Source: Azospirillum sp. TSH58 (GTDB lineage: Bacteria > Pseudomonadota > Alphaproteobacteria > Azospirillales > Azospirillaceae). From it: a stretch of 64,000 bases of DNA. The notes under the pieces were generated by a model. The model was not told the origin of the DNA, made no database searches, and was given only the letters and a program-made list of their open reading frames with translations. Shown piece by piece: positions 1-64,000 of this stretch. The first letter of the stretch is position 1. Each line of letters opens with the position of its first letter. The stretch is from positions 435,001-499,000 of the forward strand of contig NZ_CP022363.1 in assembly GCF_003119115.1 (NCBI RefSeq), given 5' to 3'. A program made the position numbers and the translations under genes.

Positions 1-452
1 CTCATGAAGCGCGACACGAAGACGATCTCCGTGTCGTCCAGCATGGTGAGGTTGATCGTCTCCTCGGTGGTCTTGCTGAGATGCATCAGGTAGGGCATCG
101 AGCGCTCGAGCAGCCCGTTGCCACGCAGGTAATGGTGCCCGAGGTCGAGCGTCTTGACCGTCAGCTCGAACCGCTTCGTCTCCGGGTCCTTGTGCAGGTA
201 GCCCAGCTTTTCCAGCGTGTGGGTGAAGCGCTGCGCCGCGCTCTTGTCCAGCCCGACGATGGACGCGATCTGGGTCAGGCTCATCGTCGGGCGCGCCGCG
301 TCGAACGCGTTCAGCACGCGGAACGCCTTCTCCACGGACATCACCATCAAGGGATCGCCGGCGCGGGCGGCGCCCTCCTTCACCGACGCGCCCACGTCGA
401 CGGTTGCGGATTCCGTGTCTGACTGTCGGGAAGACGGACGGCGCGGAGCCAT
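1..452 (-). CDS. IclR-family transcriptional regulator, C-terminus cut by window edge
   Basis: Only the first 150 codons are present; the gene runs off the left edge. The start is the ATG at 452. After a loose 35-residue N-terminal tail comes an IclR-type winged helix-turn-helix (about residues 37-95; SLTQIASIVGLDKSAAQRF is the recognition region), then the start of the effector-binding domain (LERSMPYLMHLSKTTEETINL). IclR proteins are usually about 250-280 residues, so roughly half is missing. It is divergent from the acyl-CoA ligase/ABC importer operon and probably controls it through the palindromes between the two genes. The regulated operon is inferred from position; the ligand is unknown. 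Confidence 0.85.
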   Translation of the reverse strand, partial: MAPRRPSSRQSDTESATVDVGASVKEGAARAGDPLMVMSVEKAFRVLNAFDAARPTMSLTQIASIVGLDKSAAQRFTHTLEKLGYLHKDPETKRFELTVKTLDLGHHYLRGNGLLERSMPYLMHLSKTTEETINLTMLDDTEIVFVSRFM

Positions 453-489
453 GGCGTTCGGTCCTGTGGTTCGTGTGCGAGAGATACCG

Positions 490-548
490 TTGACAGGTCT
501 AGCAAAGCAAGCCAAGCTATTCAATACCAAGTATCGTATTGCAATACG
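490..548. promoter_or_regulatory. Divergent promoter with overlapping palindromes, candidate IclR operator
   Basis: A -35-like TTGACA lies at 490-495. Downstream, CAATAC at 522-527 and GTATTG at 536-541 form a 6-bp inverted repeat with an 8-bp spacer, and CGTATTGCAATACG at 535-548 is a perfect 14-bp palindrome sharing one arm. It sits between the divergent iclR gene and the enoyl-CoA hydratase gene, which is where IclR-family operators usually lie. The assignment to this regulator is inference. Confidence 0.5.
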
Positions 549-618
549 ACGCGCCGCCCCGACGGGCGCCGGAACGTCCGCAAGGCGCGCGAAACGCCCC
601 GCTTACAGGAGTGGTCCC

Positions 619-1389
619 GTGTTCAAATTCATCCTCACCGAGGTCCGCGGCCCGGTCGGCATCATCACGCTGAACCGCCCGGAGATCCTGAACGCCTGGA
701 ACGCCGCGATGCGCGACGAGCTGGTCGTCGCCTTCGACCAGTTCGAGAAGCAGGACGGTGTGCGCGCGATCATCCTGACCGGGGCCGGCGACCGCGCCTT
801 CGGCGCCGGGCAGGACCTGAACGAGACCAAGACCTTCGACGCCGACCGCGCCGAGGAGTGGGTGGCGGAGTGGGAGCGCCTCTACCACCGCATGCGCACC
901 CTGTCGAAGCCGCTGATCGTCGCGCTGAACGGCGTCGCCGCCGGCTCCGCCTTCCAGGTGGCCCTGCTGGGCGACTTCCGCATCGGCCATGCCGGGGTGC
1001 GCATGGGCCAGCCGGAGATCAACTCCGGCATCGCCAGCACCACCGGCCCGTGGATCATGAAGGAGATGATCGGTCTGGCCCGGACTATCGACCTGACCCT
1101 GTCGGGCCGTCTGATGGACGCCGAGGAGAGCCACCGCATCGGCCTGATCAACCGCATCGTCCCGCAGGACCGCGTGATGGCCGAATCCCTGGCCCTGGCC
1201 GAGGAACTGGCCGCCAAGCCGCCGGTCGCCATGCGTCTGGACAAGCAGCGCTTCCGCGAGATGACCGAGGCCGGCTTCCGCGACGCGCTGGCCGCCGGCG
1301 TGCGCATCCAGCGCGAGGCCTACGCCTCCGGCGAACCGGCCCGGATGATGGAGGAGTTCCTCGCCAAGCGCGCCGCGAAGCGCGCGTAA
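619..1389 (+). CDS. Enoyl-CoA hydratase/isomerase (crotonase) family protein
   Basis: 256 residues, a normal length for a crotonase. The GTG at 619 is chosen because AGGAG at 607-611 lies seven bases upstream and the crotonase fold begins at once (FILTEVRGPVGIITLNRP). The oxyanion-hole segment GAGDRAFGAGQDL is at 55-67. The second catalytic glutamate of enoyl-CoA hydratases is present (Glu133 in GQPEI), but the position of the first, exactly 20 residues earlier, is Gln113 (GSAFQVALLGD). The enzyme may therefore be an isomerase, a lyase or a specialised hydratase. First gene of an operon with an ABC importer and a CoA ligase, so it probably acts on the acyl-CoA made by that ligase. Confidence 0.88.
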   Translation: MFKFILTEVRGPVGIITLNRPEILNAWNAAMRDELVVAFDQFEKQDGVRAIILTGAGDRAFGAGQDLNETKTFDADRAEEWVAEWERLYHRMRTLSKPLIVALNGVAAGSAFQVALLGDFRIGHAGVRMGQPEINSGIASTTGPWIMKEMIGLARTIDLTLSGRLMDAEESHRIGLINRIVPQDRVMAESLALAEELAAKPPVAMRLDKQRFREMTEAGFRDALAAGVRIQREAYASGEPARMMEEFLAKRAAKRA

Positions 1390-1498
1390 AGCAGACACCG
1401 AGTCCAAGGGCGCAACGATCCGCCCACCCGCGCCGCCACGGCGGCGCTCATCCACCGGGGCAAAAGAGACGCCCCGGCCGCAGAACAGGGAGTTTCAC

Positions 1499-2572
1499 AT
1501 GAGCAAGACCTCCGGCTTCTCCATGGACCGCCGCAGCCTGATGAAGGGGGCCGCCGGCGTCGCGCTGGGCGCCACCCTGCCCGCCGGGCTGCTCCGTCCG
1601 GCCTTCGCCGCCACCCAGATCACCGTCGCCGATCCGGGCGGCCCCTACAGCCCGGCCTTCCGCAAGGCCTTCTACGATCCGTTCGAGAAGGCCACCGGCA
1701 TCAAGGTGGTCAACGTCGCCCGCGAGGCGGAGCCGACCGCCCAGTTCAAGGCCATCGTGGAGACCAAATCCTACACCTGGGACGTCTGCACGCTGACCCT
1801 GTCGGCCCGCGACATCCTGATGAAGCAGAATCTGCTGGAGCCGCTGAACTTCACCGCCGCGGACGCGCCCGGCCTGATGCCGGAGTCGCTGACCAGCCAT
1901 TGGATGGGCACCGACGTCTATTCGACCATCCTCGGCTACCGCGCCGACAAGTTCGCCGCCAACGCGCCGCAGAGCTGGGCCGATTTCTGGAACGTCGAGA
2001 AGTTCCCGGGCCGCCGCTCGCTGCGCAAGAACCCGATCGACACGCTGGAGCAGGCGCTGCTGGCCGACGGCGTGCCGCTCGACCAGCTCTACCCGCTCGA
2101 CGTCGACCGGGCCTTCAAGGCGCTCGACCGCATCAAGCCGCACGTCGCCGTGTGGTGGACCGGCGGCGCCCAGTCCAGCCAGCTCATCCAGAGCGGCGAG
2201 GTCGACATGATCGCCCTGTGGAACGCCCGCGCCCAGGCGGTGATCGACGGCGGCGCCCCGGTGAAGATCAACTGGAACCAGGGGCTCTACTCGATCGAGG
2301 GCTGGGGCATCCCGCGCGGCAACCCGCGCGCCGACGCCGCCCGCCAGTTCATCAAGTTCTGCGCCGACCCGACCCGTCAGGCCGTCTTCACCGAGGTTCT
2401 GGCCTACGGCCCGACCAACCTCGACGCCTACAAGAGCATCCCGAAGGAGCGCGCCCCGGCGCTGCCGACCTTCGAAGACAATCTGAAGGTGATGACCATC
2501 GCCAAGGAAGATTGGTGGGGCGCCAACCGGTCGAAGATGAACGAGCGTTTCAACGCCTGGATCCTCGGCTAA
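1499..2572 (+). CDS. ABC transporter substrate-binding protein, polyamine (PotD) type
   Basis: 357 residues. The N-terminus has a Tat-like signal, DRRSLMKGAAG, followed by a hydrophobic stretch and an AFAA cleavage region near residue 38, so the protein should be periplasmic. The mature part (ITVADPGGPYSPAFRKAFYDPFEKATGIKV) and the later GWGIPRGNPRADAARQFIKF are typical of the extracellular solute-binding family 1/PotD-like group. It is followed by a PotA-like ATPase and a fused permease and belongs to the same operon as a crotonase and an acyl-CoA ligase. The ligand is thus more likely an organic acid or betaine-type compound catabolised through a CoA ester than a polyamine; this is inference. 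Confidence 0.87.
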   Translation: MSKTSGFSMDRRSLMKGAAGVALGATLPAGLLRPAFAATQITVADPGGPYSPAFRKAFYDPFEKATGIKVVNVAREAEPTAQFKAIVETKSYTWDVCTLTLSARDILMKQNLLEPLNFTAADAPGLMPESLTSHWMGTDVYSTILGYRADKFAANAPQSWADFWNVEKFPGRRSLRKNPIDTLEQALLADGVPLDQLYPLDVDRAFKALDRIKPHVAVWWTGGAQSSQLIQSGEVDMIALWNARAQAVIDGGAPVKINWNQGLYSIEGWGIPRGNPRADAARQFIKFCADPTRQAVFTEVLAYGPTNLDAYKSIPKERAPALPTFEDNLKVMTIAKEDWWGANRSKMNERFNAWILG

Positions 2573-2602
2573 GCCCGCCTGTCGGAAAGGAGACCCGCCG
2601 CC

Positions 2603-3706
2603 ATGCTCTCACCGCTCGCACAGGCGCGGACAGCGCCGGTCCAGGCCGGAGCCGCCGCCACGCCGAAGCTGCTGGTCGACGGCCTGACCAAACGGTACGG
2701 CGCCATCACCGCGCTGGAACCCACCCGCCTGGAGGTTCCGGCGGGCGAGTTCCTGACGCTGCTCGGCCCGTCGGGGTCCGGCAAGACCACGCTTCTGCAG
2801 ATGATCTGCGGGCTGGTGGAGCCCAGCGGCGGGCGCATCCTGATCGACGGGCAGGACGAGACCCGCACCCCCGTGCACAAGCGGGACATCGGCCTCGTCT
2901 TCCAGCATTACGCCCTGTTCCCGCACCTGACGGTGGCGGAGAACATCGGCTTTCCCCTGCGCATGCGCGGCGTCGCCCCGGCGGATCTGGCGCGGCGCGT
3001 GAAGGAGGCGCTGGAGATGGTCCATCTGGGCCATCTCGCCGCACGCTTCCCCAAGGAGCTGTCCGGCGGACAGCAGCAGCGCGTCGCCCTGGCGCGCTGC
3101 TTCGTCTACCAGCCCTCGGTCATCCTGATGGACGAACCGCTGGGCGCCTTGGACAAGAAGCTGCGCGAGCACATGCAGTACGAGATCAAGCGCCTGCACC
3201 GCGAGACCGGCGCCACGATCATCTACGTCACCCATGACCAGGAGGAAGCCCTGGCCATGTCGGACCGCATCTGCCTGATGAACCACGCGCGCATCGAGCA
3301 GCTCGGCACCCCGCACGACATCTACGCCCGCCCGAAGACCGCCTTCGCCGCCGACTTCATCGGCGTGTCGAACATCTTCCGCGGGCCGGTCCGGCGCGAC
3401 GGCAACGGGACGCCCATGCTGGTCACCGGCAACGGCAGCTTCCGCCTGTCCGCCGACACGCCGGAGAGCCAGGACGGCGCCCTGGTCGTCCGTCCCGAGC
3501 AGCTCGACATCGACGGCGAGGGCGACAACGAGGTGCGGGGCGAGGTGGTGGACACCGTCTATGCCGGGTCCGAAACCCGCGTCCTGGTGTCGCTGGGCGG
3601 CGAGGAGACGATCACCGTCCGGCTGCGCCGCGGCACCGCTCCGCCGCGGCTGGGCGAGGTGGTCGCGGTGCGCTGGCGCGCCGACGCCGGGGTGCTGGTG
3701 TCATGA
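2603..3706 (+). CDS. ABC transporter ATP-binding protein, PotA type
   Basis: 367 residues with the full ATPase set: Walker A GPSGSGKT near residue 55, signature LSGGQQQRVALARC near 153, Walker B VILMDEP near 173 and the switch histidine in YVTHDQEEA. The C-terminal 80 residues form the TOBE regulatory domain typical of CUT1/PotA ATPases. An AAGGAG motif precedes the ATG at 2603. The last codons overlap the permease gene by four bases (ATGA), indicating translational coupling. It energises import of the ligand of the preceding binding protein. Confidence 0.93.
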   Translation: MLSPLAQARTAPVQAGAAATPKLLVDGLTKRYGAITALEPTRLEVPAGEFLTLLGPSGSGKTTLLQMICGLVEPSGGRILIDGQDETRTPVHKRDIGLVFQHYALFPHLTVAENIGFPLRMRGVAPADLARRVKEALEMVHLGHLAARFPKELSGGQQQRVALARCFVYQPSVILMDEPLGALDKKLREHMQYEIKRLHRETGATIIYVTHDQEEALAMSDRICLMNHARIEQLGTPHDIYARPKTAFAADFIGVSNIFRGPVRRDGNGTPMLVTGNGSFRLSADTPESQDGALVVRPEQLDIDGEGDNEVRGEVVDTVYAGSETRVLVSLGGEETITVRLRRGTAPPRLGEVVAVRWRADAGVLVS

Positions 3707-5469
3707 GCGCCGCCACCATGCACGACGGGGCCTTCGCCGCGGCACGGCGGCGGCTGCGCTTCGGCCCGCTGTGGCTGGCCGCCCCCGGCCTCGCCTTCCT
3801 CGCCATCTTCTTCCTGTTCCCGGTGCTGCGCCTGCTCGGCCTCAGCGTCCAGGACCTGGAGACCTCGGCCTGGACCGGCGACCATTACGCCCGCATCGTC
3901 GCCACGGACGTCTATTTCCGCGTCCTGATGAGCACCTTCCGCATCGCCGGGCTGACCGCCCTGCTGTCGCTCCTGTTCGGCTATCCGCTGGCCTACTGGC
4001 TGGCGCAGCTGCCGGAGCGGCAGCGCGGGCTGGCGATCCTGGCGGTGATGGTGCCCTTCTGGACCAGCTATCTGGTGAAGACCTTCGCCTGGATGGTCAT
4101 CCTCGGGCGCACCGGAGTCATCAACCAGATCCTCTCCGGCACGGGGATGCCCACCCTGCCGCTGCTGCACAACGAGTTCGGCGTGATGGCCGGCATGGTC
4201 CACGCCATGCTGCCGCTCGCCGTGCTGACCATGCTGCCGGTGATGACCACCATCGACCGCCGGCTGGTCCAGGCGGCGGAAACGCTGGGCGCGCCGCCGG
4301 CCAACGCCTTCTGGCTCGTCTACTTCCAGCTCTCCTTGCCCGGCGTGGCCGCGGCCGGGCTGCTCACCTTCATCTCCTCGCTGGGCTTCTTCATCGTGCC
4401 GGCGCTGCTCGGCGGTCCGCAGCAGACCATGCTGGCGCAGCTCATCATCACCCAGATCCAGGAGATGCTGAACTGGGCCTTCGCCGGCGCGCTGGCCACC
4501 TTCATGCTGGTCGCCGCCCTGGTCACCTGCTGGGTCTACGACCGGCTGTTCGGCCTGTCCTCCCTCTCGGGGGAAACCTCCGGACGGGCCGGCGGCGGCC
4601 AGGGCCGCCTGCGCAGCGCCGGGATGACGGTCCTGTCGGCGCTCGCCAAGGCGTCGGCGGCGCTGGGCGGTCCGGTGGGGCGCGTCCTGGGGCCGAGGAT
4701 GATGGACCGGCTGCTGCCGCTCTATTCCGCCCTGGTGATCGTCTTCCTGGTCGCCCCGGCGCTGGTCGTGGTTCCCATCGCCTTCACCACCTCGCCCTTC
4801 CTCGACTTCCCGCCGCCGGGCTATGGGCTGGAGTGGTTCCGGGTCTACTTCAACTCCGATCTGTGGGTGTCGGCGACCATCCGCTCCTTCGCGGTGGCCT
4901 TCGCCACGGCGATCCTGGCGACGCTGGTGGCCGGTCTGGCCGCGCTGGCGCTCGCCCGCTCCTCCTCGCGCTGGCGGGGGGCGATCTTCGCCTTCTTCCT
5001 GGCGCCGATGATCGTACCGCGCATCGTCATCGCGGTCGGGCTGTTCTACCTGTTCGCCCAGATCGGGCTGGTCGCCACCGACCTCGGCCTCATCATCGGG
5101 CACACGGTGCTGGCCCTGCCCTTCGCCTTCGTCGCCATCTCCGCGGTGGTCAAGGGGCACGACTGGCGGCTGGACCAGGCGGCGGCGACGCTGGGAGCGA
5201 ACCGCTTCAAGACGCTGATGCTGGTCACCGTTCCGCTGATCCGCGGCGGTCTGGTGGCGGCGTTCCTCTTCGCCTTCATCACCTCCTTCGACGAGCTGAC
5301 CGTGGCGATCTTCGTCAGCGGCGGCGTCAAGACCACGCTTCCGAAGCAGATGTGGGACGACATGATCCTCCAGTTGAACCCGACGCTGGCCGCCGTGTCC
5401 GTCGTGGTCTTCGCGATCGTGATGGCCCTGCTGCTGATGGCGGAGTGGCTGCGCCGTCCGGCGCGCTGA
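3703..5469 (+). CDS. ABC transporter permease, PotB-PotC fusion
   Basis: 588 residues, twice the usual permease length, because both transmembrane subunits are in one chain. The first half (about 1-290) is PotB-like and carries an EAA-type coupling loop near residue 191 (AAETLGAPPANAFWLVYFQ). A linker with a GRAGGGQG stretch joins a PotC-like second half (about 330-588) with its own coupling loop near residue 492 (QAAATLGANRFKTLMLV). Twelve or so hydrophobic segments are visible. The start overlaps the ATPase stop by four bases. One fused chain would replace the usual heterodimer, as also seen in FbpB-type iron permeases. Confidence 0.88.
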   Translation: MSAATMHDGAFAAARRRLRFGPLWLAAPGLAFLAIFFLFPVLRLLGLSVQDLETSAWTGDHYARIVATDVYFRVLMSTFRIAGLTALLSLLFGYPLAYWLAQLPERQRGLAILAVMVPFWTSYLVKTFAWMVILGRTGVINQILSGTGMPTLPLLHNEFGVMAGMVHAMLPLAVLTMLPVMTTIDRRLVQAAETLGAPPANAFWLVYFQLSLPGVAAAGLLTFISSLGFFIVPALLGGPQQTMLAQLIITQIQEMLNWAFAGALATFMLVAALVTCWVYDRLFGLSSLSGETSGRAGGGQGRLRSAGMTVLSALAKASAALGGPVGRVLGPRMMDRLLPLYSALVIVFLVAPALVVVPIAFTTSPFLDFPPPGYGLEWFRVYFNSDLWVSATIRSFAVAFATAILATLVAGLAALALARSSSRWRGAIFAFFLAPMIVPRIVIAVGLFYLFAQIGLVATDLGLIIGHTVLALPFAFVAISAVVKGHDWRLDQAAATLGANRFKTLMLVTVPLIRGGLVAAFLFAFITSFDELTVAIFVSGGVKTTLPKQMWDDMILQLNPTLAAVSVVVFAIVMALLLMAEWLRRPAR

Positions 5470-5523
5470 TCCGCCCCCCATTCGGCCGTAACCAACCGAC
5501 CAAACGCATTCGAGATACGCATC

Positions 5524-7053
5524 ATGTCCGATTTCGAAGAAGGGTTCGTCCGCCTGTTCACGCAGGCGGCCCGGACCGGACGCGCCCGCCTGTTCGCCCG
5601 CTTCAACGGCGAGGCGCTGAGCTTCGCCACGCTCGACCGCCAGTCCGACGGCGTGGCGGCGGAGCTGCGGCGGCTGGGGCTGAAGCCCGGCGACCGCGTG
5701 GCGCTGATGCTGCGCAACAGCCCGCTGGTGCTCTCCACCCTGTTCGGCCTCGCCAAGGCGGGTCTGGTCTGGGTGCCGATCAACGCGCAGCAGCGCGGCG
5801 AGGGCCTGCGCTACATCCTGGAGCATTCGGAGCCCGGCGCCATCGTCGCCGAGGCCGAGTTCCTGCCGGTGATCGCCGAGACGGGCGCTGTGCCCGCCGG
5901 CACGCCGCTGATCGTCCAGGGCGACCCGGCGGCGGCGCTGCGGCTGGAAACCCTGCTGGAGTCCGACGCCGCCTTCGAGGAGGCGCCGCCCGCCCCCGAC
6001 GACACCTTCGCCATCATGTACACCTCCGGCACCACCGGGCGGCCCAAGGGCGTGCTGGTGTCGCACCGCATGATGCGGCTGGCCGGCGAGGCGGTGGCCC
6101 GCGTCTCCGCCGCCCGCGACGGCGACGTGCTGTTCGTGTGGGAGCCGCTGTACCACATCGGCGGCGCCCAGATGATCGTCATGCCGCTGATCCGCAGCGT
6201 GTCGCTCGCCATGGTGGACCGCTTCAGCGCCAGCCGCTTCTGGGATCAGGTGCGGGAGTATGGGGCGACCCACATCCATTATCTGGGCGGCATCCTGCAG
6301 ATCCTGCTCAAGCAGCCGGTCTCCCCGCGCGACCGCGACCATCCCGTGCGCATCGCCTGGGGCGGCGGCTGCCCCAAGGAGACCTGGACGCCCTTCGAGG
6401 AGCGGTTCGGCGTGCAGATCCGCGAATGCTACGGCATGACCGAGGCGTCGAGCATCACCACCTGCAACGACGAGGGCGTGGTCGGCGCGGTCGGCCGCCC
6501 GATGCCCTGGTTCACCGTCGAGCTGCTGGACGGCGCGGGCCAGCCGGTGCCGCAGGGCGAACGCGGCGAGATCGTCGTCCGCACCGACCGTCCCGGCGCC
6601 ATCTTCGCCGGCTATTTCCGCAACCCGGAGGCGACGGCCCGCGCGCTCAAGGACGGCGCCCTGCACACCGGCGACCTCGGCTCGCTCGATGAAAGCGGCA
6701 CGCTGCTGTTCCACGGCCGGATGACCGACAGCGTCCGCTGCAAGGGCGAGAACGTCTCGGCCTGGGAGGTCGAGCATGTCGCGGCCACCCACCCCTCCGT
6801 CGAGGACTGCGCGATCATCGGCGTCGCCGCCGACGTGGGCGAGCAGGACATCAAGCTGTTCGTGAAGCCGAAGGCCGGGGCGACCCTGGACATCCCGTCG
6901 CTCTCCGGCTGGCTCGGAAAACAGCTCGCCCCCTACCAGAATCCGCGCTACATCGCCGTGGTCGAGGAGTTCGAGCGCACCCCCAGCCAGCGCATCATGA
7001 AGCACAAGCTGTCCCCGGCCTTAGACGGCTGCTGGGATCGGCTGGCCGGCTGA
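5524..7053 (+). CDS. AMP-forming acyl-CoA ligase, CaiC-like
   Basis: 509 residues of the ANL superfamily. The P-loop motif MYTSGTTGRPKG starts near residue 165 and the A5-type motif ECYGMTEAS is intact. Segments such as FSASRFWDQVREYGATHI and ENVSAWEVEHVAATHP resemble crotonobetaine/carnitine-CoA ligases. In the C-terminal A10 motif the expected catalytic lysine is Arg490 (TPSQRIMKHKL instead of the usual P-x-G-K), which could weaken or alter adenylation. Last gene of the operon, followed by a strong terminator. It probably activates the acid brought in by the ABC importer; the true substrate is not deducible, and no CaiB or CaiA partner is present. Confidence 0.82.
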   Translation: MSDFEEGFVRLFTQAARTGRARLFARFNGEALSFATLDRQSDGVAAELRRLGLKPGDRVALMLRNSPLVLSTLFGLAKAGLVWVPINAQQRGEGLRYILEHSEPGAIVAEAEFLPVIAETGAVPAGTPLIVQGDPAAALRLETLLESDAAFEEAPPAPDDTFAIMYTSGTTGRPKGVLVSHRMMRLAGEAVARVSAARDGDVLFVWEPLYHIGGAQMIVMPLIRSVSLAMVDRFSASRFWDQVREYGATHIHYLGGILQILLKQPVSPRDRDHPVRIAWGGGCPKETWTPFEERFGVQIRECYGMTEASSITTCNDEGVVGAVGRPMPWFTVELLDGAGQPVPQGERGEIVVRTDRPGAIFAGYFRNPEATARALKDGALHTGDLGSLDESGTLLFHGRMTDSVRCKGENVSAWEVEHVAATHPSVEDCAIIGVAADVGEQDIKLFVKPKAGATLDIPSLSGWLGKQLAPYQNPRYIAVVEEFERTPSQRIMKHKLSPALDGCWDRLAG

Positions 7054-7069
7054 CGGCGCGTCTCACCTC

Positions 7070-7105
7070 CCCCCGCATGCCGCAAGGCTGCGGGGGAATT
7101 TTTTT
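7070..7105 (+). terminator. Rho-independent terminator of the ligase/ABC operon
   Basis: CCCCCGCA (7070-7077) pairs with TGCGGGGG (7089-7096) around an 11-base loop and is followed by AATTTTTTT (7097-7105). It lies 16 bases after the ligase stop codon and separates this operon from the chemoreceptor gene. Confidence 0.88.
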
Positions 7106-7173
7106 GGACCCGGCTCCCGGCGCCGCCCCTGCCGTCCCGCCGATCGAGCCCGTTTTACTGGAAAGCCTTGGAC

Positions 7174-8877
7174 ATGCCGCTGCACCGCTGGTTCTCGAAC
7201 CGCAAGTTATTGCACAAGATTCTCGTTCCGGTCCTCGTCCTCCTGATCGTCATCGCCAGCCTCGTCTGGACCGCCCGGAGCGCGATCTCCGACCTGACCC
7301 GGTCGACCGCCCGCATCACGGACGTGGTCGCCGACCGGCTCGGCGCGGCGATCGCCGTCCAGTCGGCGCTGGGCGACGCCATGGACACCGAGGCGAACGC
7401 CATCGTCGCCTCCTCCCGCGAGGCCATCGACGCCGCCAACGCGCAGCTCACGGCCAACATCGCCAAGGCCCTGTCCGCCATCGACACGCTGGCCGAGGCC
7501 TACGACGACCCGGCGGAGCGCGAGAGCATCCAGGCCATCAAGTCGATCGTCGGGGAGTATGAGCGCGTCGCCCAGACGACCGTGCAGCTGGCCCGCGGCT
7601 TCGACACCGACGGCGCCATCCGCGTGTCCATCGACGTCGGCCGCCCGGTCCGGCAGAAGCTGACCGCGGCGCTGGGCGAGCGGGTGGAACAGAGCATGGC
7701 CGAGACGCGGGAGGCCGAAAAGCGCGCCACCGCCCTGTCCCAGCAGGTCATGACGCGGCTCTACACGGTCGCGGGCGCCGGCCTGCTGTTCGCCTTCGGC
7801 CTGCTGGGGTCCATCCTGCTGTTCTTCGTCGTGCGTCCGCTGCACCGCCTGACGTCGGAAATGACCTCCATCGCGGCCGGCGACCTGACCGTCGCCATCC
7901 AGGGCACCGAGCGCTCGGACGAGGTCGGCCTGCTCGCCCGCGCGCTCCAGGTCTTCAAAAACAACGGGCTGGAGATGCGCCGCCTCCAGGAGGAGAGCGA
8001 CGCGCACAAGCGCCAGATGGAGGCCGACCGCCGGGCCGCCATGCTGGCCCTGGCCGACCAGTTCGACGCCAACGTGCAGGGCGTGGTCCAGGCGGTCTCG
8101 CTGGCCGCCCGCCAGCTTCAGAGCAACGCGCAGACGATGACCGGCGCCGCCGAGACGACGACCGAACAGGCCTCCTCGGTCGCCGCCGCGACGGAGCAGG
8201 CGTCGGCCAACGTCGCGACGGTCGCCGCCGCCTCGGAACAGCTCGGAAGCTCCATCGGCGAGATCGGCCGTCAGGTGAACGGCGCCGCGACGGTCGCCCG
8301 CGACGCGGTGGTCGAGGGGGAGCGGACCAACGCGCTGGTCGAGCGGCTGTCCACCGCCGCCCAGAAGATCGGCGATGTCGTCAACCTGATCCAGAACATC
8401 GCCTCCCAGACCAACCTGCTGGCGCTGAACGCCACCATCGAGGCGGCGCGCGCGGGCGAGGCCGGCAAGGGCTTCGCCGTCGTCGCGGGCGAGGTCAAGG
8501 CGCTGGCCACCCAGACCTCCCAGGCGACCGAGGAGATCGCCAGCCAGATCACCGAGATCCAGGCGATCACCGAAGGCACCGTGACGGCCATCCGCAACAT
8601 CGCCCGGACCATCGCGGACGTGGACGCCATCGCCAGCGCCATCGCCGCCGCCGTGGAGGAGCAGACCGCCGCCACGCACGAGATCGGCCGCAACATCCAG
8701 CAGGCGGCCCAGGGCACCCAGCTGGTGTCCGGCAACATCGGCGGCGTCAGCCAGTCGGCCACCGACGTGCGCGAGGCCGCCGCCGAGGTGCTGGACGCCG
8801 CGAACAGCCTGTCCCGCGATTCCGACCTGCTGCGCGACGAGATCCAGGGCTTCATCGCCCGGGTCCGCGCCGGCTGA
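7174..8877 (+). CDS. Methyl-accepting chemotaxis protein
   Basis: 567 residues. TM1 is at about 13-34 and TM2 at about 199-222, enclosing a roughly 165-residue periplasmic helical sensor domain. A HAMP domain follows ([22 protein letters not shown]), then the cytoplasmic signalling coiled coil with the conserved hairpin tip near residues 408-450 ([20 protein letters not shown]). There is no C-terminal CheR-tethering pentapeptide; the chain ends GFIARVRAG. The ATG at 7174 has GGAAAG upstream; a TTG six bases earlier is an alternative. It stands alone after a terminator, so it is an orphan receptor feeding a chemotaxis system elsewhere. The ligand is unknown. Confidence 0.93.
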
Positions 8878-8992
8878 CACCTTTGCACGAGCGTGCCCCC
8901 CGCGTGACCATTTTTGCGTCGCGCGGGGGCGGCGCCCCCAACGGCCGAATTCGTGGTAGGATGGCGCTCCACAGTCGGAAGCCTTGGAACCC

Positions 8993-9346
8993 ATGCCGAG
9001 CCTGTCCAGCGGCCTCAACGCCCTCATCGACACGGTCCTGCGCAGCCACCCGTCGCTGCGGGTGCTGCCGGTGTCCCGCTACACCCGGGACCAGGCCGCC
9101 GCCTACGCCGCGGCCAACGGGCGGGCCATCGCCCACGCCGTCGACGAGCGGGGTCGGCAATCGCTTCTGGTCGCCCTGGCCGGGCTGGACTATGTGAGCG
9201 TCTGCGACCTCGACCACGTCCTGACGGTTCCCGCCGAACAGCCGGTGTCGCTGGTCGTGCCCGAGCTGCGCGGCGGGCTGCTCGCCCGCTTCACCCCGCG
9301 GACCGCCGGGGACGTGTGCCGGATCGTCGAGGCCGTCTGCCCCTGA
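8993..9346 (+). CDS. Hypothetical protein, 117 residues
   Basis: A short open frame with good alphaproteobacterial codon use, beginning MPSLSSGLNALIDTVLRSHP and ending RIVEAVCP. It is soluble-looking, with no signal peptide or membrane segment, mixed helix and strand, and a possible Rossmann-like core (VARLPV-type strands, LLVALAGLDYVSVCDLDHVL). I do not recognise the family. It follows the chemoreceptor by 115 bases and is convergent with the CoA-transferase gene. A TTG at 8984 would add three residues. Confidence 0.5.
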   Translation: MPSLSSGLNALIDTVLRSHPSLRVLPVSRYTRDQAAAYAAANGRAIAHAVDERGRQSLLVALAGLDYVSVCDLDHVLTVPAEQPVSLVVPELRGGLLARFTPRTAGDVCRIVEAVCP

Positions 9347-9383
9347 TCCGCCGCGACAGGCCCTCGCGGCGGCCTCCACCCGA

Positions 9384-9408
9384 CCCTCCCCCGCGGCGCG
9401 GGGGAGGG
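9384..9408. terminator. Perfect GC hairpin between convergent genes
   Basis: CCCTCCCCCGC (9384-9394) and GCGGGGGAGGG (9398-9408) form an 11-bp perfect stem with a GGC loop. It is ten bases from the 3' end of the minus-strand CoA-transferase gene and 38 bases from the end of the plus-strand gene. It may stop transcription from both sides. The same core recurs in the element at 41112-41203, so it also belongs to a repeat family. Confidence 0.65.
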
Positions 9409-9418
9409 CATCGGGACC

Positions 9419-10912
9419 TCAGGCCGGCTGCATGCTGCCCGTCTGCTGGAAGCGCTGGTGCCAGGAGAAGGCCTCCTCCAGCAGATGCGGGGTGTGGCCG
9501 CCGCGCTGGAGCGCCCGGCGGTGATAGTCCAGCGCCAGCTCGCGGTAGCTGGGATGGACGCAGTTGCGGATGATCGTCTCCGCCCGCTCGCGCGGGGCGA
9601 GGCCGCGCAGGTCGGCCAGACCGGTCTCGGTCACCAGCACGTCCACGTCATGCTCGTTGTGGTCGGTGTGGGTGACCATCGGCACGACGCTGGAGATCCG
9701 GCCGTCCTTCGCCAGCGACTTGGTGACGAAGATGGCGAGGTGGGCGTTGCGCGCGAAGTCGCCGGAGCCGCCGATGCCGTTCATCATCTGCGTGCCGTTG
9801 ACGTGCGTCGAGTTCACGTTGCCGTAGATGTCGCACTCCAGCGCCGTGTTGATGCCGATCACGCCCAGCCGCCGGATGACTTCGGGGTGGTTGGAGATTT
9901 CCTGCGGGCGCAGCAGCAGCCGGCCCTTGTAGCTCCCGATCTTCGGCAGGACCTCCGCGTATTTCCCGGCGCTCAGCGTGATGGAGGAGCCCGAGGCGAA
10001 GGTCAGCTTGCCCGCGTCGAACAGCTCGAAGGTGCTGTCCTGCAGGACCTCGCTGTACATGGTCAGGTCGTGGAACGGGCTGTCGATCATGCCGTGCAGC
10101 ACGGCGTTGGCGATGGTCCCGATCCCGGCCTGGAGCGGATTCAGCGAGCGGCCCAGCCGGCCCTGCCGCACCTCGCAGTCGAGGAACTCGATCAGGTGGC
10201 CGGCGATGTCCCTCGTCTCGGCGTCCGGCAGCAGGATGGTGGCGCTGCTGTCCTGCTTGCGCGTCACCACGATGGCCGCGATCTTCGACGGGTCGATGGG
10301 GATGTAGGGCAGGCCGGCACGGCTCTCCGCCGTCACCACCGGGATCGGTTCGCGGAAGGGGCGGCGCGTCGGAATGTAGACGTCGTGCATCCCCTCCAGG
10401 TCGAGCGGCTGGGTCAGGTTCAGCTCGACGATGATCTTCTCCGCCAGGATGGCGAAGGTCGCGGAGTTGCCGATGGAGGTGGTGGGGACGATCCCGCCCG
10501 TCTCGGTGATCGCGCAGGCCTCGATCACCGCCACGTCCACCGGCCCCATCTGGCGGGAGCGCAGAAGCTCCACCGTCTCCGACAGGTGCTGGTCGACGAA
10601 CATCACCTCGCCGCGGTTGATCGCCTTGCGCAGCACCGGGTCGGCCTGGAACGGCAGGCGGCGGGCCAGAACCCCGGCCTCCGTCAGGATGCGGTCGACG
10701 TCGTTGCCGAGCGAGGCGCCGGTCATCAGCGTGACCTTCAACTGCTCCGTCGCGGCGCGTTCGGCCAGCGCCAGCGGAACCGCCTTGGCGTCCCCGGCGC
10801 GGGTGAATCCGCTCATGCCGATGGTCATGCCGTCACGGATCAGCAGGGCCGCCTCCTCCGGCGTCACCACCTTCCCCCACAGGGACTTCAGGCGAATACG
10901 GTCGCGGTACAT
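9419..10912 (-). CDS. Succinyl-CoA:acetate CoA-transferase (acetyl-CoA hydrolase/transferase family)
   Basis: 497 residues from the ATG at 10912 (MYRDRIRLKSLWGKVV); an upstream ATG would add 21 uncharged, asparagine-rich residues that look like leader. Family hallmarks are the N-terminal GMTIGMSGFTRAGDAKAVP, the central MYSEVLQDS, whose glutamate is expected to form the enzyme-CoA thioester, and the glycine loop GIGGSGDFARN near the C-terminus. Members (AarC, Cat1, ScpC, Ach1) move CoA between succinate and acetate or propionate, linking acetate to the TCA cycle. It is a single gene, divergent from the aminotransferase gene. Confidence 0.88.
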   Translation of the reverse strand: MYRDRIRLKSLWGKVVTPEEAALLIRDGMTIGMSGFTRAGDAKAVPLALAERAATEQLKVTLMTGASLGNDVDRILTEAGVLARRLPFQADPVLRKAINRGEVMFVDQHLSETVELLRSRQMGPVDVAVIEACAITETGGIVPTTSIGNSATFAILAEKIIVELNLTQPLDLEGMHDVYIPTRRPFREPIPVVTAESRAGLPYIPIDPSKIAAIVVTRKQDSSATILLPDAETRDIAGHLIEFLDCEVRQGRLGRSLNPLQAGIGTIANAVLHGMIDSPFHDLTMYSEVLQDSTFELFDAGKLTFASGSSITLSAGKYAEVLPKIGSYKGRLLLRPQEISNHPEVIRRLGVIGINTALECDIYGNVNSTHVNGTQMMNGIGGSGDFARNAHLAIFVTKSLAKDGRISSVVPMVTHTDHNEHDVDVLVTETGLADLRGLAPRERAETIIRNCVHPSYRELALDYHRRALQRGGHTPHLLEEAFSWHQRFQQTGSMQPA

Positions 10913-11194
10913 GGTTATCCTTTGCACGTTCTCGGGCGTTTGTTGCCTGTTGAAATTGTTCGGCAGACGATTCACTCGTTTTATTGTTGGGATCCGTCAT
11001 AGGCCCGGCTTTCGCAGCGCTGCAATTGCCGGTCGGTCATATCAGGGTGTCCTAATGGGCATGAATGGCCGCCTTGCGCCGCCACCCCTCAAACGCCCGG
11101 TTGTGCCCCGGCACCGCCCTGGGGCATATGGATGGGTCTTGCCGCCGCGGCTGCGCCGCGGCCAACGAAAGAGCCTGTCAGGGAGCCTCCGCCG

Positions 11195-12373
11195 ATGCGT
11201 TTCTCGTCCCTCACCGACCGCATCCGCGGCGACCGCGTCGCGGCCTGGGACATCCATTTCGCCGCCTGGGCCGCCAAGGGGCGCGGGGAGGACGTGATCG
11301 TGCTGAGCGTCGGCGACCCGGATTTCGACACGCCCGCCCCGGTGCGCGACGCCGCCATCGCCGCCCTGCACGCCGGCGACACCCACTACACCCCGATTCC
11401 CGGCCGTCCGGAGCTGCGCGCCGCGCTGGCCCGCGACGTCGGCCGCCGCACCGGCCTGCCGGTCGAGCCAGAGAACGTCATCGTCTGCGCCGGGGCGCAG
11501 AACGGCCTGTTCAACGCCACCCTCTGCCTCGTCGAGGCGGGGGACGAGGTGCTGGTGCCGGAGCCGATGTACCTGACCTACGAGGCCTGCGTCCGCGCGT
11601 CCGGCGCCACGCTGGTCCCGGTGGCGCCCGACGCCGCCACGCTGCGGCTAGACCCGGCGGCGCTGGCCGCCGCGGTCACCCCGCGCACCCGCGCCATCTT
11701 CCTGGCGACCCCCGCCAATCCCACCGGCATCGTCATGTCGGCGGAGGAGTTGGAGGCCGTCGCCGACCTCGCCCGCCGCCACGACCTGTGGGTGGTCGCC
11801 GACGAGGTCTACGCCAGCCTGACCTTCGACCGGCCGCACATCAGCATCGCCACCCTGCCCGGCATGGCGGAGCGCACGGTGACCATCAACAGCCTGTCCA
11901 AGTCGCACGCCATGACCGGCTGGCGCGCCGGCTGGGTGGTCGCCCCGGCGCCGCTGGTCGCCCATATGGGCACGCTGGCGCTGTGCATGCTCTACGGCCT
12001 GCCGGGCTTCGTGCAGCAGGCCGCGCTGGTCGCCGTCGAGCAGGGCGACGAGGCGGTGGCGGCGATGCGCGAGGGCTACCGCCGCCGCCGCGACATCGCG
12101 CTGGCGGCGCTCGGCTCCGTTCCCGGCCTGCGCTGCCTGAAGCCGGAGGCCGGCATGTTCATGCTGGTGGACGTGCGCGGCACCGGCCTGCCGACCATGG
12201 AGTTCGCGTGGCGGCTGTTCCGCGAGACCGGCGTGTCGGTCCTCGACGCCGGCGCCTTCGGCCCGGCGGCGGCGGGCTGCGTCCGCCTGTCCTTCGCGGT
12301 CGGCGAGGCGGAACTGGCGGAGGCCTGCCGCCGCATCGCCGCCTTCGTGACGGGGCTTGGGCCGGCGGCGTGA
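11195..12373 (+). CDS. Class I/II aminotransferase, AruH-like (arginine-pyruvate transaminase type)
   Basis: 392 residues. The ATG at 11195 is chosen for the CAGGGAG upstream and because the family begins MRFSSLTDRIRGDRVAAWDIH. The PLP lysine is Lys236 (NSLSKSHAMTGWRAGW); the substrate-binding GDPDFDTP, the NPTG loop and ADEVYASL are all present. Segments such as LALCMLYGLPGFVQQAA and MREGYRRRRD match what I recall of Pseudomonas AruH, which transfers the alpha-amino group of arginine to pyruvate. The exact substrate is uncertain. It is convergent with the iclR-hut operon, so it may share an amino acid catabolic role. Confidence 0.8.
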   Translation: MRFSSLTDRIRGDRVAAWDIHFAAWAAKGRGEDVIVLSVGDPDFDTPAPVRDAAIAALHAGDTHYTPIPGRPELRAALARDVGRRTGLPVEPENVIVCAGAQNGLFNATLCLVEAGDEVLVPEPMYLTYEACVRASGATLVPVAPDAATLRLDPAALAAAVTPRTRAIFLATPANPTGIVMSAEELEAVADLARRHDLWVVADEVYASLTFDRPHISIATLPGMAERTVTINSLSKSHAMTGWRAGWVVAPAPLVAHMGTLALCMLYGLPGFVQQAALVAVEQGDEAVAAMREGYRRRRDIALAALGSVPGLRCLKPEAGMFMLVDVRGTGLPTMEFAWRLFRETGVSVLDAGAFGPAAAGCVRLSFAVGEAELAEACRRIAAFVTGLGPAA

Positions 12374-12389
12374 CGCAAGCCCGCCACGC

Positions 12390-13178
12390 TCAACCGCGCG
12401 GCAGGTAGCCGAGCTGGTGCGAGATCGCGTCCGCCGTCTCCACCACCTTGGTCCGCAGATGGTCGAGCGTGGCGGGCTGGTCCATCACGGCGCTGGGGCC
12501 GGACAGGTTGATCGCGGCGATGACCTCGCCCCGGTGGTCGCGGATGGCCGCCGCGATGGCGACGATCCCCGACACGAAGGAGGAGCGGTTCATCGTCCAG
12601 CCGCGCTTGCGGTCCTCCGCCACCTCCTGGATCAGCGAGGTCAGCGTGACCGCCGTGGTGTCGCTGTAGCGGTCCAGCCGCACGCCGGTGTAGAGCTGCG
12701 CGATGGCCTCGTCGGTGAGGCCGCTCAGCAGCATCCGCCCCATCGCGGTGGCATGGGCCGGCAGGCGGTAGCCGACCGCGATGTTGCTGGACAGCGTCAT
12801 GTGCGAATGGGCGCGGTAGACGTAGACGATCTCCGTCCCGTCGCGCACCGCCATGTGGGCGGAGATCTGCGTGCTGTCGCGCAGCCCGTCGATGTAGGGG
12901 ATCGCCACCTCGATCCCGTCCAGCCCCGACAGGTAATGGTAGCCGAGCTGCATCGACCGCGGCGCCAGGCGGTAGGACTTGCCGTCCCCCGCCCGCCCGA
13001 TGTAGCCGAGATGCTCCAGCGTGAAGACCAGCCGGTAGGCCGAGGCCCGTCCGATCCCCAGCGCCTTGGCGATGTCGGTCAGGGACAGGGTCCGGCGCTG
13101 CGGCGTGAACAGCTCCAGGATGGCCAGCCCGCGCTGCAGCGCCGGGGCGATGTAGGTGTTCGGATCGGTCTCGCTCAT
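12390..13178 (-). CDS. IclR-family regulator of the hut operon
   Basis: 262 residues, full length for IclR. The winged helix-turn-helix is at about residues 14-75 (LSLTDIAKALGIGRASAYRL), followed by the effector domain with SSNIAVGYRLPAHATAMGRMLLSG and a C-terminal INLSGPSAVM segment typical of the family. Its ATG overlaps the hutF stop by four bases (ATGA), so it is translated from the hutGF message. Position suggests it senses a histidine-pathway intermediate and represses its own operon and the divergent importer. Elsewhere this role usually belongs to GntR-type HutC, so an IclR regulator is unusual; the link is inference. Confidence 0.87.
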   Translation of the reverse strand: MSETDPNTYIAPALQRGLAILELFTPQRRTLSLTDIAKALGIGRASAYRLVFTLEHLGYIGRAGDGKSYRLAPRSMQLGYHYLSGLDGIEVAIPYIDGLRDSTQISAHMAVRDGTEIVYVYRAHSHMTLSSNIAVGYRLPAHATAMGRMLLSGLTDEAIAQLYTGVRLDRYSDTTAVTLTSLIQEVAEDRKRGWTMNRSSFVSGIVAIAAAIRDHRGEVIAAINLSGPSAVMDQPATLDHLRTKVVETADAISHQLGYLPRG

Positions 13179-14593
13179 GTGTCCCGGCGCAACCCCTCGA
13201 TGGCGCGCCGGTAGGCGGCCCGGATGGCGTCCTCCCGGACGTGGCGGCCCTCGCGCACCACGGTCCGCCCCGCCGCGACCACGTCGCGCACGGCGTGCCC
13301 GTCGCTGGCGAAGACATAGGCGTCCAGAAGGCTGTCGTCGGTGCGAGAAAGCAGTTTCGGGTTGTCGGCGTCAAGCACGACGAGGTCGGCGGGCTGGCCC
13401 ACCTGAATACCGCCGCCGGTCACCGGCTGGCCCAGCGCCTGCGCGCCGCCGGCCACCGCCGCCCGGTAGAGGCCGCCGCCGATGGACGGGCAATCCCCGA
13501 TGCGCAGCACGTTGCGCCGCCGCTGCACCAGCCGCTGGCCGTATTCCAGAAGCCGCAGCTCCTCCGCCGCGGACACGCTGATGTGGCTGTCCGATCCGAC
13601 GCCGAAGCGTCCGCCCTGCGCCAGGAAGGGGATGGCGGGGAACAGCCCGTCGCCCAGATTGGCCTCGGTCGTCAGGCAGAGGCCGGCCACGGCCCCGCTC
13701 GCCGCCATGCCGTCCACCTCCGCCGGAGTCACGTGCGTGGCGTGGACGAGGCACCAGCGCGGCCCGACCGGGGCGTTCTCCAGCAGCCACTCCACCGGGC
13801 GCTTGCCGCTCCAGGCGACGCAGTCGTCCACCTCCGCCGTCTGCTCGGCGATGTGGATGTGGATGGGCGCGCCGGGGTCGAGCGCGTCGAGGCCGGCCAG
13901 CGCGTCGCGCATCTCCTCCGGCGTCACCGCGCGCAGCGAATGCAGGGCGAGGCCGGCGCGGCGGCCCGCCCGTTCCGTCCCCATCGCCGTCTGCATGGCG
14001 GCGACGATGGACAGCAGCCCGTCCACGTCGTTGATGAAGCGCTTCTGCCCGTCGGACGGCGGCTTGCCGCCGAACCCGCTGTGGGCGTAGAGCACCGGCA
14101 GATGGGTCAGCCCGATCCCCGCCGTGTCGGCGGCGGCCAGGATGCGGCGCGACATCTCCGCCCGGTCGGCGTAGGGGCGCCCGTCGGTGTCGTGGTGCAG
14201 GTAGTGGAACTCCGCCACCGCCGTGTAGCCCTGCTTCGCCATCTCCATGTAGAGCAGCGCCGCGACGGCCTCCGCCGCCTCCGGCGTCATGCGGCGGACG
14301 AAGCCGTACATGGCGTCGCGCCACGTCCAGAAGCTGTCCTCCGACGCGCCGGCGTATTCGGTCAGCCCGGCCATGGCGCGCTGGAAGGCGTGGCTGTGCA
14401 GGTTGGGCATGCCGGGAATCACCGGCCCGGCGGCCTGCGGGAGGCCGTTCGCCTCCGCGTCCCGCTCCACAGCCGTCAGCGTCCCCCGCGCGTCGAAGCG
14501 CAGCGCCACGTTCGAGGCCCAGCCGTCGGGCAGCAGCGCCCGTTCGCAGAAAAGCCCGTTCATGCCGTCCATGCCGTCCATCGCCGCCCCCAT
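13175..14593 (-). CDS. hutF: Formimidoylglutamate deiminase HutF
   Basis: 472 residues, amidohydrolase superfamily. Metal-ligand motifs are in order: NLHSHAFQ, EFHYLHHD, HIHIAEQ, VHATHV and GSDSHISV. Together with ERALLPDGWASNV at the N-terminus these identify HutF, which converts N-formimidoyl-glutamate to N-formylglutamate and ammonia in the five-step histidine route. The ATG at 14593 overlaps the hutG stop by one base (TGATG) and has GAGGA upstream. Several further in-frame ATGs lie close by, and the one at 14563 would begin MNGLF as in many homologues. HutG, the next enzyme, is encoded just upstream; hutH, hutU and hutI are not in the window. Confidence 0.92.
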   Translation of the reverse strand: MGAAMDGMDGMNGLFCERALLPDGWASNVALRFDARGTLTAVERDAEANGLPQAAGPVIPGMPNLHSHAFQRAMAGLTEYAGASEDSFWTWRDAMYGFVRRMTPEAAEAVAALLYMEMAKQGYTAVAEFHYLHHDTDGRPYADRAEMSRRILAAADTAGIGLTHLPVLYAHSGFGGKPPSDGQKRFINDVDGLLSIVAAMQTAMGTERAGRRAGLALHSLRAVTPEEMRDALAGLDALDPGAPIHIHIAEQTAEVDDCVAWSGKRPVEWLLENAPVGPRWCLVHATHVTPAEVDGMAASGAVAGLCLTTEANLGDGLFPAIPFLAQGGRFGVGSDSHISVSAAEELRLLEYGQRLVQRRRNVLRIGDCPSIGGGLYRAAVAGGAQALGQPVTGGGIQVGQPADLVVLDADNPKLLSRTDDSLLDAYVFASDGHAVRDVVAAGRTVVREGRHVREDAIRAAYRRAIEGLRRDT

Positions 14594-15393
14594 CACGCCT
14601 GTTCCTCAGCCCAATCGGCCATCGCCCCGACGAAGCGCCGCAGAAGCGGGCGAATCCGCGCGGCGCGCGCCTCGTCGAAGGCGAAGGGCGCATCCTCCTC
14701 CATGTAGGTCACCTGCGCCATCTCGAGCTGCACGGCGTGCCAGCCCTCGGACGGGCGGCCGAAATGGCGGGTGATGTGGCCGCCCTTGAAGCGCCCGTTG
14801 AGGACATGGGTGAAGCCGTCGGCCCCGGCGTCCGCGCCGACCGCGACCAGCCGGTCGCTCAGCACGGGATCGGCGCTGCGCCCGTCGTTGGTGCCGATGT
14901 TCAGGTCCGGCAGCCGCCCCTCGAACAGCCGCGGCACGACGGAGCGGATGGAATGGGCGTCGAACAGCACCGCCCGCCCGAACTCGTCGCGCAGCCGGGT
15001 CATCTCCGCGGTGATGGCGTCGTGGTAGGGCGCCCAGTAGCGGGTGACCCGCTCCGCCACCTCCGCCGCGTCCGGTTCCGCGCCCGGCCGGTACAGCGGC
15101 GCCCCGTCGAACAGGGTGGTCGGGCACAGGCCCGTGGTGGCGCCGCTGTAGAGCGGCGTGTCGTTGCTGGGGCGGTTCAGGTCGACGATGTAGCGCGAGA
15201 AGCGCGCCTGGATCACCCCGACTCCGAGATCCTCCAGGAAGTCGTAGAGCCGCGGCAGGTGCCAGTCGGTGTCGGGCAGCCCCTGCGCCTCCGGCACCAG
15301 CCGGCCGATGAATCCGTCCGGCAGCGCGGTGCCGACATGGGGCAGGCTGACCAGCACCGGACGGCGCGCGGCGCGAAACCCGAAGACGTCCAT
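14593..15393 (-). CDS. hutG: N-formylglutamate deformylase HutG
   Basis: 266 residues, the usual size for HutG. The ATG at 15393 is chosen because AGGGGAGAGAGG lies just upstream and the protein then starts MDVFGFRAARRPVLVSLPHVG. N-formylglutamate amidohydrolase signatures are SLPHVGTALPDGF, SRYIVDLNRPSND, LFDAHSIRS and FKGGHITRHFG, the last a probable zinc-ligand and substrate-binding segment. It hydrolyses N-formylglutamate to glutamate and formate, the final step after HutF. First gene of a hutG-hutF-iclR operon; the three genes overlap by one and four bases. Confidence 0.93.
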   Translation of the reverse strand: MDVFGFRAARRPVLVSLPHVGTALPDGFIGRLVPEAQGLPDTDWHLPRLYDFLEDLGVGVIQARFSRYIVDLNRPSNDTPLYSGATTGLCPTTLFDGAPLYRPGAEPDAAEVAERVTRYWAPYHDAITAEMTRLRDEFGRAVLFDAHSIRSVVPRLFEGRLPDLNIGTNDGRSADPVLSDRLVAVGADAGADGFTHVLNGRFKGGHITRHFGRPSEGWHAVQLEMAQVTYMEEDAPFAFDEARAARIRPLLRRFVGAMADWAEEQA

Positions 15394-15410
15394 ATCCTCT
15401 CTCCCCTGCG

Positions 15411-15589
15411 ACATGTGTTTTGTCAGCAAAACTTTTTGCGTCCCTGTTGTGGCGCCCCCGGCCCCGGCGGCGGTCGCGGTACACAGCCGCAATACCGGCG
15501 TTGCCATAAGGCGTCCGTCATGCTCCAGTATGACAAACGGCGTTGACGCGACTGTTTTCCCTGGGCAACATATGTTTTATAGGCAAAAC
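15411..15589. promoter_or_regulatory. Two similar operator-like sites in the hutG/ABC divergent promoter
   Basis: The 22-base segments at 15411-15432 and 15568-15589 match at 18 positions. Each is built around GTTTT(G/A)-4-(C)AAAAC dyads (GTTTTGTCAGCAAAAC in the first, GTTTTATAGGCAAAAC in the second). The first is 18 bases from the hutG start. The second overlaps a promoter-like TTGACG (15543-15548) plus AACATA, about 90 bases from the importer start. One regulator, probably the IclR protein of this operon, could control both sides. Confidence 0.55.
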
Positions 15590-15679
15590 ACGGCGCTGCC
15601 AAGCCGCTCGCTGCGCAAGGGGGTTCCCCGGCGTCCGAGACTGGCAACGCAGGCGCAACGAACAGGGAAATTTCGACCC

Positions 15680-16468
15680 ATGAAGTCCTTTGGTAAGTTT
15701 CTCGCCGCCGCCGCCGTCGCGGTTGTCACGGTGGTCGGCGCCGGGTCCGTCCCGGCGCGCGCCCAGGACGCGGTGATCGCCTCGATCAAGCAGAACGGCA
15801 CCTTCCGCGTCGGCGTGGACGCCACCTTCGCGCCCTTCGAGTTCTCGCAGGACGGCAAGAAGACCGGCTTCGACATCGAGCTGGTCGAGGCCATCGCCAA
15901 GGAGCTGGGCGCCACCAAGGGCGTCGAGTGGGTGGACATCGACTTCAAGGGCCTGATCCCCGGCCTGATGGCCAACCGCTTCGACATGATCGCCTCGGCC
16001 ATGTACATCACCGAGGAGCGCCGCAAGGTCGTCGCCTTCTCCGACACCTACTATCCGGGCGGCCTCGTCATCATGGTCAAGGCCAACAACGCCGCCGTGA
16101 AGGGCCCGGCCGACCTCGAGGGCAAGACCGCCGCCGTGCAGATCGGCACCAAGTCGGTCGTCCATCTGAAGGAACATTTCCCGAAGACGAAGATCGTCGA
16201 GGTCGAGACCAACGCCGAGATGTTCGGGCAGGTCGAGACCGGCCGCACCGACGTCGCGGTGACCGGCAAGCCCGCCGCCAAGCTCTACGCCCAGACGCAT
16301 CCGACCGTGAAGGTGCTGGACGACCAGCTCACCACCGAGGATTACGGCTTCGCCATGCGCAAGGAGAACACCGAGCTGGTGACCAAGGTGAACGCCGCCA
16401 TCGCCAAGCTGAAGGCCGACGGCACCTACCAGAAGCTCATCGACAAGTGGTTCGAAGCCAAGAAGTGA
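15680..16468 (+). CDS. Polar amino acid ABC transporter substrate-binding protein
   Basis: 262 residues, family 3 solute-binding protein (HisJ/GlnH type). A Sec signal peptide covers about residues 1-29 (FLAAAAVAVVTVVGAGSVPARA-type core, cleaved near ARAQ). The mature protein shows the amino acid-binding pattern FRVGVDATFAPFEF, GFDIELVEAIAKELG and DFKGLIPGLMANRFDMI. CAGGGAAA precedes the ATG at 15680. It is the first gene of an importer operon divergent from hutGF, which points to histidine or a related amino acid as ligand; the ligand is inferred from context. Confidence 0.9.
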   Translation: MKSFGKFLAAAAVAVVTVVGAGSVPARAQDAVIASIKQNGTFRVGVDATFAPFEFSQDGKKTGFDIELVEAIAKELGATKGVEWVDIDFKGLIPGLMANRFDMIASAMYITEERRKVVAFSDTYYPGGLVIMVKANNAAVKGPADLEGKTAAVQIGTKSVVHLKEHFPKTKIVEVETNAEMFGQVETGRTDVAVTGKPAAKLYAQTHPTVKVLDDQLTTEDYGFAMRKENTELVTKVNAAIAKLKADGTYQKLIDKWFEAKK

Positions 16469-16499
16469 TCGATTCTTTCGTGAACGGAGGACCCCTCCC

Positions 16500-17162
16500 G
16501 TGACGCTCGACTTCGCCCCCGTCTGGGGAGGGTTGCCGGAGCTGCTGAAGGGCACCGTGGTTACCATCGAGGTGACCGCGGCGGCCTTCCTGCTCAGCGC
16601 CGTGCTTGGCCTGCTCGTCGGCATCATCCGGCTCAACCCGGCGCGGCGCGTGCTGTACGGCATCGCGTCGGCCTATGTCGCCTTCATCCGCGGCACGCCG
16701 CTGCTGGTGCAGCTGTTCCTGCTGTTCTTCGGCCTGCCGCAGTTCGGCATCCTGCTGCCGGCGTGGCTGTGCGGCGTGATCGGGCTCGGCATCTACAGCG
16801 GCTCCTACGTGTCGGAGGTGGTGCGCGGCGCCATCCAGTCGATCGACCGCGGCCAGATGGAGGCCGCCCGCTCGCTCGGCATGTCCTACCGCGAGGCGAT
16901 GTGGGAGGTGGTCCTGCCGCAGGCCTTCCGCCGCATGCTGCCGCCGCTGGGCAATGAGACCATCGCGCTGATCAAGAACTCGGCGCTGGTGTCGCTGCTG
17001 ACCATCGACGACGTGATGCGCGAGGGGCAGCGGATCATCTCCACCAGCTTCCGCGCGCTGGAGGTCTACATCGCCGTGGCGCTGATCTATTTCATCCTGA
17101 CCAACGCGGCCACCTGGATCCTGCGCCAGATCGAGAAGCGCATGACCGTGGAAAGAGGGTAA
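16500..17162 (+). CDS. Polar amino acid ABC transporter permease
   Basis: 220 residues, HisQ/HisM/GlnP family, with about five membrane helices. The coupling loop is [20 protein letters not shown] followed by [17 protein letters not shown]. The GTG at 16500 has GGAGG about nine bases upstream. Only one permease gene is present, so the importer probably works with a permease homodimer. It lies between the binding-protein gene and the ATPase gene with short spacers. Confidence 0.92.
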
Positions 17163-17166
17163 GCCG

Positions 17167-17976
17167 GTGATCGAGATCCGCAACGTCTACAAGAGCTTCG
17201 GCAGCACCGAGGTGCTGAAGGACGTCAGCCTGACCGTGCCGCCGTCGCGCACCACCGTGGTCATCGGCCCGTCCGGCTCGGGCAAGAGCACGCTGCTGCG
17301 CTGCTGCAACTGCCTGGAGGTCGCCGACCGCGGCGAGATCCGCATCAACCACCGCACCATCATCGCCGACGGCAAGCCGCTGCCCGACAAGGAGCTGAAC
17401 GCCCTGCGCGCCGAGACCGGCATGGTCTTCCAGTCCTTCAACCTGTTCCCGCACATGACCACGGTGGAGAACGTCATGCGCGCCCCCGTCGTGGTGCGCG
17501 GCGTGGCGAAGGCCGAGGCGCGGGAGCTGGCGATGGAGCTGCTGCGCAAGGTGGGGCTGGGCGACAAGGCCGACGTCTATCCGTCCACCCTGTCGGGCGG
17601 GCAGAAGCAGCGCGCCGCCATCGCCCGCGCGCTCGCCATGAAGCCGAAGGTGATGCTGTTCGACGAGCCGACCTCCGCGCTCGACCCCGAGCTGGTCGGC
17701 GAGGTGCTCCAGGTCATGAAGACGCTGGCCGAGGAGGGCATGACCATGATGGTGGTGACCCACGAGATGGGCTTCGCCCGCGAGGTCGCCGACACCGTGG
17801 TCGTGATGGCCGACGGGCGCATCGTCGAGTCCGGCCCGCCGGAGCAGATCTTCACCAACCCGACGCAGGAGCGCACCCGCGGCTTCCTGCGCGCGCTGGT
17901 GGACGGTCATCTCGCCGGCGCCCGCCCGCAGCCGGCGGCGGACGACCCGCTGGACGCCCTGCCCGGCAACCACTGA
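17167..17976 (+). CDS. Polar amino acid ABC transporter ATP-binding protein
   Basis: 269 residues, HisP/GlnQ family. Walker A is GPSGSGKST near residue 36, the signature is [15 protein letters not shown], Walker B is [19 protein letters not shown] and the switch region is [14 protein letters not shown]. The GTG at 17167 is four bases after the permease stop, so the two are coupled. The C-terminus has about 20 extra residues ([21 protein letters not shown]) not needed for the fold. Confidence 0.94.
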
Positions 17977-17989
17977 CGCTTCGTCCATC

Positions 17990-19183
17990 TTGCCCCGCAC
18001 CCATCGGGCGCCCGCCTCGCCGCTCACGGTGCTGGCCGCGCTGATCCTCGGCGTCTGCGTCATCCAGGTCGCCAACGGCATCCTGCAGATCCTGCTGCCG
18101 CTCCGCCTCGCCGAGGCGGCGGCCCCGCCGCTGGTCGTCGGGGCGGTGGCCTCGGCCTATTCGGTCGGCTTCGTGCTGGGCTGCTGGGCGGCGCCCTGGA
18201 TGATCCGCCGGGTGGGCGGGGTGTGGTCCTTCGCCGCCTTCGGGCTGCTCGCCGCCGCCGCCACGCTGCTGCTCAACCTGCTGCCCGACGCGCGGGCCTG
18301 GGTGGGGCTCAGAATGCTGATGGGGGTGTCCTATGTCGGGATGCTCACCGTCGCGGAAAGCGGGCTGGCCGGCCTGTCGCCGCCGGGATCGCGGGGCAGC
18401 GTCTTCTCCCTCTACATGATCGCCTGCAAGGTGGCGGTGATCGGCGGCCAGATGCTGCTCGCCAGCCCGGACCTGTCGGCCCTGTGGCTGACCGTCCTGG
18501 CGGCCGGCTGCTACGGCCTGTCGCTGGTGCCGGTTGCGGTGATCCGCCCGCCGGCCAGCGCCGCGCCGAAGGGACCGACGCCGTCGCCCTGGCAGTATGT
18601 GCGGCGGGCGCCGGTGGCCTTCGCCGGCTGCCTGATGGTCGGGCTGTGCAACACCGCGGTCACCGGCATCGGTCCGGCCTGGCTCGCCGGGCTGGCCCTG
18701 CCCGCCGCGGGGGTCGCGCTGATCATGTCGGGCATCCAGGTGGGCAGCGTGGTTCTGCAATGGCCGATCGGGCGGTTTTCCGACCGGCACGACCGGCGGC
18801 TGGTGATCTTCGCGGTGTCCGCCGTGGCGACGGTCGCCGCCTTCCTGATCGCCGCCTTCGCCAACCCGCCCGGCGGGGCGGCGCCGCAGACCGTCCTGCT
18901 CGGCCTGTTCACCCTGTGGGGCAGCGCCGCCCTGTCGCTCTACGCGATCTGCGTGGCCCACGCCAACGACCATGTGGCGGTGGAGGAGACCGTGCCGCTG
19001 GCCAGCGCACTGCTGCTCGCCTGGGCGTTGGGCGCCGCCCTCGGCCCGCTGCTGGCGACGGCGGCCATGGAATGGTTCGGGCACGACGCGCTGTTCGTCT
19101 ATGTCGGGGTGGTGTCGGGCGGGCTGACCCTGTTCGCCGGCCTGCGCCGTCTCATCAGCGGTCCCTTCCGGGCGGAGCCGTAG
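17990..19183 (+). CDS. MFS transporter, YcaD-like
   Basis: 397 residues with twelve predicted membrane helices. Major facilitator features include the GRFSDRHDRR loop between helices 8 and 9 and RVGG in the first half. The arrangement (LAEAAAPPLVVGAVASAYSVGFVLGCW) resembles the YcaD/UMF2-like group. Translation seems to start at a TTG 14 bases after the ATPase gene, so it is probably the fourth gene of the amino acid importer operon. The cargo is not deducible; export of a catabolic by-product is one possibility. Confidence 0.83.
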   Translation: MPRTHRAPASPLTVLAALILGVCVIQVANGILQILLPLRLAEAAAPPLVVGAVASAYSVGFVLGCWAAPWMIRRVGGVWSFAAFGLLAAAATLLLNLLPDARAWVGLRMLMGVSYVGMLTVAESGLAGLSPPGSRGSVFSLYMIACKVAVIGGQMLLASPDLSALWLTVLAAGCYGLSLVPVAVIRPPASAAPKGPTPSPWQYVRRAPVAFAGCLMVGLCNTAVTGIGPAWLAGLALPAAGVALIMSGIQVGSVVLQWPIGRFSDRHDRRLVIFAVSAVATVAAFLIAAFANPPGGAAPQTVLLGLFTLWGSAALSLYAICVAHANDHVAVEETVPLASALLLAWALGAALGPLLATAAMEWFGHDALFVYVGVVSGGLTLFAGLRRLISGPFRAEP

Positions 19184-19248
19184 GGCTTGGCCGGGGGCTG
19201 CCGGGCGGGCTATTGTGGCCCGCCCGGCAGCCCCCTCCCCCACGCTCC

Positions 19249-20445
19249 ATGCCCAGCACCTCCGACACCCCGACCGACGAGCAGTTCCGGGCGATCCAGG
19301 CCATCGACGCCTGGTACGCCGACCCCGCGGCCCCCCAGATGTTCTGGCTGGCCGGGGAGGCCGGGACCGGCAAGACCAAGACCACCGTCTTCGCGCTGGA
19401 CCATCTCCAGGACCGCCGCAACCTGGAGAATTTCGTGGTCGGGGCGCCCACCGGCAAGGCCGCCCAGGTGCTGCGCCGCAAGGGCATCGACCGGGCGGCG
19501 ACGCTGCATTCGCTGATCTACGCGCCGCGGCAGGACGACGACACCGGCGAGCTGTTCTTCGCCCGCAAGTCGGAGGGCAAGTTCGCCGAGGCCGACCTGA
19601 TCGTCTGCGACGAGGGCTCGATGGTCGGGGACGACGTGGCGGGCGACCTGCTGCGCTCCGGCAAGAAGATCCTGATGATCGCCGACGACTACCAGCTCCC
19701 CCCGGTGACCGGCCAGGGCACGCTGACCCAGGGCGAGCCGGATTTCCGGCTGGTCGAGCCGCACCGCACGGCGCGGGAAAGCCCGGTGATCCGGCTCGCC
19801 CATCTGCTGCGCCGGCAGGAGTTGCCGCGCCGCTTCGGCACCGCCGGGAACGCCCATGTCCTGCCGCTGAACCGGGTGACCGAGCCGCTGGCCCTGCGGG
19901 TGGACACCCAGACCATCTGCGGCACCCACCGCGTGCGCACCGACTTCACCCGGCGCATCCGCACCCGCCACGGCTTCGACACGGTGATGCCCCAGGCCGG
20001 CGAGCGGGTGATCTGCCGCCGCAACGACCGCGAGGAGGGTCTGTTCAACGGCATGATCGGCACGCTGACCCGCCCGGCGGCCGAGGGGCGGGGCCGCCAG
20101 GACGGGCTGTGGTCGCTCGGCGTCCATATGGAGGACGAGGTGCGGCCCCGCGGCAAGCTGATGGTCCATCCCTGGATGTTCCAGGCCCACTACAGCGGCG
20201 AGACCAAGGCGCCGCGGGTGGAGCGCGACGTGCAGCAGTTCGATTGGGCCTGGATGATCACCTGCCATTCCGCCCAGGGCTCGGAGTTCCCCTCCGTCAC
20301 CGTGCTCGACGATTCCGCCGCCTTCCGCGAGCACAAGTGGCGCTGGCTCTACACCGCCGTCACCCGCTCGCAGGACGAGCTGTTCCTGCTGCTGCGCAAC
20401 GCCGATCTCGGCGGGAACTGGCGGATGCCGGATCTCGACGCGTGA
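19249..20445 (+). CDS. Stand-alone RecD/Dda-like superfamily 1 helicase
   Basis: 398 residues from the ATG at 19249. It contains the SF1B helicase motifs in order: Walker A GEAGTGKTKT near residue 37, APTGKAAQVLRRKG (motif Ia), CDEGSM (motif II), IADDYQLPPV (motif III), and near the C-terminus TCHSAQGSEFP and YTAVTRSQDELFLL (motifs V and VI). The size and domain set match short Dda-like DNA helicases rather than full RecD2. It has no nuclease domain. It follows the MFS gene by 65 bases and is unrelated to it. A role in repair or phage-derived replication is possible. Confidence 0.82.
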   Translation: MPSTSDTPTDEQFRAIQAIDAWYADPAAPQMFWLAGEAGTGKTKTTVFALDHLQDRRNLENFVVGAPTGKAAQVLRRKGIDRAATLHSLIYAPRQDDDTGELFFARKSEGKFAEADLIVCDEGSMVGDDVAGDLLRSGKKILMIADDYQLPPVTGQGTLTQGEPDFRLVEPHRTARESPVIRLAHLLRRQELPRRFGTAGNAHVLPLNRVTEPLALRVDTQTICGTHRVRTDFTRRIRTRHGFDTVMPQAGERVICRRNDREEGLFNGMIGTLTRPAAEGRGRQDGLWSLGVHMEDEVRPRGKLMVHPWMFQAHYSGETKAPRVERDVQQFDWAWMITCHSAQGSEFPSVTVLDDSAAFREHKWRWLYTAVTRSQDELFLLLRNADLGGNWRMPDLDA

Positions 20446-20453
20446 TGGTGCAG

Positions 20454-20630
20454 CCCTCTCCCCCCCGGGGAGAGGGAGGGGACCCGCGCCGTAGGCGTGG
20501 GGAGGGTGAGGGGGACCGGTGCGCCAAAGGCGCACCGTCAAGGGGCATGCTGCCCCTTGGCAATCCCCTGGCGTGGGCTTGACGCCCACGCTGCCCCCTC
20601 ACCCTGACCCTCTCCCCGGAGGGGAGAGGG
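20454..20630. repeat. Composite hairpin element (REP/MITE-like) between convergent genes
   Basis: 177 bases made of nested hairpins. Both ends carry CCCTCTCCCC-3-GGGGAGAGGG stems (20454-20476 and 20608-20630). Inside them GGGTGAGGGGG (20504-20514) pairs with CCCCCTCACCC (20594-20604). The core has three more perfect hairpins: CGGTGCGCC/GGCGCACCG (20517-20537), AAGGGGCA/TGCCCCTT (20540-20558) and GCGTGGGC/GCCCACGC (20571-20591). The right-hand 37 bases recur, reverse-complemented and unchanged, at 46078-46114. It fills the gap between the helicase gene and ttrA. Confidence 0.85.
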
Positions 20631-20660
20631 AATTTTAGCCGTGATTACCGGACGGAAGGC

Positions 20661-23600
20661 TCACGCCGCCGCGGCCACCCGCTCCAGCTTGGCGGGGAGA
20701 CCCTGGCGCACCGCCGTTCCGGCGATGGGATCGACCCAGACCGAGGCGCCCGGACGGGTCGGGTCGTGCAGGCCCAGGTCGTTGATGTTCACCCCGGCCC
20801 CGATCTCCGGCACCACCGGCTGGCTGTGGCCGCCGATGACGTGCGGCCGCGCGCCGAACTCCTTGTGGCCGAAGCCGTGCTCGACGGCGAGCACGCCGCG
20901 CATCACGCCGTGCCGGACGATGGCCGTCGCCAGCTCCGACCCGCCCGGCGTGGCGACGCGGATGCGGTCGCCGGTGGCGATGCCCAGCCGCCGCGCGTCC
21001 TCCGCGTTGATGCCCACCGGGTTCTCCGGGTGCAGGTGGCGCAGGCGGCTGGCCGCGATGGTGTAGGCGCTGACCAGCACCGATTTCGAGCTGATGAGCT
21101 GGAAAGGCCAGTCCTCCGCCCTGTGGACCTGCCGCATCGGCGTGCCGTCGGCGAAGGCCGGGGGCGTCCAGGCGGCGGTGCCGGTCCAGCGCTTGCCGGT
21201 GACGCTGCTCTTCGCCGCGCCGACCGCCTCGTTGTAGACCAGCAGCCCGTCCTTGAAGCGGTGGGTGGCCTTGTCGCCCTCGAAGCCTTCGGACTGGTTC
21301 TGGTAGCGCCCGCCGCGCGCCAGGATGAAGGCGACCTTGCGCCATTCCTCCTCCTTCAGCACCGCCTGGAGCGCCGGGAGAACGCGGGCGACGCCGGACA
21401 GGGCGATGTCCTCGTCCGTGGCGTCGGGCACCGGCTGCTTGCCCAGCCACGCGATGTTGGCGCCGCCGCGCAGGTACCAGTCCTCCGGCCGCTCCAGCGG
21501 GTGGGTCCTCCCGTCCATGTCGGCGATGGCGTCCGGGCCGAAGCCGGGCAGGCCCAGCCGCTTCGCCAGTGCGATGAGGAAGGTCTCCATCTGGACGTGC
21601 CGGCCCTCCGGCAGCGGTTCCGTTCGGGGCGTCACCACCGGCCAGCGCGCCGTCGAGGTCTTGGTCGGCACGCCCGCCCAGGGGGAGGCCCAGCCCCAGG
21701 TCTCGTACAGCACCGTGTCGGGGATGATGTAGTCGGCGAAGGCCGTGGATTCGTTGATGAAGGGATCGATGGCGACGACCAGCGGCAGCGCCTTCGGGTC
21801 GCGCAGCGTCGCCTCCACCTGGGCGCGGACGCCGGGGATGCCGTAGACCGGGTTGCTGTTCCACAGGAACAGGGCCTTCAGCGGGTACGGGTAGCCGTCC
21901 ACCACGCCGCTGGTCAGATATTCGGTGGTGAGCTGCGGGGCGTTCGGATACCAGGGCGCCTTGGCCGGATAGGGCTTGCCCGCCTCCTTCCGCGCCTTGA
22001 ACTCGCTGGATTTCTCGTAGGGGACGGGGCGGCTGATGGCGGTGCCGGAGGGCTTCACCTGTCCGGGGAAGCTGGCCAGCTTGTAGCGCGGGCCGTCCTG
22101 CTCGTCCGGGAAGCGCCCGCCGCCGAAGATGGTGCCGCCCTTCCAGTTGAGATTGCCGATCAGCGTGTTCAGGGTCACCACGCCGAAGGCGTTGTAGAAG
22201 CCGTTGCCGGCCATCATGCCGCCGTGGGCATTGGCGGCGGCCTTCTTGCCGTGGCTGGTGAACTCCCGCGCCAGACCGGCGATCACGTCGGCGGGGATGC
22301 CACAGGCGTCGGCGTAGCCGGCGAGGTCGAGCCGCATCGCCTGCTCGCGCAGCAGGGTGAGGCTGGTCTTCACCGCCACGTCGCCCGCCGGGGTCGCCAC
22401 CGTGCCGCCGTGGAACAGCGCGGCCGGTCCCATCAGCACGTCGTGGGCGACCGGCGTGCCGGACGGGTCGAGCACGACGAAGGCGTCCTTGGCGCCGTAG
22501 CGCTCCTTCTCGTCCAGCGTCACCCAACCGAGGTCGGAGGCGCGCAGCATCCGCCCGTCGCGCGGGTGGCCCGCCTGCTGGATCACCAGATGGGTGGCGT
22601 TGCACCAGCCGGCCTCGCCCGCCGCCTCCGCCGCCGTGCCGTTGGGCTGGGACAGGTAATTGGTGTCGATGCGCCCGTTCTCGAACATCCAGCGCATCAT
22701 GCCCATGACCAGGGCGCCGTCGGTGCCGGGGCGGATGGGAATCCAGTTGGACCGCTCCGCCGCCGCGCGGTTGTCGGCGTTGGTCAGCACCGGGTCGACG
22801 ACGACGTAGTTCAGGACGCCGTCCGTCCGCCCCTTGGCGAGCAGCATGGCCTGCCGCTTGAACGGGTTGCCGGCGTTCGACGGAGCGGTGCCGATGAACA
22901 GCACGAACTCCGCATTCTGCAGGTCTGGCTTGGCGTGCGGCATCTTCTTGGCGTCGCCGAACACCGCCCCCGATCCGGAGCGGTAGGCGCCGCCGCAGTA
23001 GGAGCCATGGCCGACGAAGTTGATCGTGCCCAGCGCCTGGTTGAAGAAGCGCCGCACGAAGGGTTCCCGCCCGTCGTTGACCGACGACAGCAGGGCCACC
23101 TGGTTGACCTTCGGCCCCAGCTCGGGCGCGGCCGGGTCGATGGGCGTCTTCAGGTCGCGCAAGCTGCGCAGGCCGGGCACCGGGCCTTCGCCGAACAGGT
23201 CGCCGCCCTCGGCGATCTCCTCGATCAGCCGGTCGAAGGCGATGGGTTCCCATTGGCCGGAACCGCGCGGGCCGACGCGCTTCATCGGGGTGGCGACACG
23301 GAAGGGCGAGGTCAGCATCTCCAGCGCCGCGTTGCCCCGCCCGCAGGCGGTCGAGCGGCCCTTCAGCCCCTTCTCGTCCAGCCGCGACAGGGACGTGAAG
23401 CTCTCCCTGATCGGCGTGCCGTAGGGCAGGAAGGGGTCGGTGGACAGCGGGCTGTAGGGGTTGCCGGCGACCCGCAGCACCTTGTTCTTCTCCACGTCCA
23501 CCCGGACGCGGACGCCGCACAGGGTGGTGCAGCCGAGGCAGGCGACGTTGGCGACGATCTGGCCCGGCGTCGGGGTGAGGTCGCCGGTCGCCGGATCGAC

Positions 23601-23768
23601 GCGGAATTCGGGGGCCGGGGCGTTGCCGGAGATGGCGTGGTCGGGCGTGTCCCCGGCCCAGGCGCCCTTCACGAGCTTGCGTCCGGTGTCGGAGAAGCCG
23701 CCCGCGAAGGCGGCGAGCGCGCCGCCCGCGGCGCTGGTCTTCAGGAGAAGGCGACGGGAAATCGACAT
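20661..23768 (-). CDS. ttrA: Tetrathionate reductase catalytic subunit TtrA
   Basis: 1035 residues, molybdopterin oxidoreductase family and the expected length for TtrA. It starts at the ATG at 23768 with a twin-arginine leader (SISRRLLLKTSAAGG). A [4Fe-4S] site is formed by Cys77, Cys80, Cys84 and Cys142 (CLGCTTLC and STACGRG). The likely molybdenum ligand is Cys258 in SYCGGAYRSGSG. C-terminal motifs include DRIRVATPGG and GINAEDARRLG. It reduces tetrathionate to thiosulfate at the periplasmic face during anaerobic respiration. It is the last gene of a ttrB-ttrC-ttrA operon. A thiosulfate or other sulfur-oxoanion reductase is the main alternative. Confidence 0.87.
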   Translation of the reverse strand: MSISRRLLLKTSAAGGALAAFAGGFSDTGRKLVKGAWAGDTPDHAISGNAPAPEFRVDPATGDLTPTPGQIVANVACLGCTTLCGVRVRVDVEKNKVLRVAGNPYSPLSTDPFLPYGTPIRESFTSLSRLDEKGLKGRSTACGRGNAALEMLTSPFRVATPMKRVGPRGSGQWEPIAFDRLIEEIAEGGDLFGEGPVPGLRSLRDLKTPIDPAAPELGPKVNQVALLSSVNDGREPFVRRFFNQALGTINFVGHGSYCGGAYRSGSGAVFGDAKKMPHAKPDLQNAEFVLFIGTAPSNAGNPFKRQAMLLAKGRTDGVLNYVVVDPVLTNADNRAAAERSNWIPIRPGTDGALVMGMMRWMFENGRIDTNYLSQPNGTAAEAAGEAGWCNATHLVIQQAGHPRDGRMLRASDLGWVTLDEKERYGAKDAFVVLDPSGTPVAHDVLMGPAALFHGGTVATPAGDVAVKTSLTLLREQAMRLDLAGYADACGIPADVIAGLAREFTSHGKKAAANAHGGMMAGNGFYNAFGVVTLNTLIGNLNWKGGTIFGGGRFPDEQDGPRYKLASFPGQVKPSGTAISRPVPYEKSSEFKARKEAGKPYPAKAPWYPNAPQLTTEYLTSGVVDGYPYPLKALFLWNSNPVYGIPGVRAQVEATLRDPKALPLVVAIDPFINESTAFADYIIPDTVLYETWGWASPWAGVPTKTSTARWPVVTPRTEPLPEGRHVQMETFLIALAKRLGLPGFGPDAIADMDGRTHPLERPEDWYLRGGANIAWLGKQPVPDATDEDIALSGVARVLPALQAVLKEEEWRKVAFILARGGRYQNQSEGFEGDKATHRFKDGLLVYNEAVGAAKSSVTGKRWTGTAAWTPPAFADGTPMRQVHRAEDWPFQLISSKSVLVSAYTIAASRLRHLHPENPVGINAEDARRLGIATGDRIRVATPGGSELATAIVRHGVMRGVLAVEHGFGHKEFGARPHVIGGHSQPVVPEIGAGVNINDLGLHDPTRPGASVWVDPIAGTAVRQGLPAKLERVAAAA

Positions 23769-23782
23769 GATGGGTGCTCCGT

Positions 23783-24916
23783 TCACTCGGCGGCGGCCAC
23801 GGTTCCGGCGGGCGCGTGGGGCGCGCGGGCCGGAGCGGGCGCCGGGCGGCGCGGGGAAGGCAGGATGGCGGTGAGGGCGATCAGCAGGAACAGCCAGAGT
23901 CCGGCCGTTCCGACGATCCCCAGCAGCCCCTCCGGACCGGCGGGCAGCGCGTAGTCGTAGAAGCCGGCGCCGGTCTTCGGCACGGTCTGGCCGCCGATGA
24001 ACACGGTCCAGCGGAACATCCAGGCGCCGTGCAGGGCGATCAGCCCGGTCAGCAGCCCCGTCCCGGCCGGCTTGGCGACGGCGATGGCGAAGGGAATCGC
24101 GGTGGCGGCGACGGCCCAGACGGCGGTGACGCGCCACGCCTTCGACCCGGCGACGCTGCCCAGCGCCTCCGCGTGGGTGGCGTCCAGCCCGAACAGGCCC
24201 AGCGCCAGCCACAGCGCGCCGACCAGCATGACGCCGCCCAGGACGCCGGCGAGCAGCCGGTTCGCCCGCACCTCCACCGCGCGGTCGTTGCCGGCGGCGA
24301 AGCGGTTGAGCAGCAGCACCAGCCCGGCGGCGCCGGCCAGCGCGGTCATCAGGAGCTGCACGGGCAGGAAGGGCGTGTGCCACAGCGGGCGGGCCTTCAC
24401 CACCGCGACCTCCGCCCCGGTGTAGAGGGCGACCAGCAGCGCGCCCGCCAGGGCGAACAGACCGGCGGCGCGGATCAGCGCGTCGTTGCGCCCGCCGCCC
24501 AGCGAGGCCAGCCGGTAGAGCGCGGCGAGGCGGCTGTCCACCCGGCCATGGGCCTGCAACTCCTCGCGGAAGCACGCCCAGCCGTAGACCAGCAGGCCGG
24601 TGACGTAGAGGGGGATGAAGATCGACCCCCACCACATCCAGGAGGTCGGACGCAGCACGACGTAGAAGTGCCAGAAGCGGCCGGGCTGGTGGAGGTCCGA
24701 CAGAAGCGCCACCGGGGCGGCCAGCCCGCAGGTCAGCGCCACCAGCAGGGCGGTGCGGCCCAGCGCGCGCCAGTCCTCCTTGGCGAAGGCATAACCCGGC
24801 AGGCTCAGCAGCAGGCCGCCGACCGACAGGCCGATCAGGAAAAAATACTGCACGGCCCAGGGAAGCCACGCGACCTCGCGGGTCACGTTGATGACCTCGA
24901 CGATGTGGTTGTCCAT
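23783..24916 (-). CDS. ttrC: Tetrathionate reductase membrane subunit TtrC (NrfD-like quinol oxidase)
   Basis: 377 residues, mostly hydrophobic, with about nine helices of the NrfD/PsrC family. The N-terminal REVAWLPWAVQYFFLIGLSVGG and SDLHQPGRFWHFYVVLRPTSWMWWG are typical of quinol-binding NrfD proteins. It passes electrons from the quinol pool to TtrB. The ATG at 24916 overlaps the ttrB stop by one base, and AGGAG lies eight bases upstream; a GTG three bases earlier is an alternative. The tail is rich in alanine and proline. Confidence 0.87.
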   Translation of the reverse strand: MDNHIVEVINVTREVAWLPWAVQYFFLIGLSVGGLLLSLPGYAFAKEDWRALGRTALLVALTCGLAAPVALLSDLHQPGRFWHFYVVLRPTSWMWWGSIFIPLYVTGLLVYGWACFREELQAHGRVDSRLAALYRLASLGGGRNDALIRAAGLFALAGALLVALYTGAEVAVVKARPLWHTPFLPVQLLMTALAGAAGLVLLLNRFAAGNDRAVEVRANRLLAGVLGGVMLVGALWLALGLFGLDATHAEALGSVAGSKAWRVTAVWAVAATAIPFAIAVAKPAGTGLLTGLIALHGAWMFRWTVFIGGQTVPKTGAGFYDYALPAGPEGLLGIVGTAGLWLFLLIALTAILPSPRRPAPAPARAPHAPAGTVAAAE

Positions 24917-25683
24917 CACGCGTGCTCCTTTTGGGCGTGGGTCTCGCTGCTGGGCCGCCAGAGCGTCGGCGTGCCGTCGACCTTCCCTTGGAAGCGGGGG
25001 TCGAGGCCGAGGTAGAAGACGCGCGGCTGGGTCCCCTGCTCCGGCTTCAGCACCTTGGGGTTCTCCTCGCGGACCAGGGTGGAGACGGCGCTGTCCGGGT
25101 CGTTCAGGTCACCGAAAATGCGGGCGCCGCCGACGCAGGTCTCCACGCAGGCGGGCAACAGACCGGCCTCCACGCGGTGGACGCAGAAGGTGCATTTGTC
25201 GGCGGTCTGGGTCTCGTGGTTGATGAAGCGCGCGTCGTAGGGGCAGGCCTGGACGCAGTAGGCGCAGCCGACGCAGACAGTGTTGTCCACGACCACGATT
25301 CCGTCGCGGCGCTGGAAAGTCGCACCGGTCGGACAGACGGGGATGCAGGGTGGGTCCTCGCAGTGGTTGCACAGGCGCGGCAGCATGTAGCTGCCGGCCT
25401 TGCCCTGCTCCGTCACCTCATAGGTGGAGACGATGGTGCGGAAGCTGTTTTCCGGAACGTCGTTCTCCATGATGCAGGCGACCGTGCAGGCTTGGCAGCC
25501 CACGCATTTGCGCACGTCCACCACCATCGCCCAGCGGTGCGCCGGATCGCCGTCCCGGCGGAGCGACGCACCATTGGGCGCGGCGGCGGCGGGCATCGTC
25601 GCCCCCGTCGCGACGCTCATGGTCGCGGCGCCGATGGTCGCGGCGCCCGCGCCGAGGCAGAAGTTGCGCCTTGATCGGTCCAT
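24916..25683 (-). CDS. ttrB: Tetrathionate reductase iron-sulfur subunit TtrB
   Basis: 255 residues with a Tat leader (SRRNFCLGA at 4-12). Sixteen cysteines form four [4Fe-4S] clusters: Cys60/63/66/70, Cys105/108/113/117, Cys137/140/143/147 and Cys164/167/179/183. This is the DMSO-reductase type electron-transfer subunit that links membrane TtrC to catalytic TtrA. It is the first gene of the operon. No ttrRS two-component genes are next to it, so regulation must come from elsewhere. Confidence 0.9.
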   Translation of the reverse strand: MDRSRRNFCLGAGAATIGAATMSVATGATMPAAAAPNGASLRRDGDPAHRWAMVVDVRKCVGCQACTVACIMENDVPENSFRTIVSTYEVTEQGKAGSYMLPRLCNHCEDPPCIPVCPTGATFQRRDGIVVVDNTVCVGCAYCVQACPYDARFINHETQTADKCTFCVHRVEAGLLPACVETCVGGARIFGDLNDPDSAVSTLVREENPKVLKPEQGTQPRVFYLGLDPRFQGKVDGTPTLWRPSSETHAQKEHA

Positions 25684-25781
25684 GGCTGGCCTCTTCGCAC
25701 CTGACTCCTTCGGCCGCGACGAACCGCGGCCCTACGGTGCGAAGGGTACCGGCCCCCTGTCCCCACTCCCATTGGGGGCAT

Positions 25782-25798
25782 CCCTACACTTCTTAGGG
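25782..25798. promoter_or_regulatory. Inverted repeat upstream of ttrBCA, candidate operator
   Basis: CCCTACACTTCTTAGGG has perfect 5-bp arms (CCCTA and TAGGG) with a 7-bp centre, about 100 bases upstream of the ttrB start in the gap before the beta-lactamase gene. A LuxR/FixJ-type response regulator such as TtrR is one candidate; assignment is speculative. Confidence 0.35.
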
Positions 25799-25845
25799 TA
25801 AACCCCAGTGACGACATGCCGCAGCGGCCGGTCGGTCAAACGCGA

Positions 25846-26736
25846 TCAGCCCTTGAGAGCGTCGGCGACCGCGCGGGCCACGCCGGCGTGGGTGGCGTCC
25901 CGGTCCTTGAAGCTGTCGGCCGTCTCGGTCAGGTAGCTGGCGATCAGCAGCGGCGCCCTCCCCTCCGGCCAGACGATGCCGATGTCGTTGGCCGTGCCGC
26001 GCACGCCCGTGCCGGTCTTGTCGCCGACGCGCCAGCCCTTCGGCAGCCCGGCCCGCAAACGCTTGTCGCCGGTCCGGTTGGCGACCATCCAGGCGATGAG
26101 CTGCTCGCGCGACGCCGGGGTCAGCGCGTCGCCCAGCATCAGCCGCCCCATGCTGTGGACCATCGCCGCGGGCGTGGTGGTGTCGCGCGGATCGCCGGGA
26201 ATGGCGCTGTTCAGCGACGGCTCGTTGCGGTCCAGCCGGGTCTTCCGGTCGCCCAGCGTGCGCAGGAAGGCGGTCAGCCCGGCGGGGTCGCCCACCGCCG
26301 GCAGCAGCAGGTTCGCCGCCACGTTGTCGCTGAGCGTCATCGTCGCCTCGCACAGCTCGGCCACCGTCGGGGGCGGGCCGTCGAGGCGGGTTTCGGCGAA
26401 GGGGGCGTAGGGGACCATGTCCGCCTTGGTCACCCGAATGCGCCGGTCCAGCCGCTCCCGCCCCTCATCCACCTGTTTCAGGATGGCGCCAGCCAAAAGA
26501 AATTTGAAGGTGCTGCACATCGGGAACCGCTCGTCCGCGCGATGGCCGAAGCGCTGCCCGGTGCCGGTGTCGAGCACCGCCACGCCGAGCCGCCCGCCGC
26601 TGCGCGTCTCCAGCGCGGCGATCGCGTCGGCCAGCCGCTTATCCCCGAATGTCCTGGGTTTCTCCGCCTTCACGCCGGTTGCCGCCAGCAGCGTCATGCC
26701 GCCCGTCGCGGCCAGGAAAGCCCGCCGTCCGATCAT
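25846..26736 (-). CDS. Class A beta-lactamase
   Basis: 296 residues with a signal peptide (RRAFLAATGGMTLLAATGVKA, also Tat-like). All class A active-site elements are present: CSTFK (Ser70 and Lys73), SDN (Ser130), EPSLN (Glu166 and Asn170) and DKTGTG (Lys234). It hydrolyses beta-lactams in the periplasm. It is divergent from an AmpR-like LysR gene, an arrangement known for inducible class A and class C enzymes (for example L2), so expression is probably induced by muropeptides. KTG rather than RTG/RSG at 234 argues against the CARB group. Confidence 0.94.
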   Translation of the reverse strand: MIGRRAFLAATGGMTLLAATGVKAEKPRTFGDKRLADAIAALETRSGGRLGVAVLDTGTGQRFGHRADERFPMCSTFKFLLAGAILKQVDEGRERLDRRIRVTKADMVPYAPFAETRLDGPPPTVAELCEATMTLSDNVAANLLLPAVGDPAGLTAFLRTLGDRKTRLDRNEPSLNSAIPGDPRDTTTPAAMVHSMGRLMLGDALTPASREQLIAWMVANRTGDKRLRAGLPKGWRVGDKTGTGVRGTANDIGIVWPEGRAPLLIASYLTETADSFKDRDATHAGVARAVADALKG

Positions 26737-26805
26737 CGTGTCCTCGTGTCATGCCGTGTCGATGGACGGACGATAAAAAGCTCCCGGCGTCGGAACAAAC
26801 GATGA

Positions 26806-26833
26806 TAGTTTTCACAAGCCACAAGAAAAACTA
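26806..26833. promoter_or_regulatory. Candidate AmpR operator
   Basis: TAGTTTT (26806-26812) and AAAACTA (26827-26833) form a perfect 7-bp inverted repeat with a 14-bp centre in the AT-rich 107-base gap between bla and ampR, ending ten bases before the ampR start. The size and place fit a LysR-type binding site shared by both promoters. Confidence 0.55.
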
Positions 26834-26843
26834 ATGGCTCACC

Positions 26844-27719
26844 ATGGCCCGTCCGCAGCTTCCGCTCAACGCGCTGCGCGCCTTCGAGGCGTCGGCCCGC
26901 CATCTCAGCTTCACCCGCGCCGGTTTGGAGCTGTGCGTCAGCCAGGCGGCGGTCAGCCAGCAGATCCGCACGCTGGAGGCGCGGCTGGGCGTCACCCTGT
27001 TCCGCCGCCTGCCGCGCGGCCTCGCCCTGACCGACGAGGGGGCGGCGCTGGTGCCGGTGCTGATGGACGCCTTCGAGCGGATCGGCGCGACGCTCGACCG
27101 CTTCGCCGACGGGCGCTATCACGAGGTGCTGACGGTCGGGGTGGTGGGGACCTTCGCCACGGGCTGGCTGCTGCCGCGCCTGCCGGCCTTCACCGCGGCG
27201 AACCCGGCGGTCGATCTGCGCATCCTGACCAACAACAACCGGGTCGATCTGGCCGGCGAGGGGCTGGATGTCGCCATCCGCTTCGGCGACGGCTCCTGGC
27301 ACGGGGTGGAGGCGGTGCCGCTGCTCGACGCGCCGCTGACCCCGCTTTGCGCCCCGGCGCTGGCGCAACGGCTGTCCTGTCCGGCGGACCTCGCGCGGGA
27401 GGTGCTGCTGCGCTCCTACCGGGTCGAGGAATGGCAGCGCTGGTTCGCGCTGGCCGGGGTGCCCTGCCCGGCCATCCGCGGTCCGGTCTTCGATTCCTCG
27501 CCCACCATCGCCGCCGCCGCCGCGATGGGCGCCGGGGTGGCGCTGCTGCCCGCGCGGCTGTTCGGGCATGATCTGGCCACCGACCGGCTGGTCCGCCCCT
27601 TCGCCATCGAGGTGCCGGCGGGCCGCTACTGGCTGACCCGCCTGCATTCCCGCCCCGAGACGGCGGCGATGCAGAGCTTCCGCCACTGGATCACCGCCGC
27701 CGTCCGCATGGACGATTAG
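26844..27719 (+). CDS. ampR: LysR-family regulator, AmpR-like
   Basis: 291 residues. The N-terminus RPQLPLNALRAFEASARHLSFT, the helix-turn-helix LELCVSQAAVSQQIRTLEAR and LPRGLALTDEGAAL closely follow AmpR proteins. The C-terminal effector domain includes VGTFATGWLLPRLPAF and NNRVDLAGEGLDVAIRFGDG. AmpR senses cell-wall muropeptides and UDP-MurNAc peptide and switches the adjacent beta-lactamase gene. It ends nine bases from the convergent aldo/keto reductase gene. Confidence 0.88.
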   Translation: MARPQLPLNALRAFEASARHLSFTRAGLELCVSQAAVSQQIRTLEARLGVTLFRRLPRGLALTDEGAALVPVLMDAFERIGATLDRFADGRYHEVLTVGVVGTFATGWLLPRLPAFTAANPAVDLRILTNNNRVDLAGEGLDVAIRFGDGSWHGVEAVPLLDAPLTPLCAPALAQRLSCPADLAREVLLRSYRVEEWQRWFALAGVPCPAIRGPVFDSSPTIAAAAAMGAGVALLPARLFGHDLATDRLVRPFAIEVPAGRYWLTRLHSRPETAAMQSFRHWITAAVRMDD

Positions 27720-27728
27720 ATCAAGGTG

Positions 27729-28715
27729 TCAGGCCGGCGTTGGGGCCTGCTCCGGCAGGACGCCGGCTTGTTTCAGCTCTCGCCAGAAATCCGCCGGGAT
27801 CGGCTGCTTCATCAATGCGACATTCTCATGCACGCGCGGCGGGTTCTTGGTGCCCGGAATGACCGAGGCGACGACCGGGTGCGCCGCGCAGAATTGCAGC
27901 GCCGCCGCCCGCAGGTCCACGCCGTGCCGCTTGGCGATCTCGGCCAGACGGTCGCGCGCCGCCACCTTGTCCGGCGGAGCCTCCTGGTACTCGAAATTCT
28001 TGCCCCCGGCGATCAGGCCGGAGTTGTAGGGGCCGCCGACCACGACATGGACGCCGCGCTCCTGGCAGCGCGGGAACAGCGTGTCCAGCGCCGGCTGGTT
28101 CAGCAGGCTGTAGCGTCCGGCCAGCAGGAAGACGTCCGGGTCGGCCCGCTCCAGCGCCATCACGCAGGGCTCCACCCGGTTGACGCCAAGCCCCCAGCCA
28201 CGGATCACGCCCTCCTCGCGGAGCTTGGTCAGCGCCACGGCGGCGCCCTTCATGGCGGTGTCGAACACCTCCAGCCAGCGGTCGCCGTGGGCGTCCTCCG
28301 CGCAGTCGTGGATGTAGGCGATGTCGATGCGGGCCATGCCCAGCCGTTGCAGGCTGTCCTCGATGGAGCGGCGCACCCCGTCGGCGGTGTAGTCGTAGTC
28401 CACCCGGAAGGGCAGTCCCTTCACGAAGGGGCCGTGCTGGCCACCCTTGCCGGCATCGGCGCGCAGCAGGCGCCCGACCTTGGTCGACAGGACGAAGTCG
28501 TCGCGCGGACGGTTGCGCAGGACATGGCCGAACCGGTGCTCCGAAATGCCGGGGCCGTATTCCGGCGCCGTGTCGAAATAGCGGATGCCGGCGTCCCAGG
28601 CGGCGGCCAGCGTGGCTTCCGCCACGTCGTCCGGCACCTCCTCGAACATGTTGCCGAGCGGAGCGCCACCAAATCCGATGGGTCCGGGCGGAGCGAAATG
28701 CTGGCTGTCCGGCAT
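27729..28715 (-). CDS. Aldo/keto reductase (D-threo-aldose 1-dehydrogenase-like)
   Basis: 328 residues. The ATG at 28715 has GAGAGG upstream. The AKR tetrad can be seen as Asp and Tyr in [14 protein letters not shown], Lys in LSTKVGR and His in [10 protein letters not shown]. The long [19 protein letters not shown] region and [14 protein letters not shown] resemble the L-fucose/D-threo-aldose or pyridoxal 4-dehydrogenase-like subgroup that oxidises sugars with NAD(P). It is soluble and monocistronic. The substrate is not certain. Confidence 0.87.
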
Positions 28716-29046
28716 GATCGACCTCTCGTTGTTCCATGCGTGCGCGGGAAGTCCAGTCTGCGCCCTGACGGCGCGACTCTCAACATCGGCCCTCAACATC
28801 GGGATGGCCGCGGTGTTCCCATTCGCAACCAGCCGGCGCCGGCGTGGCAATTTGCGACGCGGATGGGAGCGCGTTGGCAAATTGCAACGGTTGGGAAGGA
28901 ACAACCGCGCGGCCCGCTCGGGAATTTTGCTGGGTGGAACAGCAATTGCGCGGGGATTGGGAGTTGGCCCGGTTTTTGAGAATGATTTGATCCGACGCGG
29001 GCGACCGACGCCGAACAATAAATACCCCCAGGCAGGACATCCCATC
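28716..29046. promoter_or_regulatory. 331-base gap with a paired 9-bp inverted repeat, no gene seen
   Basis: The gap separates the divergent aldo/keto reductase and chemoreceptor genes. GCAATTTGC (28847-28855) and its reverse complement GCAAATTGC (28877-28885) are 30 bp apart centre to centre, about three helical turns, so a dimeric regulator could bind both on one face. CTCAACATCGG occurs twice in tandem near 28780-28802. The last 60 bases are relatively AT-rich and probably hold the chemoreceptor promoter. Confidence 0.4.
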
Positions 29047-31074
29047 ATGACCACCTCCCTTCGCGCCTTCGCCAACTTGCGCACCGCAACCAAGGTCTAC
29101 ACCGGCTTCGGGGTCACGCTGGCCCTGCTGGTCACGTTGGGAGCGGTCTCCTGGAGCGGCCTTCGATCCAGCGACGCCGCGCTGCACAGCTATGCGGCGC
29201 AATCCGACGTCACGCTGACGCTGGGGGAAGCCGACACCGCCCTGTCCGACGCGCTGGGGGCCGCGGAGGAGTTTCTCGTCTCCGGGGCGGAGGGTGCGGC
29301 CAACCGCTTCCGCACCACCACCACGGACTTCCGCCGTCATCTGGACAAGGCGGCCCCCGGCATCGGCGATTCGGCTGACCGCCAAGCGGTGGACGAGATT
29401 CGCGGGCTGGAGCGGGATTTCCTGACCGGTTTCGACCGGCTGGTGGCCCTGCGCACCGAACGGGACGGCATCGTCGCGGAGGTCGTGAACAAGCTGGGCG
29501 CCGACATCCGCCGGACGCTGAGCGAGCTGGTGACAGCCGAACGGCAGACCGGCAATCTGGACCGCACCGTCCAGGCCGCGGGGGTCAGCGAGCAGTTTCT
29601 GCTGGTGCGCGTGCTCGTCGCCCGCTTCGTGACCGAGACGAAGCCCGAGGATCTGCTCCGCATCCGCCAGGATCTGGCGGCGGTGGCCGCCGACGTCGAG
29701 GGCGAAGCCAAGGGCTGGACCGACTCCCCGGGTGCCGCGAAGCGCACGGAGGTGCTCGCCAAGCTGCCGCGCTACACCGCGGGCATCGAGCGCATCGCCG
29801 CCATCGCCGAGGAGATGGCGCGCGTCAACTCCGACACCATGACCCGCGCCGGTGCCCAGATCAACGGGAAGATCGGGGCGATCCGCCAGCATTCCACCGA
29901 GATCCTGAAGGGGCTGGAGCGCAGCGCCGCCACCGCGGTGGCCGCCGCCGAGCGGCAGGGAGCCGCGGTGACCGCCGCCGCCGTGGCGCTGGGTCTGCTG
30001 CTGGCCTGGATGATCTCGCGGGCGATCACCCGTCCGCTCGGCGTCATCACCGGGGCGATGGGCCGGCTGGCCGAAGGCGACCGCACGGTGCAGGTGGACG
30101 AGGGCTGGCGGAAGGACGAGATCGGGGCGCTGGCCCGCGCGCTCCAGGTCTTCAAGTCGAACGCCGAGGAGATGGAGCGCATGCGCAAGGCGCAGGAGGA
30201 CGCCGAGCGCCAGGCCGCCGAGCAGCGCCGCGCCACCATGATGCGCATGGCCGACACCTTCGAGGCGACCGTCCAGGGCATCGTCGAGGCGGTGGCGAGC
30301 GCCGCCGGCGGCATGCACAACGCCGCCAGCACCCTGTCCGGCACCGCGGCGGACGCCAGCGAGCGCTCGCTCCTCGTCGCCTCCGCCTCCGAGGAGGCCT
30401 CGGCCAACGTGCAGACCGTCGCCAGCGCGACGGAGGAACTGTCGGCCTCCATCTCCGAGATCGGCCAGCAGGTGGAGATCTCCACCCGCATCGCCGGGCA
30501 GGCGGTGACCGACGCGGAAGGCGCCGACCGCACCATGCGCGCCCTGGTCACCGCCGCCGAGCAGATCGGGCAGGTGGTGGAGATCATCAGCGGCATCGCC
30601 GCCCAGACCAACCTGCTGGCGCTGAACGCGACCATCGAGGCGGCGCGGGCCGGTGAAGCCGGCAAGGGCTTCGCCGTGGTGGCGGGCGAGGTGAAGGCGC
30701 TCGCCAACCAGACCGCCAGGGCGACCGACGAGATCCAGTCGAAGGTTCAGGAGATCCAGCAGACCACCGGCGGCGCGCAGAAGGCCATCGGCAGCATCGG
30801 CCAGACCATCGGCCGGATGAGCGAGATCGCCACCACCATCGCCGCCGCCATCGAGGAGCAGGCCGCCGCGACCCGCGAGATCGCCAGCAGCGTCTCCCAG
30901 GCCGCCCAGGGGACGGAGGAGGTGTCGCGCAACATCGCCGGCGTCAGCACGGCGGTGTCGGAGACCGGCGACGCCGCCAGCCGCGTCCACGGCACGTCGG
31001 AGGAACTGGCCGTCGAGGCGGAGCGCCTGCGCAGCGAAGTGCGCAGTTTCATCGCCACCGTCCGGGCCGCCTGA
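29047..31074 (+). CDS. Methyl-accepting chemotaxis protein, large periplasmic sensor
   Basis: 675 residues. TM1 is at about 16-40 and TM2 at about 305-328, leaving a periplasmic domain of roughly 265 residues that is all helical, as in HBM or double four-helix-bundle sensors. A HAMP domain follows ([22 protein letters not shown]), then the signalling domain with the hairpin tip near 517-551 ([20 protein letters not shown]). CAGGA precedes the ATG at 29047. The last 400 residues resemble the receptor at 7174-8877, but the sensor domains differ. It is an orphan receptor with unknown ligand. Confidence 0.93.
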
Positions 31075-31140
31075 CCCGGCGGGACGAGGGATCGCCGCTT
31101 GTCCCGGTTCCCGCCGGCCGGATTGGTGTTAGGCTGAACC

Positions 31141-31165
31141 GAGGCGCCTGAACGTCGGGCGCCTC
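31141..31165. terminator. Stem-loop after the second chemoreceptor gene
   Basis: GAGGCGCC (31141-31148) pairs perfectly with GGCGCCTC (31158-31165) around a 9-base loop, 66 bases after the chemoreceptor stop and 25 bases before the next start. There is no clear T-tract, so it may be a weak or Rho-assisted terminator. Confidence 0.45.
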
Positions 31166-31190
31166 GGGTGTGCGGCCGGGATGGTCGGTC

Positions 31191-32330
31191 ATGGTGGAAA
31201 GGGTTTCCCTGAGGACCGCCTCCGGCTTCGTCCGGCGCTTCGCCGGGCTGGCCGGGGGCTACTGGTCGGGACGGGACCGCTGGTCGGTGCGGCTGCTGGC
31301 GGCGGCCCTGCTGGCCCTGACGGTGGCGCAGGTGTCCGTCCCGGTGATGATGAACCTGTGGAGCCAGCGCCTGTTCGACGCGCTGGAGCAGCGGGCGATG
31401 GACCTCTTGCCGGTCATGGCCGCGACGGCCGGCGGCATCCTTCTGTTCAACATCGCCGTCTCGGTGACGCATCTGTGGGTGAAGCGGCGCCTCCAGTTCG
31501 GCTGGCGGGCGTGGCTGACCCGTCGGCTGATCGGCGATTGGGTGTCGGACGGGCGGGAACAGGCCCTCCCCTCCCTCCCCGGCGACCACGACAATCCGGA
31601 CGGGCGCATCGCCGAGGACGTCCGCATCGTCACCGAACTCGCCATCGATCTGGGCCATTCGCTGACCTACTGCCTGCTGCTGCTGGTCAGTTTCGCCAGC
31701 ATCCTGTGGCGGCTTTCCGGCGTCGTGGAGATCACGGTCGGAGGGACGAGCGTCCCGGTCCCCGGCCATCTGCTCCTCCTCGCCCTGGCCTTTTCCGCCG
31801 CCGGGACCGCCGCCGCCATCGCCGTCGCCCGGCCGCTGGTCCGCGCGGCGGAGCGGCGGCAGGGGCTGGAGGCCGATTTCCGCTTCGGGCTGGCGCGGGT
31901 TCGGGAGAACGCGTCGGTCATCGCCCGGCAGCATGGCGAGGCCGTGGAGCGCGGCCGCATGGCCCTGCTGTTCGGCGGGGTGCGCCGCGGCTGGGAACGG
32001 CAGACCGGCGCGCTGGTCCGCGTGATGGCCTTCGGCGCGTCCTATTCGGTGCTGTCGGCGGTCTTTCCCATCCTGGTGGTGGCACCGCGCTACGCCGCGG
32101 GGGTTATCACGCTGGGGATGATGATGCAGACCGCGCAGGCCTTCCAGCAGGCCGTCGCGGCGCTGTCCTGGCCCATCGACAATCTGGCGACCGTCGCCCA
32201 GTGGAAGGCGTCGGTGGAGCGGGTGCTGGGCCTGAAGGAGGCGCTGGACGGGATCACCCCCTTGCCCCCGGTCAAGGCGAACGCGCGCGATTTTCTGTCC
32301 GATGGCGGCACCACCGCGCGGAAACGGTGA
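31191..32330 (+). CDS. ABC-type transmembrane protein of the SbmA/BacA/YddA group, no ATPase domain
   Basis: 379 residues from the ATG at 31191. It matches the membrane half of YddA/ABCD-type exporters: DNPDGRIAEDVRIVTELAIDLG is their conserved cytoplasmic loop, and FPILVVAPRYAAGVITLGMM and ALSWPIDNLATVAQWKASVER form the last helices. YddA-type proteins continue into a nucleotide-binding domain of about 200 residues. Here the chain stops soon after (DFLSDGGTTARKR) and no Walker motif follows, so it resembles the TMD-only SbmA/BacA peptide importers in layout. It may be a genuine TMD-only carrier or a stable truncation. Confidence 0.72.
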   Translation: MVERVSLRTASGFVRRFAGLAGGYWSGRDRWSVRLLAAALLALTVAQVSVPVMMNLWSQRLFDALEQRAMDLLPVMAATAGGILLFNIAVSVTHLWVKRRLQFGWRAWLTRRLIGDWVSDGREQALPSLPGDHDNPDGRIAEDVRIVTELAIDLGHSLTYCLLLLVSFASILWRLSGVVEITVGGTSVPVPGHLLLLALAFSAAGTAAAIAVARPLVRAAERRQGLEADFRFGLARVRENASVIARQHGEAVERGRMALLFGGVRRGWERQTGALVRVMAFGASYSVLSAVFPILVVAPRYAAGVITLGMMMQTAQAFQQAVAALSWPIDNLATVAQWKASVERVLGLKEALDGITPLPPVKANARDFLSDGGTTARKR

Positions 32331-32350
32331 CGAGGCCCGGCACTTTCCGT

Positions 32351-32381
32351 TTGACCTCAACTTAGCTTGAGGTTCTATCCT
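32351..32381 (+). promoter_or_regulatory. SoxR-type promoter with 19-bp spacer upstream of the HPP-CBS gene
   Basis: CCTCAACTTAGCTTGAGG (32355-32372) agrees at 16 of 18 positions with the known SoxR operator CCTCAAGTTAACTTGAGG. It lies between a -35 TTGACC (32351-32356) and a -10 TATCCT (32376-32381). The spacer is exactly 19 bp, the overlong spacing characteristic of MerR/SoxR-activated promoters. The HPP-CBS gene starts 38 bases downstream. SoxR itself is not in the window. Confidence 0.75.
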
Positions 32382-32419
32382 GCCGCCGCACGCCGAAACC
32401 TTGGGAGGGACCGGGCCGA

Positions 32420-33604
32420 ATGCACCGCGAGATACGGCTCCTGCTGCGCCGCTGGAAAATCACTCTGCTGAAGAAACACGAAAACCGCCGCCGCCTTGCC
32501 ATGTTCAGGCCCATCCTGCCCGGCGCCAACCTGAAGGACCGGCTGATCGCCTGCTGCGGCGCCATGATCGGCCTCGCCGCGACAGGGCTGCTCTGCCACA
32601 ACCTGCTGACCCACATCACCAGCGCGCCGGCCCTGGTGGCGCCCATGGGGGCGTCGGCGGTCCTGCTGTTCGCGGTGCCGGCCAGCCCGCTCGCCCAGCC
32701 CTGGTCGATCATCGGCGGCAACACCTTGTCGGCGCTGGTCGGGGTGATGGTGGCGGCGCTGATCCCCGATCCCATGCTGGCCGGCGGCGTGGCGGTGGCG
32801 CTGGCCATCGCAACCATGTCGATGACGCGCTGCCTGCACCCGCCGGGCGGCGCCGCCGCGCTGACCGCGGTGATCGGCGGACCGGCGGTCGCCGCGTCAG
32901 GGATGCAGTTCGTGTTCTATCCGGTGGCCGTCAATTCCATCCTGCTGGTGCTGGCGGGCTGGACGTTCCATCGCTTCTCCGGCCATTCCTACCCGCACCG
33001 GGCGCCGCCCAAGCCGGCCAACAGCCACGGCACCGCCGACCCGCCCGCCCGTGCGCGCTCCGGCCTGACCGCCAACGACCTGGACGAGGCGATCCGCGAT
33101 TTGGGGGAAGCGCTGGACGTCAACCGCGACGACCTGAGCGCCCTTCTGGAGAAGGCCGAGCTTCACGCCATGGAGCGCATGCACGGCGGGATCACCTGCG
33201 GCGACATCATGGCCCGCGACGTGGTGACGGTGAGCGCGGAGGCCCATCCGGAGGTGGCCCGCGCCCGCCTGATCGAGCACGCCTTCCGCACCCTCCCCGT
33301 GGTGGACCGGCGCAACGTGGTGGTCGGTCTGGTCGGGCACCAGCATCTGGTCGGGGATGCCGCGACGGTGGCCGCGGTGATGGCCGCGCCGGTGACCGCC
33401 GGCCCGGAAACCCCGGCCTTCCGCCTGCTTGGTCCGCTGTCGGACGGGGGCACGCACGAGGTCGCCATCGTGGATGGGAACGGCGGGCTTCTGGGGGTGG
33501 TCACCCAGACGGACCTGCTGCTGGTGATGGCCCGCACGACCTTGTTGCAGTCGTTGGACAGCGCCCGGACGCCGGCCGCGCTGGTGGCGTCGGCAAGCCG
33601 CTGA
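32420..33604 (+). CDS. HPP-family membrane protein with C-terminal CBS pair
   Basis: 394 residues. The first 200 hold four hydrophobic segments of the HPP family, including the name motif RCLHPPGGAAALTAVIGGP. Two CBS domains follow (about 255-375; GDIMARDVVTVSAEA and LGVVTQTDLLLVM). HPP proteins have been linked to nitrite transport in chloroplasts and cyanobacteria, while bacterial HPP-CBS proteins are poorly characterised. GGGAGGG precedes the ATG at 32420. The SoxR-type promoter suggests induction by redox-cycling compounds or nitric oxide stress, which would fit a transport or detoxification role; that link is inference. Confidence 0.85.
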   Translation: MHREIRLLLRRWKITLLKKHENRRRLAMFRPILPGANLKDRLIACCGAMIGLAATGLLCHNLLTHITSAPALVAPMGASAVLLFAVPASPLAQPWSIIGGNTLSALVGVMVAALIPDPMLAGGVAVALAIATMSMTRCLHPPGGAAALTAVIGGPAVAASGMQFVFYPVAVNSILLVLAGWTFHRFSGHSYPHRAPPKPANSHGTADPPARARSGLTANDLDEAIRDLGEALDVNRDDLSALLEKAELHAMERMHGGITCGDIMARDVVTVSAEAHPEVARARLIEHAFRTLPVVDRRNVVVGLVGHQHLVGDAATVAAVMAAPVTAGPETPAFRLLGPLSDGGTHEVAIVDGNGGLLGVVTQTDLLLVMARTTLLQSLDSARTPAALVASASR

Positions 33605-33621
33605 GCCGCAGCGGAAGCCAC

Positions 33622-33651
33622 GGCTCCGCGAGAAAATTTTCTCGCGGAGCC
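33622..33651. repeat. Perfect 30-bp palindrome after parB, candidate parS site 1
   Basis: The 30 bases are a perfect palindrome with no loop. The core GCGAGAAAATTTTCTCGC (33628-33645) recurs exactly at 35670-35687, on the other side of parAB, and I saw no third copy. This fits a ParB-binding centromere. It also lies 17 bases after the HPP stop and seven bases before the end of parB, so a bidirectional terminator is the alternative reading. Confidence 0.6.
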
Positions 33652-33658
33652 GGCTCTT

Positions 33659-34543
33659 TCACTCCCCTCCCCTGCCCTGCCCGGCGTTGAGGATCGCGTC
33701 GATGTCGTCGCGGATGGCGCGGAGCGTCTCCCGGTCGATGTCCGCCAGGGCCAGTCCCTGTTCGCGGACGGCGGCGACGGTCTGGCGCGCCCCGAACACC
33801 GCCTTGGCCAGCGGCTTCGGCAGGGCGCTGCCGGTCGGAACCGCGTTGCTGCGGGGCTTTGCCGCCGTGGGCGCCGAAGCCTCCTCGTCGGCGGAGCGCC
33901 GGGTCATCTCCGTGACCAGCGCGTCCCAGCCGCGCAGCTGTTCGCCATCCCCTTTCAGCCGGGCGATCTCCACCAGCCGGTAGCGCGCCGGGCGGTGCAG
34001 CGGATACTCGTCGCGGATGCGCTGCGGCAGGCGGCTGATGAGGAGCGCGCGGGAAATGTCCACCCGGTCCTTGCCGACGATCCGTCCGACATCCTCCTGC
34101 CGGTAGCCGTGGCGCTCCATCAGCCGGGCGTAGGCGTCGCCCTCCTCGAAGGGGGACAGGTCGGCGCGCACGACATTCTCGATCAGCGCCAGCTCGTCCG
34201 ACGCGCCGGTGACGGTCACGGCGTAGATGGTCGGATGGCCGAGCGCCCGCACCGCGCGGAAGCGCCGCTCCCCGAAGACGAGCTGGAAGCGCCCGTCGCC
34301 CAACTGCTGCACGCCGACCGGCTGGGCCAGCCCGTGCTGCGCGATGGAGGATTTCAACGCCTCCATGTCCGCCTCGTCGAAGTGGCGGCGCGGCTGGTCG
34401 GGGTTGGTGACGATGCGGCCGACGTCGATCTCCACGACGACCGGGCCACGGCGGTTGAAGCCCTGCCCGTCCTCGCGGGCCTGGCGCTCCGCCGCCGCGG
34501 TGGTCAGCACGCCGGTGTTCGTCCGGGCCAGTTTACGCGACAT
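33659..34543 (-). CDS. parB: ParB-family partition protein
   Basis: 294 residues. The N-terminal CTPase/ParB box is clear: EIDVGRIVTNPDQPRRHF, GERRFRAVRALG (91-102) and ENVVRADLSPFEEGDAYARL (123-142). A central helix-turn-helix follows (EDVGRIVGKDRVDISRALLI) and a C-terminal region likely to dimerise. The ATG at 34543 overlaps parA by 11 bases. It should load on parS sites and work with the upstream ParA to segregate the replicon. The sequence looks plasmid/chromid-type rather than chromosomal. No RepC or other initiator gene is nearby. Confidence 0.92.
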   Translation of the reverse strand: MSRKLARTNTGVLTTAAAERQAREDGQGFNRRGPVVVEIDVGRIVTNPDQPRRHFDEADMEALKSSIAQHGLAQPVGVQQLGDGRFQLVFGERRFRAVRALGHPTIYAVTVTGASDELALIENVVRADLSPFEEGDAYARLMERHGYRQEDVGRIVGKDRVDISRALLISRLPQRIRDEYPLHRPARYRLVEIARLKGDGEQLRGWDALVTEMTRRSADEEASAPTAAKPRSNAVPTGSALPKPLAKAVFGARQTVAAVREQGLALADIDRETLRAIRDDIDAILNAGQGRGGE

Positions 34544-35567
34544 GGGCCATCACCTCCGGCATGCGGGCACGTTCCTGGATCAGCGCGTCGGCGACGGCCT
34601 GATAGACCTCGTAGCCCGGCGCGTCCGGCACCGCCTCCAGCGCGGCGCGCCCGGCGGCCACCGCCTGGGCGTAGACGGTCGCCCGCGGGATCGGGCCGAA
34701 GACGCGCAGCTTCGCGCCGAACAGGTTGCGGATGTCGTCCAGCGACGCCTGGTCCTGGGTCAGCCGCGCGTTGAACATCGTCGGCAGGATGCCCAGCACG
34801 CTGACCCCCGGATTGGCCCGGCGGCGGATCATGTCCAGGTTCTCCAGCAGGAACTCCACGCCCGCGACGCTCAGCATTTCCGTCTGGCAGGGAATGGCGA
34901 CGGTGTTGGCGGCGGTCAGCGCGTTGCGCGCCAGCATGCCGAAATGCGGCGGGGTGTCGACGAAGATGAAATCGTAGCTCTGCCGCGCCCCGCCATCCAG
35001 GCATTCGCGCAGCGCGCAATCCCCCGACGACTGGCTTTGCAGCTCCGCCTCCGCGTCGCCCAGCCGCATCCCGCTGGGGATGACGTCGAGCCCGCTGTCG
35101 GTGGTCACGATGTAGTCGCCGAGGTCGAAACCTTTCCCCCGCGATTTCAGTGCCTCCACCGACGCCTTCAGGGCGTAGTAGAGGGTTTTCTCCTCGCGCT
35201 CGCGCTCGATGGAATTGATGCCGAGATGGATGGTGGCGTTGGCCTGCGGGTCCGCGTCGATCAGCAGCACCTTGAAGTGCCGGGCGAGCAGGGTGGCCGT
35301 GTTGACGGTGAAGGCGGTCTTGCCGACACCGCCCTTGCGGTTGGCCGCAGCACAGATCAGCGCCGGGCCATGCTGCGTCACCGTCCCGATCTTCTCCTGC
35401 AGCAGCAGGGAGATGACCGGGGCGGGGATCTTCTCGCTGCCGTTCTCCCAGCGCGAGATCTTCGCCTTGTCGTATTTCCGGCCGAGTTTTTCGTTCAGCC
35501 AAGCCGCGAAATCCGGCTGGTTCAGCGTCCGGCCTTCCCGGAACGCCTTGATGTCCTCGCCGCGCAT
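34533..35567 (-). CDS. parA: ParA-family partition ATPase with N-terminal DNA-binding domain
   Basis: 344 residues. The first 60 residues form an XRE-like helix-turn-helix (LNQPDFAAWLNEKLGR, AKISRWENGSEKIPAP), typical of type Ia plasmid ParA proteins that also repress their own promoter. The deviant Walker A is KGGVGKTA (78-85), followed by VLLIDADPQANAT and FIFVDTPPHFG. GGGGA lies upstream of the ATG at 35567. It precedes and overlaps parB. The inverted repeat at 35630-35668 is a natural candidate for its operator. Confidence 0.93.
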   Translation of the reverse strand: MRGEDIKAFREGRTLNQPDFAAWLNEKLGRKYDKAKISRWENGSEKIPAPVISLLLQEKIGTVTQHGPALICAAANRKGGVGKTAFTVNTATLLARHFKVLLIDADPQANATIHLGINSIEREREEKTLYYALKASVEALKSRGKGFDLGDYIVTTDSGLDVIPSGMRLGDAEAELQSQSSGDCALRECLDGGARQSYDFIFVDTPPHFGMLARNALTAANTVAIPCQTEMLSVAGVEFLLENLDMIRRRANPGVSVLGILPTMFNARLTQDQASLDDIRNLFGAKLRVFGPIPRATVYAQAVAAGRAALEAVPDAPGYEVYQAVADALIQERARMPEVMAHVA

Positions 35568-35629
35568 GGTTCAATCCCCTGCCTTGCCCCGAGGCCACTT
35601 TTGCGCGGCGGTTGAGCCCGGTCAAGCCG

Positions 35630-35668
35630 GAATGTTGATTCGGGGGCAGGGCAGGGGAGTCAACATTC
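35630..35668. promoter_or_regulatory. parA promoter with long inverted repeat
   Basis: GAATGTTGA (35630-35638) and TCAACATTC (35660-35668) are perfect 9-bp arms around a 21-bp GC-rich centre. Read on the minus strand, the right arm contains TTGACT (a -35 match) and the left arm overlaps the -10 position (AATCAACATT). The repeat lies 63-101 bases upstream of the parA start, as expected for an autorepressor site. Confidence 0.55.
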
Positions 35669-35669
35669 G

Positions 35670-35687
35670 GCGAGAAAATTTTCTCGC
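35670..35687. repeat. Perfect 18-bp palindrome upstream of parA, candidate parS site 2
   Basis: GCGAGAAAATTTTCTCGC, identical to the core of the palindrome at 33622-33651. It is two bases beyond the parA inverted repeat and 48 bases after the end of the M48 protease gene. Confidence 0.6.
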
Positions 35688-35734
35688 GGGAAAAGCGTTC
35701 GGCGGAGGCGCCATGCGCGCCCCCGCCGGTCCGC

Positions 35735-36508
35735 TCAGCCCGGCTTGTAGGCCGCCTTCGCTTCGGGCATCAGCTTCTGCAGCGCGGCGATGCGGTCCGC
35801 CGTGCCGGGGTGGGTGGACATGAAGGTCGGCTGCTCGCTCCCGGCCTGCTTCATGTTCTGCCACAGCTCGATGGCCGCCTGCGGGTCGTAGCCGGCGCGG
35901 GCCATCATCAGCAGCCCGGCGCGGTCCGCCGCAAGCTCCTGGTTTCGGGAATAGGGCAGCAGCAGGCCGTACTGCGCGCCGGTGCCCAGCGCCGCGGCGA
36001 TCATCTCGCTGCCGCCGACACCGCTCGCCCCGGCCACGGCGCCCAGAATGCTCGTGCCGGCGTCGGTGGCCATCTGGGTGCTCACCCGCTCGGCGGCGTG
36101 GCCTTCCAGATTGTGGGCGATCTCGTGGCCGATGACCGCGGCAAGCTGCGCGTCGGTCTTGGCGTACTTGAAGAGGCCTTCATAGACGCCGATCTTCTGG
36201 CCGGGCAGGGCGAAGGCGTTGGCCTCCTGGCCCTGGAACACGCGCACCTCCCAACCCGCGGGGTCGAGCGAGGCGGCGCGCAGCAGGCGGGCCGAGATCT
36301 GCTCGGCGCGGCGCTGGTAGCTGGCGTTGGCGGTGGCCGGGGTCGATTGGATCAGGCGTTGCCAGTCCTGCTGGCCGAGTTCGACGAGTTGCTCCTGCGA
36401 GACGAGGTTCAGCCCGAGCCCCGTCGAGTTTCCGGCGCATCCGGCCAGCGCCAGGGACCCGGCCAGCGCCGCGGCAAGGCACAGGGGTCGGACGGTCATG
36501 GTCGGCAT
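35735..36508 (-). CDS. M48-family metalloprotease, lipoprotein
   Basis: 257 residues. The ATG at 36508 has GGAGG upstream. The signal peptide ends in a lipobox, LALAGC (Cys24), so the protein is probably anchored in a membrane facing the periplasm. The zinc site is HEIAH (128-132) with the third ligand in ELAADRAG. It resembles LoiP/BepA-type M48 peptidases without TPR repeats, which take part in outer-membrane protein quality control. It is divergent from the flavin reductase gene. Confidence 0.9.
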   Translation of the reverse strand: MPTMTVRPLCLAAALAGSLALAGCAGNSTGLGLNLVSQEQLVELGQQDWQRLIQSTPATANASYQRRAEQISARLLRAASLDPAGWEVRVFQGQEANAFALPGQKIGVYEGLFKYAKTDAQLAAVIGHEIAHNLEGHAAERVSTQMATDAGTSILGAVAGASGVGGSEMIAAALGTGAQYGLLLPYSRNQELAADRAGLLMMARAGYDPQAAIELWQNMKQAGSEQPTFMSTHPGTADRIAALQKLMPEAKAAYKPG

Positions 36509-36681
36509 TGGTGTTCCTCCGTTGTGGTTCTGTCCGCCGCATCCTATCCGATGGCGGATGGGCTGTGCCGGGGCAATTCGGTGGCCGTGTCGTGAGAGCC
36601 GCAACGTTTCACGGGGCGGGATGTTGCCTCCGATCACCGCAGATGCGGAACGGGCGATGCGGAACGAACCGGGAGAACAGC

Positions 36682-37290
36682 ATGCCGATCAAAGCCTTCG
36701 TGCTCAACTGCACCCTGAAGCCGTCGGGGAAGCCCTCCTCGACCGACGCGATGATCGGCTTGCTCCAGAAGGACCTCGCCGCCCACGGGGTCGAGGTGGC
36801 CGCGCCGGTCCGCGTCGCCGACCATGACGTGAAGCCCGGCGTGACCTCGGATGAAGGGCCGGGCGATGCCTGGCCGGAGTTGCGCCGCCGCGTGCTGGAG
36901 GCCGACATCCTCGTCCTCGGCACGCCGATCTGGATGGGCCAGCCGTCCAGCGTGTGCAAGCGGGTGCTGGAACGCATGGACGCTTTCCTGGGTGAGACGG
37001 ACGACCAGGGCCGCATGGTGTCCTACGGCAAGGTCGCGCTGGTCGCCGTCGTCGGCAACGAGGATGGCGCCCACCATGTCTCGGCGGAGCTGTTCCAGGC
37101 GCTGAACGACGTGGGCTTCACGCTCGCCGCCAACGCCGTCTGCTACTGGGTGGGGGAGGCGATGCAGAAGACGGATTTCCAGGATCTGGACACGGTGCCG
37201 GACAAGGTGGCCTCCACCTCCGCCATGGCCGCGCGCAACGCCGCCCACCTCGCGCGCTTTCTGAAGGAGAAGCAATATCCCGGCGAATGA
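36682..37290 (+). CDS. NADPH-dependent FMN reductase/flavodoxin-like protein
   Basis: 202 residues of the flavodoxin fold: IKAFVLNCTLKPSGKPSSTD forms the phosphate loop for FMN and DILVLGTPIWMGQPSSVCKRVLERM the second flavin-binding segment. GGGAGAAC precedes the ATG at 36682. Proteins of this group are quinone or azo reductases and general NAD(P)H:FMN oxidoreductases. No partner gene is evident. The direct repeat GATGCGGAACG occurs twice (36642-36652, 36656-36666) just before the ribosome-binding site. Confidence 0.85.
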   Translation: MPIKAFVLNCTLKPSGKPSSTDAMIGLLQKDLAAHGVEVAAPVRVADHDVKPGVTSDEGPGDAWPELRRRVLEADILVLGTPIWMGQPSSVCKRVLERMDAFLGETDDQGRMVSYGKVALVAVVGNEDGAHHVSAELFQALNDVGFTLAANAVCYWVGEAMQKTDFQDLDTVPDKVASTSAMAARNAAHLARFLKEKQYPGE

Positions 37291-37314
37291 CGGGAGCGCA
37301 TGATGGGCCGGGTG

Positions 37315-37380
37315 ATTAGACGTCTAATAGCGTCGCATCGCCCTTGGCCCTCCCGGCCGTGCCATTCTGTGGATATCCAC
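37315..37380. promoter_or_regulatory. Two perfect palindromes upstream of the HTH-repeat protein gene
   Basis: ATTAGACGTCTAAT (37315-37328) and GTGGATATCCAC (37369-37380) are perfect palindromes in the 179-base gap before the gene starting at 37470. Either could be an autoregulatory site for that helix-turn-helix protein. Confidence 0.4.
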
Positions 37381-37469
37381 GCAAGAGCCTTCTCAACCGC
37401 CCGCGCGATTCCATGTATAGTCGGCGGTGCGATGACATCGCTGCGGGTGGATGGTGGCAGGAGGAACGG

Positions 37470-38162
37470 GTGACGACGCTCAAGGAATTCGAAGAAGCCT
37501 TGAAGACGGCGGGCAACACGGAGGCCCTGGAGATCCTGGGCAAGCTGCGGGAGCGTGACAAGGCCCAGCGGTCGATCCGCCCGGCGCGGCGCGTCGTCGG
37601 CAAGAAGATGACGCCCGAACTCGCCGCGCAGATCCTGGAGCTTCACCGCACCACCGACATGACGCAGCAGGAGATCGCCTTCCAGCTCGGCGTCAACCAG
37701 GGCCGCGTGAACGAGGTCATCAAGCGCGGCAAGTGGCTGAACGACGACCCCAACGCGCCGGAGGCCGTCGCCCGCGACAAGGCCAAGGCCCGCGCCAAGG
37801 ACGGGGTGGGCATCGACCCGCGCCCGACCCGCCCGAAGAAGAAGAAGAAGGCGGCTGAGCCCGCCGCCGAGCCGGCTGTCGAGCCGGTTCAGGAGATTGT
37901 CGCCGAACCGGCCGTCGAGCCGGTCCAGGAGGTCGTGGCGGAGGATGCGCCGCCCGTGGCGGCTCCGGCCGCGAAAGAACCCGCGCCCGAACCGGCTCCT
38001 CTGGAGCGGGTGGAAATGGCATTGAACCCGGACGCACAGGATACTGTGGCCCCGGATCAATCGGCCCAGGACGACAAGCCGGCTCCGGAGAAGGCGCCCA
38101 AGGAGAAGAAGAAAAAGCGGAAGGCCGAGCCGCCGGCGCAGCTTCTCTTCGACGGCCTGTAA
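37470..38162 (+). CDS. Helix-turn-helix protein with repetitive Pro/Glu tail
   Basis: 230 residues from a GTG with CAGGAGG upstream. Residues 48-88 form a helix-turn-helix (MTPELAAQILELHRTTDM, QQEIAFQLGVNQGRVNEVI), similar to the DNA-binding part of resolvases or Trp repressor-like proteins. Then comes a low-complexity region: a lysine patch (PKKKKKAAE), tandem AEPAVEPVQE(I/V)V repeats near 130-160, and a second lysine patch (KEKKKKRKAEPP) before the end QLLFDGL. The tail is probably disordered. I do not recognise the family as a whole. A chromatin-like or regulatory DNA-binding role is possible. It stands alone. Confidence 0.72.
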   Translation: MTTLKEFEEALKTAGNTEALEILGKLRERDKAQRSIRPARRVVGKKMTPELAAQILELHRTTDMTQQEIAFQLGVNQGRVNEVIKRGKWLNDDPNAPEAVARDKAKARAKDGVGIDPRPTRPKKKKKAAEPAAEPAVEPVQEIVAEPAVEPVQEVVAEDAPPVAAPAAKEPAPEPAPLERVEMALNPDAQDTVAPDQSAQDDKPAPEKAPKEKKKKRKAEPPAQLLFDGL

Positions 38163-38170
38163 CGCGCCGA

Positions 38171-39199
38171 TCAGCCGCGGCGGGGCTGCCACCAGCGGGC
38201 CAGGAAGCCCAGCCCGGCGAAGCGCACGACATGATGCGTGCCGACGAAGGCGGTGTCGAGGCCGAGCACGAAGGCCACGATGGTCATCGCCTCGACCCCG
38301 CCCGGCGCGTAGGCGAGCCAGAGCTGGCCGAAGGGAAGCCCGAGCAACCACGCCCCCGCCCAGGCGAAGGCCGAGGACAGGACGAGCGCCAGCGCCACGC
38401 TTTCCAGCGACGGACGCAGCGCCGCCCGCAGGGACGCCAGCGTGACCCCGGCGAAGCGCGACCCGATCAGCGCCCCCGTCACCACGAAGCCCGCGTTCAG
38501 CAGCCAGTTCGGCAAGCGGTGGTCCACGAGGCCGCTGCCGTGCAGCACAGCGCTTCCCAGCATGGCGCCGAGCAGCACGCCGCCGGGCACGCGCAGCTTT
38601 TGGAACAGCAGCCCCGCCAGGGCGCTGGCCCCGACCAGAAGAGCCAGCTCGGGCAGGGCGTCCGCCGCGTCGGACAGGGCAGGGCGGGGCGGCAGGCCGG
38701 GCGTGGACGACACCAGATCCAACAGCCAGGGCATGGCGGCGACCAGGACGAACAACCGCAGGCTCTGCGCCAGCGCGACCCGCGGCAGGTCGGCCCGGCT
38801 CTCCGCCGCCAGCACCAGAACGGCGCCCAGCGCGCCGGGAACCGCGGCGTAGCGCGCGGTCGCCGGGTCCCAGCGGTGCACCCGCTCCAGCCACGCCGAG
38901 CAGGCGTACAGGCAGGCCATCACCGATCCGGCGAGCAGCGCCATGCTGAGCGGCCAGGAGGCCATCTGGTGCAGCGTGTCCGGTGTGACCCCGGCGCCCA
39001 TGGAGATGCCCAGCAGCACGAAGGCGGCGGTGCCGAGAGGGGAGGGCAGGCGCAGCGTCAACCCGCCGAGCGCCCCGCCGGCCACCGCGGTCATCGCCCC
39101 CATCAGCCACGCCGCGGGCAGCCCCGCCAGAGCGAACAGCCCGCCACCCAGGGCGGCCAGAAGGAGGGTCAGGGCGGTGGAGGCGAGTCGCTTCATCAT
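38171..39199 (-). CDS. AbrB-family integral membrane protein (putative transporter)
   Basis: 342 residues with ten or so helices in two similar halves (GLPAAWLMGAMTAVAGGALGG and LRVPGGVLLGAMLGSAVLHGSG are the repeated family motifs). This family was once called ammonia monooxygenase (COG3180); E. coli AbrB is its namesake. The C-terminal half has QLWLAYAPGGVEAMTIVAF. The start is one of two adjacent ATGs (39199 or 39196), without a clear ribosome-binding site. Substrate unknown. It is convergent with the HTH gene and divergent from the hydroxypyruvate isomerase-like gene. Confidence 0.82.
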   Translation of the reverse strand: MMKRLASTALTLLLAALGGGLFALAGLPAAWLMGAMTAVAGGALGGLTLRLPSPLGTAAFVLLGISMGAGVTPDTLHQMASWPLSMALLAGSVMACLYACSAWLERVHRWDPATARYAAVPGALGAVLVLAAESRADLPRVALAQSLRLFVLVAAMPWLLDLVSSTPGLPPRPALSDAADALPELALLVGASALAGLLFQKLRVPGGVLLGAMLGSAVLHGSGLVDHRLPNWLLNAGFVVTGALIGSRFAGVTLASLRAALRPSLESVALALVLSSAFAWAGAWLLGLPFGQLWLAYAPGGVEAMTIVAFVLGLDTAFVGTHHVVRFAGLGFLARWWQPRRG

Positions 39200-39411
39200 C
39201 CGTCGGGTCCGGCTTCGGCAAGGGCCGTGCACTGTGCGTGTCACCCGCAATCGTGCGCAACCGGTATGGGCGGTAACCTGACAAGCGTGTGCGGCATAGG
39301 CCGGCGATTGTCCGGACCGTCGGCCTGCTGCATTGTCGGAACAACCGGCCGCAGCGGCGGCCCAGACGAAGGGGAGGGGGCCATGCCCACGATAGCCAGG
39401 GGACGGACGCC

Positions 39412-40200
39412 ATGAGGTTCGCCGCCAACCTGTCCATGATGTTCACCGAACGGCCTTTTCTGGAGCGGTTCGGCGCGGCGGCGGCAGCCGGCTTCGACGC
39501 GGTGGAGTTCCTGTTCCCCTACGACGTTCCGGCGGAGCGGATCAAGGCGGCGCTGGACGGTCATGGCCTGACCCAGGCGCTGTTCAACCTGCCCCCCGGC
39601 GACTGGGCGGCGGGGGAGCGCGGCATCGCCAGCCTGCCGGGCCGCGAAGCGGAGTTCCGCGAGGGCGTGGCGACGGCCATCGCCTACGCCAAGGCGCTGG
39701 GCAACCGGCTGCTGCACTGCATGGCCGGCATCCCGCCGCAGGGGCTGGATCGGGAGGAGGCGCTGGCAATCTACACCGGCAATCTGCGCCACGCCGCGGC
39801 GGCCTGCGCGGAGGCCGGGTTGACGCTGCTGGTGGAGCCGATCAACAACCGCGACATGCCCGGCTATCTGATGAACGGCACCGCGCTGGCCCGCCGGGTG
39901 ATCGGGGAGGTCGGGGCTCCGAACCTGAAGCTCCAGCTCGATCTCTACCATTGCCAGATCAGCGAGGGCGACCTCGCCACCCGCATCCGGGACAACGCCG
40001 ACCTCACCGCCCATGTGCAGATCGCCGGCGTTCCCGACCGTCAGGAGCCCGACCGCGGCGAGGTCCACTATCCCTATCTGTTCGAGGTTCTGGTGGCGAC
40101 CGGCTACCGCGGCTTCATCGGCTGCGAGTACCGGCCCCGCGCCCGGACGGAGGACGGGCTGGGCTGGTTCCGCACCGCAAGCAAGCAGGCTGCGCGCTGA
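39412..40200 (+). CDS. Hydroxypyruvate isomerase-like protein (Hyi/OtnI family)
   Basis: 262 residues, xylose isomerase-like TIM barrel. Metal and substrate residues appear in VEFLFPYD, LLVEPINNRDMPGYL, LQLDLYHCQ and CEYRPR, all typical of hydroxypyruvate isomerase and 2-oxo-tetronate isomerase. It interconverts hydroxypyruvate with tartronate semialdehyde in glyoxylate metabolism, or acts on 2-oxo-tetronates. No glyoxylate carboligase or OtnC/OtnK gene is adjacent, so the exact activity is open. It ends two bases before the AEC transporter start. Confidence 0.87.
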   Translation: MRFAANLSMMFTERPFLERFGAAAAAGFDAVEFLFPYDVPAERIKAALDGHGLTQALFNLPPGDWAAGERGIASLPGREAEFREGVATAIAYAKALGNRLLHCMAGIPPQGLDREEALAIYTGNLRHAAAACAEAGLTLLVEPINNRDMPGYLMNGTALARRVIGEVGAPNLKLQLDLYHCQISEGDLATRIRDNADLTAHVQIAGVPDRQEPDRGEVHYPYLFEVLVATGYRGFIGCEYRPRARTEDGLGWFRTASKQAAR

Positions 40201-40202
40201 CC

Positions 40203-41093
40203 ATGGAGCTGCTCGCCCCCCTGTCCAGCATCGCCGCCGTCGTCGTGCCGGTGTTCCTGATCGCCGCCCTGGGCTTCGGCTGGAGCCGCGCCAAACTGCC
40301 TTACGACAGCGCCTTCATCACCACCTTCGCAATCAACGTCTCCACCCCCTGCTTGGTCTTCTCCTCGCTGGCCCGCCTGACGCTGGGCGGGGACGACCTG
40401 CTGACCATGGCGGCGGCCTCGGTCGGCAGCATGGCGCTGGCCGGGCTGATGGCGACGCCGATCCTGCTGGCCAGCCGCTTGCCGCTGCGCGTCTATCTGC
40501 CGGCGCTCAGCTTCCCCAACGGCGGCAACATGGGCATTCCCGTCTGCCTGTTCGCCTTCGGGGAAACCGGGATGGGGCTGGCGGTGCTGTTCTTCGCGAC
40601 GCTGGCCGTCCTCCAGTTCACCATCGGCCCGGCCCTGGCGGCGGGGCGCACGGACGCCAAGCAGGTGCTGCGCACCCCGGTGATCTACGCGGTGGCGCTG
40701 GCCGTTCTGGTCCTGATGACCGGCTTCCAGCCGCCGCAATGGGTGACCAACACCACGACGCTGCTCGGCAACTGCGCGGTGCCGCTGATGCTGTTCTCGC
40801 TGGGGGTGGCTCTGGCGGGCCTGCGGATGCAGGGGATGCTGCGGTCGCTGGCCATGTCGGCGCTGCGCCTGCTGCTCGGCTTCGCCGCCGGTCTGGCGGT
40901 GGTGGAGGTGCTGGGCCTGGAGGGCACGATGCGCGGCGTCGTGCTGCTGGAGAGCACCATGCCGGTGGCGGTGTTCAACTATCTCTGGGCGCTGCGCTAC
41001 AACAACGCGCCGCAGGAGGTCGCCGGGATGGTGCTGGGGTCCACGGCGCTGTCGTTCCTGACTCTGCCGCTTCTGCTGGCGGCGGTGATGTGA
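40203..41093 (+). CDS. AEC-family transporter (auxin efflux carrier-like)
   Basis: 296 residues with about ten membrane helices. Family motifs are INVSTPCLVFSSLARL, LSFPNGGNMGIPVCLFAFGE with the conserved N-G-N/MG break, and CAVPLMLFSLGVALA. Bacterial members move organic acids such as malate or malonate. It starts two bases after the isomerase stop, so it is co-transcribed and may carry a C2-C4 hydroxy acid related to that enzyme. A hairpin element follows the stop. Confidence 0.86.
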   Translation: MELLAPLSSIAAVVVPVFLIAALGFGWSRAKLPYDSAFITTFAINVSTPCLVFSSLARLTLGGDDLLTMAAASVGSMALAGLMATPILLASRLPLRVYLPALSFPNGGNMGIPVCLFAFGETGMGLAVLFFATLAVLQFTIGPALAAGRTDAKQVLRTPVIYAVALAVLVLMTGFQPPQWVTNTTTLLGNCAVPLMLFSLGVALAGLRMQGMLRSLAMSALRLLLGFAAGLAVVEVLGLEGTMRGVVLLESTMPVAVFNYLWALRYNNAPQEVAGMVLGSTALSFLTLPLLLAAVM

Positions 41094-41111
41094 AGAGGGG
41101 AGGGGGATGCG

Positions 41112-41203
41112 TTTGCCCCCACCCCGGCCCTCCCCCGCTTCGCAGGGGAGGGAGAAACAGTCCCCTCCCCTGCGAAGCGGGGGAGGGTTAGAGTGGGGGC
41201 AAA
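41112..41203. repeat. 92-bp inverted-repeat element between convergent genes
   Basis: The ends TTTGCCCCCAC (41112-41122) and GTGGGGGCAAA (41193-41203) are perfect inverted repeats. Inside, the 27 bases from 41128 to about 41154 and those from about 41161 to 41187 are nearly perfect reverse complements, built on CCCTCCCCCGCTTCGC and its complement. It folds into one long hairpin like a small MITE and may also terminate the transporter and glycosyltransferase transcripts. The core is shared with 9384-9408. Confidence 0.8.
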
Positions 41204-41226
41204 ACTTCGCAACGCCTGAACTGGCC

Positions 41227-42228
41227 TCACGCCGTCGCGGCGTCCGAATGGGTCGCCGCGCGCACCCGGCGGTGGAAGGACGGCGGCACGACGCAGGTTC
41301 CGAAGAACATCAGGTAGTGCCGCATCTTCGGGTCGCCCGCCCGCGTCGCCTCGGCCAGCAGGCGGCGGACGGCGTTCCAGTCGCCCTCGCGGCGGGCCAT
41401 GCCGACGACCTTGGTCATCAGGAAGGCGGCGTAGGCGTTGCCGGTCATCAGCGGGCGATGGGTCCGCGCCCACTCGAACGCCTGCCGCCAGTCGTCCACC
41501 GAGTGCAGCGAGGCGCGGCCCTCGTCGATCTCCACGAAGCACAGCGGCTCGTCCACGAAGACCAGCTCCGCGCCCGGCTGGTCGAGCGCGCGGAACAGCC
41601 AGCCCCAATCCTCGAAATGCCGGTAGTCCGGCATCGGCACGGCGAGCGCCAGCGAGCGCGGCACCATGATGGTCGGGGTGGCGAGATAGCCGGGGCGGGA
41701 CAGCGGGCTGCGGCGGTCGATCAGGTAGTCGCTGATCGGCTCGCCCGGCTCCGGCCGGCGCTGCGGCCAGACGTAACGGCGTTCGCCGATGCTGACGCTG
41801 GTGCTGCAGGACACCACCGGCAGCTTGGCGCCCGACGCCTTGGCGGCGGCGAGCTGCCGTTCCAGCTTCTCCGGCGCCCAGGAATCGTCGTCGTCCAGGA
41901 AGGCGATCCATTCGCCCAGCGCCGCCTGCACCCCGGCGTTGCGCGCGCCCGCGGGGCCGAGCGACGCCGGGTTCTGCACGATGCGCAGGCGGCGGTCCTC
42001 CACCGCCTCCAGTGCTGCGACGGTGGCGGGGTCCGGCCCGTCGACGACGACGACGATCTCCAGATCCTGAATCGTCTGGGCGCGCACGCTCTCCACGGCG
42101 TTCAGCACCAGATGCGGGCGGTTGCGCGTCGGAATGACCGCGCTGACGGTGACGGGCGGGGCTTCCGCCGCCCTGCCTTCCGCCGCACCGCCCTTCATCT
42201 CCCCGCCTTTCGCCTCAAGGCCCTTCAT
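41227..42228 (-). CDS. Glycosyltransferase family 2
   Basis: 333 residues. The GT-A fold begins after a short linker: VSAVIPTRNRPHLVLNAVESV, then the nucleotide-sugar site WIAFLDDDDSW with its DxD motif and a later FEDWGWLFRALD. The ATG at 42228 overlaps the preceding gene's stop by four bases (ATGA). The first 25 residues (MKGLEAKGGEMKGG) are unusual for the family. No membrane helix, so it adds a sugar at the cytoplasmic face during repeat-unit assembly. Last gene of the main exopolysaccharide run. Confidence 0.88.
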   Translation of the reverse strand: MKGLEAKGGEMKGGAAEGRAAEAPPVTVSAVIPTRNRPHLVLNAVESVRAQTIQDLEIVVVVDGPDPATVAALEAVEDRRLRIVQNPASLGPAGARNAGVQAALGEWIAFLDDDDSWAPEKLERQLAAAKASGAKLPVVSCSTSVSIGERRYVWPQRRPEPGEPISDYLIDRRSPLSRPGYLATPTIMVPRSLALAVPMPDYRHFEDWGWLFRALDQPGAELVFVDEPLCFVEIDEGRASLHSVDDWRQAFEWARTHRPLMTGNAYAAFLMTKVVGMARREGDWNAVRRLLAEATRAGDPKMRHYLMFFGTCVVPPSFHRRVRAATHSDAATA

Positions 42229-43148
42229 CGCTTGTACTCCAGATATTGGAAGCCCATCAGGCCGTAGAGATAGCCGCTGCCCACGCAGATCTTCTGGAGA
42301 CGGCGGATCGGCCAGCTGGTGTCGAAGGCCATCGCCATCGGCACCAGCGGCAGGGCGGCGAGGTTCAGCGCGATGTGCGCGAGGCCCAGCGTGGAGCGCT
42401 TGACGAGCGTGCGGCGCTGGCCGTTCAGCTTGGCCTCGGTCAGCGACACGCAGGTGCCCAGGCGGAAGGCGCGGCGCAGGATCCAGCGGGCGGTCATGCG
42501 GCTGGCCGGCACATGCTCCTCGATGGTCGCCTCGTCGCACCAGACGATGCGGTGGCCCTGGCGGCGGATCTGCTCGAAGAACAGCACGTCGCTGCCGCCG
42601 GACAGGCTCAGCTCCGGATCGAAGCGCACGCCGCCCTTCAGGATGGAGCGGCGGAACAGCACGTTGCCGGTGGCGCAATAGGCCGGCTCACTGCCCGTGG
42701 GCATGCGCTGCAGGTCGTGGAAGCGGCCCTTGGTCAGCCAATCGGGCGGGCGCTTCTCGTAGATCGGCAGGACCGGCCCGGCGACCACGGCGGCCCCGGT
42801 GCGCTCCATGGCCGTCACCAGCCAATCGAGCCAGCCGGGGCTCGCCACCTCGTCGTCGTCGATGAAGGCGATCAGGTCGGCGTCCGTGGTCTCGTCCAGG
42901 CAGCGGTTGCGGGCGGCTGGAATGCCCGGCACCGGTTCCGCCGCGTAGCGGATGGGGAAACGCCAGTCCTGTGCCATCTCCCGGCACAGGGGTTCGGCCG
43001 AGCGCGCCGGGTCGTTGTCCACCACCAGCACCTCGACGTCCAGCGGGGCGTCGGGGTTGAAGGTCAGCCCCTCCAGCGACAGCAGCGTGCGGTGAAGATC
43101 CTTCGGCCTGCGGTAGGTGCACACGCAAACCACCAGCTTTTTCGACAT
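42225..43148 (-). CDS. Glycosyltransferase family 2 with C-terminal membrane segments
   Basis: 307 residues. VVCVCTYRRPKDLHRTLLSL and LIAFIDDDEVASPGWLDWL are the N-terminal GT2 motifs; GGSDVLFFEQIRRQGHRIVW is the acceptor-site region. Near the C-terminus LGLAHIALNLAALPLVPMAMA looks membrane-embedded. The ATG at 43148 is preferred because AGGAAGGAA lies upstream; an ATG at 43187 overlapping the flippase stop by four bases would add 13 residues. It resembles the succinoglycan ExoM-like group. Confidence 0.87.
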   Translation of the reverse strand: MSKKLVVCVCTYRRPKDLHRTLLSLEGLTFNPDAPLDVEVLVVDNDPARSAEPLCREMAQDWRFPIRYAAEPVPGIPAARNRCLDETTDADLIAFIDDDEVASPGWLDWLVTAMERTGAAVVAGPVLPIYEKRPPDWLTKGRFHDLQRMPTGSEPAYCATGNVLFRRSILKGGVRFDPELSLSGGSDVLFFEQIRRQGHRIVWCDEATIEEHVPASRMTARWILRRAFRLGTCVSLTEAKLNGQRRTLVKRSTLGLAHIALNLAALPLVPMAMAFDTSWPIRRLQKICVGSGYLYGLMGFQYLEYKR

Positions 43149-43183
43149 GGTGCCTGTTCCTTCCTCACGCCTGTTCATGGTGT

Positions 43184-44617
43184 TCATGCCGGGGATCGGG
43201 TGCGTTTCAGCCGGGCCAGCCCGATCCGCACCTGACCCATCAGGTTGGCGGGGTTGAGCACGGCCAGGGCCAGCAGATAGAGGCTGCCCGCCGGGGCGAG
43301 CTGGACGAGCAGCAGGTCGCTTTCCATCGCCGCGATCTCCAGCCCGGCGGCGAAGAGCAGGGCGGCGGTGGTCACCTTCAGAAGATCCTTCACCGGCACC
43401 GCCAGGACGCCGGCGCGCGGCATCAGGATGGCCGCGGCCACCACCCAGCCGAGCTGGGCCGCCAGCGAGCCGTAGGCCGCCCCGATCACGCCGAAACGCG
43501 GGATCAGGAACAGGTTGGCGCCGATGTTCAGCACCGCCGTCAGCATGGTCAGCTTCAGGATGTAGCCGGTCTTCTTGGTCAGGTGCAGCGACAGGTCGAA
43601 GTGGTAGATGCGCAGGATGCTGATGAAGACCGACAGGGCGACGATCGGCATGATCGCGGCACCGGTCTCGCGGTACGCCTCGCCGAGCAGCAGCCCGACG
43701 ATGCCCTGGGCGGAGATGACCTCCATCAGCACCAGGGGCAGGCAGACCAGCAGCAGGATCGTCAGGTTCTGCGCCATGATCGGGCGCGCGGCGCGCGGGC
43801 CGGCGCTGTCATAGGCGCGCGACGCCATCGGCAGCGTGACCAGCGACGCCGCCGACGCCACCAGCATGATCGGCTGCTTGGCGAGGTCGAAGGCCATGGC
43901 GTAGGCGCCGGCCGCGGCCTCGCCGATGAACCAGTAGATCAGGAAGCGGTCGGCGAAATCGAGCGCCCAGCCGACCATCAGGCTCAGCATCAGCGGGCCG
44001 CCGAAGGTCAGCAGGAGGCCGACGCGCTCCCGCGCCGGCCAGCGCAGCGAGATGCCCTTCAGGTCGGAGCGCAGCCAGATCGCGGTGACCAGCAGGAAGC
44101 CGATGCTGGTGCCGAGCAGCAGCCCCTCCTCCTTCCAGCCGATCAGCACGAAGGCGGAGCCGAGCGCCAGCCCGAACAGCGCCTTGGCGAAGGACTTCGC
44201 CGCGAAGACGGAGCCCTTCAGCCGCGCCCGCGACATCTGGATCGACAGGTCGAACCAGGAGATCAGGATGGCGATGACCGGCAGATACAGCACATAGTCG
44301 ATGCCGTTCATGCCGGGGTAGAAGGCCACCACCGTCCCCAGGATGGCGAGCACCCCGCAGGCCACCACCAGGAAGGCGGTGACCACGGTGGAGAGCCAGG
44401 CGTCCCGCTCCGCCGCGTCGCCGCCGCACTTGCGCAGGACGAACAGGCCCATCCAGGAGAAGCCGCAGGCGTTGATCGCCGCCGCCGCCGCCATCACCAG
44501 GGCGTAGTGGCCGTAGGCCTCCGGCGTGACGATGCGCGAGAAGACCGCGACCGCCGCGAAGCCCAGGATGCCGACGGCGATCCGGGTCGCGAAGAAGGCG
44601 AAGCCGCTCGACATCAT
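43184..44617 (-). CDS. Polysaccharide biosynthesis flippase (Wzx/MATE-like)
   Basis: 477 residues with 12-14 hydrophobic helices and no large soluble domain. Typical O-antigen flippase features are RIAVGILGFAAVAVFSRIVTPEAYGHYAL at the N-terminus and LGWVVAAAILMPRAG near the end. It would move lipid-linked repeat units across the inner membrane. The start at 44617 overlaps the stop of the ligase gene by four bases. Confidence 0.88.
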   Translation of the reverse strand: MMSSGFAFFATRIAVGILGFAAVAVFSRIVTPEAYGHYALVMAAAAAINACGFSWMGLFVLRKCGGDAAERDAWLSTVVTAFLVVACGVLAILGTVVAFYPGMNGIDYVLYLPVIAILISWFDLSIQMSRARLKGSVFAAKSFAKALFGLALGSAFVLIGWKEEGLLLGTSIGFLLVTAIWLRSDLKGISLRWPARERVGLLLTFGGPLMLSLMVGWALDFADRFLIYWFIGEAAAGAYAMAFDLAKQPIMLVASAASLVTLPMASRAYDSAGPRAARPIMAQNLTILLLVCLPLVLMEVISAQGIVGLLLGEAYRETGAAIMPIVALSVFISILRIYHFDLSLHLTKKTGYILKLTMLTAVLNIGANLFLIPRFGVIGAAYGSLAAQLGWVVAAAILMPRAGVLAVPVKDLLKVTTAALLFAAGLEIAAMESDLLLVQLAPAGSLYLLALAVLNPANLMGQVRIGLARLKRTRSPA

Positions 44618-46047
44618 GGCCGGGACTCCGCCACCGGGATGCCGTTCTGCAGCTTGGGCCGCCGTCCCGCCGCCGGACGCGGGGTCAGGGCGTGGGCGTG
44701 GACCGTCTTGGCCAGCCGCGTCTGGAAGGCGGTGAAGAGGAACCACAGCAGGCCGTTCTGGATCAGCAGGCTGCTTTCCGCGACGTTGCCCAGCAGGAGC
44801 ATCATGGCGAAGACGATGTGCCAGCGCGCCGCCCCGCTGCGGTCGACCGGGACGATCCGGGCGATCCGCGACAGGTAGATCACATAGGCCACCAGGAAGA
44901 GGCCGAGGCCGAGCAGGCCGACGTCCAGCGTCGTCTGGATGAAGCCGTTGTGGGCGTGGATGTCGAAGCGCCCCGAGGTGCGCCAGAACAGCGCGCCCGG
45001 CGCGTCCAGCCCCGACCAGAAGGCGCTGAAGCCATAGCCCAGCACCGGCTGCTGCTCGATCATCCGGAAGGCGAAGTCCCAGATCAGCGTGCGCCCGGTC
45101 AGCGTGATGTCGCGGCCGAGCAGCGCGACGATGCTTTCCAGGTTCAGCAGCGCGAAGATGGCGGCCAGCATGATGACCATGGTGCCGCCGTACAGTTCCA
45201 GCGCCAGCGACCCGGCGTCCTGCCGGTGGGTGACCAGCATCACCAGGGTCATGCCGGCCATGGCGACGATCAGCGCCGTGGCGGAGCCGGACATGGCGAG
45301 ACAGCCGGCCATGATGGCGAAGGTGCCCAGCCGCCAGACCAGCGCCATGGTATCGGTCACCGGGCGGGAGCGCAGGACGAACAGCCCGGCGGTCAGGCCG
45401 AAGGCCATGGCGTCGCCCAGACCGTTCTTGTGGGAGAAGACGCCGCGCCACTGCGATCCCTGCTCCGCCGGCATCAGGCCGTAGCTCGGCAGGCCGACCG
45501 CGAGCAGCGCGCTCAGCACCGCCAGCACGAAGACCGCGCGGTGGATCAGCCGGGCCAGCGCGACCTCGCCGTAGGACAGGCCGACATAGAGGCCGAAGAT
45601 CGTCGTGCCGACCAGGGCCACGCTGCGGCGGATGGTCAGCGACGGGTCATGCGACCATTGGCTGGACGCGATGGCCAGCACCACCATGAGCGCCATGGGA
45701 ATGCTGAGATAGCGGAAGGCCCGAACGCCGTGGAGCATGACGATCCGCAGCAGGGCCGTGGCGTAGAGGCCGGCGAAGATGAGCTGCTTGATGGTGTCGC
45801 CGGAGGACTCCGGCGCGCCGCCCGCGCGCAGGATGAAGCGCTGCGAGGGCGCGGACATCATCACCGACAGCAGCGCGTCCCACAGCAGGATCAGGCCGAT
45901 CGCGCACACCACCTGATCGAACAGGCTGGGCGTGAGATCGGCCGCGCTGCGCAGGAGCGGCGGCGTCCGTGGCCGGGCGGGCGGCGCGTCCGCAGCGGGC
46001 GCCGCCGCCAGAGCGGCTCGGTTTCGCGGAAATGGCGTTGCACTCAT
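44614..46047 (-). CDS. O-antigen ligase/polymerase family protein
   Basis: 477 residues with about twelve helices. The Wzy_C/WaaL family marker is the large periplasmic loop with GYGFSAFW and FDIHAHNGFIQTTLDVGLLGLG, containing the conserved His-x-His-Asn pattern. The ATG at 46047 has GGGGGAAC upstream; an ATG at 46071 is possible. It either polymerises exopolysaccharide repeats or ligates them; next to a flippase and a Wzz protein, polymerase is more likely. Confidence 0.86.
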   Translation of the reverse strand: MSATPFPRNRAALAAAPAADAPPARPRTPPLLRSAADLTPSLFDQVVCAIGLILLWDALLSVMMSAPSQRFILRAGGAPESSGDTIKQLIFAGLYATALLRIVMLHGVRAFRYLSIPMALMVVLAIASSQWSHDPSLTIRRSVALVGTTIFGLYVGLSYGEVALARLIHRAVFVLAVLSALLAVGLPSYGLMPAEQGSQWRGVFSHKNGLGDAMAFGLTAGLFVLRSRPVTDTMALVWRLGTFAIMAGCLAMSGSATALIVAMAGMTLVMLVTHRQDAGSLALELYGGTMVIMLAAIFALLNLESIVALLGRDITLTGRTLIWDFAFRMIEQQPVLGYGFSAFWSGLDAPGALFWRTSGRFDIHAHNGFIQTTLDVGLLGLGLFLVAYVIYLSRIARIVPVDRSGAARWHIVFAMMLLLGNVAESSLLIQNGLLWFLFTAFQTRLAKTVHAHALTPRPAAGRRPKLQNGIPVAESRP

Positions 46048-46077
46048 CCTGTTCCCCCGATGAACCCGCATCCATTT

Positions 46078-46194
46078 CCCTCTCCCCTCCGGGGAGAGGG
46101 TCAGGGTGAGGGGGTTGCGCCGCTGCCGGACTTACCGCCATGCACAACCTCCTCACCGACCCTGCGGGTCACCCTCTCCCCAGAGGGGAGAGGG
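46078..46194. repeat. Composite hairpin element, second copy
   Basis: 117 bases with the same plan as 20454-20630: CCCTCTCCCC/GGGGAGAGGG stems at both ends (46078-46100 and 46172-46194), the left one followed by TCAGGGTGAGGGGG. The first 37 bases are an exact reverse complement of 20594-20630. It lies between the BY-kinase and polymerase genes, both minus-strand, so this copy is inside a transcription unit and may attenuate it. Confidence 0.85.
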
Positions 46195-46245
46195 CTAAGA
46201 TGACCAAACGCAATCGCGCCGGGCGTTTCCGCCGTCACGTCATGG

Positions 46246-48498
46246 TCAGCGCGTGTAGTAGCGGCGCGCCTCGTTCATGCCGTAGGCCTCTTCCGACGCG
46301 TCGGTGCGGGCCAGCTTCTTCAGGTCCACCCGGCTCAGCACGACGCTGGTCACGTCGCGGCCGAGTTCGGTCAGCCGGTCGATGGCCCGCTGGACGACGG
46401 CGCGCGGCGTCTGCTCCCAGCGCACCACGAACAGGCATTCCGTCGCCGACCGGGTCAGCACGCCCGCGTCCGCCACGACCGCCATCGGCGGGGTGTCGAG
46501 GATGACGCAGTCGTATTCGAGCGAGGCGAACTTGATGATGCTCGCCAGCTTCTCCGACCCCAGAAGCTCCTGCGGGTGGTCGCAATGCGGGCGGCCGACG
46601 ACGTAGTGCAGCCCGCTGCGGCCATCCACCTGGACGACGTCCTGCCATTCCGCCTTGCCGACGATCAGGTCGCTCAGGTCGCCCGGGGCGTTGTCCCCCA
46701 GCACGGCCCCGATGCGCGGGCAGCGCAGGTCGCATTCCAGAAGCAGGACCCGCCGGCCGGACGCCGCCAGCATGCGCGCCAGGGTCAGGCAGACGGTGGT
46801 CTTGCCCTCGCCGGGAACGGCGGAGGTCACCATCACCACGGAGCCGGTGTTCAGGGCGCCGCGGGCGTAGAGCGACACGCCGATGGCGCGCACCGCCTCG
46901 CTGTACTCCGACCGCGGACGGTCGAGGACGTAATCCTCCGGCTTGGCGTTCTTGTGATGCGGCAGGGACGGCACCAGCCCGATGGCCGGCACGCCGATCG
47001 TCTCCTCCACATGCTGGGTGTTGCGGAAGGTCTTGTTCAGATGGTCGCGCAGGAAGGCCAGGAACATGCCGATCAGCAAGCCCACGGCCAGACCGCCGCC
47101 GACGAACAGCTTCTTGCCCGGCGTGGACGGCTCCAGCGGCGGTTCCGCCTTGGACACGACGCGGGCGTCGCGCTGCTGAAGGTCGTCCTGCTCGCGCGTT
47201 TCGACGAGACGCTGGAGCAGACCTTCATAGACGCGGCGGTTGGCGTCGGCCTCGCGCTGCAACTGGGCCAGGCGGACGTTGGCGCCCAGCTCGCCCGCGG
47301 TCTCGGCGGTCAGCTTCTTCAACGCGGCTTCAAGCTCGCGCTCGCGGGCGCGGGCGATCTCGACCTCGTTGTTGATCACCGCCATGATCTTGGTGGCTTC
47401 CTCGCGCATCTTCTGGCGCAGGTTCGTCAACTGGTTGACGTAGGCCTGCACCGCCGGATGCTGGTCGCCGTAGCGGGTGCGGTATTCGGCGAGCCGCCGC
47501 GCGATGCCCGACTCCTCCTCGCCCAGCCGCTGGATCAGCGGCGAGCCGAGGATCTCCGCCGCGTTGCCCTGGGTCGGGCTGCGCGCGACGATCCGGGCGT
47601 TCTGCGCCCGCGCCTCCGCCCGGCCGCGCTCCGTCTGGGCGACGACCAGGGCGCGGTTCAGCTCGGCCAGCTGCTGCGACAGGAAGGTCTCGCCGCCGGC
47701 GCCGCCGAGCACGAGGCCCTGCTGCGCGCGGTAGTCCTGCACCGCCTTGTCCGACACCTCGACCTGGGCGCGCAGCTCGTTGATGCGGTCCTCCAGCCAC
47801 TTGTTGGCCTGCTGGTTGACCTCCTGCTTGGTCTGGAGCTGGTCGAGCAGATACTCGTCCACGAAGGCGTTGGCGATGCGCGCCGCCTTGTCCGCCTCCT
47901 TCGCCTTGAAGGAGACGAGGATGGTGTAGGACTGCGCGTCGCTGGTCGCCGACAGGCCGCGGCGGACGTCGGCGATGACCGCCGCCCGCTCCTTCTCCGG
48001 CGTCGTCGGCTCCTTCACGCCGATGCCGGCGGAGTTCAGGTAGCCGGTGATCTGCTGGCGCAGCGGCGACAGGTCGTAGCCGACGGTGTCGTTGATCCCG
48101 GCGATGGCCCGGTCGATGGCCGAAGGCCGCTCGATGGCGCCGTTGAACTCCGGGTCATGGACCAGCCCCAGCCGGTCCACCACCTTGGCGGCGGTGGCGG
48201 AGGAGGTGATCATGTCGATTTCGGTCCGGATCGCCGCCGCCTCGCGCGGCAGGTTGGAGATCACGGCGTTGATGTCCGTGACCTCCGTCGTGCGCGGGTC
48301 GATGATGAGCACGGCCTGGCTGGTGAACCGCGGCTCATAGAGCAGGGCACCGGTGGTGGCCAGCGCGGTGCAGCACAGGACGCTGGCGATGATCGTGCTC
48401 CGGCGCCGGCGCAGCACCTGGAGGAGGTCGCGGAGCGCGACCTCCCGGGTGCTGGCTTCGGACCCCAGGGCTCCGTCTACATGAGTGTACGCGGCCAT
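46246..48498 (-). CDS. Wzz-type polysaccharide co-polymerase fused to bacterial tyrosine kinase (ExoP/Wzc-like)
   Basis: 750 residues. A Wzz domain begins after TM1 (about 36-56), followed by long coiled coils (about 215-440) and TM2 near 470-490 (GGGLAVGLLIGMFLAFL). The C-terminal third is a BY-kinase: Walker A SAVPGEGKTT near 557-566, Walker A' LLLECDLRCPR and Walker B DCVILDTPP near 661. The tail has only three tyrosines (EAYGMNEARRYYTR), fewer than in Wzc. It controls chain length and export of the exopolysaccharide. AGGAG precedes the ATG at 48498. Confidence 0.92.
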   Translation of the reverse strand: MAAYTHVDGALGSEASTREVALRDLLQVLRRRRSTIIASVLCCTALATTGALLYEPRFTSQAVLIIDPRTTEVTDINAVISNLPREAAAIRTEIDMITSSATAAKVVDRLGLVHDPEFNGAIERPSAIDRAIAGINDTVGYDLSPLRQQITGYLNSAGIGVKEPTTPEKERAAVIADVRRGLSATSDAQSYTILVSFKAKEADKAARIANAFVDEYLLDQLQTKQEVNQQANKWLEDRINELRAQVEVSDKAVQDYRAQQGLVLGGAGGETFLSQQLAELNRALVVAQTERGRAEARAQNARIVARSPTQGNAAEILGSPLIQRLGEEESGIARRLAEYRTRYGDQHPAVQAYVNQLTNLRQKMREEATKIMAVINNEVEIARARERELEAALKKLTAETAGELGANVRLAQLQREADANRRVYEGLLQRLVETREQDDLQQRDARVVSKAEPPLEPSTPGKKLFVGGGLAVGLLIGMFLAFLRDHLNKTFRNTQHVEETIGVPAIGLVPSLPHHKNAKPEDYVLDRPRSEYSEAVRAIGVSLYARGALNTGSVVMVTSAVPGEGKTTVCLTLARMLAASGRRVLLLECDLRCPRIGAVLGDNAPGDLSDLIVGKAEWQDVVQVDGRSGLHYVVGRPHCDHPQELLGSEKLASIIKFASLEYDCVILDTPPMAVVADAGVLTRSATECLFVVRWEQTPRAVVQRAIDRLTELGRDVTSVVLSRVDLKKLARTDASEEAYGMNEARRYYTR

Positions 48499-48541
48499 CC
48501 CATTCTCCTGAGGATCGGTCGTTTAGGGTCCAGGCCGGCGG

Positions 48542-49936
48542 TCAGCCCTTCACGATCTTCTCGTCGACGATGCCCGCCTTGCCGAAGGCGTTGCGGGTGT
48601 CGACGATCAGCGGCAGCCCGTCCAGGAAGGCCTTCAGATCGAAGGAGTCGTGGTCGGTGCACAGGATCGCGGCGTCGAAGGCACCGTCGCGGATCTCCTC
48701 CAGCGCGACCGACGGCGTGCCGGCCATGCGGGCGAGGCGGCGCGTCTCCGGCAGCTCCGGCACGTGCGGGTCGTAGTAGAAGACCTCGCAACCGCGGTCC
48801 TGCAGAAGATCGATGATCTTCAGCGCCGGGCTTTCGCGCATGTCCTCGATGTTCTTCTTGTAGGCGACGCCGAGCACGAGGATGCGCGACCCGCGCAGCG
48901 CGCGGCCCAGCTTGGAGTCCATGGCCTGGGACAGCCGCTCCACCACGTAATGCGGCATGCGGGTGTTGATCTCGCCGGCCAGCTCGATGAAGCGGGTGGC
49001 GACGTCGAACTCGCGGGCCTTCCAGGTCAGGTAGAAGGGGTCGATCGGGATGCAGTGACCGCCCAGGCCGGGGCCGGGGTAGAAGGGCATGTAGCCGAAG
49101 GGCTTCGTCTTGGCGCCCTCGATCACTTCCCACACGTCGATGCCCATCGCGTCGTAGACGACCTTCAGCTCGTTGACGAGCGCGATGTTCACGCAGCGGA
49201 AGATGTTCTCGGTCAGCTTCACCGCCTCGGCCGCCTCCAGCGACGAGACCGGGATCACGCGCTCCAGCGCGCGGCCGTACATCGAGCAGGCGATGCGCAG
49301 CGCGTTGGGGTCCTCGCCGCCGACGATCTTCGGGATGCGGGCGGTGGTGAAGGTCTCGTTGCCGGGGTCCTCGCGCTCAGGCGAGAAGGCCAGCAGGAAG
49401 TCCGTGCCGCTGACGAGGCCGGTCTTCTCCAGGATCGGGCGCACCACCTCGCGCGTCGTGCCGGGGTAGGTGGTCGATTCGAGGACGATCAGCTGGCCGG
49501 GGCGCAGCACCTGGGCGATCTGCCGGGTGGTGACCTCGATGCAGCTCATGTCCGGTTCGCGGTTGCGCGTCAGCGGCGTCGGCACGCAGATGACGATGGC
49601 GTCCATGTCGGCCAGCGACTGGAAGTTCGCCGTGGCCGTGAAACGGCCCTCCTCGATCATCCCGCGGACCTCGTCGGTCGACACGGTGCCGATGTAGGAG
49701 GTGCCGCCGTTCAGGCTGGCGACCTTTTCCGGATCGATGTCGAAGCCCGTCACCGAAAAGCCGGCCCGCGCGAACAGCCGCGCCAGAGGCAGGCCGACGT
49801 AACCCAGGCCGATGACGCCGACGCTGGCGGTGCCCGCCGCGATCTTCGACTCCAGCGCCGCCAGGGCTTCCGGAATGCCGGACGTGCCGACCGAACCCCC
49901 GCTCACCAACAGGTCGGCAAACTCATTGCTCGACAT
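48542..49936 (-). CDS. UDP-sugar 6-dehydrogenase (WbpA/UDP-GlcNAc or ManNAc dehydrogenase type)
   Basis: 464 residues. The Rossmann motif GVIGLGYVGLP is at 40-50, SPEREDPGN is the signature of UDP-HexNAc dehydrogenases such as WbpA, and the catalytic cysteine is in GLGGHCIPIDPFYL. An extra N-terminal segment of about 38 residues precedes the fold. It makes a UDP-hexosaminuronic acid with two NAD+, a precursor for an acidic exopolysaccharide. It is transcribed toward the BY-kinase gene, 43 bases away. UDP-glucose dehydrogenase is a less likely alternative because of the SPERE motif. Confidence 0.9.
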   Translation of the reverse strand: MSSNEFADLLVSGGSVGTSGIPEALAALESKIAAGTASVGVIGLGYVGLPLARLFARAGFSVTGFDIDPEKVASLNGGTSYIGTVSTDEVRGMIEEGRFTATANFQSLADMDAIVICVPTPLTRNREPDMSCIEVTTRQIAQVLRPGQLIVLESTTYPGTTREVVRPILEKTGLVSGTDFLLAFSPEREDPGNETFTTARIPKIVGGEDPNALRIACSMYGRALERVIPVSSLEAAEAVKLTENIFRCVNIALVNELKVVYDAMGIDVWEVIEGAKTKPFGYMPFYPGPGLGGHCIPIDPFYLTWKAREFDVATRFIELAGEINTRMPHYVVERLSQAMDSKLGRALRGSRILVLGVAYKKNIEDMRESPALKIIDLLQDRGCEVFYYDPHVPELPETRRLARMAGTPSVALEEIRDGAFDAAILCTDHDSFDLKAFLDGLPLIVDTRNAFGKAGIVDEKIVKG

Positions 49937-50340
49937 AAGACGTCTCCTTTCCCGACTCTCTCGCTCGTAGAGGTTTCACCGTTTTCCGCGCTGTACTGCA
50001 GAGACCAGATTTACCGACACAAAACCGAAGCCAAGGTCCGGTTCTGAAAACGGGCCTTGGCTTTTGCTGTTCATAGGACTGATCGATCGGCGTTTCCTCT
50101 CACCGAATACATTAGGCCGCTTTGTCTAAGCACCCAGCAATCGTGATAGAAAAAGGGGAAGCCGTAAACGTCGTAAAAGGCCGAACTACCGTCAGTTGAC
50201 CGGGTGACCTTTCTTGTGAGACTTTCGGGATGACCATCCCGAAAGGTGCTTTATTAACCCCTTTTGAGTAACCACGGGCAGAATAGACGAAAGGAGCCGG
50301 ACCGGCGCGTCAGCGGCCGGACGGCTCCTTCGCACCGCGG
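49937..50340. promoter_or_regulatory. 404-base gap: leader hairpin of the exopolysaccharide operon, no gene seen
   Basis: AAGCCAAGGTCCG (50028-50040) and CGGGCCTTGGCTT (50051-50063) form a long stem-loop about 92-127 bases upstream of the dehydrogenase start. On the minus strand it is followed by a GGTTTTGTG run, so it could terminate early transcripts. A second stem, CTTTCGGGAT/ATCCCGAAAG, is at 50222-50245. The part from 50100 to 50180 is the most AT-rich and probably holds the operon promoter. Confidence 0.45.
50291..50330 (-). terminator. Hairpin after the GNAT-like gene
   Basis: AAGGAGCCG (50291-50299) and CGGCTCCTT (50322-50330) pair, with further GC pairs inside. The minus strand then reads TTTCGTCTATTC. 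It is ten bases past the stop of the gene ending at 50341. Confidence 0.6.
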
Positions 50341-51519
50341 TCATCCCTGGACGGCGACTCCCTCCGGTTGCAGCCCGGCGGTCTCGGGCAGCGTGTTGTG
50401 CATCAGGAAGCTGGCGTCGCCGTCGCCCATGGTCAGCAGCCAGTTGCGCCGGTCGGCGAAGGCGTCCCGGTCGATGCCGGCGTCCGGCCCGGCGTGCGCC
50501 ATCACCCGCACCGGGAAGCCCACGCGGTCGGGCACCTTCATCATGCCCATGGCGAGGAAGGTCCGCTCCGCCCGCGTGTTCAGCGTCCGGCAGATGAGGG
50601 CGGTCGCGCGCTCCGTCGCGGCGATGCGCAGCGTGTGGCTCAGCAGGACCCACAGCCATTTCGGATCGCACAGGTAATCCACGATGGCGAGGCAGGGCTC
50701 CTTGCGCCAGGTCTCGCGGCGCAGGACGACGTAGCCCAGCGGCTCGTCCCCGCGCGTCAGGATGAAGCGGCGGTAGGCCGAGGCGCAGGGAATCGCGTCG
50801 TAGCGCCAGCGCAGATGCGTCAGGTCGCGCAGCGCGATCAGCGGGTAATGCGGGGAGGCGCGCCGCCAGATGGCGTCGGCCCGCGCGTCGAACCGCCCGA
50901 TCTCCTCGAACCGCGCCCCGGTCGCCCGGCTCAGCAAATGCCCGCCGATCCGCGCCCCGTGCAAGGCCGGGCCGGCGATCGTCCCGATGGTCCGCATGCG
51001 GCCCTTGAGCGAGGACGCCTCCAGGCAGCGCCGCGTGTCCAGCGGGAAGACGTAGGCGGGCAGGGCGCCGATGTCGATCCAGCCCGCCTTGCTGTAGGCC
51101 TTGTAGGCGGAATCGGAGATGTGGATGGCCATGGACAGCGGACGGCTGTCGAGCTGGGCCTCCGCCAAGGGCGTGAAGGCGCCGCGCATCCGCCATTCCG
51201 GCAGGACCATCAGGCTGTTGGCCCAGGAGGCCGGGATTTCCCGGTCCCGCGCCTTCAGGCGGAAGGGAATCCCGCATTGCTGGCCGACGATCTGCCCCTG
51301 CCGCTTGCACACCCAGACCTGCGGCCCGTCCGCGTCCCGGTCGGGCACCTCGTCGAAGAGCCAGCGGTTGTAGGCCTCGTCCACCTGCCAGACCCGTTCC
51401 CCGAACATCTTGCGCTGGAAGCCGCGCAGCTCCCCCTTATCGGAAGCGTCGAAACGGAAAACGGTTTTCTTCAGCCGGTCGGTGATCGACTGACCGACGG
51501 TGCTGCTGCTGGTGCTCAC
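50341..51519 (-). CDS. GNAT-like acyltransferase in the exopolysaccharide locus
   Basis: 392 residues, soluble. The N-terminal half has GNAT-like features (WVCKRQGQIVGQQCGIPFRL, SLMVLPEWRMRGAFTPLAEA); the C-terminal half repeats an acyltransferase-like pattern (GYVVLRRETWRKEPCLAIVDYL). Two linked GNAT-like domains occur in proteins that modify polysaccharides or in FemAB-like enzymes. Its position points to N- or O-acylation of an amino sugar, but substrate and donor are not deducible. It is its own unit, terminated before the dehydrogenase promoter. Confidence 0.68.
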   Translation of the reverse strand: MSTSSSTVGQSITDRLKKTVFRFDASDKGELRGFQRKMFGERVWQVDEAYNRWLFDEVPDRDADGPQVWVCKRQGQIVGQQCGIPFRLKARDREIPASWANSLMVLPEWRMRGAFTPLAEAQLDSRPLSMAIHISDSAYKAYSKAGWIDIGALPAYVFPLDTRRCLEASSLKGRMRTIGTIAGPALHGARIGGHLLSRATGARFEEIGRFDARADAIWRRASPHYPLIALRDLTHLRWRYDAIPCASAYRRFILTRGDEPLGYVVLRRETWRKEPCLAIVDYLCDPKWLWVLLSHTLRIAATERATALICRTLNTRAERTFLAMGMMKVPDRVGFPVRVMAHAGPDAGIDRDAFADRRNWLLTMGDGDASFLMHNTLPETAGLQPEGVAVQG

Positions 51520-51592
51520 ATGCCCCCCCTTGTTCGAACGCGCCGTCCCTTTGCCCGGCCCGCGGCTCGCCCGCGGACGTCGGGACCGAAGG

Positions 51593-52816
51593 TCAGCGCA
51601 CGGATTCCGGCCGCATTCCGGATGCCTCCTGCACGCTCCCTCCTGGCTGTTGGATCGCGGTGGTCCCGGTCCGGGTTTCGGTTTTTGCGTCGTTGCTGAC
51701 CCGGTTGCCGGTGACGGTTTTGCCGATGCTGTCGGCGATGATGATGGCGGCCCGCTTGCCGTTGCGGTGGAAGAGGTTGTCGCGCAGTTCCAGCGTGATC
51801 GAGCCGTTGCCCTTCTGGTGCTGCAGGACGCCGCCGTTGTTGTCGTAGAACTCGTTGTCGTAGACCCGGTAGGTCACGTCGATCCCGCGGTTCTGGCCGA
51901 GCGAGATGCCCGCGTCGGCGTTGCGGAAGATGACGTTGCGGTAGATCTCGGTGCTGGACTTGGCCAGGATGCCGGCGCCGCGCGGGTTGTCGTGGATCAG
52001 ATTGTCGTGGATCCTCAGCGCGCTGCCGGCCTGCCCCTGGTCGTGGTAGAGGCCGTGGGACCGGCCCTCGCCGCCGTTGATGCCGTTGTTGAAGACCCGG
52101 TTGTGGGCGATCTCGCCGGTCAGGATGCGCCCGTTCCAGCCGGAATAGACGCCGCCGTCCTTGCGCCATCCGTTGTCGGCGATGGTGTTGCGCGTGATGA
52201 CCTGGTCGGTGTTGTCCGCCGCGTAATGCACGATCCCGTAGGCGCCGTTGCCGGTGATGGCCGACCCGTCGATCCGCAGCCCGTCGGCGGTGCCGGCAAC
52301 GACGATTCCGGAGCCGCCGTTGCCCGCGACGGTCACGTTCGTCACCGAGACGTTGCGCGCCCGCGGGCCGAGCAGCAGGCCGGTGTCGGCCGCGCCGGTG
52401 ATGGTCAGCCCGTCGAAGGCGACGTTCACCTTGCCGTTCAGGCTGACCGCGACGGAGGCGCCCCGCGCGTCGATCACCGGAGCGTCGCCCTTGCCATAGG
52501 CGCCGTAGGTGACCGGCCGGTCCGCCGTTCCGGAGGAGGAGGCCAGGAGGCTGCCGCGCCAGCTCTCCCCGCGCTCGAACAGCACGCGGCTTCCCGGCGG
52601 GAAGGCCGTGGCGTTCACCTTCTCCAGCGATTTCCACGCCTCCTTCGGGCCGCGGCCCGACCGGCGGTCGTCGCCGTCCGTGGCATCGACGTAGAAGACC
52701 GGCGCGTCGTTGGCGCTCCGGCCGGCGTTTTGGTCGGCGTCCCGGCGCCCGCTGACGAGCAGCGACGGCTGGGCGGGACGCTCGATGGCGGGGGGAGGCG
52801 GGGGCAGGTGATCCAT
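51593..52816 (-). CDS. Right-handed parallel beta-helix protein (pectate lyase-like fold)
   Basis: 407 residues. After a proline-rich N-terminus (MDHLPPPPPAIERPAQP) and FYVDATDGDDRRSGRGP, residues about 55-375 show repeated beta-helix turns (GLTITGAADTGLLLGP, IRIDGSAITGNGAYGI-like). Conserved blocks YSGWNGRILTGEI, GRSHGLYHD and NPRGAGILAKSSTEIY recur almost unchanged in the larger paralogue at 56161-58317. No signal peptide is visible. Such proteins cleave or bind acidic polysaccharides, so it may be a lyase or epimerase for the locus product. The gene begins 19 bases after a small membrane-protein gene. Confidence 0.85.
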   Translation of the reverse strand: MDHLPPPPPAIERPAQPSLLVSGRRDADQNAGRSANDAPVFYVDATDGDDRRSGRGPKEAWKSLEKVNATAFPPGSRVLFERGESWRGSLLASSSGTADRPVTYGAYGKGDAPVIDARGASVAVSLNGKVNVAFDGLTITGAADTGLLLGPRARNVSVTNVTVAGNGGSGIVVAGTADGLRIDGSAITGNGAYGIVHYAADNTDQVITRNTIADNGWRKDGGVYSGWNGRILTGEIAHNRVFNNGINGGEGRSHGLYHDQGQAGSALRIHDNLIHDNPRGAGILAKSSTEIYRNVIFRNADAGISLGQNRGIDVTYRVYDNEFYDNNGGVLQHQKGNGSITLELRDNLFHRNGKRAAIIIADSIGKTVTGNRVSNDAKTETRTGTTAIQQPGGSVQEASGMRPESVR

Positions 52817-52835
52817 GGGTCCGGCTCGCGCGGCC

Positions 52836-53039
52836 TTACAGGGCGACGCGGATCAGCGCGTAGGCCAGGCCCCAGGCCGCCAGCGCGCAGCCGGAGCACA
52901 GCAGTGCCCAGCCGACCCGATGGAGATCGAGGATCGGGGGGGCGACGCGGTCCGTCGCCGTCGGGGCGGAGTCCGTCGGAAGGACGTCCGCGACCCCACC
53001 CAACAGGTTCGGGCTGGCCGGCGTGGCATGCTCGATCAT
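52836..53039 (-). CDS. Small single-helix membrane protein, 67 residues
   Basis: A 67-residue frame with AGGAG seven bases before the ATG at 53039. Residues 1-40 are polar and proline-rich; residues about 42-64 form one hydrophobic helix (VGWALLCSGCALAAWGLAYAL). I do not recognise it. It is the first gene before the beta-helix gene and probably co-transcribed, so it may anchor or export that protein. Topology with a cytoplasmic N-terminus is a guess. Confidence 0.6.
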   Translation of the reverse strand: MIEHATPASPNLLGGVADVLPTDSAPTATDRVAPPILDLHRVGWALLCSGCALAAWGLAYALIRVAL

Positions 53040-53269
53040 GGCGATCTCCTCGCTGGGGGCCTGACAAGCGGGGGAACCGGCGACTGAAACCGCAACGTGT
53101 CCCTATTGTGGTATTTTGTGTTACGTCGCGGACAAATAAAGGGAAATGAAAAGGGATCACGCTTAAGCGATCACGACGCGATAAGGAGGCATTCCGAAGG
53201 GAGGAACAGACTTTCTCTTTGGAATTGCCGCTTCGATTTTATCCGCAATGCATATGACAACGGCAAGAA

Positions 53270-53297
53270 CTCCCTCTCCCCGCGGCGGGAGAGGGAG
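53270..53297. terminator. Perfect GC hairpin after the deacetylase gene
   Basis: CTCCCTCTCCC (53270-53280) and GGGAGAGGGAG (53287-53297) form an 11-bp stem with a 6-base loop, 20 bases past the deacetylase stop. It is a variant of the stems in the composite repeat elements. Confidence 0.6.
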
Positions 53298-53317
53298 CGT
53301 CTGAGAGACCGGACCGC

Positions 53318-54400
53318 TTATCCAGCCAGAGCGCGCTTCATGTTGCCGGCACCGCCGCGCAGCAGGCGCTTCACCAGCTGCTGCTTCGCGGGGGCCGGAC
53401 CGTTCTCGAAGCAGATGCGCTGAATCCGCCGCTGCGGACCGCCCCGGCGCGGCCAGGAGGTGCCGAAGGTGAGGTCGACGCCATCGCCGTACAGCTCCCC
53501 GAACAGCGCCTCGGGCAGGCCCTCGTCCGAATAGGGGAAGGCGAAGGACCCGCAGCCGGGGCCGAACAGCTCCCGGATGCCGGCGACGCTGCCGGTCACC
53601 TCCTCCTTCCGCTGGTCCGGCGTCAGCAGGCGGTGGTTGGGATGGTCGAAGCCGTGGGCGCCGATCGACACCCCCTCCGTCATCAGGTCGGCGATCTCGT
53701 CGCGGGTCAGATAGGGCTTCCGGGTCGCCAGGAAGTCGGCCGTGTCGAACTCCAGGACGGTGGCGACCTCGTCCAGCACGGCGCGCTGATGCCAGCTCAC
53801 CTTCATGACGGCGGCGGCGGGGTCGGCGGTGGCAGAATTGGCGGCGGCAGAATTGGCGGCGGCAGAATTGGTGGTGGCGCCCGCCCGCGCCAGGGTGGCG
53901 GCGCAAACGGCGCGGCGGGGATCGGCCTCCGCCAGCCGGCTCAGCCGCTCCGCCAGAAGGCTCGCCTTGTGGCGGTAGAAAAGCGTCTTGTTGTCGAGGA
54001 AGTTCAGGTTCAGGTACAGCGCCGGACGGATGCCCTTGCGGCGCAGGATGGGCATCGCCACCTCCGCCACCTCGCGCATGCCGTCGTCAAAGGTGACCAG
54101 CAGCGACGGGCGGCGGATCTCCGGCCCGCCCATCGCCGACCCGGTGACGGTGGGCAGGTCCGTCGGCTCGAAGTGCTTCAGGAGGAAATCAAGGTCCTCC
54201 GTGAACTCCTTGGGCGTGCGCGGCCGGTAGATGTGTTTCAGATGATCCGGCACCGTGTCGCAGACGGCGTGGTAGACGACGGCCAGCACCGGGCTGCCGT
54301 AGGCGTGATGGCAGGCGGTCCCCAGCGGGTTGCGCAGCGCGTCCATCCACCGAAGCCGCCGGCCCAGCCCGCCACCGGAAATCACGTCGGCAACGCTCAT
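53318..54400 (-). CDS. Polysaccharide deacetylase (NodB domain)
   Basis: 360 residues. The NodB metal-site motifs are LLVTFDDG (101-107) and GAHGFDHPNH (247-256), with the C-terminal FAFPYSDEG. A large insert between them (about 130-245) contains an alanine/serine/asparagine-rich stretch built of NSAAA repeats (178-197). No signal peptide is evident, so it may act on lipid-linked intermediates at the cytoplasmic face, removing N-acetyl groups. It sits within the exopolysaccharide locus, 35 bases after the neighbouring glycosyltransferase gene. Confidence 0.88.
   Translation of the reverse strand: MSVADVISGGGLGRRLRWMDALRNPLGTACHHAYGSPVLAVVYHAVCDTVPDHLKHIYRPRTPKEFTEDLDFLLKHFEPTDLPTVTGSAMGGPEIRRPSLLVTFDDGMREVAEVAMPILRRKGIRPALYLNLNFLDNKTLFYRHKASLLAERLSRLAEADPRRAVCAATLARAGATTNSAAANSAAANSATADPAAAVMKVSWHQRAVLDEVATVLEFDTADFLATRKPYLTRDEIADLMTEGVSIGAHGFDHPNHRLLTPDQRKEEVTGSVAGIRELFGPGCGSFAFPYSDEGLPEALFGELYGDGVDLTFGTSWPRRGGPQRRIQRICFENGPAPAKQQLVKRLLRGGAGNMKRALAG
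53833..53877. repeat. 15-bp tandem repeat inside the deacetylase gene
   Basis: Three in-frame units of CAGAATTGGCGGCGG (the last with two T changes) encode NSAAA-type pentapeptides. A partial unit precedes them. Length changes would be in frame. Confidence 0.85.
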
Positions 54401-54435
54401 TCATGTCCTCCCGCAGAGGGTCAGAGGGCAGTGGG

Positions 54436-55374
54436 TCAGAGGGCGTCCGCGCCGTCGGGGGCGAGACGCTTGGGCTGCATCATGGCGGTGTGGATTCGGG
54501 CCATGGCCTGCGCCTCGGTCGGCGTGCGGACCAAGCGGTACAGCATCCTCTTCAGGCCCGGCGGCGTCAGCCGGAAGCCGATCTGAAGGGAGGCCGTCGC
54601 CAGGAACTCCGAATTGGTCAGGAAGCCCGACCGCCAGCACCAGACCCGGAAGGCCCATTCGTTGACGGCGTAGCGCAACCCGCCGCGGCGGACGCGCTGG
54701 GCCATGCTGGTGCGGAAGAGGAGAAGCGCCTCCTGCACCGTCTCCATGCGCGCCCCGGCCTGGAGCAGGCGGACATACAGGTCATAGTCCTCCAGATTCC
54801 CGAAGCAGGAGCGGTAGCCGCCGATGGCGGTCAGCGCCCGCCGCCGCACCATCATGGTGGGGTGCGACAGGACGCAGTGCCACTTCATGCCCTGGCTGAT
54901 CTCCTCATGGGTCGCCGGGCTGCGCTTCACGCAGGTGATGGCGCCGGGGTCCTGTTCGAACTCCGCGTGCCAGGAGAAGGACGCGTCCAGCCCCCCCTGC
55001 TCGGCGAAGGCGCGCGCCTGCGTCTCGAAGCGGTGGGGCAGACAGATGTCGTCGCTGTCCATGCGGGCCACCAGATAGCCCGTGCAATATTGCAGCCCAT
55101 CGTTCAGCGCGCGGGCCAAGCCCCCCTGGTTGCGCCGCCGCACCACCACCAGCGGGCAGGCGCGGGACGCCTGATAGCGGGCGATGACCTTCTCCTGCTC
55201 CTCCCCGATCCGTCCATCGACCACCAGCACGCATTCGCGCGGGAGAAGCGTCTGGGTATAGACGCTCTCCAGCGCGGCCTGAAGGTTGTCCGCCTTCTCG
55301 CCGGCGTAGGTGGCCATAAGCACGCTGATCGATTGAGTGTCCCGACCGTCCCTCGGTCCGCTCACGTGATTCAT
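54436..55374 (-). CDS. Glycosyltransferase family 2
   Basis: 312 residues from the ATG at 55374 with GGAG eight bases upstream. SVLMATYAGEKADNLQAALESV, ECVLVVDG and YLVARMDSDDICLPHRF with its DxD motif define a GT2 enzyme; FGNLEDYDLYVRLLQAGARM is the acceptor region. The C-terminus (LTPPGLKRMLYRLVRT) is amphipathic and may touch the membrane. An upstream extension to 55680 is open but arginine-rich and unlike any GT2. Confidence 0.87.
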   Translation of the reverse strand: MNHVSGPRDGRDTQSISVLMATYAGEKADNLQAALESVYTQTLLPRECVLVVDGRIGEEQEKVIARYQASRACPLVVVRRRNQGGLARALNDGLQYCTGYLVARMDSDDICLPHRFETQARAFAEQGGLDASFSWHAEFEQDPGAITCVKRSPATHEEISQGMKWHCVLSHPTMMVRRRALTAIGGYRSCFGNLEDYDLYVRLLQAGARMETVQEALLLFRTSMAQRVRRGGLRYAVNEWAFRVWCWRSGFLTNSEFLATASLQIGFRLTPPGLKRMLYRLVRTPTEAQAMARIHTAMMQPKRLAPDGADAL

Positions 55375-56108
55375 ACCTGGTCTCCACCCCTCTTGTCGTG
55401 GCGACGCGGACGGCGTCCGGCGGTCCGGTCCTCGGGCGTCGCCCGAGTGCCGGACCACGGACACCGCGGCCCAGGGAATGGAGGCGTGTGCGTGCCGCCC
55501 ACAGCCCCGCTTCCGCGGCACGCGCGCGGAAGCGGTTTCGGCGTTCCTTCCCCGGTGGCCGTCGGTCCGGCGCCTCTGCGGCGTCGGCCGTCCCGTCCTT
55601 GTCGTCGTTTTCAGTGCCGTTGTTGCCCTGTCTCGTCCCTTTCCTGGTCGGTTCTGCGGGGGCCTCCCTCCGGTCCGCATCCCGGACTAGGACACCCCTG
55701 GCCGTCGTATCGGCCGGTGCCGATGCACGCATAGGCACGGAATAGGTCTGTGGACGCTATCAAAGGGCGGATGGCGGGTAAACCTACATAAAGTGCAAGA
55801 TAAATATCCCCTTCGCAGCGTCCCAAAGGGAAAGCCGTCTGCCACTTTGGTCGATCTCGGAGAAAGTGGGGGATGCCGCGCGCACTGTGGAGAAATAACG
55901 GCTGATCGTCATGAAAAGCCGGCGAACGGCGGTGACGATCGGGCGTCATCACTCCGATGACGCGCAGCCTATTGTGCGACGCACAAGAAATAGAGGCGAA
56001 GGCGGTGTCGCCGGCCGGGCTGTGCTTCCGATTATTGCCGTTCCGTGTCGCGAGCGGAAGCCGGAATCGACGTCGGGACGCGCCCCGGACTCGCCCCAGA
56101 CACGCCAA
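55375..56108. other. Non-coding stretch of 734 bases with hairpins
   Basis: No convincing gene. 55400-55700 is extremely GC-rich; the open frames there encode only arginine/proline-rich shadows. The part from about 55745 to 55920 is more AT-rich (CATAAAGTGCAAGATAAAT) and probably holds the promoter of the downstream glycosyltransferase-deacetylase unit, giving a leader of more than 370 bases. GCGTCATC/GATGACGC (55943-55963) and TTGTGCG/CGCACAA (about 55974-55988) are perfect small inverted repeats. Confidence 0.5.
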
Positions 56109-56133
56109 CGCCCGGCCAGAGACTGGCCGGGCG
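56109..56133. terminator. Perfect hairpin terminator after the large beta-helix gene
   Basis: CGCCCGGCCAG (56109-56119) and CTGGCCGGGCG (56123-56133) form an 11-bp stem with an AGA loop, 28 bases past the stop of the minus-strand gene. Confidence 0.7.
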
Positions 56134-56160
56134 CGGACGTTGCCAAAGGGTATCCCGTCG

Positions 56161-58317
56161 TCAGACGATCGGGTTGGCCTTGGAGGCCGAGGAGATGGTG
56201 TTGTTGGTCACCGTCTGCTTGATGCTGTCGGCGATGTTGATCGCCGCGCGGCCGTTGTTGTTGTAGAAGGTGTTGTCGTACAGGCTCAGCGTGATCGACC
56301 CGCTGCCCTTCAGGTGCTCCAGGATACCACCGTTGTTGTTGAAGATCTCGTTGCCGTAGATCTTGTAGGTGACGTTGGTCGCCTGGTTCTGGCCGATGGA
56401 GATGCCGACGTTCGAGTTGCCGTAGATCGTGTTGTTGTAGATCTCGGTGCTCGACTTGGCGAGGATGCCGGCGCCGCGCGGATTCGAGTAGATCACGTTG
56501 TCGTGGATCTTCAGCGTGCTGTTGGCTTGGCTGTGGTCGTGATACAGCCCGTGCGACCGGCCGTCGCCGCCGCCGCTGCCGTTGTTGAAGATCGTGTTGC
56601 CGGCGATCTCACCGCTCAGGATGCGGCCGTTCCAGCCCGAATACACCGCATCGGTCCGCCAGCCGTTGTCGCTGATGATGTTGTTGGTGAAGTACTGGTT
56701 GGCGTTGTCGGCGGAATAGTGGACGAGGCCGTAGCCGCCGTTGCCGTCGATCGTGGAATGATCGATGCGCAGGTTGTTGGAGGTGCCGCTGATCACCACG
56801 CCCGAACCGCGGTTGTCGATGATCTGCGAATTGGTGACCTTCACATTGTTGGCGCCGCCGTTGAGCAGCAGGCCGGTGTCGTTCGAACCCGTCATCGTCA
56901 GGTTGTCGAACGTGATGTTGTCCTTGTTGTTCAGGCTGACGGCGTAGCTGGCGCCGCTCTTGGCCTTGATGATCGGGTCGGCGCCGGTGCCGTAGGCGCC
57001 GTAGATGATCGGCTTGTCGGTGGTGCCGGAGGTGGAGACCAGCAGGCTGTCGGTCCAGGTCTCGCCACGCTCGAACAGGACCAGCGAACCGGCGGCGAAG
57101 TTGGTGGAGTTCACCTTGGCCAGCGACTTCCAGGCCTGGTTCGGGTTGTTGCCGGAGTTGCTGTCGTTGCCGTGCGTCGCGTCGATGTAGAAGACCTGCG
57201 AGGCCGGGGTGGCCGGATAATCCGACGTCCCGCCGCTCGGGTTCGACGGGGCGGGCGGGGCCGTCGGCGTGGTCGGGGTGGTCGGAGTCGTGGGGGTGGT
57301 GGGCGTCGTGGTGGAGGAGGGGAAGAAATCCTTCGGAGCGGCGACGACCAGCGTGCCGTTCCACCACATGCCGGACTGGCCCTTCACCACGTCCTTGCCG
57401 TCGAGCGCGCCCTTGTCATAGGTGACGGAGGCGTCGGTCGGGTTGACGGCGTTGCCGTTGATGGTGATCTTGTTGACGATCAGGTTGCGGTCCTGGCCGT
57501 TCACGAAGCCATCGTTGTCGTACTGGATCTGGACCTTGTGGGCCTGACCGGGGGCGATGTCGGCGGTGAAGCTGTAGTCCTTGGCGGCGGTGCCGGCGGA
57601 GCCCTCGCCGATGACCTTGCCGTCCACCATCACCTTGAAGTGCGGGGCGACGCCGCCCGCCACGTTGCCGGCGGCGTTGACGACGATCTTCGTGCCGCCC
57701 GTCACCGCTTCGGCGGTCGCGGCGGGGAAATACTCCTTCGGGGCGGCGACGACCAGCGTGCCGTTCCACCACATGCCGGACTGGCCCTTCACCACGTCCT
57801 TGCCGTCGAGCGCGCCCTTGTCGTAGGTCACCGACTGATCGGTCGCGTCGAGCGCGTGGCCGTTGATGGTGATCTTGTTGACGATCAGGTTGCGGTCCTG
57901 GCCGTTCGCCACGCCGTCGTTGTCGTACTGGATCTGGATCTTGTGGGCCTGATCCGCCGTGACGTTGGCGTTGAAGGTGAAGTCCTTGGCGTCGGTGCCG
58001 GCGGAGCCTTCGCCGATGACCTTGCCGTCCACCATCACCTTGAAGTGCGGGGCCACACCGCCCGCCACATGACCGGCGGCGTTGATGACGATCTTCGTGG
58101 CGTTGTCGGCGGTCGCGGCGGCATCGGCAAGCGCCAGCGGCTGCGCGGTCTGCAGGGCCTGCGCCTGGAGGAGGGAGGCCGGCGTCGCGAAGGCATCGGC
58201 GGTGGACAGGGTGGACTCGCTGATCGTCATGTGCGACGTGTCGGCGCCGAGATCGCCAGCGTAGTTGGTGTGGTCGGTCAGATCCTGGTGGTGAAGGTCG
58301 ATACCCAGATCGTCCAT
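56161..58317 (-). CDS. Large beta-helix protein with two tandem carbohydrate-binding-like domains
   Basis: 718 residues from the ATG at 58317. Residues 1-70 are acidic and His/Asp-rich (DLGIDLHHQDLTDHTNYAG) with no signal peptide. Residues about 73-198 and 208-333 are near-identical repeats, period 135 residues, of a CBM36/60-like fold (APHFKVMVDGKVIGEGSAGT, IQYDNDG, GQDRNLIVNKITING, MWWNGTLVVAAPK). A TPTTPTTPT linker (337-353) joins a beta-helix domain (375-705) paralogous to the protein at 51593-52816. It is probably an extracellular polysaccharide-binding or -cleaving protein tied to the exopolysaccharide. It may leave the cell by a non-Sec route. GC is slightly lower than in neighbouring genes. 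Confidence 0.83.
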   Translation of the reverse strand: MDDLGIDLHHQDLTDHTNYAGDLGADTSHMTISESTLSTADAFATPASLLQAQALQTAQPLALADAAATADNATKIVINAAGHVAGGVAPHFKVMVDGKVIGEGSAGTDAKDFTFNANVTADQAHKIQIQYDNDGVANGQDRNLIVNKITINGHALDATDQSVTYDKGALDGKDVVKGQSGMWWNGTLVVAAPKEYFPAATAEAVTGGTKIVVNAAGNVAGGVAPHFKVMVDGKVIGEGSAGTAAKDYSFTADIAPGQAHKVQIQYDNDGFVNGQDRNLIVNKITINGNAVNPTDASVTYDKGALDGKDVVKGQSGMWWNGTLVVAAPKDFFPSSTTTPTTPTTPTTPTTPTAPPAPSNPSGGTSDYPATPASQVFYIDATHGNDSNSGNNPNQAWKSLAKVNSTNFAAGSLVLFERGETWTDSLLVSTSGTTDKPIIYGAYGTGADPIIKAKSGASYAVSLNNKDNITFDNLTMTGSNDTGLLLNGGANNVKVTNSQIIDNRGSGVVISGTSNNLRIDHSTIDGNGGYGLVHYSADNANQYFTNNIISDNGWRTDAVYSGWNGRILSGEIAGNTIFNNGSGGGDGRSHGLYHDHSQANSTLKIHDNVIYSNPRGAGILAKSSTEIYNNTIYGNSNVGISIGQNQATNVTYKIYGNEIFNNNGGILEHLKGSGSITLSLYDNTFYNNNGRAAINIADSIKQTVTNNTISSASKANPIV

Positions 58318-58747
58318 GGTCTGCACTCTCTTCCTTGTGGGGACGCCACCGCGCAGGTGGCCAGCGGGGGGCCGGCAGGCGGTCGGTGCGACCCCATCCT
58401 TTCGGTTAGCGCTTTCGCCTTTTGGCTTACCCCTTAAGACTATCCACTTCGCTGTGGCCTTAAATGGGACGATTTTAGGATAATAAATCTCAAATGCGTG
58501 ATATCTCGGTCACAGTGAGGCGGATCCGCCCCGGTGGCGCGCTGGCCGGGTGCTGCAACCGGTGGGAAAAACCTCTTCGCCGCGCGCCGCGGCGGCGGCA
58601 CCGAAAGCCGCCTTGCGCAGCCAAGGATGGCGGCGATGCGGACAAAAAGAAGCCCGCCTCCGAAATCAGTCCATCCATTGACTCGGGTCAATCCGCCGGA
58701 ACCGGACCGGGCGTAGCCTCCCTCCAGGTATTGCAAGGAGGTATGAC
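58318..58747. promoter_or_regulatory. 430-base divergent control region
   Basis: Upstream of the large beta-helix gene the minus strand has three short tetraloop hairpins close together, GCC-AAAA-GGC (58417-58426), GC-GAAA-GC (58411-58418) and CC-GAAA-GG (58398-58405), in an 80-120 base leader. An AT-rich block with TAGGATAATAAATC at about 58475-58490 is the likely promoter zone. GGCGGATCCGCC (58519-58530) is a perfect palindrome. The right end serves the small membrane peptide gene. Confidence 0.4.
58678..58691 (+). promoter_or_regulatory. FNR/CRP-like dyad upstream of the 48-residue peptide gene
   Basis: TTGACTCGGGTCAA is a perfect TTGAC-4-GTCAA dyad with the half-site spacing of FNR/CRP-family boxes (TTGAT-4-ATCAA). 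It also supplies a -35-like TTGACT 57 bases before the AGGAGG of the next gene. Confidence 0.4.
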
Positions 58748-58894
58748 ATGGAGACGATGGTCTTTCTGGTGCTGGCGCTTCTGCTGACCGGCTTCCTGAC
58801 GGCGCTGTCGGTGCTGGGCATGGCCACGCTGCACGCCACGGTGCGGGCCGTCGTTCCGCCGCGTCGTCCGATGGCCCCCGTCCGGGCCTCGTGA
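58748..58894 (+). CDS. Small membrane peptide, 48 residues
   Basis: A perfect AGGAGG (58736-58741) lies six bases before the ATG at 58748. The peptide starts METMVFLVLALLLTGFLTAL, has one strong hydrophobic helix (about 4-25) and ends with a basic, proline-rich tail (VPPRRPMAPVRAS). No family recognised. It is convergent with putR, 18 bases away. The ribosome-binding site and clean helix make translation likely. Confidence 0.65.
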   Translation: METMVFLVLALLLTGFLTALSVLGMATLHATVRAVVPPRRPMAPVRAS

Positions 58895-58912
58895 CCGGGC
58901 GTCACGCCTGAG

Positions 58913-59374
58913 TCAGAGGGGGAGGGGGCCGTCGTTCTTGACCTCCTCCATCACCGCATAGGTGCGGGTTTCCCGGACGCCGGGCAGCGAGAGCAGCACA
59001 TCCCCCAGGAACCGCCGGTAGGCCGCCATGTCGGCCACCCGCGTCTTCACCAGATAATCGAACCCGCCCGCCACCATGTGGCACTCCAGGACCTCCGGCG
59101 CGTGGCGGATGGCCTGGGCGAAGCGGTCGAACACGTCGGGCGTCGTCTTGTCGAGCAGCACCTCGACGAACACCATCAGCCCGAAACCCAGCCGGTGCGG
59201 ATCGAGCCGCGCCGTGAACCCCGTGACATAGCCGTCCTTCAGCAACCGCCGCATCCGCTCGCCGGCGGTCGTGGCCGACAGGCCGACCCGCTCCGCCAGA
59301 TCCACGGCGGAAATCCGCCCGTCCATCTGCAGAATCGCCAGGATGCGCCGGTCCGTCCGGTCAAGCTCCGTCAT
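58913..59374 (-). CDS. putR: Lrp/AsnC-family regulator, PutR-like
   Basis: 153 residues. The helix-turn-helix is ISAVDLAERVGLSATTAGERM, followed by the RAM ligand domain with HMVAGGFDYLVKTRVADM. GAGGAA lies just before the ATG at 59374. In alphaproteobacteria an Lrp-type PutR commonly sits near putA and activates it with proline; here it is divergent from proC-putA. It probably binds the 168-base gap, where CTGCGG-ATG-CCGCAG (59461-59475) is a perfect small dyad. Confidence 0.87.
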   Translation of the reverse strand: MTELDRTDRRILAILQMDGRISAVDLAERVGLSATTAGERMRRLLKDGYVTGFTARLDPHRLGFGLMVFVEVLLDKTTPDVFDRFAQAIRHAPEVLECHMVAGGFDYLVKTRVADMAAYRRFLGDVLLSLPGVRETRTYAVMEEVKNDGPLPL

Positions 59375-59542
59375 TTCCTCGCTCCATGCCGTCTTTAACC
59401 GTTGATATCGCGGTCCAGAGACGAAAACAACCGTGGAGACACGGCGAACTCCGCGATAATCTGCGGATGCCGCAGTGGAACAAGCAAAACAAAGCGAACA
59501 CGGCGGTCTTGAGAAGACGAATTGGATCGGGTGAGAGACACC

Positions 59543-60457
59543 GTGACCTTCGACATTGACCCCAACGCTGCGGGCCCCAACGCTGCGGGCCCCAAAGCTG
59601 CGGACCCCAAAGCTGCGGATGGCGCCGGATCGGCGCCGGGCGGCGGTACGATCCTTCTGCTGGGTGCGGGACGCATGGGCGGCGCCATGCTGCGCGGCTG
59701 GCTGGCGCAGGGCGTGCCGGCCTCCGCCATTGCGGTCGCCGACCCCGGCCCCGCGCCGGACCTGATCGAGCTGGCCGCGCGGACCGGCGTCCGGCTGAAC
59801 CCGGCGGACGGCACCGCGGTCGACACCCTCGTGGTCGCGGTCAAGCCGCAGATGGTGGAGAGCGCGGCGGCGGACGTGCAGGCGATGCTGACGCCGCACA
59901 CGCTGGTGCTGTCGATCATGGCGGGCAAGACGCTGGCCGACCTGCGCCACTTGTTCCCGGCGGCGGGCAGCGTGGTGCGGGCGATGCCCAACCTCCCGGC
60001 GGCGGTCGGGCGCGGCGCCACCGTCGCGGTCGCCGAGGCGGGCTGCCCGGCCGACCGCCGGGAACGCGCCGCCTCCCTGCTGACCGCCGTGGGAAGCCTG
60101 GAATGGCTGGCCGACGAGGCGCTGGTGGACGCCGCCACGGCGCTGTCCGGCTCCGGCCCCGCCTATGTCTTCTATCTCGTGGAATGCCTGACCCGCGCCG
60201 GCGTCGAGGTGGGGTTGCCCGCCGACGTGTCGGAACGGCTGGCCCGCGCCACGGTCGAGGGGGCGGGGGCGCTGATGGGCGCCACCGGCCAGCCGGCGGC
60301 GGAACTGCGGGCCGGCGTGACCTCTCCCGGCGGGACCACGGCGGCGGGCCTTTCCAAGCTGATGGCCGATGACCACCTCCAGAGTCTGTTGAACGCGACC
60401 CTGCGCGCGGCGGCCCAGCGTGCCGCCGAACTGGGCGGAACCGGCCCGAAAGCCTGA
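59543..60457 (+). CDS. proC: Pyrroline-5-carboxylate reductase ProC
   Basis: 304 residues from the GTG at 59543; a GTG at 59531 and a TTG at 59522 are alternatives, and no start codon lies between the repeats and the fold. The NADP Rossmann motif is LLLGAGRMGGAMLRGW near 36-50; SGSGPAYVFYLVE and AGVTSPGGTTAAGLSKL are P5C reductase signatures. Ahead of the fold lies an unusual NAAGPNAAGPKAADPKAAD segment made by a 15-bp tandem repeat. ProC reduces P5C to proline, the reverse of what PutA does, so the pair next to PutR suggests a proline/P5C cycle or fine control of P5C. Confidence 0.9.
   Translation: MTFDIDPNAAGPNAAGPKAADPKAADGAGSAPGGGTILLLGAGRMGGAMLRGWLAQGVPASAIAVADPGPAPDLIELAARTGVRLNPADGTAVDTLVVAVKPQMVESAAADVQAMLTPHTLVLSIMAGKTLADLRHLFPAAGSVVRAMPNLPAAVGRGATVAVAEAGCPADRRERAASLLTAVGSLEWLADEALVDAATALSGSGPAYVFYLVECLTRAGVEVGLPADVSERLARATVEGAGALMGATGQPAAELRAGVTSPGGTTAAGLSKLMADDHLQSLLNATLRAAAQRAAELGGTGPKA
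59560..59619 (+). repeat. 15-bp tandem repeat, four copies, at the proC N-terminus
   Basis: Two copies of CCCCAACGCTGCGGG (59560-59589) and two of CCCCAAAGCTGCGGA (59590-59619), all in frame. They encode NAAGP/KAADP pentapeptides. Confidence 0.92.
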
Positions 60458-60470
60458 CCCGAAAGCCTGA
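60445..60470 (+). repeat. 13-bp tandem duplication over the proC stop codon
   Basis: CCCGAAAGCCTGA occurs twice without a gap (60445-60457 and 60458-60470). The first copy contains the proC stop codon TGA. Confidence 0.9.
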
Positions 60471-60539
60471 GAAGCACACCCCTTTTCACCATCAGGGACC
60501 GGCTCGCCCCCGGCCTGCGGATTCGAGCGGACGACACCG

Positions 60540-63500
60540 ATGAACAGCATGACCAACCCGACCGCCACCCGGGGCGCCACCCGGGCCGACACCCGGACCG
60601 TTGCCCCGTCCGCCGCCTCGCGTTCCGGCGGCGCGGCACCGTTCGCGGACTTCGCACCGCCCATCCGACCGGCGACCGAGCTGCGCGCCGCGATCACCGC
60701 CGCCTACCGCCGGCCCGAGCCGGAGTGCCTGCCCTTCCTGTTCGAGCAGGCCGCGCTGCCGCCCGGCATCGTCACCGCCGCCGCGGCCACCGCCCGCAAG
60801 CTGATCACCGCCCTGCGCGCCAAGCCGCGGGGCCGCGGCGTCGAGGGGCTGATCCACGAATACAGCCTGTCCAGCCAGGAGGGCATGGCGCTGATGTGTC
60901 TGGCGGAGGCGCTGCTGCGCATCCCCGACCACGCCACGCGCGACGCGCTGATCCGCGACAAGATCGCCGGCGGCGACTGGCAGGCGCATCTCGGCAAGGG
61001 CGGCTCGATGTTCGTCAACGCCGCCACCTGGGGCCTGCTGATCACCGGCAAGCTGACCTCGGCGGGCGGGGAGCAGGCGCTGTCCTCCGCCCTGACGCGC
61101 CTGATCGCGCGCGGCGGCGAGCCGCTGATCCGCCGCGGCGTCGATTTCGCCATGCGCATGATGGGCGAGCAGTTCGTCACCGGCCAGACCATCCAGGAGG
61201 CGCTGACCAACGCCCGCCCGATGGAGGCCGAGGGCTTCCGCTACTCCTACGACATGCTGGGCGAGGCGGCGCTGACGGCGGAGGACGCCGCGCGCTACTA
61301 CGCCGACTACGAGAACGCCATCCACGCCATCGGCAAGGCGTCGGCGGGCCGCGGCGTCTATGAGGGGCCGGGCATCTCCATCAAGCTGTCGGCGATCCAC
61401 CCCCGCTACTCCCGCGCCCAGGCCGACCGGGTGATGGACGAGCTGCTGCCGCGCGTGAAGGCGCTGGCGCTGCTCGCCAAGGGCTACGACATCGGCCTGA
61501 ACATCGACGCCGAGGAGGCCGACCGGCTGGAGCTGTCGCTCGACCTGATGGAATCGCTCTGCTTCGACCCGGATCTGGCGGGCTGGAACGGCATCGGCTT
61601 CGTCGTCCAGGCCTACGGCAAGCGCTGCCCCTACGTCATCGACTTCCTGGTCGATCTGGCGCGGCGCAGCGGCCACCGGCTGATGATCCGGCTGGTCAAG
61701 GGCGCCTATTGGGACAGTGAGATCAAGCGCGCCCAGCTCGACGGGCTGCCCGATTTCCCGGTCTACACGCGCAAGGTCTACACCGACGTCTCCTACGTCG
61801 CCTGCGCGCGCAAGCTGCTGGCCGCGCCCGACGCGGTGTTCCCGCAGTTCGCCACCCACAACGCCCAGACTCTCGCCACCATCTACGAGATGGCCGGCAG
61901 CGACTTCCAGGTCGGCAAGTACGAGTTCCAGTGCCTGCACGGCATGGGCGAGCCGCTCTACAAGGAGGTCGTCGGCCCGCTGAAGCGGCCCTGCCGCATC
62001 TACGCGCCGGTCGGCACGCACGAGACGCTGCTGGCCTATCTGGTCCGTCGCCTGCTGGAGAACGGGGCCAACAGCTCCTTCGTCAACCGCATCGCCGACC
62101 CGGCGGTCCCGGTCGACGAGCTGGTCGCCGATCCCGTCGCGGTCGCCAAGGCCATCGCCCCGCTGGGCGCGCCGCACGCGCTGATCGCCCTGCCGCGGAA
62201 CCTCTACGCGCCGGAGCGGGCCAACTCCGCCGGCATCGACCTGTCGGACGAGACGGAGCTGGCCAGCCTGTCGGCCGCCCTGTCGGCGAGCGCCGCGATG
62301 ACCTGGACCGCCGCGCCGCTGCTGGCGGACGGGGAGCGGACGGGGCAGGCCCAGCCGGTGCGCAACCCCGCCGACCGCCGCGACGTGGTCGGCTCGGTGA
62401 CCGAGGCCAGCGAGGCCCTGGTGGCGGAGACCTTCGGCCACGCCGTCGCCGCGGCACCCGCCTGGGCCACCACCCCGCCGGAGGAGCGCGCCGCCTGCCT
62501 GTTCCGCGCCGCCGACGCCATGCAGGAGCGGATGCCGACCCTGCTCGGCCTGATCGTCCGCGAGGCCGGCAAGTCGCTGCCCAACGCCATCGCCGAGGTG
62601 CGGGAGGCCATCGACTTCCTGCGCTACTACGGGGCGCAGGTGCGCGACCGCTTCGACAACGCCACCCATCGCCCGCTGGGGCCGGTGGTCTGCATCAGCC
62701 CGTGGAACTTCCCTCTCGCCATCTTCTCCGGCCAGATCGCCGCGGCGCTGGCCGCCGGCAACCCGGTGCTGGCGAAGCCGGCCGAGGAAACCCCGCTGAT
62801 CGCCGCCGAGGCCGTGCGCATCCTGCACGCGGCGGGCATCCCCGCCGGGGCGCTCCAGCTTCTGCCCGGCGCGGGCGAGGTCGGCGCCGCCCTGGTCGGG
62901 CACGAGGCGGTGCGCGGCGTGATGTTCACCGGCTCCACCGAGGTGGCGCGGCTGATCCAGCGCCAGCTCGCCGGGCGCCTGCTGCCGGACGGCGCGCCGA
63001 TCCCGCTGATCGCCGAGACCGGCGGCCAGAACGCCATGATCGTCGACAGCTCCGCGCTGGCCGAGCAGGTGGTGGGCGACGTGATCGCGTCGGCCTTCGA
63101 CAGCGCCGGCCAGCGCTGCTCCGCCCTGCGCATCCTCTGCCTGCAGGAGGACGTGGCCGACCGCACGCTCGCCATGCTGAAGGGCGCCATGCGCGAGCTG
63201 CGCATCGGCAACCCGGACCGGCTGGCCGTCGATGTCGGCCCGGTCATCAGCGATGAGGCCCGCGCCACCATCGCCGGCCACATCGAAGCGATGCGCGCCA
63301 AGGGCCGCAATGTGGAGTTCCTGCCGCTGCCCGCCGAGACGGCGGAGGGCACCTTCGTCGCCCCGACCGTGATCGAGATCGGCGGCATCCATGAGCTTGA
63401 GCGGGAGGTCTTCGGCCCGGTCCTGCACGTCGTCCGCTTCCACCGCGACGATCTGGACGCCCTGGTCGACTCCATCAACGCGACGGGCTACGGCCTCACC

Positions 63501-64000
63501 TTCGGCCTGCACACCCGCATCGACGCGACCATCGAGCGGGTGACCGCGCGGATCGGCGCGGGCAACGTCTACGTCAACCGCAACACCATCGGCGCGGTGG
63601 TCGGGGTGCAGCCCTTCGGCGGCCACGGCCTGTCGGGCACCGGCCCCAAGGCGGGCGGTCCGCTCTACCTCTCCCGCCTGCTGAGCCGCCGTCCCAAGGG
63701 CTGGCTGGAGTTCCGCGGGCCGGACGCGGCGCGCGCGGCGGGGCAGGCCTATGGCGAGTGGCTGCGCGCCAAGGGCTTCACGGCGGAGGCGTCGCGCTGC
63801 GCCGGCTATGCGGCGCGCAGCGCCATCGGCGGCGGCGCGGAGCTGAACGGCCCGGTGGGCGAGCGCAACCTCTATGAGCTGCACGGGCGGGGCCGCGTCC
63901 TGCTGCTGCCGCAGACGCGGACGGGCCTGCTGCTCCAGCTCGGCGCGGTCCTGGCGACGGGCAACAGCGCCGCGGTGGACGCCCCGCCGGAGCTGGCCGA
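60540..64000 (+). CDS. putA: Bifunctional proline dehydrogenase/P5C dehydrogenase PutA, C-terminus cut by window edge
   Basis: 1153 codons are present and the frame is still open at the edge; PutA is usually 1200-1320 residues. It starts MNSMTNPTAT. There is no N-terminal ribbon-helix-helix domain, so this is the two-function type and regulation falls to PutR. The FAD-dependent proline dehydrogenase barrel includes RYSYDMLGEAALT and LMIRLVKGAYWDSEIKRAQ (near 380-397). The aldehyde dehydrogenase half has Glu in AETGGQNAM near 825 and the nucleophile in AGQRCSAL near 858. It oxidises proline to glutamate, delivering electrons to quinone and NAD+. It lies 82 bases after proC. Confidence 0.95.
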   Translation, partial: MNSMTNPTATRGATRADTRTVAPSAASRSGGAAPFADFAPPIRPATELRAAITAAYRRPEPECLPFLFEQAALPPGIVTAAAATARKLITALRAKPRGRGVEGLIHEYSLSSQEGMALMCLAEALLRIPDHATRDALIRDKIAGGDWQAHLGKGGSMFVNAATWGLLITGKLTSAGGEQALSSALTRLIARGGEPLIRRGVDFAMRMMGEQFVTGQTIQEALTNARPMEAEGFRYSYDMLGEAALTAEDAARYYADYENAIHAIGKASAGRGVYEGPGISIKLSAIHPRYSRAQADRVMDELLPRVKALALLAKGYDIGLNIDAEEADRLELSLDLMESLCFDPDLAGWNGIGFVVQAYGKRCPYVIDFLVDLARRSGHRLMIRLVKGAYWDSEIKRAQLDGLPDFPVYTRKVYTDVSYVACARKLLAAPDAVFPQFATHNAQTLATIYEMAGSDFQVGKYEFQCLHGMGEPLYKEVVGPLKRPCRIYAPVGTHETLLAYLVRRLLENGANSSFVNRIADPAVPVDELVADPVAVAKAIAPLGAPHALIALPRNLYAPERANSAGIDLSDETELASLSAALSASAAMTWTAAPLLADGERTGQAQPVRNPADRRDVVGSVTEASEALVAETFGHAVAAAPAWATTPPEERAACLFRAADAMQERMPTLLGLIVREAGKSLPNAIAEVREAIDFLRYYGAQVRDRFDNATHRPLGPVVCISPWNFPLAIFSGQIAAALAAGNPVLAKPAEETPLIAAEAVRILHAAGIPAGALQLLPGAGEVGAALVGHEAVRGVMFTGSTEVARLIQRQLAGRLLPDGAPIPLIAETGGQNAMIVDSSALAEQVVGDVIASAFDSAGQRCSALRILCLQEDVADRTLAMLKGAMRELRIGNPDRLAVDVGPVISDEARATIAGHIEAMRAKGRNVEFLPLPAETAEGTFVAPTVIEIGGIHELEREVFGPVLHVVRFHRDDLDALVDSINATGYGLTFGLHTRIDATIERVTARIGAGNVYVNRNTIGAVVGVQPFGGHGLSGTGPKAGGPLYLSRLLSRRPKGWLEFRGPDAARAAGQAYGEWLRAKGFTAEASRCAGYAARSAIGGGAELNGPVGERNLYELHGRGRVLLLPQTRTGLLLQLGAVLATGNSAAVDAPPELA

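Follow-up and report, generated by a model that had tools for sequence, protein, structure and literature searches.

What role do two related beta-helix proteins play within a cluster of genes that builds a surface polysaccharide? An earlier note, made on a window of 64,000 nucleotides from an Azospirillum brasilense-group strain, had placed two paralogous beta-helix reading frames in an exopolysaccharide context, with a deacetylase and a glycosyltransferase between them and a 67-residue membrane protein before the shorter one. All of these were recovered, on the minus strand, within a Wzx/Wzy-type exopolysaccharide cluster on a secondary replicon:

41227..42213, minus strand: GT2 glycosyltransferase
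42225..43187, minus strand: GT2 glycosyltransferase
43184..44626, minus strand: Wzx-type flippase
44614..46071, minus strand: Wzy-type polymerase (PF04932)
46246..48498, minus strand: Wzc-type co-polymerase/tyrosine kinase
48542..49936, minus strand: nucleotide-sugar 6-dehydrogenase (profile scores)
50341..51519, minus strand: GNAT-type acetyltransferase, with a 41% identical copy in a sister exopolysaccharide locus
51593..52816, minus strand: P0003, the short protein, 407 aa, a beta-helix alone without a CBM
52836..53039, minus strand: 67-aa protein, encoded 19 bases upstream of P0003, whose single hydrophobic segment is close to the C-terminus
53318..54400, minus strand: polysaccharide deacetylase (PF01522)
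54436..55374, minus strand: GT2 glycosyltransferase (PF00535)
56161..58317, minus strand: P0004, the long protein, 718 aa, with an acidic N-terminus, two CBM60 domains, a Thr/Pro linker and a beta-helix domain

The same gene order is annotated in two named strains, one of which (Az39) has Wzc and Wzy fused as one reading frame, and, as in those strains, reading frames resembling a membrane transporter and a xylose isomerase are present to the right of the locus. The start of the glycosyltransferase at 54436 is uncertain (ATG at 55374 or shorter; reading frame open to 55680; relatives annotated at 888 and 882 bp), and in Pfam the 67-aa protein reached DUF5708 only below the cut-off. The dehydrogenase, whose scores favour UDP-HexNAc over UDP-Glc dehydrogenase models, is expected to be the source of a uronate donor for the polymer. 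A sister exopolysaccharide locus holds Wzx, Wzy, deacetylase and GNAT genes beside a GH5 enzyme that carries a pair of CBM60 domains.

The beta-helix family PF13229 was matched in both P0003 and P0004, which share 63% identity over 342 aa (BLASTP, E=2e-150), so that the sequence blocks they have in common reflect paralogy and not chance. For P0004, an upstream GTG would extend the gene to 56161-58326 (721 aa); the ATG at 58317 appears the better start, because a third paralog has the same AAGGA...GACCATG layout, and there the GTG does not share the reading frame. This third paralog, also made of CBM60 and a beta-helix, lies ~430 kb from the locus, adjoining a glycosyltransferase cluster. The family therefore has three members and is not a closed pair. 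Purifying selection acts on the beta-helix proteins, as shown by computation (dN/dS 0.17-0.26 in 8 ortholog comparisons). P0003 is frame-split in 2 of 14 carrier genomes, which may reflect a dispensable gene or sequencing errors. The beta-helix alignment (A2) comprises 5 rows; rows L010 and L027 of an earlier 7-row version (A1), taken from the wrong strand, were left out.

P0004 is made up of the following domains:

56164..57231, minus strand: beta-helix domain of P0004 (Pfam match and alignment to P0003)
57322..57705, minus strand: CBM60 domain 2 of P0004 (PF16841, two stretches; alignment A6)
57727..58107, minus strand: CBM60 domain 1 of P0004 (PF16841; fold match to vCBM60 2xfd)

The repeats, first described as CBM36/60-like, probably belong specifically to CBM60: PF16841 scored 105.7 bits against a cut-off of 28.2, in two stretches, the two domains are 81% identical in amino acids, and one stretch of the P0004 model has a predicted vCBM60-like beta-sandwich fold (TMt 0.80 to 2xfd and 0.73 to 2xhh, at middling local confidence). 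The 2xfd structure is the vCBM60 of Cellvibrio; P0004 resembles it in fold and Pfam family, with a weak sequence match (E 0.079). The P0004 model (pLDDT 62 overall; 41-85 for ten-residue blocks within residues 71-200) was used for the CBM fold only.

Plant glycans are possible targets, because CBM60 is described as xylan-binding in its Pfam entry and the other CBM60 proteins of this genome include GH5 cellulases. Among 7 further CBM60 proteins that a search with P0004 found in this genome, 2 carry GH5 and 4 carry other beta-helices. The beta-helix proteins studied here could be secreted enzymes acting on plant polysaccharides (xylan, pectin, arabinoxylan side chains), present in a surface-polymer locus by chance, with CBM60 directing them to the plant cell wall, a reading to which the root-colonising habit of Azospirillum, as described in the available part of PMC3899980, and the pectate and rhamnogalacturonan lyases among the top structural matches of P0003 also lend support. 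We nevertheless consider it unlikely, given that two of the three members sit inside an exopolysaccharide locus and the third adjoins a glycosyltransferase cluster, that a GH5-CBM60 enzyme is likewise found in an exopolysaccharide locus, and that P0003 has neither a CBM nor a Sec-like signal.

None of the three proteins has a strongly hydrophobic segment in its first 70 residues or a Sec-like signal, as judged from hydropathy. P0004 and the third paralog have N-terminus and start context in common, with no Lys or Arg in the first 70 residues. At a distance of ~14 kb, the third paralog has genes for HlyD and an ABC exporter (type I) and, in the interval, one for an RTX protein, all outside the locus of P0003 and P0004.

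P0004 also has an upstream element in common with the third paralog only:

58453..58483, minus strand: 31-bp element upstream of P0004, an imperfect dyad CCTAAAATCG-NN-CCATTTAAGG

Exactly two copies occur in each of 14/14 carriers and none in 31 non-carriers. Between P0004 and the third paralog, 29/31 bases are alike within the element, as against 56/108 downstream and 8/17 upstream, which disfavours a neutral leftover of duplication. The element may place the CBM60-bearing genes under common regulation. However, the beta-helix coding parts of these two paralogs are themselves close (dS 0.216, within the 0.12-0.24 seen for orthologs), possibly through gene conversion of the coding part or strong third-position bias, and this weakens the case against a neutral leftover. 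The P0004 leader had at first looked GEMM-like, which suggested a riboswitch. This candidate was rejected: in 50000-60000 the sole Rfam match at E<=1 was to a microRNA family, on a terminator-like hairpin and with a score well short of the gathering threshold, and the leader folds no better than shuffled sequences (z -0.10; 89/200 shuffles at least as stable). A sigma-70 promoter scan of 51000-59000 found 0, with 0.5 expected.

Structure prediction for comparison with epimerases and lyases had been suggested earlier, and the P0003 model (mean pLDDT 79) is a right-handed parallel beta-helix, a fold common to alginate epimerases, PL6, PL9, rhamnogalacturonan lyases and GH136. Its Z-scores were 30.4 for AlgE4, 30.2 for Pel9A, ~29 for PL6 and 29.4 for RbmB, the last with the lowest rmsd among the best 50 structural matches listed (2.2 A, 295 aligned), while the best Foldseek matches were hydrolases, GH136 first (E 1.5e-10). 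Z-scores do not separate a lyase from an epimerase, hydrolase, tailspike or adhesin. The options of the earlier suggestion, that the system trims, epimerises or anchors the polymer, are inseparable by fold, with the families within a few Z units of each other. PL6 and PL9 lyases, PsAly and the AlgE/AlgG epimerases have the same fold (Z ~27-30), with weak profile matches to PL6, PsAly and AlgE4; they differ in being 13-21% identical among the matches listed and in showing no residue-by-residue catalytic match. A C5-epimerase or other AlgE/AlgG-like modifier, changing sugars without cutting, would be consistent with the matches to the A-modules of AlgE4 and AlgE6 (Z 30.3-30.4, 19-21% identity), AlgG and the epimerase/lyase 8ja4 (Z 28.1). 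It strikes us as improbable: the catalytic motif of epimerases has no established counterpart here, and the profile search reached AlgE4 at no better than E 2.5e-4, in an alignment of 79 profile positions that lie for the most part away from the candidate site.

The clearest sequence relationship is to GH136 (E 3.5e-34 over the whole sequence, profile A3); it is strongest towards the N-terminus, and a further, weaker region of similarity runs along the helix. In the lacto-N-biosidase ErLnb136, the acid/base D568 and the nucleophile D575 lie seven apart, and an accessory GH136-I/LnbY domain is needed for activity, according to the excerpt of PMC7335108 available. P0003 has a beta-helix with a GH136-type N-terminal stretch and lacks the catalytic aspartate pair: unlike LnbX and ErLnb136, its best Foldseek matches and clear homologs, the Azospirillum proteins have His254 in place of D568 and Gly261 or Ser in place of D575, whereas five distant rows of the alignment (A3) have Asp at both 254 and 261. 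Membership in GH136, despite the top Foldseek and profile matches, was rejected because both catalytic aspartates are replaced; the NCBIfam LnbX equivalog scored 37 bits where its cut-off is 2500. His197, Tyr198, Arg230, Arg252, Tyr257, His258 and Lys286 are instead invariant in 24/24 Azospirillum rows, which span all three paralogs, and in 0 of the five distant rows. These seven residues constitute a conserved candidate site, in line with the retained active or binding site suspected in the earlier note. In the PsAly alginate lyase, the catalytic residues are given as Lys221 and Tyr184 in the available portion of PMC6796002. The beta-helices may also be non-catalytic, as lectin-like or structural matrix proteins anchoring the polymer, a view encouraged by the replacement of both GH136 acids, the two CBM60 domains of P0004, and the fold matches to NosD and the adhesin PfbA (both Z 26.9). 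The invariant His/Lys/Arg/Tyr set, held across 24 rows and three paralogs at dN/dS 0.17-0.26, suggests more than a scaffold and makes this improbable as well, although binding sites can be conserved too.

Locus genes are present in 14/45 Azospirillum genomes and the beta-helix proteins in the same 14, with no full-length beta-helix copy in the other 31 or in 384 genomes sampled from elsewhere in the class. The laboratory A. brasilense strain MTCC4039 is one that has the locus. Within the genomes searched, the full-length form thus seems particular to the Azospirillum group. All carriers are related genomes of a single group, so that the co-occurrence amounts to about one event. A pattern-seeded scan of viral contigs gave 28 candidate stretches and 0 confirmed relatives.

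Our searches of the open-licence literature turned up no study of this locus or of enzymes remodelling its polymer. ExoK has reportedly been likened to endo-beta-1,3-1,4-glucanases in the title of a cited study. The rhizobial ExoK/ExsH glycanases, which cut the producer's own exopolysaccharide (PMC5748678, available in part), are another type of enzyme and offer a functional analogy only. Another parallel is RbmB, a beta-helix lyase with which Vibrio cholerae acts on the polymer of its own matrix, Vibrio polysaccharide, which is made by a Wzy/Wzx-like system, as in the locus here (excerpt of PMC11637428). RbmB resembles P0003 in its right-handed beta-helix, predicted here, and differs from it in sequence (12% identity), in its predicted signal peptide and in that no CBM is mentioned in that excerpt. 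Here, in contrast, there are three paralogs, two with CBM60, and an enzymatic role is proposed from computation. The earlier statement that the system matched no described one was therefore too strong for the general type, and fair for this beta-helix family.

Taken together, we tentatively propose that P0003, P0004 and the third paralog are dedicated extracellular enzymes cleaving exopolysaccharide, most likely lyases, with non-Sec export and CBM60 tethering. They would be lineage-specific right-handed beta-helix enzymes serving an Azospirillum surface polysaccharide. CBM60-bearing members would leave the cell without a Sec signal, most likely through the type I exporter, their Ca-dependent CBM60 domains would grip the polymer, and the beta-helix cleft would cut the chain, with beta-elimination at a uronate as the likeliest chemistry, so that the matrix is shortened, released or remodelled; P0003, without a CBM, would act untethered on the same polymer. 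That they are catalysts, and lyases, that the polymer contains uronate and is their substrate, how they are secreted and that they are regulated together is all inferred. In favour of the proposal, the genes share a Wzx/Wzy/Wzc locus with a nucleotide-sugar dehydrogenase, locus and beta-helix proteins co-occur, the model matches AlgE4, Pel9A, PL6 and RbmB, both GH136 acids are replaced while another residue set is invariant, the proteins are under selective constraint, the sister locus holds a GH5 enzyme that bears CBM60 twice, the third paralog is near HlyD/ABC genes and the CBM60 members have the 31-bp element in common. Several observations count against this reading: fold scores are non-discriminating and the top Foldseek matches are hydrolases, a search with profile A5, which covers the site region and leaves off the N-terminal part of the beta-helix, yielded neither a lyase nor any convincing relative of solved structure (best 7c7d, E 0.037), no export signal is visible in P0003, the third paralog and exporter lie outside this locus, and the dehydrogenase product is unsettled. 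Doubtful, though conceivable, is a bolder version in which a new lyase/epimerase family arose from a GH136-like ancestor, its carboxylate pair giving way to a Lys/His/Tyr/Arg site, and exists in one free and two CBM60-tethered forms, the latter under a 31-bp operator of their own, and remodels one exopolysaccharide, in parallel to the GH5-CBM60 of the sister locus.

Exopolysaccharide is thought to affect aggregation and root attachment in Azospirillum (PMC3899980, in the part available). If the proposed reading is true, it would provide three candidate genes, one candidate for a regulatory element and what is probably a novel family of enzymes. Together with RbmB, it would then mean that Wzy-type loci in bacteria that are not related have taken up beta-helix enzymes to act on the polymer they make, and CBM60 may, as the sister locus suggests, be an exchangeable handle for polymer-remodelling enzymes.

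The short and long beta-helix proteins of the exopolysaccharide locus (P0003 and P0004, respectively) had been described in the earlier note as a paralogous pair, one of them with duplicated CBM36/60-like repeats. Both observations were right: P0003 is 63% identical over 342 aa to the C-terminal half of P0004, and two CBM60 domains were identified in P0004 by Pfam, one stretch being also backed by a CBM60 fold match of the predicted model. The two proteins are real and related, but the family is a trio: searching the Azospirillum sp. TSH58 genome with P0004 revealed a third member of 570 aa on the same contig (about C1:58326-60038 in contig coordinates), with one CBM60 and a beta-helix 82% identical to that of P0004. 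The same search returned seven further CBM60 proteins: GH5 accompanies the CBM60 in two and other beta-helices in four, and one is without any other domain above cut-off. Pairwise dN/dS (8 comparisons in total) is 0.25-0.26 in P0003, counted from residue 37; the ranges are 0.17-0.23 in P0004 and 0.22-0.25 in the third member. All three are thus under purifying selection. Between the beta-helix coding parts of P0004 and the third paralog, dS is 0.216, at or below ortholog-to-ortholog values, while the upstream flanks have diverged, and gene conversion between these coding parts is possible.

The window sits on an 837-kb contig of a 7.24-Mb genome in 7 contigs. This contig is a secondary replicon, since it carries ParA- and ParB-like genes (window 33659-35567) and six named records of A. 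brasilense and A. argentinense place the P0003 ortholog on plasmids of 0.75-0.95 Mb. The window also includes a beta-lactamase-family gene (PF13354, 25846-27719) adjoining a divergent LysR-type regulator.

Genes of the beta-helix locus, in transcription order
56161-58317, minus strand: P0004, long beta-helix protein, first in transcription order
minus strand, after P0004: GT2 glycosyltransferase
minus strand, after the GT2 and before the 67-aa protein: polysaccharide deacetylase
minus strand, between the deacetylase and P0003: 67-aa protein with one hydrophobic segment
51593-52816, minus strand, after the 67-aa protein: P0003, short beta-helix protein
minus strand, directly after P0003: GNAT protein
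minus strand, after the GNAT: nucleotide-sugar dehydrogenase
minus strand, after the dehydrogenase: Wzc-, Wzy- and Wzx-like proteins, in that order
minus strand, last, after the Wzx-like protein: two GT2 enzymes

Gene order is identical in strains Az39 and MTCC4039, except that Wzc and Wzy are fused in the Az39 annotation. There, the two types form a single 2973-bp reading frame (L047:19329-22301) annotated as 'O-antigen ligase family protein'; they are separate genes in MTCC4039 and the window. The deacetylase gene contains a repeat, NSAAANSAAANSATA (window about 53805-53871, minus strand), which may be a local repeat expansion, as the open frame is 346 aa in 12 of 13 relatives vs 360 aa here.

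Although unlinked, P0004 and the third paralog are each preceded, at about 130 bases from the start, by a shared 31-bp element, TTATCCTAAAATCGNNCCATTTAAGGCCACA.

Copies of the 31-bp element
window 58453-58483, minus strand: upstream of P0004
G000:C1:58168-58198 (contig coordinates), plus strand: upstream of the third paralog

When 45 Azospirillum genomes were scanned allowing ≤3 mismatches, each of the 14 genomes carrying the locus yielded exactly two copies (28/28 without mismatch); none was detected in the 31 non-carriers, and the reversed pattern used as a control had no match in the same scan. Both sites in the TSH58 genome precede P0004 and the third paralog. Across aligned upstream regions, the element is unchanged in all P0004-type (8/8) and third-type (9/9) rows. 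The former are invariant at 31/31 columns within it vs 101/136 downstream, and P0004 and the third paralog agree at 29/31 positions within it, 56/108 downstream and 8/17 upstream. Its core is an imperfect dyad (8/10 arm positions). The element is likely a shared operator or promoter. No second site was found in the window, so that P0003's part of the locus is without the element.

The search with P0003 covered 61 genomes, TSH58 among them (37 Azospirillum and 24 of the same class), and detected a full-length relative in 11, all of them Azospirillum; five further Azospirillum genomes had only partial, weak hits (best E between 1.5e-8 and 1.8e-4), and 45 had none. The locus Wzy (97-100%), deacetylase (91-100%) and GNAT (92-100%) each pick out the identical 14 of 45 Azospirillum genomes. 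Three carriers outside the 61-genome set have all three beta-helix members, and the five remaining non-carriers gave no P0003 match, so that the family is present in 14/14 carriers and at full length in 0/31 other Azospirillum genomes. All 11 carriers in the set have the P0003 and third types, and 10 have the P0004 type. A contig break seems to explain the exception (G013), where the P0004-type upstream element and P0003 are on different contigs, the latter 3.4 kb from the end of its contig. The P0003 gene is broken across frames in two carriers (G008:C4:715493-716741 and G017:C3:66963-68200), through either real loss or sequencing error. No full-length relative was found in a sample of 384 further genomes of the class (385 counting our own), which is poor in close kin (one of the same genus and three of the same family among the genomes listed); two of them gave short or partial matches at E≤1e-8. 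A scan of GTDB contigs used two peptide patterns of the N-terminal stretch as seeds and is hence blind to relatives lacking them. It yielded 38 loci, of which 16 belong to the family and derive from Azospirillum or strain ATCC 49961; the latter, filed as 'Roseomonas genomospecies 6', encodes a protein with 86% identity to P0003. In the remaining 22 loci, the best-matching part of the profile falls inside the first 15-167 of 370 positions. The 14 carriers seem to form a single group of related genomes, and co-occurrence is therefore not strong independent evidence of function.

An AlphaFold2 model of P0003 (29-row alignment) was good over residues 38-380, with a mean pLDDT of 79 across the whole chain. 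Foldseek ranked GH136 lacto-N-biosidases first, then the alginate lyase PsAly, PL6 lyases, a phage tailspike and Pel9A. A second aligner, re-examining Foldseek's own matches, listed the glycoside hydrolase BT_1002 (Z 31.1), AlgE4/AlgE6 (30.3-30.4), Pel9A (30.2), LnbX (29.6), a rhamnogalacturonan lyase (29.5) and RbmB (29.4), a V. cholerae biofilm lyase (PMC11637428) with the lowest rmsd (2.2 A) among the 50 matches listed. The lyases and epimerases put forward for comparison in the earlier note do match, but no single activity is singled out: given near ties in Z, and phage tailspikes, NosD and an adhesin among the matches, the predicted fold is best termed a 'carbohydrate-active or carbohydrate-binding beta-helix', and nothing more specific.

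Sequence is more informative than fold. The P0003/P0004 family is homologous to GH136, most clearly in an N-terminal stretch and more weakly in a second one, which runs along the helix and takes in the active site. Whereas GH136 uses D568 as acid/base and D575 as nucleophile (PMC7335108), the Azospirillum proteins have His254 and Gly261 or Ser, respectively, at the aligned positions; five distant rows of one family alignment (A3; three Pedobacter, one Terriglobia, one Acidobacteria) retain Asp at both. His197, Tyr198, Arg230, Arg252, His254, Tyr257, His258 and Lys286 are invariant in 24 Azospirillum rows, as is Asp259, which is also present in distant rows, and the P0004 counterparts of the candidate residues are invariant in the 16 rows of a second alignment (A4). 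From our reading of the strand pattern, these residues would line one face of the helix, on successive turns or beside them. By analogy with PsAly, whose catalytic set is proposed to be a Lys/Tyr pair (PMC6796002), we favor beta-elimination as the chemistry; Lys and Tyr are also invariant here, although without a residue-by-residue match.

A lyase would require an (amino)uronate in the polymer. The locus dehydrogenase is a nucleotide-sugar 6-dehydrogenase (subfamily TIGR03026 above cut-off) that scores 207-267 bits against UDP-ManNAc/UDP-GlcNAc dehydrogenase models and 56-181 against UDP-glucose dehydrogenases, with no equivalog model at its cut-off. Among solved sequences it comes nearest to a hypothetical UDP-ManNAcA dehydrogenase and to CalS8, which together with these scores makes an (amino)uronate likely. 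As for export, neither P0004 nor the third paralog shows a strongly hydrophobic segment within its first 70 residues, which include 0 Lys/Arg and ten acidic residues, and P0003 likewise lacks a strongly hydrophobic N-terminal segment. The third paralog adjoins pyruvyl transferase and glycosyltransferase genes, and an HlyD/ABC type I exporter lies ~14 kb away with an RTX protein in between; this neighborhood, along with an RTX-bearing CBM60 protein elsewhere in the genome, suggests type I export.

CBM60 is described as xylan-binding, and a plant polysaccharide may thus be the target. A sister exopolysaccharide locus (G000:C5, about 739-764 kb) encodes Wzz/Wzc-like, GH10, methyltransferase, GH5-CBM60x2, Wzx, sugar transferase, Wzy, glycosyltransferase, deacetylase and GNAT proteins, the last 41% identical to the window GNAT. 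Related GNAT copies occur in 42/45 Azospirillum genomes at E≤1e-30, locus copies included. The two loci resemble each other in machinery but fit different catalytic modules to a common CBM60 handle, a sign that the beta-helix and GH5-CBM60 enzymes may act on polymers made by the adjoining genes.

Among the matches listed, we found no study of this locus in the open-licence Azospirillum literature; a 2012 comparative genomics paper treats exopolysaccharide genes in general terms (PMC3899980). The rhizobial glycanases ExoK/ExsH, which cleave the exopolysaccharide of their own producer (PMC5748678), offer a functional analogy. Two points are new: the element common to unlinked genes, and the replacement of the GH136 acids. 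The proposed system for trimming, epimerizing or anchoring the polymer holds in part: the machinery is of an ordinary kind, in an unusual form private to this lineage.
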